A stretch of DNA of 38,928 nt, taken from the NCBI GenBank assembly GCA_012799725.1, contig JAAZKR010000303.1:1-38928 (forward strand), written 5' to 3'. The DNA is from Oligosphaeraceae bacterium (GTDB taxonomy: Bacteria; Verrucomicrobiota; Lentisphaeria; Oligosphaerales; Oligosphaeraceae). A program made the translations under genes and the position numbers. The notes beneath the pieces are model-generated. The model saw only the letters and a list, made by a program, of their open reading frames with translations. It was not told the origin of the DNA and searched no databases. Shown here piece after piece: positions 1 to 38,928 of this stretch (positions within the stretch are counted from its first letter, which is position 1; each line of letters begins with the position of its first letter).

Positions 1-28
1 CTAAGACAAGAAAACTGCGCCCTAAAAA

Positions 29-57
29 ATCTGCGCTAATCTGAGTAAATCTGCGGA
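29..57 (+). repeat. Dispersed TCTGCG-type repeat, copy 1
   Basis: Three degenerate 10-nt units (AATCTGCGCT, AATCTGAGTA, AATCTGCGGA) lie side by side downstream of the large minus-strand gene. The same word family recurs around 21.6 kb, 21.7 kb and 34.2 kb. About 6 bases further on, the 15-mer AAAAATCGAAAATGG (64-78) recurs inverted at 34034-34048. Confidence 0.7.
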
Positions 58-165
58 CAAAGTAAAAATCGAAAATGGCCTTTTGGGAAAAACGGTTTTG
101 TTAGCGTGAAATTAAACCAATTATGCCGTTTTTTTATCGCTTATGGGATGACTGTGTTTTCCTTT

Positions 166-3100
166 TTATGGTTCAATTTTCCAGCATGATACGATTCCAT
201 TTCCTTCTGCCGTCAATAATTTTCCCGGCAATGTTTTGACATCGGTAAAGGTGCCATTCATCCGTTTCAGCAAAGTTGCCTCATGCAGGCTATAAAGTCC
301 TAGATTGCCAGCGAGATATACGGTGCCATCCGAACCGATATGAGCAGCATTGATTTCATCTGGAACGGAAATTTTCTGCTGCAGTGTCGGCTTTTCGGAA
401 GCCGCATCCCATTTCAGCAGGGAAATTGAGCGGTCTTCCTGGCAGACGACAGCCAAGCATTCCTGGCCGACATCATTGCGTATGGCAGCTGCCCGAACCG
501 GTGCCAGAGCCACCCAGCTCCAGGTTATGCGCCGTGTTGCCGTATCATAGACTGTCACAAATGTTTGCGTAATAAGTAAAACTGCGTAGCTTTCCGGGCG
601 TTCTATCGTTTCAAAAACGAAAGTTTTAGCTCCCCAGGTGCCAAAATTGATATTCCAGCCTACTGGGAACTTATGTTCGCTTTTGTCAAAGACTTCCGGC
701 CAGAAGATATGGGTGCCGGGATTACGCACGGAAGGTTCCGGGCTGCCCTCGAGGTGGACGAAGCTGTGCGGTCCAATGGCCAACTGCTCGTCTTGCCCAT
801 CGTTATTGAAATCTCCGCCCTTGTTCAGCATTTGCTGCATGCCGTAGCTGCCGCCGGCCAATACGCCGCGCAACTGGCCTTTTGCATCATAGAAGCTAAG
901 CTGCCCATATCGGGTTGCCACCAGCTCGACGGGATTGCGCCAAGTGCCCAAGGCATACGTTGCCGGGAATCCGGCTGCCGGTTGCCGCGTGTTGCTTCGT
1001 CCATACCGCTGATGAAATTTCTGCAAGTCATCATGCACGCTGATTTTTCGAATGATGGCACCATTCTGATTGAAAAAGGTGATGGAGGTGTCAGCTCCAA
1101 CCATGCCGATCGATTCCGACTCCGGATAATCAAGCACCTTAAGCTCGTGCAAGCCAATCGGAGTATGGAACTGAAAAAGTTCCTTGCCGTCATGATCAAG
1201 ATTGACAAAGCTTGTATTATCAAGCGTATAGCGCCTTGGCCACGCCTTGACTACCTCCGTGCTGACTAAAATATTCGGTTTTGTCGCGATGAATTTCAAC
1301 GGGCAGTCCGGCACGTAAATATCGGAACGGTAAAAAGCCAGCTGTTGCGGGACAGGGCTTTTCAGAAAACGGAAAGACTGCGGCGGCTCGAGCAGTGCCT
1401 TCTGATAATATTTTTCAGTCGGATGCGTTTCGCCATAGTTACGCGTAGTCTGACCCGGCATCCATACCGGTTGCAGCTGAATTTCCCGCCAGTTTTGTCC
1501 ATCATTTGAAACCTGCATCGTTTCTGCTAAAGCGCCTTCGATGGCAATGTTGCGGATTTCACAGATGGGGACGACTTCACCCAGATCGAAATTCTGTTTG
1601 TTCTGATAGCCGGTCAGAATGACCTGTGGCCTAGTTAAACCGCTCCAGTGCCAGAGCTTTTCCGGAAGCACTTCTGCCGGCGTGTCTTTTTGCGTGTCTT
1701 TTTGCGTGTCTTCAGCAGCCTCTGCCGTATCAGTCGGCAATGGAATCTGATCCAGATACTGTTGGCAAAGCTGAAATGCACGCTGATTCTGCTCGATGCT
1801 GACTTTTTCCGGCGCGCGCCCCGCTGCAAACCAGATTTTCGCCTGTTCGAAGTCCCAGTAGAGATCGACCGGTTCGAGCGACTGGAAGAGACTTTCTCCT
1901 GCGACCATCAGATTGCTGCATTTTGAGGCGACAAGGCGCTGCCGGTTAATCTCAAGAAATCCTTGGTCGCTGAAGCTAACAGTTGCCAGATTTCTGCCTT
2001 TTTCCGAGATGGCAATCTGCCCATTTTCGAGATCAAGCAGTTGCAGATTACGATTCACCTGGAGCATTGCGCTGGCGCCAAGCTGTTGTCCCGGCTGCAA
2101 AGCCCCATGATAGCTGAAGCGCGAATTCAGCTTGGCAGCCAAATTCTTCCGGAAATCCTCCGTATTGGTTTCCAATGCAAAGCCCTTGCCTGCACAAGTG
2201 ATGCTGAAGCGGAATTTTCCTTGGGAAGAATGCAAGGCATTAACTGTGTTGGGTTCGGTATTGAACATCGGATTCCAAGTGACACCGATATCATACGTAT
2301 CTTCTTCCATCGCTTTTATGCTGTCATGAACCAGATAACAATCCGGGGCGAACGCGTAGACAGCGCGCTTCCAATCCACCCCGTTCCAGGGACTGATATG
2401 GAGCCTTGCGGCCTGTATGCTGCCTTCCGGGATATCCAGGCTCCACTGCAAATCCGCCAGTGCGGAAAAGATGGCGCGCGCATCGTCGGGCTGTCTGCTG
2501 CGATTGACATGCAGCATGTTGCGCTCGAAGGGCACACCGATACTGTTGTTGTAAAGAGCAGTCCAGCCATTATGCAGCCAGGCATTGCGCTGCGTCGTGA
2601 ACTGAACTATTTCTCCCGGATTGGCAATGTAGCGCTTGGTACCGGACAGCGCCAGAAAAGCCCCCTGGTCATCAAGACGGCTGCGGAAAGTCACCATGTC
2701 CACAGGGTCACGGTCGAGGACTTCGGGATTCACCTGAAAGAAGAGCCGGTTGAAGGACTGGGCATTGAGCCGGTCGGCCAGGGAAGTCCGCACAACGCCC
2801 AGGCGCAGGTCTTCCTCCGGCAGGCGTGGCTCGATATTACTCTGATAGATTCCGATTCCGCAGACATAGCGGTCATCGAACATGCTTTGATTGAAAACAT
2901 TGAAGCTGGACTGTTCTGCGTAGTACTTCCAGCTTCCTTCCCTGAAATAAGCTGCCAGCATGGAAAAGATCATCTTGTAATTGAAGCGGTGCCGAAAGAG
3001 CACATTGTCGCGCATATTGGACTCGTTGAAGAACTCTTTCTGGCTCCATTCGCGGGCTTTGCCGGAATTGAAAAATTCATGGCACTGGTATTTGAGGGCG

Positions 3101-4599
3101 AAGCGGAATGCTGACAGGCTGATTTCCTCGAGTCCGCCGCCTCCGGGTTCTCCGGGAATGGAGTCTTGCCGGTTTGTCATGATAAATCCACGCATGGCGC
3201 GGGAAGATTCGTCCCAGGTAAAATCAACCAGTTCTGCCAGTGGCGATGGCAATTCGAGGTTGTTGCGCATATAATCACTGGTTTCGACGAGGCACATCAA
3301 GGGGGCGGTCACATGCCGGGAAGTAATCGACAGCTTCTCATAGGGTTCCGTCCAATACCTAAACCAGGTCAGGTCTGCCCCCGTCTGCAACTCGAGATAA
3401 TTTTGCAGCAGCAGTTTTTCGGTTTGTGCTTTTTCTTCCGGGGTATGCAAATCGGTCATCACCACTTGGCGCCAAGTTTTGTAGAGCCATTCCATGATAT
3501 AATGATGGGTGTAGGCCATATCCTCGAGCACTGGCTTATAGAGTTCCCTGGCCAGGTTGCGGTAGAAAGGATCACGGGTCCAGTAGTAGGCTATCGCATT
3601 ATGATACCAGCGACGAATCGTATGATAGCCGGCCTCCTTCTGCGGGAATGGGCCGTCAGGAAATTGTTTCCAGAGTTCAATATCGGCCTGCACCCGGTCA
3701 CGGCACTCGCCATCCAGCTTGATTTCATGCAGGAAGGGCAGTTCTGGCTCCAGCAGTTCGAGGAATTTGTCGACAGCCATGCGGATGCCTTCCGCTGAGG
3801 AGCTGCCGATAATGATATGGTTGCGTCCATTGTTCAGTACATTGACTGCTGTACGCACCTCATAGCCGAGAGGACCGGGGTAGTAAGCATCCGAAGCAGC
3901 CAGCATGCGCGTATAAGCCGGCCAGATCGCACGGTTGCTGTCCAGGTTGCCGATAATAATCAGATGACGCTCCGCAAATTCCGGAAGGATTTCGGGGCCG
4001 TCATTGCGGCAAGCCTGTTCGTCTGTGACAATGTTGGCTTGTGAAGGAAGCCGGCTCTGAATTTGGGCAGCCAGCGCGGCATAATCCGCGCCTTCTGCCT
4101 GCTGTCTCGGAATGATAATCGTGCAGGGTTCCCGCAGCGAAGTGACTCCGGAGAATTCTTTTTTCCGTTGCAGGTTCAGCTCGCGGAGTTTGACTGGCTC
4201 CAGTTTGACAGAATGAATGTGGGTGACTGCGTCCTGCTTATTGGGCAATGCTGAAATCGTCAAATTGACTTGCAGTTTTCTGGCATTTCGGACATTGTAA
4301 AATGCGTACACGGTTTGCTTTTCACCAATGCGTGGATAAGCGACCTTCTTCCAATAGCGGGTCGGGATTTCCGGCGCTTGTATCAACAGCGTGACTGCGA
4401 CATTTGATTCTATCTCCGCTGAAAACAAAATATCCTGATTTTCCTCGACCGGAAACTGACTGCTGAAAGTACCGCAGCCCCGGATGTTTTGCAGTTGCTC
4501 ATCCGCTTGGGCGTCTCCGCGAACCTTCGTCCAAGTCTGAGCCTGTACGTTAAGCGAAATAAGCAAAAAGAGAATGCCTGCTTTGTAGAGTGTTTTCAT
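166..4599 (-). CDS. Large secreted protein, putative polysaccharide lyase/hydrolase (paralogue A)
   Basis: This is a secreted protein of about 1,477 residues with no family I can name with certainty. A Sec signal peptide (MKTLYKAGILFLLISLNVQA) is followed by a beta-rich, CBM-like stretch (about 25-140). Next comes an alpha/beta domain (about 155-300) resembling the accessory domain in front of some glycoside hydrolases. A helical Trp/Tyr/His-rich region (about 310-620) and a beta-sandwich-like region (about 640-950) together suggest the toroid-plus-sandwich fold of heparinase or chondroitinase lyases. A low-complexity linker with DTQKDTQKDTP follows. The C-terminus has a discoidin-like segment (VSNDGQNW, about 1030) and a propeller-like part with a calcium-type loop (DFNNDGQDE, about 1265). 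Three overlapping starts exist (TTG 4605, ATG 4602, ATG 4599); 4599 has AGGAG at the best spacing. It lies 21 bases downstream of its paralogue and is probably co-transcribed with it. The enzyme class is inference. Confidence 0.8.
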   Translation of the reverse strand: MKTLYKAGILFLLISLNVQAQTWTKVRGDAQADEQLQNIRGCGTFSSQFPVEENQDILFSAEIESNVAVTLLIQAPEIPTRYWKKVAYPRIGEKQTVYAFYNVRNARKLQVNLTISALPNKQDAVTHIHSVKLEPVKLRELNLQRKKEFSGVTSLREPCTIIIPRQQAEGADYAALAAQIQSRLPSQANIVTDEQACRNDGPEILPEFAERHLIIIGNLDSNRAIWPAYTRMLAASDAYYPGPLGYEVRTAVNVLNNGRNHIIIGSSSAEGIRMAVDKFLELLEPELPFLHEIKLDGECRDRVQADIELWKQFPDGPFPQKEAGYHTIRRWYHNAIAYYWTRDPFYRNLARELYKPVLEDMAYTHHYIMEWLYKTWRQVVMTDLHTPEEKAQTEKLLLQNYLELQTGADLTWFRYWTEPYEKLSITSRHVTAPLMCLVETSDYMRNNLELPSPLAELVDFTWDESSRAMRGFIMTNRQDSIPGEPGGGGLEEISLSAFRFALKYQCHEFFNSGKAREWSQKEFFNESNMRDNVLFRHRFNYKMIFSMLAAYFREGSWKYYAEQSSFNVFNQSMFDDRYVCGIGIYQSNIEPRLPEEDLRLGVVRTSLADRLNAQSFNRLFFQVNPEVLDRDPVDMVTFRSRLDDQGAFLALSGTKRYIANPGEIVQFTTQRNAWLHNGWTALYNNSIGVPFERNMLHVNRSRQPDDARAIFSALADLQWSLDIPEGSIQAARLHISPWNGVDWKRAVYAFAPDCYLVHDSIKAMEEDTYDIGVTWNPMFNTEPNTVNALHSSQGKFRFSITCAGKGFALETNTEDFRKNLAAKLNSRFSYHGALQPGQQLGASAMLQVNRNLQLLDLENGQIAISEKGRNLATVSFSDQGFLEINRQRLVASKCSNLMVAGESLFQSLEPVDLYWDFEQAKIWFAAGRAPEKVSIEQNQRAFQLCQQYLDQIPLPTDTAEAAEDTQKDTQKDTPAEVLPEKLWHWSGLTRPQVILTGYQNKQNFDLGEVVPICEIRNIAIEGALAETMQVSNDGQNWREIQLQPVWMPGQTTRNYGETHPTEKYYQKALLEPPQSFRFLKSPVPQQLAFYRSDIYVPDCPLKFIATKPNILVSTEVVKAWPRRYTLDNTSFVNLDHDGKELFQFHTPIGLHELKVLDYPESESIGMVGADTSITFFNQNGAIIRKISVHDDLQKFHQRYGRSNTRQPAAGFPATYALGTWRNPVELVATRYGQLSFYDAKGQLRGVLAGGSYGMQQMLNKGGDFNNDGQDEQLAIGPHSFVHLEGSPEPSVRNPGTHIFWPEVFDKSEHKFPVGWNINFGTWGAKTFVFETIERPESYAVLLITQTFVTVYDTATRRITWSWVALAPVRAAAIRNDVGQECLAVVCQEDRSISLLKWDAASEKPTLQQKISVPDEINAAHIGSDGTVYLAGNLGLYSLHEATLLKRMNGTFTDVKTLPGKLLTAEGNGIVSCWKIEP
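1680..1712 (-). repeat. In-frame 12-bp tandem repeat in the linker
   Basis: A 12-base unit (GCGTGTCTTTTT on the plus strand) is repeated about 2.7 times inside the large secreted protein gene and encodes the DTQK repeats of the interdomain linker. The unit is a multiple of three, so gain or loss keeps the reading frame. The paralogue's linker has an unrelated sequence. Confidence 0.8.
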
Positions 4600-4620
4600 C
4601 ATCAAACTCCTGCTTTCCTC

Positions 4621-7600
4621 TTATCGTTTCCAGCGGCATACTTCGCCCTTGCTGTCGGCGGTGATCAAATCGCGCTCCAAGCTTTTGACATCAGTGAAAT
4701 TGCCGGGTAGCCGTCTTATCACTTGCTGCCCGGACACTTCGTAGAGTCCTTGTTTGCCGGCGATAAAAACCTCACCCTGCGCCGTGACATGAATGGCATT
4801 GCATTCATCTTGCCAGCTGGTGCGCAGCACAGTCACCGGCTGAGCGGCATCCTTCTGCCAGTCCGTGACCGTGATCGTATTATCGTCACCACAGACTGCC
4901 GCACGCCAATGATCCGCCCCTAGGGCAGCGACATCCGCGCCCGCTACCGGCGCCAATGCTTTCCAGGTGTAAACATATTTTTTATTGCGTCCGTCATAGA
5001 CCAGCATAAACGTACGCGTATAAGCCAGGATGTATTTATCCGCCCCCATATCGAGTTGCTTGAAGCAGAACACCTTCGCCCCCCAAGTGCCAAAGGTGTC
5101 ATTCCAGGAAACGGGGAAGCCGATACGGTTGAACGAATAGACTTCCGGCCAGAAAGTATTTGACCCTGGTGCGCGGACAGACGGCGTATCGGAACCGTCA
5201 AGATGCACCAGATACTGACAGGACAGGCTGATCTGTTCTTCGATGCCATCACCATTGAAGTCAACGCCCTGGTCAAGGGTATAGGGCTGGCTGTAGATGG
5301 CTGCATGCAACATGCCAATCAGAGAACCATTTTCGGCAAAGAAGTTAACTTGTCCATAGCGAGGTGCCACCAGCTGAACAGGGTTGCGCCAAGCCCCCAG
5401 CGAATATGTCGCTGCAAAACCACCTGCCGGATGCCGGATGCCGGGGCGTCCATGCTGCGCATGAAAATCCTTCAAAGACTGGTAGACATCAATATGCAGC
5501 AACGGTTTTCCCTGCTGATCATAAAATTCCAGCTGACCTTCCGCAGTCACCAAGCCAAGGCTGTCCTTCGCCGGATAGTTAAGAAACTTGACCTCATGCA
5601 ATGCCTTCTTGCTTTCATAAAGGAATTTTTCCTCACCGTCATGTTTGAGGATGGCGATGCGATTGTCCTCACTCTGATATCTTCTTGGCCAGGCTTTGAT
5701 CACTTCATTAGCCAACAGCAAATTAGGCTGCGTATTAAGAATTTTCACTGGCCGCCAGGGTGCCAGCTGATCATTGCGGTAGAACTGAATGCATTCCTCT
5801 TTGGCAAAGCGGACGTAACGGGTCTGCACCGGTTCGAGTAAATCCGCCTGCTGAAACCACTTTTCCTGCGGGTGCGTTTCACCGTAATTACGGCAAAGCG
5901 GACCGGAATACCAGCGTCCTTCGAGTGGGACTTTGCGCCAAGCTACACGGTCTTCGGACACTTCCATGAAAGCGGGCAGTTCCTGCTGCACAAAAATACT
6001 GCGCACGGAAGAAAGCTGCATCGTCTCACCAAGATCATATTCCTGCCGCCCGGCGTATCCGAAAAAGACCGGTACCGGCGCGGCAAATTTATTCCAGCTC
6101 CAGAGTTTCTCATAAGCCGATGTTGTGGAAGATTCCTCCCCTGCCCCTGCCTCCGGGAGAGCAGCTGTTGTCTGCGCCGGAATATTCAACCCGTCAAGGT
6201 ACGCACAGCATATATTCTGCACACGCTGGTTCTCGCTGTCGCTGACCTTATGTTGAACATCCCCATTCGAGAAAGTAGTTGCGCTATTAAAATCCCAGAG
6301 AAAATTCGCCTGATCCGGGAGAGAAGCGACAACTATCCCGCCGATCTCGAGTTCAGGCTGATTGCAGCAAACCAGCCGCTGACGACTGATCTCGATGACC
6401 CCGTCAGCAAAGAAATGGATTTCGGAGATGACTTTGCCCTGCTCAGAAATCAAAAAGCGGCTTCCACCTGCGTGATGGAGTGCCCGTTGCGAATCCATCT
6501 GCAGCAATGCCCCCGCCGCCAGCTTCTCACCTTGCTTTAACGGCCCATGAAAAGCAAAGCGCGAATTGAGTTTAGGCGCCAGTTTGTCCAGATAGTTGCG
6601 GGTATTGCTTTCGAGGCGGAAACGCTCCCCCGCGCAAGTAATCGAAAAGGTATGCTCGCCATGTTTGGCCAGCAATGTGTTTTCTGTATTCATCTGCGGA
6701 GTTGCCACCGGGCGCCAGGTGACGCCAATGTCGTAGTCGCCTTCCTGCAAGGCGATCACCGCATCATGCACCAGATAACTTTCCGGATCGAGTTGATACA
6801 ATTGACGCTTCCACTCGACTCCATTGTATGGAGTTATCCGCAACGAGGCCGCCTGCACTTTTTTCAGATCGAGTTTCCAGTCAAGCACAGACATCGGTGC
6901 ATGATCCTGAAGCGCGTCCACACCCTGCCCGGCATGGTTGACATACAGCATATTGCATTCAAAGGGAAGGCCAGTATCCCGATTATACAACCCCGTCCAG
7001 TAATTGTGAAGCCAGGCAATGCCACCAGCGGAAAACTGGGTGATTTCACCGGCCCGGGCCAAATATTTGTCATATCCGGACACTGCCAGAACCGGGCGCT
7101 GCTTCTGGCTGCCACCGGTTAAAATCAGCATCGCCACCGCGTCTCGTCCAGCATTGCGCGGATCCTTGCTGACGGTCTGCTGCCAGAACCGATTTCTGTT
7201 CCGTTCAAGATCGGAGACCTTGCGCAGCAAAAGCCGGTTGTAGTCTTCCGGCATTACAGCGCTGATGCCATTATGAAAATAACCAATGCCGCAGGTATAG
7301 CGATCCGCAAACATCCCCTGCTGGAAAATGTCATAATCGGAGGTGTTATAGTAATACTTCAGCTGGGCATCGCGATAATAACTGCTGAGAATGGAAACGA
7401 TCAAGTGAAAATTAAAGCGGGAGCGGAACAGCACACTGTTGCGGACATTGGACTGATCCAGAAATTCAATATGGGCCCAGTTTCTGGCCATGCCGGACTG
7501 GAAGAAGTCATGTCGGTCATAACGCAACGCAAACCGGTAAAAGGAGAGGATCTGCTCTTCCAGGCCTTGCCCATCGCCTCCGCCGCCATCTTGTTCTTGG

Positions 7601-9027
7601 CGGCTCATGGCAATCCCGTATAATGCTCGGGACATTTCCTCGAAGGTAAAATCCACCAGTTCAAGCAACGGTCCGTCCAGTTCCAGATTATTGCGCAGAT
7701 AATTGCTCAATTCCAGCTGGCACATCCATGGGGATGTGTTGTGGCGCGAGGCCTGCATAACCTGATCATAAGGCGGCGTCATGAATTGCATCCAGTAAAG
7801 ATCGGCGCCTTTCTGGAATTCCAGGTAATTCTGGAAGATCAGCAATTCGGCCTGTGCCTTTTCGGCGTCGCTATACAAATCAGTCATGGCCACCATGCGC
7901 CAGGTCAGGATCAGCCATTCCATGATGTAATGGTGCGTATAAGCCATATCTTTCAACACCGGCTGAAAAAGTTCCCTGGCCATCGTTTTGTAAAAGGCGT
8001 CCCCCGTCCAATAATACAACATGGCATTGTGATACCATCGCCGGATCGTATGATAGCCGGGTTCTTCCTGCGGGAAGGGACCGTCCGGGAATCCTTTCCA
8101 TAACTTGATATCCGCTTCAACCCGGTTGCGGCAGGCGCCATCCAGCCGTATTTCCAGAAGATAGGGCAATTCCTCGACTGCCAGTTCGAGGAAACGCTGC
8201 ACACCGGCTTCGAGTCCCTGCAAGCGCGTACTGCCAATGATAATATGATTGCCGCCCTGATCGAGCACATTGACTGCCGTGCGTACTTCGTAACCCGCCG
8301 CTCCCGGATAATAATTGTCCGAGGCTGCCAGACTGCGGACATAAGCCGGCCAAATGGCACGGTTGCTGTCCAGATTACCTAGAATAATCAGATGACGTGC
8401 AGCAAATTCCGGACGAATGGCCGGCGCATCCTCGAGGCAGACCTCCTGATCCCGAACAATGCGCGGACGTCCGGAAAATTTCGCTTGGATCAATTCTGCC
8501 AGGCGCCGGTGATCCTGCGCCTCGGTATCCTCTGCGGGGATCACGATCAAGGTTTCAGCATCTATGCGGGTAGTTGCGGAAAAAGTTTTTTTGCGTTGCA
8601 ATGGCGTTTTGCTGAAATCGACTTTTTCCAAGCGGACTTCTTGCAGTTTTGTCAGGCCGGGGTTTGCGTATGAGCTTGGAACCGTACGGACTTCGACAGT
8701 CAGGCCGCTGGCGTTCCGGGAATTGTACAACCCCAGGACTTTCTGCTGCTCGCCAATCCGGTTATAGGCTATCTTCTTCCAATAAGGTGCCGATATCTCC
8801 GGTGCCCGGATCAGAAAATTCACCGGGCAGTCGCCTTCCACTACTGCGCTGAACAGATAATCCTGACCAGGCTCCACCGGAAAAGTCCGAGTATAGGTCG
8901 CTGCTCCATGAATTTCACCAAGCTCTGAAACGGACTCTCCCCCGGCACGCTGCCAATTGGCCCAAACCGGATGACTGAAAGCAATCATCCATATCAGAGG
9001 CAACAGATAATCTCTCATCGCCAACAT
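4621..9027 (-). CDS. Large secreted protein, putative polysaccharide lyase/hydrolase (paralogue B)
   Basis: This protein of about 1,468 residues is a full-length paralogue of its downstream neighbour. The two align end to end by eye, with long near-identical runs such as GYHTIRRWYHNA and MAYTHHYIMEWL, and a shared C-terminal FTDVKSLE-type ending. I chose the ATG at 9027 over the longest reading (9126). It has AAGGA 8 bases upstream and gives a signal peptide (MLAMRDYLLPLIWMIAFSHPVWA). The longer form would overlap the upstream gene and bury that signal. Domain order matches paralogue A: a beta-rich N-terminus, an alpha/beta accessory domain, a helical Trp/Tyr-rich region, a beta-sandwich-like region, a linker, a discoidin-like segment (VSEDRVAW) and a propeller-like end with a calcium-type loop (DFNGDGIEE). 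The shared, strictly kept HTIRRWYHN segment could hold active-site residues. The function is inferred, not recognised. Confidence 0.8.
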   Translation of the reverse strand: MLAMRDYLLPLIWMIAFSHPVWANWQRAGGESVSELGEIHGAATYTRTFPVEPGQDYLFSAVVEGDCPVNFLIRAPEISAPYWKKIAYNRIGEQQKVLGLYNSRNASGLTVEVRTVPSSYANPGLTKLQEVRLEKVDFSKTPLQRKKTFSATTRIDAETLIVIPAEDTEAQDHRRLAELIQAKFSGRPRIVRDQEVCLEDAPAIRPEFAARHLIILGNLDSNRAIWPAYVRSLAASDNYYPGAAGYEVRTAVNVLDQGGNHIIIGSTRLQGLEAGVQRFLELAVEELPYLLEIRLDGACRNRVEADIKLWKGFPDGPFPQEEPGYHTIRRWYHNAMLYYWTGDAFYKTMARELFQPVLKDMAYTHHYIMEWLILTWRMVAMTDLYSDAEKAQAELLIFQNYLEFQKGADLYWMQFMTPPYDQVMQASRHNTSPWMCQLELSNYLRNNLELDGPLLELVDFTFEEMSRALYGIAMSRQEQDGGGGDGQGLEEQILSFYRFALRYDRHDFFQSGMARNWAHIEFLDQSNVRNSVLFRSRFNFHLIVSILSSYYRDAQLKYYYNTSDYDIFQQGMFADRYTCGIGYFHNGISAVMPEDYNRLLLRKVSDLERNRNRFWQQTVSKDPRNAGRDAVAMLILTGGSQKQRPVLAVSGYDKYLARAGEITQFSAGGIAWLHNYWTGLYNRDTGLPFECNMLYVNHAGQGVDALQDHAPMSVLDWKLDLKKVQAASLRITPYNGVEWKRQLYQLDPESYLVHDAVIALQEGDYDIGVTWRPVATPQMNTENTLLAKHGEHTFSITCAGERFRLESNTRNYLDKLAPKLNSRFAFHGPLKQGEKLAAGALLQMDSQRALHHAGGSRFLISEQGKVISEIHFFADGVIEISRQRLVCCNQPELEIGGIVVASLPDQANFLWDFNSATTFSNGDVQHKVSDSENQRVQNICCAYLDGLNIPAQTTAALPEAGAGEESSTTSAYEKLWSWNKFAAPVPVFFGYAGRQEYDLGETMQLSSVRSIFVQQELPAFMEVSEDRVAWRKVPLEGRWYSGPLCRNYGETHPQEKWFQQADLLEPVQTRYVRFAKEECIQFYRNDQLAPWRPVKILNTQPNLLLANEVIKAWPRRYQSEDNRIAILKHDGEEKFLYESKKALHEVKFLNYPAKDSLGLVTAEGQLEFYDQQGKPLLHIDVYQSLKDFHAQHGRPGIRHPAGGFAATYSLGAWRNPVQLVAPRYGQVNFFAENGSLIGMLHAAIYSQPYTLDQGVDFNGDGIEEQISLSCQYLVHLDGSDTPSVRAPGSNTFWPEVYSFNRIGFPVSWNDTFGTWGAKVFCFKQLDMGADKYILAYTRTFMLVYDGRNKKYVYTWKALAPVAGADVAALGADHWRAAVCGDDNTITVTDWQKDAAQPVTVLRTSWQDECNAIHVTAQGEVFIAGKQGLYEVSGQQVIRRLPGNFTDVKSLERDLITADSKGEVCRWKR

Positions 9028-9068
9028 CAGTCTTTTCCTTGGATTTATGACAGTGAACTTGGGAGTCG

Positions 9069-10142
9069 TTAAAGGAGTCCAAGCCCTTCCAGTTTTGCCC
9101 GTGTTTGGCTGGTGACTCGACCCCATTCCGGCAACGCATCCGTACGCACAACTGCAAGATAAATATCCGCAGCGCCGGACATATCCTTGAAACCCTCCTG
9201 ATCGAGATAGTCATGCTGCGAATAGTAACTGACCAGCATGCGCTGATCATCCAAAGCAACCACGGCCGGATAGGAACAATCCGCACCACTGGGAAAACTC
9301 AAATATTCAGCCCACAACTGCAATTCTTCCACCCAGACATAACAACGCATAAACGTCCCGCCGCGATCAATATATGAACTGCCCAGCCGCGGCGATGCCG
9401 CCCTGTACCGTCCGAATAAAAAACGTCTTCCGTTGACTTTTGCAACCACTGGTCCCTGCAGGCTGGCATGGAAATCCGTCTCTGCGCTCCATTGTTTATA
9501 GGGTGCTTCCGCTTCCCGCAAGGTCAGATGCCCGGAACCGCCTTCATTGCGAATAAAAGCGTACAATTTGCCGTCGTCTTCCAGCAAAGCCGCTTCATTG
9601 CCGGTGCCGCCACGTTGCAATTCCGAGACCAGCTCCCACTTGAAACCATCCTGCGAGCGCAATAAATCCACCTCCCAGGTCCAAGGTTGAAACCCACTCC
9701 GAAAAATCCGGTAGGCAGCCACATAAATGTACTCGCCAATATTGGTCGGATGCCACAGGTGCATCGGAAATGAGGGCTGAATTTCCACCGGTTCCGACCA
9801 ACGAACCCCATCCCGGCTCTCACTGGCATATGCCCGGGAGCTTTTGAACCAGACCGGCTTATCATCTATTTCATAGCCGCTGGTATATAGAAGCAGACGA
9901 TCTTTGAAAGCATGCAGAAAGCCATCGTAATAATTGAGTTTCCCGCTGAAAGGTGTCGTCAGCTCTTCCCAAGTTTGGCCATCGTCAAATGAGCGCATCG
10001 CTGCGATGGCACCATCCTGTTCGGCATGACCACTGGAACGACGCCAGGAAAGATACAAGGCACCCCGGAACCGAACCATGGAAGTGAATGCGTTATGATT
10101 CCCGTCCGATATCAGACGAGTCAATTTTTCAAGCTTTTCCAT
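9069..10142 (-). CDS. Sialidase-like (Asp-box/BNR) protein, apparently cytoplasmic
   Basis: This protein of 357 residues has three Asp-box-like motifs: SFDDGQTW (about 52-59), ESRDGVRW (about 108) and RSQDGFKW (about 163). They are spaced as in the blades of a six-bladed sialidase or neuraminidase-type propeller. The family includes hydrolases of sialic acid and other sugars, but also non-catalytic propellers. The classical FRIP motif near the N-terminus is not evident, so the substrate is open. No signal peptide is visible, in contrast to the two secreted proteins that follow 41 bases downstream. It may therefore act on imported fragments. Two ATGs are possible (10145, 10142); GGAG lies 5 bases before the second. 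It is probably the first gene of a three-gene unit. Confidence 0.75.
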   Translation of the reverse strand: MEKLEKLTRLISDGNHNAFTSMVRFRGALYLSWRRSSGHAEQDGAIAAMRSFDDGQTWEELTTPFSGKLNYYDGFLHAFKDRLLLYTSGYEIDDKPVWFKSSRAYASESRDGVRWSEPVEIQPSFPMHLWHPTNIGEYIYVAAYRIFRSGFQPWTWEVDLLRSQDGFKWELVSELQRGGTGNEAALLEDDGKLYAFIRNEGGSGHLTLREAEAPYKQWSAETDFHASLQGPVVAKVNGRRFLFGRYRAASPRLGSSYIDRGGTFMRCYVWVEELQLWAEYLSFPSGADCSYPAVVALDDQRMLVSYYSQHDYLDQEGFKDMSGAADIYLAVVRTDALPEWGRVTSQTRAKLEGLGLL

Positions 10143-10523
10143 CATCTCTCCCTATAAAATTCCCACGCTACTATCACCCAGAATCTTCTTTTTTAGGAAA
10201 GATTTTCTGGAGAGAAAGCTCCAAGTCATTGGCATACAAGCACTTCTCCGTCTGATTGCGGTGCCTTTACAAGGCACTAGGGTTAAGCATAGTTAAACGC
10301 CTACGGCGTAATGCGTTATGTCAATTCGATGATCTGTCAGATAAAACAACCAACCAGACCGCAAATCCAAGTGCCATTTCATCCGTCAGAGCAGCAACCC
10401 CTATAAAATTTTCGTGTCTTTCGTTGTTAAAAAATGGGTTGTGGGCGGAGCCCGCGCCAAGCTTTCCGTGTGTTCCGTGGTTAAAAAATGGTTTTTTGTC
10501 GCCGGGTTTCTTGAGCATAGCAA
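10143..10523. other. Gene-free spacer with repeats and small hairpins
   Basis: No convincing gene occupies these 381 bases. They hold two perfect small hairpins, both with a TAC loop: GTGCCTT-TAC-AAGGCAC (10261-10277) and ACGCC-TAC-GGCGT (10297-10309). They also hold two copies of a CCGTG-type repeat (separate entry). Any promoter for the sialidase-like gene should lie near 10150-10250, but no clear consensus was seen. Confidence 0.6.
10411..10492 (+). repeat. Two copies of the CCGTGTGTTCCGTGGTTAA repeat
   Basis: Copy 1 (10411-10438) contains TTCGTGTCTTTCGTTGTTAA and copy 2 (10465-10492) contains TCCGTGTGTTCCGTGGTTAA. Both continue with AAAAATGG. They are direct repeats about 54 bases apart, separated by a GC-rich palindrome-like stretch (GGGCGGAGCCCGCGCC). 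They sit just past the stop codon of the nitrilase-like gene. Confidence 0.75.
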
Positions 10524-11765
10524 TCATGCCTGATTCATGCGCTGGTAAACTCCGTTGCGCCGTTCGCGTACATAGAGGCTGCGCCCTTCTCCGTAGCAAG
10601 ACACAGACAGATACCTTGTGCGCAGACGCTTGGTCAGATTGATGTCCGCCCAGGCATAACTGTTGTCTTGCGTGGTTTCTGCCAGGATGCGTCCGATGGG
10701 GTCGTAAATCCGGGAAGCAGCGATTTTGTCTTCCGATGGGATCGAGACTGCGAATGCTGCGGCCATTCCGTTTTCGCCGGCTCGAGCGGCCCAGACATGG
10801 TCGCGGTGCTCCGGAATGCCACAGCCGGCAATAGGCACCAGCATGAGTTCGGCGCCGTTGAGCCGCAAATGCCTTGCGCTTTCTCCGAACCAGTTGTCCC
10901 AGCAGGTGGCAATGCCGACGCAGCCAAAATCAAGCTGAAAAACGGGGAAGCTGTCACCGGGGATAACGCCACTTTCTGATTCGTTCCAGGTCAAGTGCAC
11001 CTTGTGATATTTTCCGGCTATATTTCCTTGCCGGTCAAGGATGACTGCCGTATTGTAATAATTTCCCTGTTCGATTTCATGAATGCCAAAAACTATGTAG
11101 CAGTTCAACTTTCGCGCCCATCCGGCAAAAAGTTCCGTGTTGGGACCCGGCACCGGCTCCGCGCCTTTGCTCAATGGCAGCCCCATGCATAAATCCGGGA
11201 TCGCCTCGGAAAAGAGCACCAGGTCCGGTTTTTCCACTTCTTTGGCAATTTTCTGCAGCAGGCTTTCTACCCGTTTCATCCGTTCAGGGGTTGTTTCGTT
11301 ATTCCAGGTAGGCTGGACCATGGTCGTAACAACTCGTGCGATGCGCTCGGCAGGCGCTGCCGCTGCTTCAACCCGTATGTTTCGAAAACGTACGACGCCT
11401 TCCGCCCATTTTGCGTATAATTTCAGAGTCACCCCCGTAATTCCGGGTTCGCGCTTAAAATCCCTGGCAAACGACAACTGGCCGTCAGCCCTTAAAACCG
11501 GTTCCAGATAATCCATGTGTTGCATGGTGCCGTCCGCAGTATGGAAACAGGCCATGACCCCGACTTTGTTGCCCAACTCCGCAACCGCATCACTGTCAAC
11601 TGCAAGGTGGCAGCCATCTGTCCCCGGAAAGGCAAAATCCTTTTCCCAAATCCCCATCGCCCGCCAGTCTGTCAGCATGATGGACAAAGTCTCCTCCCCG
11701 GAAGATGCAGATACCATTCCCTGTGCCGGAACCCGGGTTTCAGTTGCAGTAAATTTCCAGGACAT
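10524..11765 (-). CDS. Nitrilase-superfamily carbon-nitrogen hydrolase with N-terminal beta-rich domain
   Basis: This protein of 413 residues is predicted to hydrolyse an amide or nitrile C-N bond in the cytoplasm. The nitrilase fold covers about 140-400, with the expected catalytic residues: Glu187 (LFSEAIPD), Lys255 (GKYHKVHL) and Cys288 (GIATCWDNW). The first 135 residues are extra to the family. They look like a jelly-roll, CBM-like domain, ending with RFRNIRVE as such domains often do. Classical nitrilases are about 260-340 residues long. There is no signal peptide. The ATG at 11765 has GGGAG 6-7 bases upstream. It lies between the regulator gene and the sialidase-like gene on the same strand. 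A role in deamidating or deacylating an amino-sugar or glycoconjugate product is inference. Confidence 0.85.
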   Translation of the reverse strand: MSWKFTATETRVPAQGMVSASSGEETLSIMLTDWRAMGIWEKDFAFPGTDGCHLAVDSDAVAELGNKVGVMACFHTADGTMQHMDYLEPVLRADGQLSFARDFKREPGITGVTLKLYAKWAEGVVRFRNIRVEAAAAPAERIARVVTTMVQPTWNNETTPERMKRVESLLQKIAKEVEKPDLVLFSEAIPDLCMGLPLSKGAEPVPGPNTELFAGWARKLNCYIVFGIHEIEQGNYYNTAVILDRQGNIAGKYHKVHLTWNESESGVIPGDSFPVFQLDFGCVGIATCWDNWFGESARHLRLNGAELMLVPIAGCGIPEHRDHVWAARAGENGMAAAFAVSIPSEDKIAASRIYDPIGRILAETTQDNSYAWADINLTKRLRTRYLSVSCYGEGRSLYVRERRNGVYQRMNQA

Positions 11766-11823
11766 ACTCTTCTCCCATCATTGCAAATATGAAGCGACTC
11801 AAAAGAAAATGCCAAAAACCTTC

Positions 11824-12858
11824 TCAAGGTGACGCCGGAGGCTGCTGTTCATCATCGGGATTCAAAAACCAGCCATTCAGATAAATTTTCTGAGCTGGCA
11901 AATCTGGATGGCGGATGCGCTCGATACACTGGTAGTAGGCTGCTGTTCCAATCAACTCCCAGTTCACAGCAATCGATGGAAAATGATGAAAGCCCGGCGT
12001 CAGAAGCTGCTTCCCATCCATGCCAAGGATGCAATGCTCTTCAGACAACTCCTTGCCATGCTGCTGCCGAAATTTTACGGCGGCATTATTGGCCCAGCTG
12101 TCCGAAGTGAACAGATAACCGCAGTCGGAACGGTAGCTTCGCGGGAAGTTGCGCATAATCTTACAGATACCGCCGGATTTTTTCCAGAGCATTGCAAAAG
12201 CCATGCCTCGCCGGGTGTAGACTTCCTCGTGGCTGCCGTAAATAGATACGGTTCTACATTTCTGCTTCTGAAAATACTGCACTGCCAATTCGGCCGAACT
12301 CCAGAAATCCAGATTGACCGTCGAGATCGTGCCGTTGTAACTGTTCTCCATCATAATGCCGACCACCGGCACCGGAAGACGCAGGCAGTCCAACATTGCA
12401 TCATATTCCTGCAGCAAAATCACCCCCGAGCATCCCTGTGCCTTTTCCTGCATGAATTCTTCCCTGGCATCGGCCTGATCAAGAGGAATCATCTTCAGCC
12501 GACACCGATCCCGTCGGGCATGGTTGCTGATACTTTTCAATGCCGTATAATACAAACCCTGCTTTTGCTGGCGCGGCGAATAGAATATCCCGATAGTGAT
12601 GCTTCCTTCACCTACATTTGTATTTGATGCCGATTCCTCGCTAATGCAATAAAGCCCCCGGCAGGGTATCTTTTTAAAACGCCCAGTCTTCTCAAGCAAA
12701 TAATCTATCCCACGCTGAACCGTCCCATAACTCAAATCAAATTTGCGCATCAGGAAACGCAACGAGGGCAAACGTTCACCCGGAGAATAAACGCCGGCAA
12801 TCAGACGTTCCTCCAAATAGCTGATCATCTTTGCGGCTTTATCGGGCTTTCGTAACAT
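11824..12858 (-). CDS. GntR-headed LacI-type transcriptional regulator
   Basis: This protein of 344 residues has a GntR-type winged helix-turn-helix at about 8-72 (ERLPSLRFLMRKFDLSYGTV carries the recognition region). It is followed by a LacI/periplasmic-binding-protein-like effector domain (about 85-335), starting at ITIGIFYSPRQQ. This layout is typical of sugar-responsive regulators in Lentisphaerota and Verrucomicrobiota. I placed the start at 12858, where GGGGAG precedes the ATG. The longer reading to 12966 only translates an intergenic tandem repeat. It ends 58 bases before the nitrilase-like gene and is the obvious candidate to control the glycan genes downstream. The operator and the effector sugar are unknown. 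Confidence 0.88.
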   Translation of the reverse strand: MLRKPDKAAKMISYLEERLIAGVYSPGERLPSLRFLMRKFDLSYGTVQRGIDYLLEKTGRFKKIPCRGLYCISEESASNTNVGEGSITIGIFYSPRQQKQGLYYTALKSISNHARRDRCRLKMIPLDQADAREEFMQEKAQGCSGVILLQEYDAMLDCLRLPVPVVGIMMENSYNGTISTVNLDFWSSAELAVQYFQKQKCRTVSIYGSHEEVYTRRGMAFAMLWKKSGGICKIMRNFPRSYRSDCGYLFTSDSWANNAAVKFRQQHGKELSEEHCILGMDGKQLLTPGFHHFPSIAVNWELIGTAAYYQCIERIRHPDLPAQKIYLNGWFLNPDDEQQPPASP

Positions 12859-12916
12859 AAGCTCCCCGGACAAAAAGAAAAAAATGACGAGGAGCACCCA
12901 TTCCTTCCTTGCCCAT

Positions 12917-12944
12917 TCTTGCCCCTCGTCTCTTGCCCCTCGTC
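12917..12944 (-). repeat. 14-bp tandem repeat upstream of the regulator
   Basis: Two perfect copies of a 14-base unit (GACGAGGGGCAAGA on the minus strand) stand in tandem between the pseudopilin and regulator genes. A third, inverted GACGAGG word lies at 12887-12893. It is a fourth type of word-like intergenic repeat in this window and falls in the likely promoter or leader of the regulator. Confidence 0.8.
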
Positions 12945-13020
12945 CATCAAACCTTCTGAAAAACACGAGCTATCGAGCGGATTTTGCACGCCAGCCACTT
13001 AGGCTGTTTTCCTCCTGCCC

Positions 13021-13851
13021 TTACCACTCGGGAATGAAGGAGTACAGACCAGGTTGATAATGGAGAGTGGTACCGCTGCGATACGCATCGGTCAGAGGCG
13101 GGGCGATTGTGGTTAACCTGGTGCCACCCCTAAGCAGGATATACTGAACATGCCCGTCGGTAAAGCCGATGTTATATTTCGCTAAAGCCACGTCATGAAA
13201 CGGCCGGATGGGAATGGTGCTCGTGCTCCACTGGAAATCGGCCATGCCTGCCTCGCCGGTGAGGATGCAAAGCCCGGGCGACTTGACGGCGGAAAGGTTT
13301 TTCCCGGCAAGTCCCATATGGGGCGGAGTCTTGTTGTTGCCAGTTCCGACATTGGTGTTGTTTCCCTCGCCATTGTAGGAGTAGCTGGAACCGCGCCGCT
13401 CGCAGTGATAGCAACATCCGTTGGTCACCCGCCAGGAACCGCGCCCAGGAATGTCAAACGGGCAGATCACAATGCTGTACTTCTCGGCATACTTACGGGT
13501 GGCCGCTTCATTGTTCTGGCTGCACCAGAGATCATCCGGCAGACCCAAATAGGGGTTCACCTGCCCATAATAGGGCTGGCTGGCACCAAAACCCCACACG
13601 CGCAAAGAATAGCTGTTGACCGTCGTCGAGCCGGGAGGCTGACAAGGCCAGTAGTCACTGTTGTCAACAGTGTACATGATGGTACCTAGGTTTATGCTCT
13701 TCAAATTGTTCGCACAAGAAATAAGACGAGCCCTGTCACGCGCTTTGCTCAATGCCGGCAATAACATCGAAGCCAAAATGGCAATAATAGCGATCACGAC
13801 CAGAAGCTCAATTAGAGTAAATGTCTTCTTCTTCGGATGAATGCTGCGCAT
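13021..13851 (-). CDS. Prepilin-type N-terminal methylation domain protein (pseudopilin-like)
   Basis: This protein of 276 residues begins with a short basic leader ([10 protein letters not shown]) followed by the type IV pilin/type II pseudopilin helix ([20 protein letters not shown]). The rest is a secreted globular domain with many Cys, Gly and Tyr residues. Near the C-terminus is FTDGHV, a variant of the H-x9-DG motif of the DUF1559-like group; here the His is 12 residues before DG. The residue before the cleavage site is Thr, not the usual Gly. The start at 13851 has GGAGGG about 8 bases upstream; the longer reading to 14100 lacks support. Such single prepilin-like genes beside glycan genes are abundant in Lentisphaerota, and their role is unknown. 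Surface display or secretion is inference. Confidence 0.88.
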
Positions 13852-14320
13852 AATTACTACCCTCCGTGCTTGGGTGAGTTGAACCTGACCTGACAAGTCG
13901 ATGTCGATATTTGCTGAATCCTTGACAATGCTCACATAGCTGACAAACAACCAAATCCTTTCGGTGTATTTAAGTATATAGGCAAGTACCACTTTTTGCA
14001 AGAAAAAAGAGACTCTATACAGAAAAAAAGTGATCCAAACTGAATCAGAAGGCAGGCTTTTTTGATCCATTCGCAGATACGCTGCCTTCAGGCATCGCAT
14101 TTATTCATGTTTCAAAGCAAGATACATGGTAGGACCATGTACGATTTTAAAGGAATACTTTAATAATCCGTCGTTTATCAAAACTGCCCCATTTCATCAT
14201 TTTCGGCCAATATGCCAATATTCTTTTTTCTTATCCGCCATCTTCTTTGCGTCATTCTCGCTGAATCCAATCCGCTTTCAAAAGACCATGCATAGACCTG
14301 TAGCAAAGCGGCCGTATATG
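13852..14320. other. Spacer between pseudopilin gene and tRNA-Glu terminator
   Basis: No gene is supported in these 469 bases. An AT-rich stretch around 13960-14000 is a plausible promoter zone for the minus-strand pseudopilin gene, but I could not pick a clear -35/-10 pair. Short readings across it have no ribosome-binding site and no recognisable sequence. Confidence 0.5.
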
Positions 14321-14350
14321 AAAAAAGCCCGTCAATTCACATTGACGAGC
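14321..14350 (-). terminator. Rho-independent terminator of the tRNA-Glu gene
   Basis: On the minus strand a 10-bp stem (GCTCGTCAAT/ATTGACGGGC, one G-U pair) with a GTGA loop is followed by TTTTTT. It begins 14 bases past the CCA end of the tRNA, so the tRNA looks like a single-gene transcript. Confidence 0.85.
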
Positions 14351-14364
14351 TTTTGGGACAGTGA

Positions 14365-14440
<76 letters not shown>

Positions 14441-15019
14441 GCAGCGTTGCTTTTTCAAGCGGTTCACATAATATAGAGCCGCATCGCCTAAATGCAAGTC
14501 ATCTTCTGAAGGATAGAAGATTGTTAACTATCAACATCAACCCTGAAAATTGATCTATTCGGAACGACAATTGAGTAACTGTCGAACAACAGCTCCCATA
14601 GCGCTGACATAAGCTCACAAAGGATACGAAGTAGTAATGGGGCAGTCTTCTGTAATATTTCTGAAGCATTGGTTTAACGTGGCAATACACGGGGCCTATG
14701 GAGCCAACACTCTTCTTTTAACGCTTTGCAATCACATCGGCGACGCCACGCCGTAAAGTCGCCTTGGCGTTCTTGGCGGTTAAATGAAGAAGCATTAACC
14801 ACCAAGAACGCCGGGGACGCCAAGCAATTAAGTCAGCACTACAGAAGACTGACACATTGCACGAAGTATACAGGTTTTGGCCGTTTCCTTAGTCTGACCC
14901 GGTTTTTTCTTCTTTTTAGTGCTAAATTATCTTTTTGCGCTAAAACAGGGATATGCTCTGATTTGCCGCTTTTGACATGGCAGGTATCTGATACAAGAAG
15001 AGCAAAAAACATATAAACA
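14441..15019. other. Repeat-rich gene-free spacer, possible MITE-like element
   Basis: No gene is supported here. A perfect 12-base inverted repeat (CAGTCTTCTGTA at 14643-14654, TACAGAAGACTG near 14843) encloses about 200 bases. Inside is an inverted pair of CTTGGCGTTCTTGGCGG-type words (separate entry). The arrangement recalls a small non-autonomous element, but I see no target-site duplication. The end of the region (about 14950-15019) is likely to hold the promoter of the next operon. Confidence 0.4.
14763..14824. repeat. Inverted pair of CTTGGCG...GGTTAA repeats
   Basis: The left arm (14763-14783) reads CTTGGCGTTCTTGGCGGTTA plus a final A. The right arm (14795-14824), read on the minus strand, starts CTTGGCGTCCCCGGCGTTC and ends in the same GGTTAA. 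It is longer by one GGCGTCCCC-like unit. The arms are 11 bases apart and could fold into a long hairpin. Confidence 0.8.
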
Positions 15020-15928
15020 ATGATTAAGCGCCCCTACCGACAAATTCGATTACAAAGACAGCCCAAGAACGCTGAAAGCATAATGAAATATAAGCCCCTT
15101 TCCCCAGTCAAGAAAGGCTTTCCATGGGCGCTGACCTACGCGCTGCTGATTATGGTTGCGCTATGCTTGGCGGCAGTTCTTCTGTTCCGTGATGCCAGGG
15201 TACAGAAAAAACTACATCGAGCCGGTATGCTTAAAAGCAACAGGCCTCTTGCCGTTGACCCGGAACAAGGAAACCAGGATATACTGGCAGCAGAGTCCGA
15301 GACAACTCATACTGGAAACTCTGCACCGGTGGGGTTCAGCTTGCCGCGTCATATCGTAATGATGCGCCCCAGACCACAGGACTATGACTTCAAGGCCATG
15401 CGTGAACAGTTACGCGCTTATATGGATATGATACCGCCGGAAAACAAAGAGATAGAAAGAGAGCGCATCCGCTATCTGGGCAGCTACAAGGACTACCTGG
15501 TCAGCAAAATGCAGAAATTAGCCTATACGCCGGAGGATGATAACCTATTGCTGGCCGATGGTCGGCGCATACAGGGCAGCATTACTGTGTTCAGCAATGC
15601 ACAAACCCTGAAAATAAGGCTGAAAAACTCAAAGAAAGGTAGCCTTGCAGAGCTAAAATGGAATGAACTCAGTCAGGAGGAATTCTTCAAAATCGCTCAC
15701 TCTTATGTGCGGCGCCAAGCCGATAGTTTAATGGGTCACAAAATCATCCCCGCCACAAGGCTCAATGAGATTTTTGATGAATATCTCTATCTCATACTGC
15801 TGGCTGATTGGTATCAAAAGGATGATTTGCTCAGGCAGTATTGCCGGGAATTTTCTCAATTGCCCATAGCAGAGAAAAAAAACGAGCTGCTCAACTACAT
15901 ACAGTGGCCGGAGCAGCTGCAACCATGA
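15020..15928 (+). CDS. Hypothetical membrane-anchored protein
   Basis: I do not recognise this 302-residue protein. It has a cytoplasmic basic N-terminus, one membrane segment (about 35-57, WALTYALLIMVALCLAAVLLF) and a long, mostly helical soluble part likely to lie in the periplasm. A segment around 175-215 (LLLADGRRIQGSI...LKWNEL) looks like a small SH3-like beta unit. There is no clear ribosome-binding site at 15020. The ATG at 15083, giving a start at MKYKPLSP directly before the membrane segment, is an alternative. Its stop overlaps the next start (ATGA, 15925-15928), so translation is probably coupled. The downstream kinase and regulator genes are co-oriented, so a link to that signalling unit is possible but not shown. 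Confidence 0.65.
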   Translation: MIKRPYRQIRLQRQPKNAESIMKYKPLSPVKKGFPWALTYALLIMVALCLAAVLLFRDARVQKKLHRAGMLKSNRPLAVDPEQGNQDILAAESETTHTGNSAPVGFSLPRHIVMMRPRPQDYDFKAMREQLRAYMDMIPPENKEIERERIRYLGSYKDYLVSKMQKLAYTPEDDNLLLADGRRIQGSITVFSNAQTLKIRLKNSKKGSLAELKWNELSQEEFFKIAHSYVRRQADSLMGHKIIPATRLNEIFDEYLYLILLADWYQKDDLLRQYCREFSQLPIAEKKNELLNYIQWPEQLQP

Positions 15929-16062
15929 GTCCGCAGCATAAACTGTCGGCAAGCTGGCTCCGCTCTAAAATGCAGTGGTTGTGCTTTTGCAGAAAAGCAA
16001 TCAATCCGCAAACGACCGCCAACAACAATTTGCGACATATTATTAAGTTGGATTCTACATGA
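15925..16062 (+). CDS. Small ORF (45 residues) coupled at both ends
   Basis: This 45-residue reading frame starts within the stop of the upstream gene (ATGA at 15925-15928) and ends within the start of the downstream gene (ATGA at 16059-16062). The product, starting MSPQHKLSASWLRSKM, is basic, has two Cys in CFC and has no family I know. Two ATGA overlaps around an otherwise unexplained 130-base gap argue for a real small gene or a coupling leader. The sequence itself has no other support, so the call is tentative. Confidence 0.45.
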   Translation: MSPQHKLSASWLRSKMQWLCFCRKAINPQTTANNNLRHIIKLDST

Positions 16063-16430
16063 CGAAACCTGCCAAACCTAATCACTGCGTGCTAATGCTG
16101 CGCTTGTTATCTTTGGCGGCCAGGGTTAAAACCTGGCGCGGCAAACTGGGACTTTTTCTGCTCGTCAGCAATGTGCCAATAGGCCTTGTAGGAGCAGCGA
16201 TTTTCACGCTGCTATATGCTCACTACGAAAAAGCGATTTTTATCAGCCTGGCACTACTTATCTACGCTTTTTCCTGGCTCATGCTGCTGGCAGGCACGCT
16301 GCTTTGCGGTAGAAATGCTGTGAAAAACATAAAGCATAAGGGCCATATAAGGTATCTGGCCTGGAAATATCTGAGACATAAAAGAAGCCGAAACCACCCT
16401 CCCAAAGAGCTTGCAAATTCTAACTGGTGA
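16059..16430 (+). CDS. Hypothetical small inner-membrane protein
   Basis: This 123-residue protein has two predicted membrane helices (about 31-53, LGLFLLVSNVPIGLVGAAIF, and about 60-83, IFISLALLIYAFSWLMLLAG). Both ends are very basic, so both are expected on the cytoplasmic side. No family is recognised. Its start overlaps the stop of the 45-residue ORF. It ends 80 bases before a histidine kinase that has no membrane segment of its own. A membrane partner for that sensor is conceivable but is only inference from position. Confidence 0.65.
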   Translation: MTKPAKPNHCVLMLRLLSLAARVKTWRGKLGLFLLVSNVPIGLVGAAIFTLLYAHYEKAIFISLALLIYAFSWLMLLAGTLLCGRNAVKNIKHKGHIRYLAWKYLRHKRSRNHPPKELANSNW

Positions 16431-16510
16431 ATTAATGTTTATGTTGCACGAAGGTATGTGCTGCCGCAGACCTGTTTAATGCTTCGTCAGATAAAACCGT
16501 AAACTTTCAG

Positions 16511-17740
16511 ATGGACAAAAAGAACCGCACATTATATGACCGTCTAGTAGAGCGCATGGATCAGCTTGATCCCAGCAGCCTGCAAGTTTATATGATGCGC
16601 CTTGTCCGCGACAAGGGCTTTTTGGAGAGCATTTTCAACAGCCTCCACGAAGGCCTCATCGTTATTGACAATGATCTCAAGATACGCATTGTCAACCGAG
16701 CCGCCCTGGAAATGTTCGGCATGGGCGATGATGCTGCAGGTGAATATATCGGTAAGTACTTCAAGCAGTTTGACTGGCAGGAGCTGTTACAAATTCCGCC
16801 GGAGAACTGGGGGCGTTTTTCACGTCGGGAGCTGGAAGTGTTCTATCCGCGGCACCGCTTTGTCAGCTTTTATCTGCTTCCGGTGCCCGAGCGACCTGAC
16901 ATGCACAAGCGGGGGCTGCCCTTGGCGACAATTATCTTCCATGACATCACTGAGTCCCGCCAGGAAAGCGTCCAACACATTGAGACGCAAAAGATACAGC
17001 TCATTACTCAAATGGCAGCCAGCTTAGCGCATGAAATCGGCAATCCGCTTAATAGCTTGGGCATACATCTGCAAATCATCAAGCGCAAACTAAAGCAACA
17101 AGAGGATGGCAAGATTGCAGTGGCGGAAGTGGCCGACTTCATCAATATCGCCGAACAGGAAATTGCCCGGCTGGACGCTATTGTTAAGAATTTCCTTGAT
17201 GCGGTACGCCCCGGCACGTTGCAGATTGCCCCCATAGAACTACGCAAGCTTTTAAGTGAAGCCATAGGCTTTATGCGTCCTGAAATCGAAGGTAAGAACA
17301 TACAGGTAGAGGTCGCGTTTCCGGACAGTCTGCCTCTGATTGCCGGCGACAGCGTACAGCTCACCCAAGCCTTTTTCAATATCATTAAAAACGCCATACA
17401 AGCCATGCCCGACGGCGGCATGCTCAATATAGTCTGCAGCTTGGATGACGTCTTTTTGCACATCAAGTTCGCCGACAGCGGCAAGGGCTTAGACGGGCAA
17501 GAACTAAGCCGACTTCTCGAACCATATTATAGTACCAAGAGCGAGGGGCACGGCCTGGGACTGGTTGTAGTTGACCGCGTAGTCAGGGCGCATGGTGGTG
17601 AACTCAGCGTGGAAACGGGCGAGGGAATGGGTGCCACCTTTACTATCAGCTTGCCCAGACACGCGAAAGTAGTCAGGCAAATCACCGCCAACGAATGTAT
17701 AGAGGAAAACAGCCCGGCCCGAGCAGGGCAACACCCGTAG
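16511..17740 (+). CDS. Soluble PAS-domain sensor histidine kinase (NtrB-like)
   Basis: This 409-residue two-component kinase autophosphorylates on His and passes the phosphate to the response regulator encoded 22 bases downstream. An N-terminal helix leads into a PAS domain (about 37-150, ending HDITESRQ). The dimerisation/phosphoacceptor box is SLAHEIGNPLNSL with His174. The ATPase domain has the N box (FNIIKNAIQAMPDGG, Asn294), G1 (ADSGKGLD, about 321), the F box (LEPYYSTK) and G2 (GHGLGL, 347-351). No membrane segment is present, so it should sense a cytoplasmic signal or a partner protein. No clear ribosome-binding site precedes the ATG. The kinase-regulator pair resembles NtrBC/AtoSC, but the stimulus cannot be read from sequence. 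Confidence 0.93.
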   Translation: MDKKNRTLYDRLVERMDQLDPSSLQVYMMRLVRDKGFLESIFNSLHEGLIVIDNDLKIRIVNRAALEMFGMGDDAAGEYIGKYFKQFDWQELLQIPPENWGRFSRRELEVFYPRHRFVSFYLLPVPERPDMHKRGLPLATIIFHDITESRQESVQHIETQKIQLITQMAASLAHEIGNPLNSLGIHLQIIKRKLKQQEDGKIAVAEVADFINIAEQEIARLDAIVKNFLDAVRPGTLQIAPIELRKLLSEAIGFMRPEIEGKNIQVEVAFPDSLPLIAGDSVQLTQAFFNIIKNAIQAMPDGGMLNIVCSLDDVFLHIKFADSGKGLDGQELSRLLEPYYSTKSEGHGLGLVVVDRVVRAHGGELSVETGEGMGATFTISLPRHAKVVRQITANECIEENSPARAGQHP

Positions 17741-17762
17741 CACAAAACGCAAAATCCGCAAG

Positions 17763-19130
17763 ATGTCAAAAGAAAAAATACTAATTATAGACGATGAGCG
17801 CAATACCAGGGAGGGGCTCTCTGCCGCCCTGCATGATCGCTATCATATATTTCTGGCTGAAAGCGCTTTAGCCGGCATGCAAATACTTAAGCAGGAAGAT
17901 ATAAGCATAGTGCTGACTGACCTGAGAATGCCCGGCATGGACGGCATGGAGCTTACCAAATTGGTCAGCACCTGGGAAAATGCGCCGCTCATCATCATGC
18001 TTACGGCCTACGGTTCGGTACAGACCGCCATTGAAGCCATGAAACTGGGTGCCTACGATTACCTCACCAAGCCCATCAATCTGGATGACTTGGAAATGAT
18101 GATAGAGCGCGGACTGGAGACCCTGCGCATGCGTCAGGAAAACCAGAGCCTGCGCCTGGAGTTAGCACAGCAACAGAGCGGCGTGGAAAATATTATAGGC
18201 AACTCGGCAATCATGGCACAATTGCTCTCCGAGGCCAAGCAGGTTGCCGAAGCGCGCACTACAGTCTTGATCACCGGCGAAAGCGGCACCGGCAAAGAGC
18301 TCTTCGCTAATGCCATACATAAAATGAGTCCGCGCTGTGACCAACCCTTTGTCGTTGTGCATTGTGCCGCTCTGAATGAAAACCTGCTGGAAAGCGAGCT
18401 TTTCGGACACGAGAAGGGAGCATTCACCGGCGCCACCGAAAGGCAGATAGGCCGTTTTGAAAGAGCCGACCGTGGCAGCCTCTTCTTGGATGAAATCGGC
18501 GAGATCAGTCCGGCAACCCAGGTAAAGCTACTCAGGGTATTGGAGAATCGCCAAGTGGAACGAGTGGGCGGCAGCAAGCCGATCAGTATTGACGTGCGTC
18601 TACTGGCAGCCACTAACCGCGATTTGAAGAAAATGGTCGCCGAAGGCAGTTTTCGTGAAGACTTGTATTACCGACTTAACGTGGTAAACCTGCATTTGCC
18701 CCCTTTACGCGACCGTCGTGAAGACATAGAGCCACTGCTCAATCACTACCTGCAAATTGCCGCCGAGGACAATGCCAAGAAAATCAACGCTTTCAGCAGT
18801 GAGGCAATAAAAGTGCTGCTTTCCTATGACTGGCCCGGCAATGTACGCGAACTGCGCAATGCAGTTGAACGCATGGTGGTCTTTGCCAGAGGCAGCACCC
18901 TGACCTTGAATGACGTGCCTGTCGAAATCAGACAGGCTTTGGGAGAGCAACTGCAAAGCGCAAAACCGAAAGACAGCATTGAAGTTGACACCTTGGATAT
19001 TAAGGCCAACGAGAAAAATGTCATCATGCAGGCATTGACAAAATGCGACGGGAACCGCTCAAAAGCCTCAGAGCTATTGGGCATTAGCCGGCGCACGCTG
19101 CAACGCAAGCTAAAAGAATACGGACTTTAG
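17763..19130 (+). CDS. NtrC-family sigma-54-dependent response regulator
   Basis: This 455-residue transcriptional activator has a receiver domain (1-120) with phosphoacceptor Asp53 (LTDLRMPGMDG) and the KP motif (YLTKPINL). The AAA+ domain (about 140-375) has Walker A GESGTGKE and the sigma-54 contact loop GAFTGA, both intact, with FLDEIGE as Walker B. A Fis-type helix-turn-helix closes the protein (NRSKASELLGISRRTLQRKL, about 430-450). It is therefore expected to remodel sigma-54 polymerase at -24/-12 promoters. I found no convincing -24/-12 site in the window, so its targets are probably elsewhere. It follows the kinase gene by 22 bases and is surely its partner. Confidence 0.95.
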   Translation: MSKEKILIIDDERNTREGLSAALHDRYHIFLAESALAGMQILKQEDISIVLTDLRMPGMDGMELTKLVSTWENAPLIIMLTAYGSVQTAIEAMKLGAYDYLTKPINLDDLEMMIERGLETLRMRQENQSLRLELAQQQSGVENIIGNSAIMAQLLSEAKQVAEARTTVLITGESGTGKELFANAIHKMSPRCDQPFVVVHCAALNENLLESELFGHEKGAFTGATERQIGRFERADRGSLFLDEIGEISPATQVKLLRVLENRQVERVGGSKPISIDVRLLAATNRDLKKMVAEGSFREDLYYRLNVVNLHLPPLRDRREDIEPLLNHYLQIAAEDNAKKINAFSSEAIKVLLSYDWPGNVRELRNAVERMVVFARGSTLTLNDVPVEIRQALGEQLQSAKPKDSIEVDTLDIKANEKNVIMQALTKCDGNRSKASELLGISRRTLQRKLKEYGL

Positions 19131-19263
19131 CCGTTTCCAAGCAGCCTGAGGCTTTGCCCGCTTAGAGGTGCTGTTGCCAAGTTGTCACTTGTCGTCAGGC
19201 CGCATCTTGCCATATTACGCGCTGCAATGCCCAAGAAACCAATTACTGCAAACCGACCGCTCC

Positions 19264-20073
19264 ATGTCCCGCATCATCCACTTTTCCGACTTGCACCTGG
19301 GTCTGTTCTCGCTAGCTGGCGGTGCCTGTTTTGACAAGCGTCTTCTAGGCGCATTCAATCAGCTGTTGAGACGTCGGCACCGCCTGGATGCCGCAAGAAT
19401 GCGCCATGTAGCCGAAGTCTTTGCCAGCTACGAGGCCGACTACTACATTTGCAGCGGCGATCTTTGCGGCGTCGGCACTCCTGCTGAGTTTGCGCTGGCC
19501 CAGGAGCTGCTCGCACCCATACTCGAGTTGGCCGGCGACAACTTCTACTACGTGCCCGGCAATCACGACGCCTACGTCAAAGACCCGCGCTGTCAAAAAG
19601 CGCTTGCGGATTGTTTTTACCGGCTCAACCGAGGCCGTTTCCAACTCGATGAACTACCACTGCTACAATTGAACTCCGAGCTGGAGATTATCCTTGGCGC
19701 CGCCTGCAAGCCCGTTCCGTTTTACTGCTCCGGCGCCGCTTATTCGCAAGAGCAGTGGCTGCGGTTGCAAGCCTTGCTCGAGCAACCCCGTCAGAAAACC
19801 TTTCGCATTTTGGTGGAACACTTTCCCTGCCTGGACGCCAATGGCGCCGCCCTCTCTTGGCGACGGCGTCTCAAACAAGCTGAGCAACTGGCACAGGCTC
19901 AACTGGAAGGCAAATTTGACCTCATGCTTTCCGGACATATACACAGGGCATATCTACTGGATAGGCCACGGCTCTGTTGCGCCGGCTCGTTAAGCCTTTA
20001 CGGCTCATTCGCTCTGATAGATTTCAACCAAAAAGAAGCAAGTATCAATTGCAGTTTGCACCAGTTGGACTAA
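19264..20073 (+). CDS. Calcineurin-like metallophosphoesterase
   Basis: This 269-residue metal-dependent phosphoesterase shows the full set of dimetal ligands: Asp9 and His11 (FSDLHLG), Asp66 (SGDLCG), Asn100/His101 (PGNHDAY), a His in LVEHFP and the final SGHIHRA. The fold is cytoplasmic, with no signal peptide. The start at 19264 puts the first metal motif at its usual position; the longer reading to 19168 adds a non-conserved tail. Family members hydrolyse nucleotides, cyclic nucleotides, phospholipids or proteins, and motifs alone do not tell which. It ends 26 bases before the rhamnulokinase gene. The two may be co-transcribed, although no functional link is known. Confidence 0.9.
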   Translation: MSRIIHFSDLHLGLFSLAGGACFDKRLLGAFNQLLRRRHRLDAARMRHVAEVFASYEADYYICSGDLCGVGTPAEFALAQELLAPILELAGDNFYYVPGNHDAYVKDPRCQKALADCFYRLNRGRFQLDELPLLQLNSELEIILGAACKPVPFYCSGAAYSQEQWLRLQALLEQPRQKTFRILVEHFPCLDANGAALSWRRRLKQAEQLAQAQLEGKFDLMLSGHIHRAYLLDRPRLCCAGSLSLYGSFALIDFNQKEASINCSLHQLD

Positions 20074-20099
20074 CTGTACGAGTAAAGGAGTAAGTAGAA

Positions 20100-21572
20100 A
20101 TGAAACAGTTTTTAGCATTTGATTTGGGTGCCTCCAGTGGCAGGGCTATTTTAGGGACCCTGCAAAATGGCAAGATCGACCTGCAAGAGCTACACCGCTT
20201 TGAAAATGGCGCAATAGCTATCAATAATGGGCTCTTCTGGAATACACTGGGCCTGTTCAAAGAACTGAAGATCGGATTGCAGAAAGCTCTTGAAAGCGGT
20301 GCAGAACTAAGCGGCATAGCCATAGACACTTGGGGCGTGGACTATGTGCTGCTGGACAGGAATGGCAACATGGCCGGATTGGCCAGGCACTACCGTGACC
20401 CCCGCACCGACGATGTTATGCCTTGGTGCTTCGAGCGTATCTCACAGGAAGAAATCTACCGGGAAACCGGCATACAATTCATGACCCTGAACACCATCTT
20501 TCAACTTGCCGCCTCCATTAGAGATGATGACCAGGCTCTGAAAATTGCTGACAAGCTGCTCTTCACACCCAATGCCCTGACTTGGATGTTCGGCGGCAAA
20601 GCCTGTGCTGAATACAGCATAGCCAGCACCTCGCAGCTCTTTAATCCGGCCACCAAAGACTGGAGCTGGCGCATTATTGACGCTCTGGGCCTGCCTCGCA
20701 GCTTATTCCCGAAAATCATACCTTCATGCAGCATGGCCGGCACCCTGTCCCCCGCTATACAAGAAGAACTCAAATGCGGCCCCATACCACTGATCTTGGT
20801 AGGCAGTCATGATACCGCCTCTGCCGTGGCTGCTGTACCGGCACCTAACGACAAATCCTGGGCCTATCTCAGCAGCGGTACCTGGAGCTTGCTTGGTGTC
20901 GAGTTGGATCAACCGCTCATTAATGAAAAAGCCAGATTAGCCAACTACACTAACGAAGGCGGCGTGGGCGGCAAAATACGCTTCCTTAAAAACATCATGG
21001 GTCTCTGGCTGGTTCAGGAATGTCGTCAGGAATGGCTCAGGCGAGGTCAAAGCTATAGCTTCGACGAGATGGATCAGCTTGCCATGCAGGCAGCACCCTT
21101 CCGCAGTTTTGTGGATCCGAACCATGCCAGCTTTGTGGCACCCGGTGATATGCCAGCCAGAATCCAACAATATTGTCGTGACACTGGTCAGCCTGTACCT
21201 GAGGATCCCGGTGCGATTATGCGCTGCGCCTTGGAGTCGCTGGCTCTACGCTATCAGCAAACCATGCAGGAACTCGAAGAACTGCTGGGGCACAAGCTTG
21301 ATGTGCTGCAACTGGTTGGTGGCGGCTGCAAAAACAAGATACTCAATCAATTTACTGCCAACGCCATACAGCGTCCGGTACATACCGGCCCGGTGGAAGC
21401 AACCGCGCTGGGCAATATCATCGGACAATGCCTGGCCACCGGGGCGATTAAGTCATTGCAGGAAGGCCGTGATATTATCAAGGCAAGCGGCGAAACCCAA
21501 ACCTGGCTGCCGCAAGACCAGCAGCAATGGCAACAAGCATATCAGAAATTCTGCCGCGTGACCCAAGCCTGA
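20100..21572 (+). CDS. rhaB: Rhamnulokinase
   Basis: This 490-residue FGGY-family sugar kinase phosphorylates L-rhamnulose to rhamnulose 1-phosphate. Seen are the N-terminal phosphate motif (FDLGASSGRA, 7-16), the sugar-site segment DTWGVDY (76-82), the catalytic-base motif GSHDTASAV with Asp238, and the adenosine-site motif QLVGGGCKNKILNQ near the C-terminus. GSHDTASA and the 490-residue length fit rhamnulokinase better than fuculokinase, xylulokinase or glycerol kinase. AAGGAG lies 9 bases before the ATG. No rhamnose isomerase, aldolase or transporter gene is nearby, so the rest of the pathway must lie elsewhere. A convergent dusB gene follows. Confidence 0.92.
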   Translation: MKQFLAFDLGASSGRAILGTLQNGKIDLQELHRFENGAIAINNGLFWNTLGLFKELKIGLQKALESGAELSGIAIDTWGVDYVLLDRNGNMAGLARHYRDPRTDDVMPWCFERISQEEIYRETGIQFMTLNTIFQLAASIRDDDQALKIADKLLFTPNALTWMFGGKACAEYSIASTSQLFNPATKDWSWRIIDALGLPRSLFPKIIPSCSMAGTLSPAIQEELKCGPIPLILVGSHDTASAVAAVPAPNDKSWAYLSSGTWSLLGVELDQPLINEKARLANYTNEGGVGGKIRFLKNIMGLWLVQECRQEWLRRGQSYSFDEMDQLAMQAAPFRSFVDPNHASFVAPGDMPARIQQYCRDTGQPVPEDPGAIMRCALESLALRYQQTMQELEELLGHKLDVLQLVGGGCKNKILNQFTANAIQRPVHTGPVEATALGNIIGQCLATGAIKSLQEGRDIIKASGETQTWLPQDQQQWQQAYQKFCRVTQA

Positions 21573-21598
21573 ACATAAAAAACGTCGTTTTATAAAAT

Positions 21599-21637
21599 GA
21601 ATCCGCAGACTACGCAATCTGCGTAATCTGCGGATTC
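21599..21637. terminator. Repeat-derived hairpin between convergent rhaB and dusB
   Basis: Two TCTGCG-type repeats in inverted orientation (GAATCCGCAGACTACGCA, 21599-21616, and its complement, 21620-21637) form an 18-bp stem with one mismatch and a 3-base loop. The hairpin lies between two convergent genes and touches the dusB stop codon. It could end transcription from either side, although no long U run follows. It is also a plain dispersed-repeat pair. Confidence 0.6.
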
Positions 21638-22661
21638 ATATTTGATCCTTTATTTCGGATGCGCTTGAAATATCAGCATTCATCTGTGCAATCTGCGTAA
21701 TCTGCGGATTCAAGAAGTTATTTCCCGGCGGAGAAGCCAACACCAGGCTGTGGAATTCGCGGAATTGCCCCCAAGTACTGATCTTGGTGGCCTGGTCTCT
21801 GAGATTGCGGCGATAACCGCGCCCTGTCAAATAGCCTTGCACTATCTTGCGCCCCAAGATCATGCCTTTTCTTTCGCCATAAAGCTGCCGTATGCCATCC
21901 AGATGCTCATGCATGATCTCGCATACTTCTTCATGGCTAGGCAGATAGGGCTGACCATGCACCAGTTCGTGAAAGAGCCAGGGATTGCCAATAGCGCCGC
22001 GTGCAATCATAATGCGCTTACAGGCACTGTCATTAGCAAGCTGTAATGCCTGCGCGGCAGTAAATACGCCGCCATTAGCACAGACCGGAATGCGCAAATT
22101 CTCGGAGATGGCGCGAATAATATGGCTTGCCACCGGCCCAGAATACACTTTTTCAGCCAGGCGTCCATGTATGGTGATGGCATCTATGCCCAAGCTCTGC
22201 AAAGCCAGGCAAAATTCCACGCTGGGTTCAGGATCATTTTCCGATAGTATGCGGGTCTTAACAGTAACCGGCGCTTCTGTGCTTTCGCGTATGATTTTCA
22301 AGCAAAGCAAGGCATTTTCCTGGTAACGCATCATGGCTGCGCCGGCTTTAGTCTTAATTACCTTGCGCACCGGGCAGCCCATATTGAAATCGATGGCATC
22401 AAAATGCATGCGACTGAGCATGGCCGCTGCTTTTTTGATGTCGGCAGGCACACTGCCCAACAGTTGTGCGGCCAAGTAGGGCTCATCATCACCACGGTAT
22501 AAGGTCTGATTGGCATCAGGATTGCCGTATACCAGCGCACCGGCCGTAATCAAGGGCGTGTGAGCATAATGCAGGCCAAAACGCCGACACATGCGACGAA
22601 AAGGCAAGTCGGTATAGCCGGCCATCGGGGCTAAGCTATACTGTAGAGCAGTAACTGACAA
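21636..22661 (-). CDS. dusB: tRNA-dihydrouridine synthase B
   Basis: This FMN enzyme reduces uridine to dihydrouridine in the D loop of tRNAs. Family marks are the N-terminal LAPMAGYTDLPFRR, the catalytic-Cys motif NMGCPVRKVIKTKAG, TVKTRI, the IHGR FMN-site segment and MIARGAIGNPW. No ATG lies before the first motif. I prefer the TTG at 22661, with GGAG 10 bases upstream, giving 341 residues. The TTG at 22688 lacks a ribosome-binding site. After the natural-looking end (about LASPPGNNFL) the frame continues through a dispersed DNA repeat, giving the tail NPQITQIAQMNADI. The tail is almost certainly a repeat insertion and not a domain. It is separated from transketolase by a terminator and so probably has its own promoter. 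Confidence 0.92.
   Translation of the reverse strand: MSVTALQYSLAPMAGYTDLPFRRMCRRFGLHYAHTPLITAGALVYGNPDANQTLYRGDDEPYLAAQLLGSVPADIKKAAAMLSRMHFDAIDFNMGCPVRKVIKTKAGAAMMRYQENALLCLKIIRESTEAPVTVKTRILSENDPEPSVEFCLALQSLGIDAITIHGRLAEKVYSGPVASHIIRAISENLRIPVCANGGVFTAAQALQLANDSACKRIMIARGAIGNPWLFHELVHGQPYLPSHEEVCEIMHEHLDGIRQLYGERKGMILGRKIVQGYLTGRGYRRNLRDQATKISTWGQFREFHSLVLASPPGNNFLNPQITQIAQMNADISSASEIKDQI
21681..21711 (+). repeat. TCTGCG-type repeat inside the dusB 3' end
   Basis: Three 9-base units (CATCTGTGC, AATCTGCGT, AATCTGCGG) read on the plus strand. On the minus strand they are translated as part of the dusB C-terminus. The copy has the same orientation as the right arm of the hairpin about 45 bases away. 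Confidence 0.85.
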
Positions 22662-22715
22662 GGCACAATAACTCCAAACAGACAACAAGAATCGGGGAAT
22701 GCCGATGCAGGCCTA

Positions 22716-22765
22716 AAACTACAGGCCCGCAAGAAGAAATCGGTTCCTTGCGGGCCTGTATGGTT
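22716..22765 (-). terminator. Terminator of the transketolase gene
   Basis: A perfect 13-bp inverted repeat (ACAGGCCCGCAAG, 22721-22733, and CTTGCGGGCCTGT, 22747-22759) with a 13-base loop is followed on the minus strand by AGTTTT. It starts 28 bases past the transketolase stop. Confidence 0.85.
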
Positions 22766-22786
22766 TTTAAGCCGTCAACTCAATAT

Positions 22787-24784
22787 TTATTTCTTGAGCA
22801 TTGCCAAGGCGTGCTCAGCCACCGATTCCGACGTAAAGCCATATTCCTGCGCCAAGCGCTCACAAGGAGCAGATGCGCCGAAATGATCAATGCCCAAGGC
22901 CACTCCCTTGCTTCCCACGTAACGCGCCCAACCCATGGTAGAGCCAGCCTCTATTGAAAGGCGACGGCAGCAAGAAGAGGGCAGCACTGACTCCTTGTAC
23001 TCGCAGCTCTGCTGTTCAAACAGCTCCCAGCTGGGCATGGATACCACGCGCACCCTGTGTCCGGCCTTGCGCAGTATCTCCGCTCCGCCCATACAGCATT
23101 CCAGTTCGGAGCCACTGCCTATCAAGATCATCTCGAAGTCGTCATCACTGGAAACCACATATGCTCCTTTAGCCGGCGCCATCTTCGCCACCACGTCTGC
23201 GGGCAGGTTCGGCAAATTCTGTCGAGTCAGGCAAATCACCACCGGCCCGTCAGCTTGCAGGGCGGTTGCCCAAGCGTGTGCCACCTCGTAGGAATCGGCG
23301 GGGCGTATCACGGTCAAGCCGGGAATGCCTCTGAACATGGCAAGCTGCTCGATGGGCTGATGTGTAGGACCATCTTCCCCGACAAAGATCGAGTCATGCG
23401 TGAAGACGAAGATAACATGCAGTTTCTGCAAGGCGGCCAATCTCAATGCCGGTTTCATATAATCAGAAAAGACCATGAAGGTCGCACAGAACGGCAGGCT
23501 ATTACCATTCAGTGCCAATCCGTTGCAGATGAGCCCCATGCCCAGCTCGCGCACGCCGAAATGCAGATTGCGTCCGGAACGATCAGCCGGCGTGAAGTCA
23601 CCCAAGCCGTTCAGGTATGTCTTGGTGCTGGGGTTCAAGTCAGCCGAACCACCGGTCAGAGCCGGTACCAGCGCAGCGGCCTTTTGCATGATGATGCCAC
23701 CGGAGTTACGAGTGGCGGTAGCTTTTTCCGGCACCACAGCAAGCAGCTCGTCCAAAATATTAGCCGGCACCCGGCGCGTCAGCAGGGCATCAAGCAAAGC
23801 CGCCTTTTCTGCGCCGGCCTCGGCTTTGAACTTCGCAAAAGCGGCATTCCATTCTGCGGCCGCCTGACCTTTGCAGGCGGCGGTGTCCTGACAAAGCTTG
23901 CGCACATCATCGGGCACGAAGAAGCTCTTTTCCGGATCGAAGCCCAAAGCTTTTTTGGTTGCGGCCAATTCATCTGCTCCCAGTGGGGCACCATGTGAAG
24001 CACTGCTGCCGGCCAGTTTTGGTGAGCCATAGCCTATGACGGTTTTGCCGATGATGATGGTGGGTTTGTCATGGCAGGCGTTGGCCAAGGTCAGTGCGGC
24101 TCTGATTTCCTTCACGCATTGTCCGTTGATGCGCAGCACATTCCAGCCATAAGCGGCAAAGCGTGCGCCAACGTCCTCGCTCATGGCGATATCGGTGCTG
24201 CCTTCGATGGTGATGCTATTATCGTCATAGAACAGGATAAGATTATCCAGCTTCTGATGTCCGGCAATAGCACAAGCCTCGTGCGAAGTACCCTCCATTA
24301 TGCAGCCATCGCCGCTAAGCACATAGACTTTTTGGTTGAAAAGCTCACTATTGCCCATTTGGGCGGCAAACTGCTTCAGACCTATGGCCATGCCTACGCC
24401 GGAGGCCAGGCCGGAGGCCAAGGGACCGGTGGTGACGTCAACGCCAGGGGTATGACCATATTCGGGGTGTCCGGCGGTAAGGCTGCCCCACTGACGGAAC
24501 TCTTTGAGGTCTTCAATCGTCAATCCCAGTTCGAAAAGATGCAGCAGCGAGTACAGCAGCATGGAACCATGTCCGGCAGAGAGCACAAAGCGGTCGCGCC
24601 CAAACCAGTCCGGTTTTTGGGGATCAAAACGTAAAAAGTCGTGCCAGAGCGTAAAGGCGAAATCGGCACAGCCCATGGGCATGCCGGGATGTCCTGAATT
24701 GGCTTTTTGCACTCCGTCAGCGGAGAGCAGACGCACTGTGTCTATGGCTTTGGCAAAGGTCTTTTTGGCTTGGCAAGAACTCAT
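22787..24784 (-). CDS. tkt: Transketolase
   Basis: This 665-residue thiamine-diphosphate enzyme moves two-carbon ketol units between sugar phosphates in the non-oxidative pentose phosphate pathway. Recognisable parts are ANSGHPGMPMG (His32), LSAGHGSMLLY, GHPEYGHTPGVDVTTGPL, and the cofactor motif GDGCIMEG (158-165) continuing to the DDNSI segment. The pyrimidine domain has FGVRELGMG with its catalytic Glu, FVFTHDSIFVGEDGPTHQP, and a C-terminal domain ending near the stop. Length and motif order match bacterial TktA. AAGGAG lies 6 bases before the ATG. It lies 227 bases downstream of prfB on the same strand and ends in its own terminator. Confidence 0.97.
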   Translation of the reverse strand: MSSCQAKKTFAKAIDTVRLLSADGVQKANSGHPGMPMGCADFAFTLWHDFLRFDPQKPDWFGRDRFVLSAGHGSMLLYSLLHLFELGLTIEDLKEFRQWGSLTAGHPEYGHTPGVDVTTGPLASGLASGVGMAIGLKQFAAQMGNSELFNQKVYVLSGDGCIMEGTSHEACAIAGHQKLDNLILFYDDNSITIEGSTDIAMSEDVGARFAAYGWNVLRINGQCVKEIRAALTLANACHDKPTIIIGKTVIGYGSPKLAGSSASHGAPLGADELAATKKALGFDPEKSFFVPDDVRKLCQDTAACKGQAAAEWNAAFAKFKAEAGAEKAALLDALLTRRVPANILDELLAVVPEKATATRNSGGIIMQKAAALVPALTGGSADLNPSTKTYLNGLGDFTPADRSGRNLHFGVRELGMGLICNGLALNGNSLPFCATFMVFSDYMKPALRLAALQKLHVIFVFTHDSIFVGEDGPTHQPIEQLAMFRGIPGLTVIRPADSYEVAHAWATALQADGPVVICLTRQNLPNLPADVVAKMAPAKGAYVVSSDDDFEMILIGSGSELECCMGGAEILRKAGHRVRVVSMPSWELFEQQSCEYKESVLPSSCCRRLSIEAGSTMGWARYVGSKGVALGIDHFGASAPCERLAQEYGFTSESVAEHALAMLKK

Positions 24785-25011
24785 GTTTTTCTCCTTGAAA
24801 TCAACTTATTGCAAAGATATTGGCATTTACGCCGAAAGTGCTAGGGGCCGTGCAAAACCAAGGCAACAAGTCCAGAATTATTTTGAGCTGTTTTTACCCT
24901 ATTCTGAAAGGTGCATTACACATACGCGACTGACAGAAGTGGAGAAAGGCGGTCAAAAGAAACCGGAAATGCAAACTCAATTTTTACACGGTGCCTTGGT
25001 TCCATTTGCAT

Positions 25012-26119
25012 TTAGGAATTGATTCCCGAACGCAAATAGGCATGTATAAACCGGTCTATGTCACCGTCAAGCACGGCGGTGACGTTGCTGGTCTCCGCAT
25101 TAGTACGCAGGTCCTTGACCAGTTGGTAGGGTTGCAAGACATAGGAGCGTATTTGATTGCCCCAGGCATTATCGCCCTTGGCTGAGGATTCCGCAGCATG
25201 GACAGCGCGGCGCTTCTCCTCCTCTCGCTCATATAGCCTGGCTTTCAGGATGCGCATGGCATTGGCTTTGTTTTTGTGTTGCGAACGCTCACTTTGGCAA
25301 GTCACCACAATGCCGCTCTCCAGATGTGTGAGGCGCACGGCGCTATCGGTACGGTTGACATGCTGTCCGCCAGCACCGCTAGCCCTAAAAGTATCTATAC
25401 GCAAGTCGCCGTCATTGATGACGATATCGATGTCGTCATCGACTTCGGGCAGCACGTCAACAGAGCAAAATGAGGTATGCCGGCGTTTATTGGAATCGAA
25501 AGGGGAGATGCGCACCAAGCGATGCACTCCTTTTTCTGCTTTCAGATAGCCATAAGCAAATTTGCCGCTAATGGTCAAAGTGACGTATTTCACACCGGCT
25601 TCATCACCAGGCTGCAAATCAGCGACCTCATAACTATATCCCTGCTCGTCCAGCCAGCGACTGTACATGCGCAGCAGTATACTGCACCAGTCGCAGGATT
25701 CGGTGCCGCCCGCGCCGGCATGTATGGTCATGATGGCGTCGTTCTTGTCCATCTTGCCGGACAGGAAGCTGACCAGCTCCAGTCGTTCCAACTCCTGTTC
25801 CAAACGTGGCCAGACCTCATCTGCCTCGGCATATAAAGCGGATTCTTCACCTTCCAGCTCGGCAAGTTCGCCCAACACCTGAAAATTTTCAAGCTCCGAG
25901 CAAAAATCATTAAAGGGTTCGAGCACATTTTTCAGAGCCTGCACTTCGGCGACGACCTCCTGTGAGGATTCGCGGCTGTCCCAAAAATCAGGACGGGCCA
26001 TGCGCGCCTCCAGAAGTTCTAGCTTTTCGCTTTTGACGGCGACGTCAAAGAAACCCCCTCAAGTGCTCCAGGCGCTGCGTAGCCTCAAGCACTTTATTTT
26101 GTAGTTCTTCTCTAGTCAT
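25012..26119 (-). CDS. prfB: Peptide chain release factor 2 (programmed +1 frameshift)
   Basis: RF2 ends translation at UGA and UAA. The gene is read in two frames. Frame 1 runs from ATG 26119 (GAGG upstream) for 24 codons to a TGA at 26045-26047. A +1 shift at CTT-TGA-C then gives a further 344 codons, for about 368 residues in all (E. coli 365). The stop-codon recognition motif SPF falls at about 205-207 and the peptidyl-hydrolysis motif GGQ at about 250-252, the same numbers as in E. coli. The open frame without the shift would start only at an internal ATG (26001) and would lack the N-terminal helices. RF2 levels should be self-regulated: scarce RF2 lets the ribosome pause at TGA and shift. 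The gene sits just downstream of the export operon on the same strand. Confidence 0.96.
26044..26059 (-). promoter_or_regulatory. prfB: RF2 programmed frameshift site
   Basis: On the minus strand the site reads AGGGGG-TTT-CTT-TGA-C. The internal Shine-Dalgarno-like AGGGGG is 3 bases before the CTT slip codon and the in-frame TGA follows, exactly as in E. coli prfB (AGGGGG-TAT-CTT-TGA-C). The codon context UGA-C is a poor terminator, which favours shifting. Confidence 0.96.
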
Positions 26120-26255
26120 GAAAACAAACCTCAAGATGTGTGAAACCAATAATATAATGCAAAACGCCGAGAAACCAGTCCATGTCCTTATAAGACCGCT
26201 TTATCAAGGGCGCAGATGGCAGTTTGCGGCTTCTGCATTCATTCGGCTGTTGCAG

Positions 26256-28253
26256 TTATTCGGTCTGCTGGAAATGCAGTTTAGCATAGAAACCATTATT
26301 TTGCAACAACTCGCGATGCGAGCCGAATTCCTTGACATGGCCGTCCTCCAATACCAGTATCTTATGACAGCGCATAGCCATAGAGACACGTTGCGAGACC
26401 ATGATAGCGGTCTTGCCCTGCAATATCTCCCCGAGTGTCTCCTGAATTTTTCGTTCGGTATTGGCATCGAGTGCAGAGGTACAGTCATCCAGGATTAGCA
26501 ATTCCGGCTCGGTGAGCAGTGCTCTAGCCAGTGAAAGGCGTTGTCGTTGGCCTCCTGACAAGCTGGCACCCTTTTGTCCGATGATAGTCTCGTACTGTGT
26601 TTTCATTTCCATGATAAAATCGTGCATCTGAGCCGCCTTGGCTGCGGCCATGATTTGTTCATTGCTGGCCTCGGGGAAACCATAGCAGATGTTTTCCTTC
26701 ATGCTGCCGCTGAATATCTGCGCCTCCTGTGGTACTACGCCCAGCGATCGCCGCAGTGATTGCAGATTGATTTTCTGCAAATTGATGCCATCAATAAGTA
26801 TTTCACCATGATTGGGTTCATAGATCCTGGAAAGCAGATGCAGCAAAGTAGTTTTTCCGCTACCGCTAGCCCCCATAATGCAAAGCCAGGTGCCGGCCGG
26901 CACTTTGAAGCTGATATCATGCAGAACCGGCTCGGGCGCAGAAATCTCGTTCGTATCGCTCTCATCTGCCTCGCGTCGAATCTTGCTGCTAGGATAGGTG
27001 AAGCCAAGATTGCGCACTTCTATTCCTTGTCGGATCGGCCTAGGAAACAGAACCGAGCTGGGGTCTTCAACGATTTCAACCTCACGGTCCAGCACACCGG
27101 CAACCCGTAAAAGTGAGATACGCATACGCTGCAAGACAAAGTTAAGTTGGGTAAATTCTAGAACTGGCTGGAATAAAGTAATCGTGGCAGACTGCACAAA
27201 TATCATTTTGCCCAAGCTCATCTTGCCGTGCAGAACCAGCCAGCCGCCAAACAGAAAAATACCACAGTTGCACAGATGCGCTAAAATACCGGCTTGACAA
27301 CCCAAAACGGAGCTGATAAACTGCACTTTCAAGGCATCGCGGAAAAAACAGGCCACCAGGCGATGAAAGGCTAATTCCTCGCCAGGCTCGCGCGCATATG
27401 CCTGGATCGCCTTTATCGCATCGATCTTCTGGGTAACCAAGCCGTAAAGACAGGCATTGGTATGACGCAACTCCTGGTTATAATGCCTGATCTGCGGTCG
27501 TTTATTATGATACATCCAACTATATATGGGCATAATCGTCAAGGCAATGCAGGCCATGCGCCAATCGGTGGCAAAAAGGATAATACCGCCAACAAGAATC
27601 ATTGAGCAACAGTGTGTGCCACTAATCAGCAAGGCCATCATCTCAAGCTGAACCGACTCCACATCAGAAAGAATGCGCGACATAAGACGACCAGGACTCA
27701 TGGCCTGATGATAACTCATCGACAATTCCATCACCTTTTTGTGCATATCCTCACGAAGACTACCCATAATGCCTTGGGCAACAACAATATGACGACGCGC
27801 TGCCAAACGGCCGAGCGTATTGAAGAAAAGCTGTGTCAACATGTAGAAAACAGCCAGTATAAAAAGCTTGCGCCCTGCCTCAGGAGGACGCTGCGGCGCG
27901 CGTAGTCCCATGTCTATCTTCTCACCCATGCTGACCACTGGACGCGAAGGAGAACGACCCGAATCACGGTCTGCGGCAGTAATGCTCCGCCTTACCTGCC
28001 CGGCATCATCCTCACGCTCGCCGCCAATAACCAAGATATTATCAACTACCAGGCGTGAAAGATATGAGATAACGTAGACGTAGTTAGAATTGATCGCTAC
28101 CAGCAGCATGCAGACAATCAAAGAATAGCGAAAAGGCCAGGCATACTGTTTGATGAAACGAAAATAAAGCGGCCAGTCCTTGCCGCCGGTCTCTGGGCGC
28201 TGCAAGGGCGGGCGATATTGGTAGCCGCGAAAATGTTCCTTCTTTCCAAACAT
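26256..28253 (-). CDS. ABC exporter half-transporter with degenerate ATP site (subunit B)
   Basis: This 665-residue protein fuses an exporter-type membrane domain (about 35-380, six helices) to an ATPase domain (about 408-665). Walker A (GASGSGKT, 461-468) and the signature LSGGQ (565-569) are canonical. The Walker B catalytic Glu is replaced by Asp (LLILDD, Asp590), and the switch His is replaced by Gln (MVSQRVS, Gln621). Both changes mark the non-hydrolysing site of heterodimeric exporters. A charged 50-residue insert (about 78-127) separates the first two helices. The likely partner is encoded 45 bases upstream. The substrate is unknown: drug, lipid or peptide. There is no peptidase C39 domain. 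Confidence 0.93.
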   Translation of the reverse strand: MFGKKEHFRGYQYRPPLQRPETGGKDWPLYFRFIKQYAWPFRYSLIVCMLLVAINSNYVYVISYLSRLVVDNILVIGGEREDDAGQVRRSITAADRDSGRSPSRPVVSMGEKIDMGLRAPQRPPEAGRKLFILAVFYMLTQLFFNTLGRLAARRHIVVAQGIMGSLREDMHKKVMELSMSYHQAMSPGRLMSRILSDVESVQLEMMALLISGTHCCSMILVGGIILFATDWRMACIALTIMPIYSWMYHNKRPQIRHYNQELRHTNACLYGLVTQKIDAIKAIQAYAREPGEELAFHRLVACFFRDALKVQFISSVLGCQAGILAHLCNCGIFLFGGWLVLHGKMSLGKMIFVQSATITLFQPVLEFTQLNFVLQRMRISLLRVAGVLDREVEIVEDPSSVLFPRPIRQGIEVRNLGFTYPSSKIRREADESDTNEISAPEPVLHDISFKVPAGTWLCIMGASGSGKTTLLHLLSRIYEPNHGEILIDGINLQKINLQSLRRSLGVVPQEAQIFSGSMKENICYGFPEASNEQIMAAAKAAQMHDFIMEMKTQYETIIGQKGASLSGGQRQRLSLARALLTEPELLILDDCTSALDANTERKIQETLGEILQGKTAIMVSQRVSMAMRCHKILVLEDGHVKEFGSHRELLQNNGFYAKLHFQQTE

Positions 28254-28298
28254 CTATAATGAACAAGCAATTTTTAACTGATTTGCAAGAAATGCAAA

Positions 28299-30065
28299 TT
28301 ATTCCGCAAGAACCCCCGCACCCATGTGCTTAGTATAGAGTTCGCGGTAGCGTCCTTTGGGCATGGCCATGAGCTCCTCATGGGTTCCCTGTTCCTGAAT
28401 ATGCCCCTTATCCAAGAGGATGATCTTATTGGAATTCTTAATAGTGCTCAGCCGATGCGCCACCACAAAACTGGTACGTCCGGAAAGCACTTTCTCCATG
28501 GCTTTTTGTATGGCTTGCTCGGAATCACTGTCCAGTGAGCTGGTCGCCTCATCCATAATCAGGATGGCAGGCTTGGCGCATATGGCCCTTGCTATATTGA
28601 TGCGCTGTTTCTGCCCCACTGAAAGCTCGACGCCGAAGTCGCCCACAGCGGTATCGTAACCCTCCGGCAAAGTCATAATGAAGTCGTGGATTTCAGCGGT
28701 TCTGGCTGCCTCCATGACCTCATCGTCACTGGCATTAGGTCGGCTGTAGCGGATATTTTCTTTGATGCTTGTAGAGAAAAGATGGGATTCTTGCAGGACT
28801 ATGCCGAATTGGCGGCGCAATTGGCGCAGGTCCAGCTTGTGTATGGGCACATCATCCAGAGTCAAGCTTCCGCCAGTGATATCATAGTATCGTATTATCA
28901 GATTTAAAATCGTGCTTTTGCCGCAACCGGTTGGTCCGATCAGGGCTATACGGTCGCCGGGTTTGACTTGCAGGCTGAAACCCTTGATAATCTCCTTGCC
29001 CGGCTCGTAGTGGAAGCGCACATCCTGAAAATCGACTTTACCGCTAAGTCGTGGCAGAAAAACTGCCTCCGGATCATTCTGTATTTCCGGCACTTCATCA
29101 AAAATCTCGAACAGCCTTTCGGTGGCAATAGAGACTTGCTGCAATTGGTTGGCCAATTGTGAAAAACGCACCGCCGGCCAGAGCAGTTGCGTACCGTAAG
29201 CGCAAAAAGCCACCACCTCGCCATAGCTTAGACTACCCTGCAACACCATGGCACAACCAATAAAGTATATGATGGAATCGCCCAGAGCCCGAATCAGAGA
29301 TACGTTCATCCAAAAATTATTGCCGGCGATACCCTGTTCCTTACCATAAAATATAGTTTCCTCGCTCTGTTCGGCAAAAACCAGATTTTCGCGTTGTTCC
29401 GCTCCAAAGGTTTTCACTGCCAGATTGGCCACCAGGCGATTTTGCACGCCGCCTGAAAGCCGGTCATAGGACTTACGCATGGCGCGACTAGTATCGACAA
29501 TACGCTTGCGACTAAACTTGAAGTTGATCACAAAGAAAAATATGATAATGATCAATACACTGGCCATGCGCCAGCTGATCAGAAAAGTGGCCAAAATAGC
29601 GCAAGAGGCCACAATCAGATCGGAGAGCACTGTCATGCTTTGTCCGGTAAGCATTTGTTGCACGGTGCCGCTATCGCCCATCAAGCGGTTCACCAGCTTG
29701 CCTACGCTGTGCTTGTTGAAAAAACGCAAAGAGAGACGCAGCATATGCTGATAAAGCTTGAAGCGCACATCAAAAACAAAGCGCTGCCCCAGCCAAACCG
29801 AAAGCACCTGCTGAAAAAGCGAAAGCAAGTGACTTATGGTTGGAATCAAAACCATCAAGGCGCCGAACAAGAAAAAGACCGAGACATCACCGCGAGTGAA
29901 AACTCGGTCGATAAGCGCCTTGGTGACCAATGGTGGAAAAATCGCCAGCACCGCCAAACATGCGGTCATTGTCATCAGGCCGAATAGATGACGCCGATAC
30001 GGCCACATGAAAACCAGTATCTTGCGCAGATTGCCTAGTGTGGAATTGCCGGGAGTGATTTGCAT
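28299..30065 (-). CDS. ABC exporter half-transporter with intact catalytic residues (subunit A)
   Basis: This 588-residue protein has a six-helix exporter membrane domain (about 20-310) and an ATPase domain (about 343-588). Walker A (GPTGCGKS, 377-384), Walker B with the catalytic Glu (LIMDEATSS, Glu506) and the switch His (AHRLS, His537) are all present. The signature is altered to LSVGQ (481-485). This is complementary to the downstream subunit, so the pair should form one working and one degenerate ATP site. No clear ribosome-binding site precedes the ATG at 30065, and the gene lies 164 bases after the adaptor gene. MsbA-like homodimer function is less likely given the partner. Confidence 0.93.
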   Translation of the reverse strand: MQITPGNSTLGNLRKILVFMWPYRRHLFGLMTMTACLAVLAIFPPLVTKALIDRVFTRGDVSVFFLFGALMVLIPTISHLLSLFQQVLSVWLGQRFVFDVRFKLYQHMLRLSLRFFNKHSVGKLVNRLMGDSGTVQQMLTGQSMTVLSDLIVASCAILATFLISWRMASVLIIIIFFFVINFKFSRKRIVDTSRAMRKSYDRLSGGVQNRLVANLAVKTFGAEQRENLVFAEQSEETIFYGKEQGIAGNNFWMNVSLIRALGDSIIYFIGCAMVLQGSLSYGEVVAFCAYGTQLLWPAVRFSQLANQLQQVSIATERLFEIFDEVPEIQNDPEAVFLPRLSGKVDFQDVRFHYEPGKEIIKGFSLQVKPGDRIALIGPTGCGKSTILNLIIRYYDITGGSLTLDDVPIHKLDLRQLRRQFGIVLQESHLFSTSIKENIRYSRPNASDDEVMEAARTAEIHDFIMTLPEGYDTAVGDFGVELSVGQKQRINIARAICAKPAILIMDEATSSLDSDSEQAIQKAMEKVLSGRTSFVVAHRLSTIKNSNKIILLDKGHIQEQGTHEELMAMPKGRYRELYTKHMGAGVLAE

Positions 30066-30229
30066 GCTTTATAAATGTTTTATCTAGCGGACGGCAACTT
30101 CAATTTACGTGCCTTATATGCCTCGATACAGCTTCCTATCTAACACCGGCATCTCTGAATCCGGCATTCCAAACTCAGGCAGCGCCATATCCCTTCGGGA
30201 TGCCTTGCGCCCGGTGGTTTTCTACTGCC

Positions 30230-31339
30230 TTACCAGTCGAGGTTCAGCAGATAGAGCCAAAGACTGGATTTTCCGTAATAAATGCGCGCCTCAGCAGTAG
30301 TGCCCGGCGGGACGATGTGCTCTCCGGGATCAAAGCTGCAGTAAGCCATGCGATAGTTGCTTTTGCCGTCACCTTGAATTACATTGCGCAAATATGCTAC
30401 CTCACCGTAGAAATACTGCCGCAACAAGCCCTGATACGAGGAGAGGCGAGCGCGGTATTTTTGCCCCACGCCGATCTTCATGGCATGGCGCTCGCTGATG
30501 CGAAGCTTCAACACCTGCTTGTCACCACCGAAAATTTCGTAGATAACACTGTTTGGGGTTAGCAGTTCGCCGACCACAAACTCATAACGCACCACAACAC
30601 CGGCGATTGGTGCACGGATAAGCCTGGTTTGCAGCCTGGCCTCAACCCGGCGCACCGCATCCTCCAAAGCACGCAGCTCATTGGCTAATGCGTCGATCTC
30701 CTGGTCATATTTTTGACGGTCGCGCTTCAGCAGTTCCTCGTAAATGGTGAAGTCCTTATTTTGCAAGCTGCTGAGATGTACCTTGGCAAGCTGTTCTTTA
30801 AGACGGTCATCTTCCAGGTTGCTGGCCGCTTTCAAACCTTTGGCAACCAATTCACCGGTCAATTTCAGGCGAGTCTGAGCATTTTTCAGCTGCAATTCGG
30901 CAATCTCCAGATTGTCTTTGTGCGTACGCTGTTGTTCCATCAGGTCAACGCCCCGGCGTTCCAAGTCTATGGCCATTTCGGCCTTACGCCGCTCCACCTC
31001 AGTCTGCAACTTGGAGACTCTGGCCTTGGTTTCGGCCAGCAACGCCTCTTCCTCCTCCGAGCTCAGCTGCACCAATACCTGTCCAGCCTCCACAGTGCTA
31101 CCGCTGCTGACCAAGATTTTGCTTACTATCCCGGTCAATGGCGAGCGCACCTCGGCATAGTCCTCGGTGGTAACATACCCGGTAGCGACGGTATAGCGTT
31201 GTATTTTGATCAGGCAGCCCGCCGTGATCAGGACGGTCAAAAACACAAACAGCGACAGCAGGAAGACCTTGCGTCGCCGCTTGCTCTCTTTTTGGGTCAG
31301 CGGCAACTCCTCGCCGGTAGTAACTCGCAAGTCGCCCAT
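30230..31339 (-). CDS. HlyD-family periplasmic adaptor (membrane fusion protein)
   Basis: This 369-residue protein links the inner-membrane ABC exporter to the outer-membrane channel. One membrane helix (about 25-46) follows a basic cytoplasmic tail. A biotinyl-lipoyl half-motif (VRSPLTGIVSKILVSSGSTV, about 64-83) comes next, then a long helical hairpin rich in Glu, Lys and Arg (about 92-240). The second lipoyl half (IRAPIAGVVVRYEFVVGELL) and a beta-barrel domain end the protein. The domain order is complete and the length is usual for the family. AAGGGG precedes the ATG at about 10 bases. It sits between the Cys-rich protein and ABC subunit A. The long hairpin fits docking onto a TolC-type channel. 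Confidence 0.93.
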   Translation of the reverse strand: MGDLRVTTGEELPLTQKESKRRRKVFLLSLFVFLTVLITAGCLIKIQRYTVATGYVTTEDYAEVRSPLTGIVSKILVSSGSTVEAGQVLVQLSSEEEEALLAETKARVSKLQTEVERRKAEMAIDLERRGVDLMEQQRTHKDNLEIAELQLKNAQTRLKLTGELVAKGLKAASNLEDDRLKEQLAKVHLSSLQNKDFTIYEELLKRDRQKYDQEIDALANELRALEDAVRRVEARLQTRLIRAPIAGVVVRYEFVVGELLTPNSVIYEIFGGDKQVLKLRISERHAMKIGVGQKYRARLSSYQGLLRQYFYGEVAYLRNVIQGDGKSNYRMAYCSFDPGEHIVPPGTTAEARIYYGKSSLWLYLLNLDW

Positions 31340-31401
31340 GATCTAATCACCCCTTTTAATTCGTAAGCACTCAGACTAGACAGCCAATTGCATCTGCCAA
31401 G

Positions 31402-32196
31402 CTACTCTTTTTTACCCCTGATATAATCTTTGACCAAGGTGCGGATTTCCTCGGCTTCGTCGCCGTAACGCTTGGTGCACAGATTGCAGTCATTGCAACT
31501 GCGTTCATAGCAATTGCGGTGCACTCGAGCCGGATAGGTCTTGCGAAAAATTTCCAGGCATTCATCGGAGCAGAAGCAGTATCTCTCCTGGCTGTTGCCA
31601 AAGGCGGCATGCACCATATGGAAACCGTCCTTATTGGGTTCAGTTTCCACGCCGCACCATGCGCAAGGCACGCGCAACTTGCCGGTGATCTGCATACGCC
31701 GTTGCTCAATCTCCTCCTCACGCCAGACATATTCCACCCAGTCGTAGGCTTGAGCCGGTATCTTGGCGACAACCACATCGTTGTGCATCACCAGGCATTC
31801 GCCATCTTTCAGCAGATAAGCACGCGCGCCTACTACTTCCCCGCCGTTATTGCGCAGATGCACGCGCACACGCCCGCGCTTCGGCGTGTCGTACTTGTGC
31901 CAGCCGCATGACTCGCAAATGCTGGCGGTCATATGCTGGCTGAGATGCTCGCCGCAACGCGGACAACGTCCCAGCTTGATGACGTGCGAACGCTTTACTG
32001 AATCTTCGGCAGCGCTGAGCACCTCACGCTCGGCTACTCTTTGCAGGCGTTGACTACGGCTGCCGTCCTCGTCTTCAAGCAAAAAGACGTCGCGTTCAAG
32101 ATTCACGCGCTCATCCTCAGGCAAACCCAATCCGGTGGAGATGGACTGCTCCAATTCCTCTTCCTTGGGGCGTTTTCCAAAAAAACTGATAGGCAT
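31402..32196 (-). CDS. Cys-rich zinc-ribbon/TRASH-like protein of unknown function
   Basis: This 264-residue soluble protein has no signal peptide and no family I can name. It shows a zinc ribbon (Cys78-x2-Cys81, Cys94-x2-Cys97), then a TRASH/MYM-like knuckle (Cys178-x2-Cys181 followed by YCFCSDECLEIF with Cys207, Cys209 and Cys213). A third cluster, Cys229-x4-Cys234-x2-Cys237-x2-Cys240, looks almost ferredoxin-like. The middle (about 105-160) is beta-rich and could be an FHA- or SH3-like fold. GGGAGG lies 7 bases before the ATG. Its place between the TolC-like and HlyD-like genes suggests a link to this export operon: a metal-sensing regulator, an assembly factor or a handler of a metal-bearing substrate. 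All three are guesses. Confidence 0.75.
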   Translation of the reverse strand: MPISFFGKRPKEEELEQSISTGLGLPEDERVNLERDVFLLEDEDGSRSQRLQRVAEREVLSAAEDSVKRSHVIKLGRCPRCGEHLSQHMTASICESCGWHKYDTPKRGRVRVHLRNNGGEVVGARAYLLKDGECLVMHNDVVVAKIPAQAYDWVEYVWREEEIEQRRMQITGKLRVPCAWCGVETEPNKDGFHMVHAAFGNSQERYCFCSDECLEIFRKTYPARVHRNCYERSCNDCNLCTKRYGDEAEEIRTLVKDYIRGKKE

Positions 32197-32268
32197 ATGA
32201 GAACCTCCCGCTATGTTTTCAGGTGAAAACGAGCAAAGTCGCTTCCCCTCGCTATATATTGTCAGACC

Positions 32269-33753
32269 TCAGGGTTCGATTTCTTCCGGCTCATAGCCGC
32301 AAGCGTAGAAGTAGCTGCACTTAGCTTTTTGTCGTTCGGCCGCTGCCAATGTCTGTCTGAGCAGCATGACGGTCAAGTTTTTCTGGGCATCGAGCACATC
32401 GGTACTTGAGCCTTCCCCCAGCCGGAAACGCTCCTGCTCCGCTTCCAATGTAGCCTGTGCGGCACGCAAGCCATTGCTGATCAAGATCAGGCGTTTGTGG
32501 GCGGACGCGAAATTGAGCTGCGCATTTTGCATTGCCTGCCTGATCTGTAGTTCTTTGCAGGCCAGTTCGGCCTTTAGTTCGGCGATCTCTGACTCGAAAA
32601 TGGAAAGCCTTTTTTTACTGCCACGGTAGTCAAGTGGCCGGCTCCAGACTACAGTGATTTCGCCGGCCAAGTAGTCTTGCCCCAGCTTACGATGCCTTTC
32701 AAAGGGATGATCGGTATTTTCCGCCTGTACAGTAGCGCCTGCATGCAGGTACACATCGTCTTTCATTTGTTCTTCTTCAGCGGCATATTGCGCACGTGTG
32801 CGTTCAATGCGATGCTCGATACTCAGCATGTCCCCGCGGTTCTGAAAGGCGCGCTCGGGCGCAACTTCCGGCAGGGCACGTTCTTGTTCATCCGGGTCTA
32901 TGACGGCCTGCGCTTCGCCGTGCAGGCTCAGTTCGGCACCACCTCCGACAAGAGTATGCAGCTCCAACAGGCTGAGCTCATAGCGATTTTTGGCTTGCTC
33001 CTCATCATCCAGGCCGATCTGCAGTTCGCGTTCCGGGGAATGCACCTCATAATCCGGTATGACTTTCAGGCCGGTCAGTTCCCGGGCCACTTTCACCAGT
33101 GCCTCAAAACGCTTGCTGGCCTCTTGAGCGATATGATAAGCGGAAAGCTGTTCATACACTGTCACATATGCCAACTCCACCCGATGGCGCAGTTCCTGGC
33201 AGCTGGCCAACAGTTCGCTGACGCTCTGATTGTATTCTGCCAAAGCCGCCTGTCGCCTATAGCCGAAAAGGCTGAACCCCCGGTCACGCAGCAATGGCAC
33301 ACGCACACGCACACCGAAAAGATTCTGATAAAGACGATCATAACCCACCGGCTCGTAAAGCAGGCGGCTGGCTGCGCCCACGCTGACATAGGCGCCGAGC
33401 TCCAGGGGAACTTCCACGCCGCCCTGCACTTCCAGGCTGTTGCTGCCCAACACCGAATAATTGGACTGTAACGGCAGTTCCCGGTAGTCAGTGGCACGAC
33501 CGGCCGCAGCAAACAGAGCCGGATCGAAAAATTCCATAAGCTCGCCGTGCTTCAACATGGCTCGCTCGACACGCTGTCGGGCTGCCTGTAAAACAGGGCT
33601 GTTTTGCTCGGCAAGCAACAGCAAATCCGCAAGCTCATCAGCTGCCGGCCTAAGGCAAAAAACAAAAAGAAAAAGTAAAACCAAACAGGGCCGGCGGGCT
33701 AAAAGCATGGGAAAAGACAACAGTTTGCGCACTAATATGATTTGTCGGCTCAT
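32269..33753 (-). CDS. TolC-family outer-membrane efflux protein
   Basis: This protein of 494 residues has an N-terminal signal peptide (PCLVLLFLFVFCL within the first 36 residues). The mature part has two outer-membrane efflux repeats, seen as the typical long helices (LLLAEQNSPVLQAARQRVERA at the start and RFRLGEGSSTDVLDAQKNL near the end). The latter is a family hallmark. TolC-type trimers form the outer-membrane channel for HlyD-ABC exporters, and the rest of such a system follows downstream on the same strand. It is the first gene of the operon. The start is uncertain: ATG 33753 and ATG 33708 both give a signal peptide and neither has a clear ribosome-binding site. Confidence 0.92.
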   Translation of the reverse strand: MSRQIILVRKLLSFPMLLARRPCLVLLFLFVFCLRPAADELADLLLLAEQNSPVLQAARQRVERAMLKHGELMEFFDPALFAAAGRATDYRELPLQSNYSVLGSNSLEVQGGVEVPLELGAYVSVGAASRLLYEPVGYDRLYQNLFGVRVRVPLLRDRGFSLFGYRRQAALAEYNQSVSELLASCQELRHRVELAYVTVYEQLSAYHIAQEASKRFEALVKVARELTGLKVIPDYEVHSPERELQIGLDDEEQAKNRYELSLLELHTLVGGGAELSLHGEAQAVIDPDEQERALPEVAPERAFQNRGDMLSIEHRIERTRAQYAAEEEQMKDDVYLHAGATVQAENTDHPFERHRKLGQDYLAGEITVVWSRPLDYRGSKKRLSIFESEIAELKAELACKELQIRQAMQNAQLNFASAHKRLILISNGLRAAQATLEAEQERFRLGEGSSTDVLDAQKNLTVMLLRQTLAAAERQKAKCSYFYACGYEPEEIEP

Positions 33754-34439
33754 CGCAAGTGCTTTGCCAATCTAAAAATATAAAGGAGGGGCCGGCAAAG
33801 CAGCCGGACGGACAGACCCCTTCTGGCATCAAATCATAATATAAAGCAGCTAGAGAAATAGTACAGTCGCCAAAAGCTAAAGCAGGCAAATTTCACTATC
33901 CGGCGCATTGCTCCGTTTCAAACAGCAGGAAAAGATAAACATAACTGCTTGCAAAAAAAAATGTGCAAGAGTAAACTTCCGTATTATTGTATTTGAAGAC
34001 ACATTCATCACATAGGCAGTAAAAAACGGCTTTCCATTTTCGATTTTTTGATTTTTCCCCGCCCGATATGGAGGCTGCCGGCAAGATGGGCAAAGCAACT
34101 CGACCGCTCTTGATTATCTGCAGAAAAAGTCGTCAACAGGGCTTGAAAACCGGGATTATGCATAGTTGAGGTCTTACATCGCTTAAATAGAGACGCCACT
34201 CGACTCCTTGTCCTGAAAATCTGCGTACATCTGTGTAATCTGCGGATAAAATGCTGCCTGAATACTTTGGGACGGGGATGGTTATTTTTGGGGACCGCGC
34301 TCCGAAATCTATGGGACGGCTGTGATTTGAAAATTATCATTCCAAAATGCCGGCAACAGCAAAAAATCATTGCAGAAATTCAAAACGGCATTAATTTTAG
34401 CATGATGACTGAAAAAATTGCTTCCTGGACGGAGCTTAA
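33754..34439. other. Divergent intergenic region with repeats
   Basis: These 686 bases lie between divergent operons and must hold both promoters. Seen are a small hairpin (CCGGC-AAAGCA-GCCGG, about 33792-33807) in the TolC-gene leader, flanked by a GGAGGGG/CCCCTTC pair that could extend it. An inverted copy of a 15-mer from the window start lies at 34034-34048, and a TCTGCG-type repeat at 34218-34247. Short readings here only translate these repeats. No clear -35/-10 pair could be chosen. Confidence 0.55.
34218..34247 (+). repeat. TCTGCG-type repeat, copy in the pilT-side spacer
   Basis: Three degenerate units (AATCTGCGTAC, ATCTGTGTA, ATCTGCGGAT) match the repeats near 29-57, 21599-21637 and 21681-21711. 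It lies about 190 bases before the first PilT-type gene. Confidence 0.8.
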
Positions 34440-35987
34440 ATGAACAAAACTATGGTTAACAAGGAAATTGACTGGTTTTGCCACCACGCGGTCACTGAGG
34501 GTCTGCTGGATGCAGCCTCTTGTCATGCGGTGCTTGATGCCATTAACGAAGCCGGCATGGAAGCGGAACTGCCGCTCTTTATGCAGGTGGTGCTGGATAA
34601 TCAACTATGTGAGGACGGCGCCCGCCTGCAAGCCATGGCCGAAATGGCCAAGGAGGAGGCCAAAGTACTGGGCTATCCTTCGTCAAGCGTGTTTGAATCC
34701 GCACAGAGCGCGGCAGCCGAACCGGGCGAACCAACTGAACCGGCAGCGGCACCCGGACATAGCGCTCCAAGCCCCATCATCACCGGCAACGGCGGCGAAC
34801 AATGGCAGCAGGGCTGGCCTGTACTGGCCGAGGCTGAGCACCTGGATCAAGATGGCGCCAAAAGACTGCTTGATGACTTCCTTACACGAGGTCGGGCTGC
34901 ACGCTGCAGCGACCTGCATATCTCTACGGGCGCGGTGCCATTTGTACGCCGCTTCAAAGAGCTACACCTGCTGCCAGGGCAACAAGTGATTAGCGCCAAA
35001 GCCGCCGCTGCCTTGAATCTTGCACCGCTCAGAGATGATCAGAGAAGTCACTTTGAAGCGGAAAATGAGCTGGACTACAGCTACAATGTCAATCCCAAGG
35101 AGCGCTATCGCATTAACCTGATGCGTCAACGCTTAGGCCTGGCTGGCTCTTACCGGGTCATTGATTCTAAGATTCCGACCATTGGCGAACTTGGTTTCAC
35201 CCGTCCGGAGATCATTGAGAAGCTCACCACACATAACCAGGGCATAATTCTCATCACCGGGCCGGCCGGCAGTGGCAAGTCTTCTACTTTGAACGCCCTG
35301 GTTGACTTCATCAATAAGAACCGCGAAGACCATATTGTCACCATTGAAGACCCCATAGAGATCATCCATCAGCCCATTAAATGCAATGTTACGCAGCGTG
35401 AGCTGGGTGCACATACCAAGAGCTTCCATAACGCCCTCAGAGCTGTGTTACGTGAAGACCCCGACGTGATTGTTATCGGCGAATTGCGCGACCTGACCAC
35501 GGTCGAAATGGCCATACGCGCCTCAGAAACAGGGCACTTGGTATTCGGCACCTTACACACCAGCAGCGCGCCGGCCACTATGGATAGACTGCTGGACGTC
35601 TTTCCGCCCAATCAACAGTCGCAAATCCGCTCCATGGTAGCTGAGAGCTTAAAGGCGGTTATCTGCCAACAACTGGTACCTAATGCCAACAAAGACGGCG
35701 TGGTCATGGCAGCAGAAATACTGCTGGGCACCCTGGCCGTCTCTAATCTTATCCGTGAAGGCAAAACCTTCCAGATCGCTTCCACCATACAGACCAGCCG
35801 CAACATAGGCATGAGCACCATGGAGCAAAGCTACTACGACCTCTTCCTTGCGGGCAAACGTAGTTATGAGCAAACAATACCGCTCATCAAAACCCCTGAC
35901 CTGATCAATCAGATGCGCACTGCTGAAGCCCAAAGACTCAGCGAAGAGGCTCAAAAAAATGCTCCAAAAAAGAAGGGCTGGTTCTGA
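34440..35987 (+). CDS. PilT-type pilus retraction ATPase with N-terminal extension
   Basis: This 515-residue hexameric ATPase is related to the motors that retract type IV pili. The ATPase core has Walker A (GPAGSGKSS, 273-281), the Asp box (TIEDPIE), Walker B with VIGELRD and the His box (FGTLHTSSAP), all as in PilT. The core is preceded by about 150 residues not found in standard PilT (about 345-380 residues): a helical part (1-80) and a Pro/Ala/Glu-rich linker (about 85-118). The helical part may dock on another component. GGAG lies 5 bases before the ATG. A second PilT-type gene follows 87 bases on, recalling the PilT/PilU pair. The C-terminus is short and basic (KKKGWF). Confidence 0.9.
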   Translation: MNKTMVNKEIDWFCHHAVTEGLLDAASCHAVLDAINEAGMEAELPLFMQVVLDNQLCEDGARLQAMAEMAKEEAKVLGYPSSSVFESAQSAAAEPGEPTEPAAAPGHSAPSPIITGNGGEQWQQGWPVLAEAEHLDQDGAKRLLDDFLTRGRAARCSDLHISTGAVPFVRRFKELHLLPGQQVISAKAAAALNLAPLRDDQRSHFEAENELDYSYNVNPKERYRINLMRQRLGLAGSYRVIDSKIPTIGELGFTRPEIIEKLTTHNQGIILITGPAGSGKSSTLNALVDFINKNREDHIVTIEDPIEIIHQPIKCNVTQRELGAHTKSFHNALRAVLREDPDVIVIGELRDLTTVEMAIRASETGHLVFGTLHTSSAPATMDRLLDVFPPNQQSQIRSMVAESLKAVICQQLVPNANKDGVVMAAEILLGTLAVSNLIREGKTFQIASTIQTSRNIGMSTMEQSYYDLFLAGKRSYEQTIPLIKTPDLINQMRTAEAQRLSEEAQKNAPKKKGWF

Positions 35988-36074
35988 TGCAAACTGCATT
36001 CTGCACAAAAAACATCCGCCTGATCCGATAATCTTTTTCTTCCCGGCTACTCCCTTTTCTCCCAAGGCTTTCCG

Positions 36075-37157
36075 ATGTCACGTTTAGATGATTTACTCCG
36101 CGAGATGATCAATATGGGTGGTTCAGACCTGCATCTCTGTTCCACAATGCCGCCGCGCATTCGCCTGCACGGCAATCTCATGGCGATGCAGCATCCGCCC
36201 ATACCGCCTGATGAGATGAGCGCCCTATTGAAAGAAGCTGCCCCCAAGCAGCGCTGGGACTGGTACATGGAAAATCTTGACATGGACTTTGCCTATGAGA
36301 TCCCCGGCCTGGCTCGTTTCCGAGTCAACTACATGAACAACTACTTCGGACCGGGTGCGGTCATGCGCGTTATTCCCACCAAGATAATGACCATCGGCGA
36401 ACTTAACCTGCCGCCCATATTGCGCGATATCTGCGACGGAGAGCAAGGGCTGGTGCTGGTTACCGGGCCTACCGGCAGCGGCAAATCCACCACCCTGGCC
36501 GCCATGATCGACTATATCAACGACACGCAGCATAAGCATATCATCACTATTGAAGACCCCATCGAATTCGTACACCCCAACAAGTTGTCAATTGTCGTGC
36601 AACGTGAGGTCGGGCCGGACACTAAGAGCTTTGCTGCCGCTCTGCGTGGTGCCATGCGCGCCGATCCGGACATCATCTTGGTCGGTGAATTGCGCGACCA
36701 GGAGACCATAGGCCTGGCACTGACTTGTGCCACCATGGGCATCCTGGTCTTCGGGACGCTGCACACCAATAACGCACCAAAAACCATAGACCGCATTATA
36801 GACACCTTTCCATCCGACCAGCAAAACCAAATCCGCGCCATGCTGGCGCAGTCGCTCAGCGCGGTCGTGTCCCAGCTGCTCTGCCGCAAAGCCGGCGGCA
36901 AAGGCCGCATCGCCAGCCATGAAATATTGTTGCGCACCGACGCTCTGCCCGGCACCATCCGGGATGGCTCCATCGCTAATATACGCAGCATCATCGAACA
37001 GTCCGCCGGCATGGGCATGCAGAGCATGGACAATACGCTGATGAAAATGTTTAATGATGGCGAAATCTCTGCCATTGAAGCATATATGAAGTCCATCAAC
37101 AAGGCCGAGTTCGAGAAAATCCTGAGCGAGGAAGATAAGATCAATATGCGCGGATAA
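36075..37157 (+). CDS. pilT: Twitching motility ATPase PilT
   Basis: This 360-residue retraction ATPase of type IV pili has the length and motif order of classical PilT. It starts with the PAS-like N-domain (LLREMINMGGSDLHL), followed by Walker A (GPTGSGKST, 131-139), the Asp box (TIEDPIEFVH), Walker B (ILVGELRD) and the His box (FGTLHTNNAP). The usual AIRNLIRE-type tail is replaced by ANIRSIIEQSAGMGMQSMDN, the known PilT C-domain signature in slightly altered form. AAGG lies 7 bases before the ATG. It presumably forms a unit with the extended PilT-type gene upstream. Genes for PilB, PilC and prepilin peptidase are not in the window. Confidence 0.93.
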   Translation: MSRLDDLLREMINMGGSDLHLCSTMPPRIRLHGNLMAMQHPPIPPDEMSALLKEAAPKQRWDWYMENLDMDFAYEIPGLARFRVNYMNNYFGPGAVMRVIPTKIMTIGELNLPPILRDICDGEQGLVLVTGPTGSGKSTTLAAMIDYINDTQHKHIITIEDPIEFVHPNKLSIVVQREVGPDTKSFAAALRGAMRADPDIILVGELRDQETIGLALTCATMGILVFGTLHTNNAPKTIDRIIDTFPSDQQNQIRAMLAQSLSAVVSQLLCRKAGGKGRIASHEILLRTDALPGTIRDGSIANIRSIIEQSAGMGMQSMDNTLMKMFNDGEISAIEAYMKSINKAEFEKILSEEDKINMRG

Positions 37158-37180
37158 AAACAGGGAGTGCCAGACAACGC

Positions 37181-37330
37181 TTAACATGCTGCGTCTTGCA
37201 ACTCTCCGATCTTCAGCGCACGCCTTGCCGTCTTATGCGTTTTGTATTGTGCCATAACCGAGTCGTCGTCAACGCCATTATCGAGGAGTTGTTTGACCAA
37301 TTGTGGCGTGCAGCATCTGTACTCATGCAA
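37181..37330 (-). CDS. Possible small ORF antisense to the mfd leader
   Basis: A minus-strand frame stays open for about 64 codons, from a stop near 37375 to TAA at 37181-37183. It could start at TTG 37330 (49 residues). Its product is protein-like, with the segments TPQLVKQLLDNGVDDDSV and KTARRALKIGELQDA. It has no ATG start, no ribosome-binding site and no recognised family. It may be a gene remnant or a chance reading frame. Confidence 0.2.
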   Translation of the reverse strand: MHEYRCCTPQLVKQLLDNGVDDDSVMAQYKTHKTARRALKIGELQDAAC

Positions 37331-37354
37331 ATAATTTTGATTGCTCTCACTTAA

Positions 37355-38928
37355 ATGACTTGGCTCAATAAACTATCAGCCTGGCTTGAGGCCGAAGGCC
37401 TGCCGCAAGAATCATTTACGGCGCAACTGGAATCCGACACGCTTTTGCCGGCAGCCATCACCCGCAGCCTAAAGCACAGAAAAGGGCCGGTGCTTGTCGT
37501 AGTTGCCGACAGCTTACGTATGGAGCGCCTAACCGATTCCTTGGCTTCATTAGCCCGGCTTGGCGGGGAAAAACGCCCGCTTATCAGTATTCCGGAATTA
37601 CTCGGCAGCCGCAGGCAGTGGCTGCCGGAACATGAAGCCGCCCGTTGCGCCGCCCTGCATTCTATCCTATCCGGTGAAGAAGCCATATATTTGAGCAGTG
37701 TTGCTGTGCTTTTGCAAGATACTTTAAAGCCGGAAGATTTCAAAAAAAGTATCTTCACACTGCATAAGGGACAACATATAGGGCCGGAAGAACTGGCAGA
37801 GAAGCTCACTTTGCTGGATTATGACCACGAATACGAAGTACAGGCGCCGGGTGAATTTGCGCGGCGCGGCGGCGTCTTTGACCTCTATAGCCCACTCTAC
37901 GCACAGCCGGTCAGAATGGAGTTTTGGGGCAATGAAATAGATAGTATGCGTTTCTTCTCGCCAGGAGAACAGCGCTCGAATGAAGAGTTGGACAGTATCA
38001 GAATCATACCCAGAGGCAGCGCCGTACACGAGCCGACGAACGAACCCGTCACCGCCCTATGGAACTATTTCGATAAGCAAACCTGCCATATTTTCTGTGA
38101 AGAAGAAAGAATTATCAGACAGTTGCAAGAGTACCATAGCGAGGAGGACTTGCAACTCTGGCAGACAAAAAGGCGCAGAGCACCTAACCGCATCAGCCTG
38201 CAATGTTTGGGTGAAGACTTCGTAACCCGGCGCAAAGATGACTCCGTGAATTACACCTTCGCTCTGGCTGGCTTGACTGAGCTTGTCTCCGATCCTTTAC
38301 CGGCGACAAGCGCCCAAGACGGCCTCTGGCGTTGGCAAATGTTGCGCAGTGACCTGCTACGCTGGCATCAGAGCGGCTACTGCCTGGTGGCCTGTTGCGC
38401 TTCCGATGGCGACGAAAAAAGAATGCGCGAACTGCTCGCCGAAGACGAACAGACTAAAACGCTGCCTGTGCACTTTCAAAGATTGTCCCTGCCCGCAGGA
38501 CTCTTCTTCCCAGAGCAAAAACTGATCTTGCTCAGCGAACAGGAACTCTTTGGCAGGCCAGCCACCCTGAAAAGATACAAACATATAGATTACCAGGTGG
38601 AAAACGCCCTGAGAAACTATCAGGACTTGGAACGGGGCACACTGGCCGTACACGTCAACCATGGCATATGCCGGTATAATGGCGTCACCAAAACCACGAG
38701 CGGCGGCGAATACCTCGAAGTCTTGGAACTGGAGTTTGCTGATCAGGCCAAACTCTATATACCCGTAGAACAAGCGCAACTACTCAGCCGTTACATGGGT
38801 AGCGGCAAAACCGAGCCTGCACTGAGCACACTGGGCGGAAATCTCTGGCAGAAAAACTTGGACAAGGCAGCCGCTGCCGCTTGGGACCTGGCTGCCGAAA
38901 TGCTTAGATTGGAAGCGCTACGCCAAAA
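37355..38928 (+). CDS. mfd: Transcription-repair coupling factor Mfd, 5' part (cut by window end)
   Basis: The open frame of 524 codons runs off the window. Mfd removes RNA polymerase stalled at DNA damage and recruits UvrA. Seen are the UvrB-like N-terminal region (about 1-330) with the key segment APGEFARRGGVFDLYSP, then the RNA-polymerase-interacting (CarD-like) domain starting GTLAVHVNHGICRYNGV, with YLEVLELEFADQAKLYIPVE. The helicase motifs lie beyond the window. The start is fixed by an in-frame TAA directly before the ATG (TAAATG). No good ribosome-binding site is visible. A 39-codon frame (37235-37354) ends at that TAA, so re-initiation is conceivable. It follows pilT on the same strand after 197 bases. 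Confidence 0.95.
   Translation, partial: MTWLNKLSAWLEAEGLPQESFTAQLESDTLLPAAITRSLKHRKGPVLVVVADSLRMERLTDSLASLARLGGEKRPLISIPELLGSRRQWLPEHEAARCAALHSILSGEEAIYLSSVAVLLQDTLKPEDFKKSIFTLHKGQHIGPEELAEKLTLLDYDHEYEVQAPGEFARRGGVFDLYSPLYAQPVRMEFWGNEIDSMRFFSPGEQRSNEELDSIRIIPRGSAVHEPTNEPVTALWNYFDKQTCHIFCEEERIIRQLQEYHSEEDLQLWQTKRRRAPNRISLQCLGEDFVTRRKDDSVNYTFALAGLTELVSDPLPATSAQDGLWRWQMLRSDLLRWHQSGYCLVACCASDGDEKRMRELLAEDEQTKTLPVHFQRLSLPAGLFFPEQKLILLSEQELFGRPATLKRYKHIDYQVENALRNYQDLERGTLAVHVNHGICRYNGVTKTTSGGEYLEVLELEFADQAKLYIPVEQAQLLSRYMGSGKTEPALSTLGGNLWQKNLDKAAAAAWDLAAEMLRLEALRQ

Follow-up and report, generated by a model that had tools for sequence, protein, structure and literature searches.

Lyases built on an (alpha/alpha) toroid count among the main tools with which heparin, hyaluronan, alginate and ulvan are cut, and a single Tyr/His core has been assumed to underlie their mechanism. 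In the heparinase II/III-like lyases (PL12, PL15, PL17, PL21, PL33, PL35 and PL39) and in DS-epimerase 1 the toroid is followed by an antiparallel beta-sheet domain, an order shared by D1 and D2, the two tandem gene products described here. The lyase apparatus comprises an Asn or His as neutraliser, a Tyr located 52-57 residues later, a His of the beta-sheet domain and the metal ligands HxHxD ... D ... H (PMC12088678, PMC11848413), whereby the PL35 metal-ligand positions were taken from PMC12088678. A toroid combined with an antiparallel beta-sheet domain was also reported for the PL40 ulvan lyase Uly1040, a two-domain protein of 856 aa which uses His485/Tyr305 and a metal (PMC12915356), none of which was seen in D1 or D2. 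As compared to the heparinase II/III-like lyases, D1 and D2 share 8-13% identity, are devoid of the Asn/Tyr/His set and the metal ligands, and possess additional N-terminal beta and alpha/beta domains as well as a C-terminal jelly roll and propeller. Both are encoded within the window, i.e., the whole stretch of 38,928 nucleotides that was analysed, which derives from the genome of an anaerobic Lentisphaeria bacterium (3.25 Mb, 314 contigs, 93% complete).

The D1/D2 gene pair and its domain architecture

Both ORFs are intact, and D1 and D2 align with 46% identity across 1449 residues (E = 0), which bears out a preceding sequence-only reading that had recognised two full-length tandem paralogues, each with a signal peptide; by eye, both N-termini indeed look like such peptides. 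The genes are spaced by 18 bp, hence the pair very likely forms one transcript. For D1 the same reading had placed the start at 9027, which is also the most likely one here, as a Shine-Dalgarno-like AAGGA is located 8 nt upstream of this ATG and the version starting at 9126 would overlap the upstream gene; the D2 start is best placed at 4602/4599. Residue numbers given throughout refer to the longer D1 ORF of 1501 aa, in which the likeliest first residue is 34. The coordinates of all features are collected in Table 1.

Table 1. Features of the D1/D2 locus (window positions; residues in the numbering of the longer D1 ORF)
Feature	Positions	Strand	Basis and remarks
D2, predicted secreted heparinase-fold paralogue	169..4602	-	1478 aa; GGAG precedes start
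D1, predicted secreted heparinase-fold protein	4621..9027	-	1468 aa from ATG at 9027; ORF reaches 9126
D1 beta-propeller, residues 1136-1501	4624..5721	-	model and Foldseek; one FG-GAP-like Ca loop
D1 jelly-roll (discoidin-like) domain, residues 1011-1135	5722..6096	-	model
D1 antiparallel beta-sandwich, residues 607-980	6187..7308	-	model, Foldseek, alignments; HxHxD lost, YHN replaced by E-C-N (E723)
D1 (alpha/alpha) toroid, residues 336-606	7309..8121	-	model and Foldseek
D1 R461-H462, where known lyases carry the N/H carboxylate-neutralising pair	7741..7746	-	alignments and profile-profile alignments
D1 alpha/beta domain, residues 179-335	8122..8592	-	model; conserved more widely in the family than any other part
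D1 N-terminal beta domain, residues 58-178	8593..8955	-	secondary structure of the model
D1 signal peptide, residues 34-56	8959..9027	-	judged by eye
BNR-type propeller protein, no evident signal peptide, constant clade partner	9069..10145	-	BNR_2 E 5.5e-05, below Pfam cut-off
Nitrilase-superfamily (CN_hydrolase) amidase with extra N-terminal domain	10524..11765	-	Pfam 1.9e-38
GntR-type regulator	11824..12966	-	Pfam 8.5e-07; 44% identical gene in L048/L134
DUF1559 pseudopilin, prepilin signal FTLIELLV	13021..14100	-	Pfam

The AlphaFold2 model of D1 residues 58-985, calculated from 75 family sequences without templates, reached a pLDDT of 87.9 and a pTM of 0.87, and the C-terminal 500 residues were modelled as jelly roll and propeller. 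The models show the very order that had been read from the sequence, i.e., beta, alpha/beta, helical, beta-sandwich, linker, discoidin-like and propeller, whereby the helical region turned out to be the toroid; the calcium loop read in the propeller likewise finds its counterpart in an FG-GAP-like DxNxDGxxE motif that is invariant in the clade of D1 and D2 (D1289/D1293/G1294/E1297). The idea that the most alike stretches of the two proteins lie in the helical region needs correction, as this region is not alone in it: the identity of the alpha/beta domain (57%) comes close to that of the toroid (59%), with 37-42% elsewhere and 23% in the linker, and 20-residue windows as alike as the best helical ones locate to residues 239-251 of the alpha/beta domain. 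Conserved positions of the latter are G250, N255, D270, P274, G275, G278 and G304, and one relative gave a weak Glyco_hydro_20b match (E 0.026). The lambda-carrageenase propeller profile (Pfam Beta-prop_CGLA) is matched by 7/28 family members (best 5.8e-25) but by neither D1 nor D2.

Superfamily placement and distribution of the family

When the D1 model was compared with the PDB by Foldseek, the first 34 matches were exclusively toroid lyases or DS-epimerase, comprising heparinase III, DS-epimerase 1, PL15, PL17, PL35, PL39 and PL33. Among them are 4mmi (E 3.7e-14) and the PL35 GAGase VII (8khw; TM 0.63 relative to the target); TM-scores relative to the D1 query were only about 0.4, which is in part due to the first 280 D1 residues having no counterpart; the identity range given above holds for these best matches. 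BcsB of cellulose synthase followed as a lower-ranked match over a shorter stretch (E 1.5e-5), which probably corresponds to the pair of N-terminal beta and alpha/beta domains. Structure prediction and fold search of the central region, as had been suggested by the sequence-only reading, hence returned a toroid and a beta-sandwich of the polysaccharide-lyase type.

By sequence, this relationship becomes visible in steps. Neither D1 nor D2 matched any Pfam profile (including PF07940, Hepar_II_III_C, at its gathering cut-off) or NCBIfam profile, and phmmer with D1 found no PDB chain. The first profile search against the PDB gave mainly propeller matches, besides a weak toroid match to the alginate lyase 3nfv (E 0.006), which was not taken as evidence for the substrate. 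Profile-profile alignment links the D1/D2 clade to a branch of the same family that carries the canonical NH and HxHxD motifs (E 3e-71), and links this branch in turn to Hepar_II_III proteins (E 3e-20), both being single-comparison values; compared directly with PF07940-recognised proteins, the clade yielded a probability of 80% and E 1.5e-6. The canonical branch (L064, L083, L044 and 22 others) shares homology with the clade in four domains (N-terminal, alpha/beta, toroid and sandwich), and the profile alignment puts its identity to D1 at about 17%. Taken together, D1 and D2 almost certainly adopt the heparinase II/III fold and belong to this superfamily. They fall outside every catalytic PL family tested (PL12/15/17/33/35/39), as the defining residues were sought and found absent, and may nevertheless act on the same kind of substrate.

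D1 and D2 are part of a large Lentisphaeria family without a name, which a profile search detected in 45/198 Lentisphaeria genomes, often in several copies each; searching the open-licence literature found no description of it. Full-length relatives were found by searching genomes of the phylum, whereas the single-protein search of named genomes and the plasmid search gave nothing useful. All named matches were Lentisphaeria assemblies, including those from roe deer cecum and goat rumen and one titled Victivallis vadensis; the assemblies with such proteins represent gut, rumen and further anaerobic or environmental sources. The clade consists of D1, D2 and eight relatives, whereby nine full-length members were aligned and the tenth place is represented by fragments, and in a quick tree search it is set apart from the other sequences by a branch of 96% SH-aLRT. 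Within it, D2 groups with L080 (genome G424) and not with D1 (98% SH-aLRT), and a second tandem pair (G199) sits on a different branch. A recent duplication as origin of the D1/D2 pair was rejected on these grounds; the tandem arrangement either evolved repeatedly or is ancient and was lost in places. No clade members with comparable scores were found in the genus mate G002 and 27 other searched members of its taxonomic family, and the patchy distribution across taxonomic families may point to horizontal transfer.

The lyase residues and their replacement

Since the canonical set (n = 25) was chosen by HxHxD, its NH count is the informative one: NH is present in 25/25, and a Tyr follows at +51-53 in 24/25 by the motif used. 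The His of HxHxD is found at +210-219 in 23/25, with the other two at +233 and +243, and YHN is mostly present. The same motifs were paired when this branch was profile-aligned with Hepar_II_III proteins. Unlike this branch, which keeps NH, Tyr, HxHxD and YHN, the nine full-length members of the D1/D2 clade carry RH (9/9) and never NH (0/9), HxHxD is deleted (0/9) and YHN is replaced by E-[C/R/Q/K]-N. The first His of HxHxD, i.e., the catalytic His of the beta-sheet domain, is consequently missing from the clade, and a PL35-type HxHxD ... D ... H metal site was not found in it; neither was a conserved catalytic Tyr some 52-57 residues after the N/H neutraliser. Leu522 occupies the Tyr place in D1, with Leu also in D2 and L080, and in L020, L021, L129 and L033 (the g25 lineage) a Tyr is found near the lost one (DNYVEL, DNYAEL); the D1 loop 515-520 around the expected Tyr site was modelled with a pLDDT below 50. 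The clade possesses only three invariant His (294, 398 and 462), so that none falls in the beta-sandwich or anywhere else after 462, and the stretch between 463 and 582 is devoid of any invariant Tyr. The loss of His and Tyr is therefore independent of alignment detail, as invariant residues are absent from whole ranges. In a second branch of 34 sequences RH is likewise found and HxHxD is present in only 2/34, hence the change is wider than the D1/D2 clade. Residues that remained are H462, W772, R774 and D788, which are invariant and common to D1/D2 and the canonical branch that aligns with Hepar_II_III proteins.

The expectation that the conserved helical region forms a lyase active site was not confirmed, as the His/Tyr/metal set is present in the sister branch and absent from D1 and D2. 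As to a possible new polysaccharide-degrading family, the lyase-type toroid and sandwich, the missing Pfam and NCBIfam profiles and the low identity to PDB structures speak in its favour, so that the term polysaccharide-active is plausible, whereas the term lyase became doubtful.

What the clade carries instead was approached by counting polar residues that are invariant within it and found in less than 25% of the other members. The toroid, comprising 29% of the length, holds 18/27 of these (p 7e-5, a post hoc count in a domain that is better conserved overall). The set includes R363-W364-Y365, Y396-T397-H398, E403, N433, D442, E524 and R531, and E723 in the sandwich, whereby E524 is near the lost Tyr and E723 beside the lost metal His. 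The proteins are under purifying selection (dN/dS ~0.1), as derived from relatives of 71-81% identity with dN 0.11-0.20 and dS 1.1-1.8, the latter being near saturation.

Gene neighbourhood and proposed function

The BNR gene is located directly upstream of D1, and BNR homologues of 46-62% identity adjoin every clade member; close homologues (>480 bits) were found in 8/198 genomes, with a clade protein adjacent in 8/8 (in G452 by tblastn). Examined for a possible sialidase identity, this partner gave weak matches only in a PDB profile search, the best to 5hx0 (E 1.4e-4) and those to sialidases from E 2.6e-4 upwards. Amidase, GntR and pseudopilin kinds recur in L134 and L135, where a 2-hydroxyacid dehydrogenase follows downstream; the amidase architecture is the same in L134 and, by the start of the sequence, also in L135. 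L136 and L137 (the latter read from L050, the same locus) carry an oxidoreductase instead, together with an AraC-type regulator at L136 and a gene similar by eye at L137. A prepilin-signal gene is present at every clade locus but two: the contig of L049 stops 150 bp upstream of the BNR gene, and L167 is a contig of just 3.15 kb. The genome from which the window derives (93% complete) contains one PF07940 protein and no sulfatase, six other genomes containing 2-7; a sulfated substrate is hence disfavoured.

Considering fold, additional domains and locus, secretion and a role connected with glycans are likely for D1 and D2, which are probably enzymes acting on, or binders of, sugar polymers. The reading we prefer, to which a probability of about one half is assigned, is that of secreted multi-domain, glycan-active heparinase II/III-like proteins whose active site would have been rebuilt and would not be dead; it is preferred because the clade-specific residues concentrate and the neighbours are catabolic. 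By analogy to the known lyases, the substrate would probably be bound in the cleft formed by toroid and beta-sandwich, and jelly roll and propeller may help to grip the polymer. R461-H462 together with Y396, H398, E403, D442, E524, R531 and E723 would serve in place of Asn/Tyr/His and metal, with E524 and E723 as candidate general acid and base, yielding a hydrolase or an unusual lyase. Judged from gene order, the products may then be handled by the BNR propeller, which has no evident signal peptide, by the amidase and, in relatives, by the 2-hydroxyacid dehydrogenase. More tentatively, the clade, perhaps along with all RH-type branches, might cut glycans by a mechanism not yet described on the heparinase fold, with Arg-His and carboxylates replacing Tyr, His and metal, possibly as a lyase turned glycoside hydrolase.

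The strongest competing explanation assumes glycan-binding pseudo-lyases which lost catalysis and bind surface polysaccharide via jelly roll, propeller and the inactive cleft, like SusD-like proteins elsewhere. The absence of every canonical catalytic and metal residue and the several non-catalytic domains would agree with this, as would intact genes under purifying selection, given that strong conservation also suits a binder. Yet it is in the toroid and not in the binding domains that the polar residues invariant in the clade are concentrated, they comprise Glu, Asp and His which a binding site need not keep invariant, and no secreted depolymerase apart from D1/D2 could be recognised in the operon of the window, hence something must do the cutting; pure binders are considered less likely. 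Somewhat less probable still are ordinary uronate beta-eliminating lyases with other residues standing in for His and Tyr, as the sequence-only reading had proposed. The superfamily fold fits, an Arg can neutralise the carboxylate, Arg314 being listed for this role in PL15 (PMC12088678), and H462 is invariant in 75/75 family members, whereby His at the matching position is the catalytic base in PL15 and PL21 (PMC11848413). The acid/base of the families compared, however, is Tyr, usually together with His (PMC12088678), and neither is conserved in the clade; a plain His/Tyr beta-eliminase is, judged from these residues, unlikely. Functionless, decaying paralogues, for which the loss of the canonical residues alone would speak, are highly improbable in view of intact ORFs, a dN/dS that contradicts decay and a locus kept across genomes of several taxonomic families.

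With the textbook site and the replaced site coexisting, at full-length homology, in one family of one bacterial class, a change of chemistry on the lyase scaffold becomes directly testable, and a function to seek is gained for secreted Lentisphaeria proteins that are among the largest without annotation.

Second RH-type branch and possible horizontal spread of the clade

Within the wider family of the tandem heparinase-fold paralogues D1 and D2, a further large branch of the RH type (Arg-His in place of NH) was identified, comprising 34 sequences (alignment rows L040-L061, L085-L109 and others), whereby HxHxD is found in just two of these and the residues conserved instead are R461-H462, Y398-H399-Y400 and W521 (D1 numbering). 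As to the D1/D2 clade itself, the proteins of loci L050 and L051 are 81% identical and their genomes are assigned to different taxonomic families (f14 and f8), which hints at horizontal transfer or misassigned assemblies.

Pseudopilins and secretion ATPases

Each of the two pseudopilin ORFs of relative locus L134 carries the prepilin signal FTLIE[L/Q]LV three times, all copies being in-frame, spaced by ~36-78 residues and followed by a single mature domain. The T2SSE-type ATPases of the window are possible drivers of the pseudopilin adjoining the D1/D2 locus.

Coordinates of the features
Feature	Location	Position	Strand
BNR propeller protein	window	9069-10145	
Single run of two ABC transporters, HlyD-type fusion protein and outer-membrane efflux protein	window	26256-33753	minus
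Two T2SSE-type secretion ATPases, side by side	window	34440-37157	
Pseudopilin ORFs with repeated prepilin signal	L134	6577-7740; 13348-14682	

Locus partners and the substrate

In genome G361, a sulfatase and a heparinase-like protein share locus L056 with two more distant family members, which suggests a sulfated-glycan role for members outside the D1/D2 clade. Close homologues of the window's BNR propeller protein, which is without evident signal peptide, were found only alongside the D1/D2 clade (8/8, among 198 Lentisphaeria genomes), and its putative enzymatic role may offer the better handle on the substrate.
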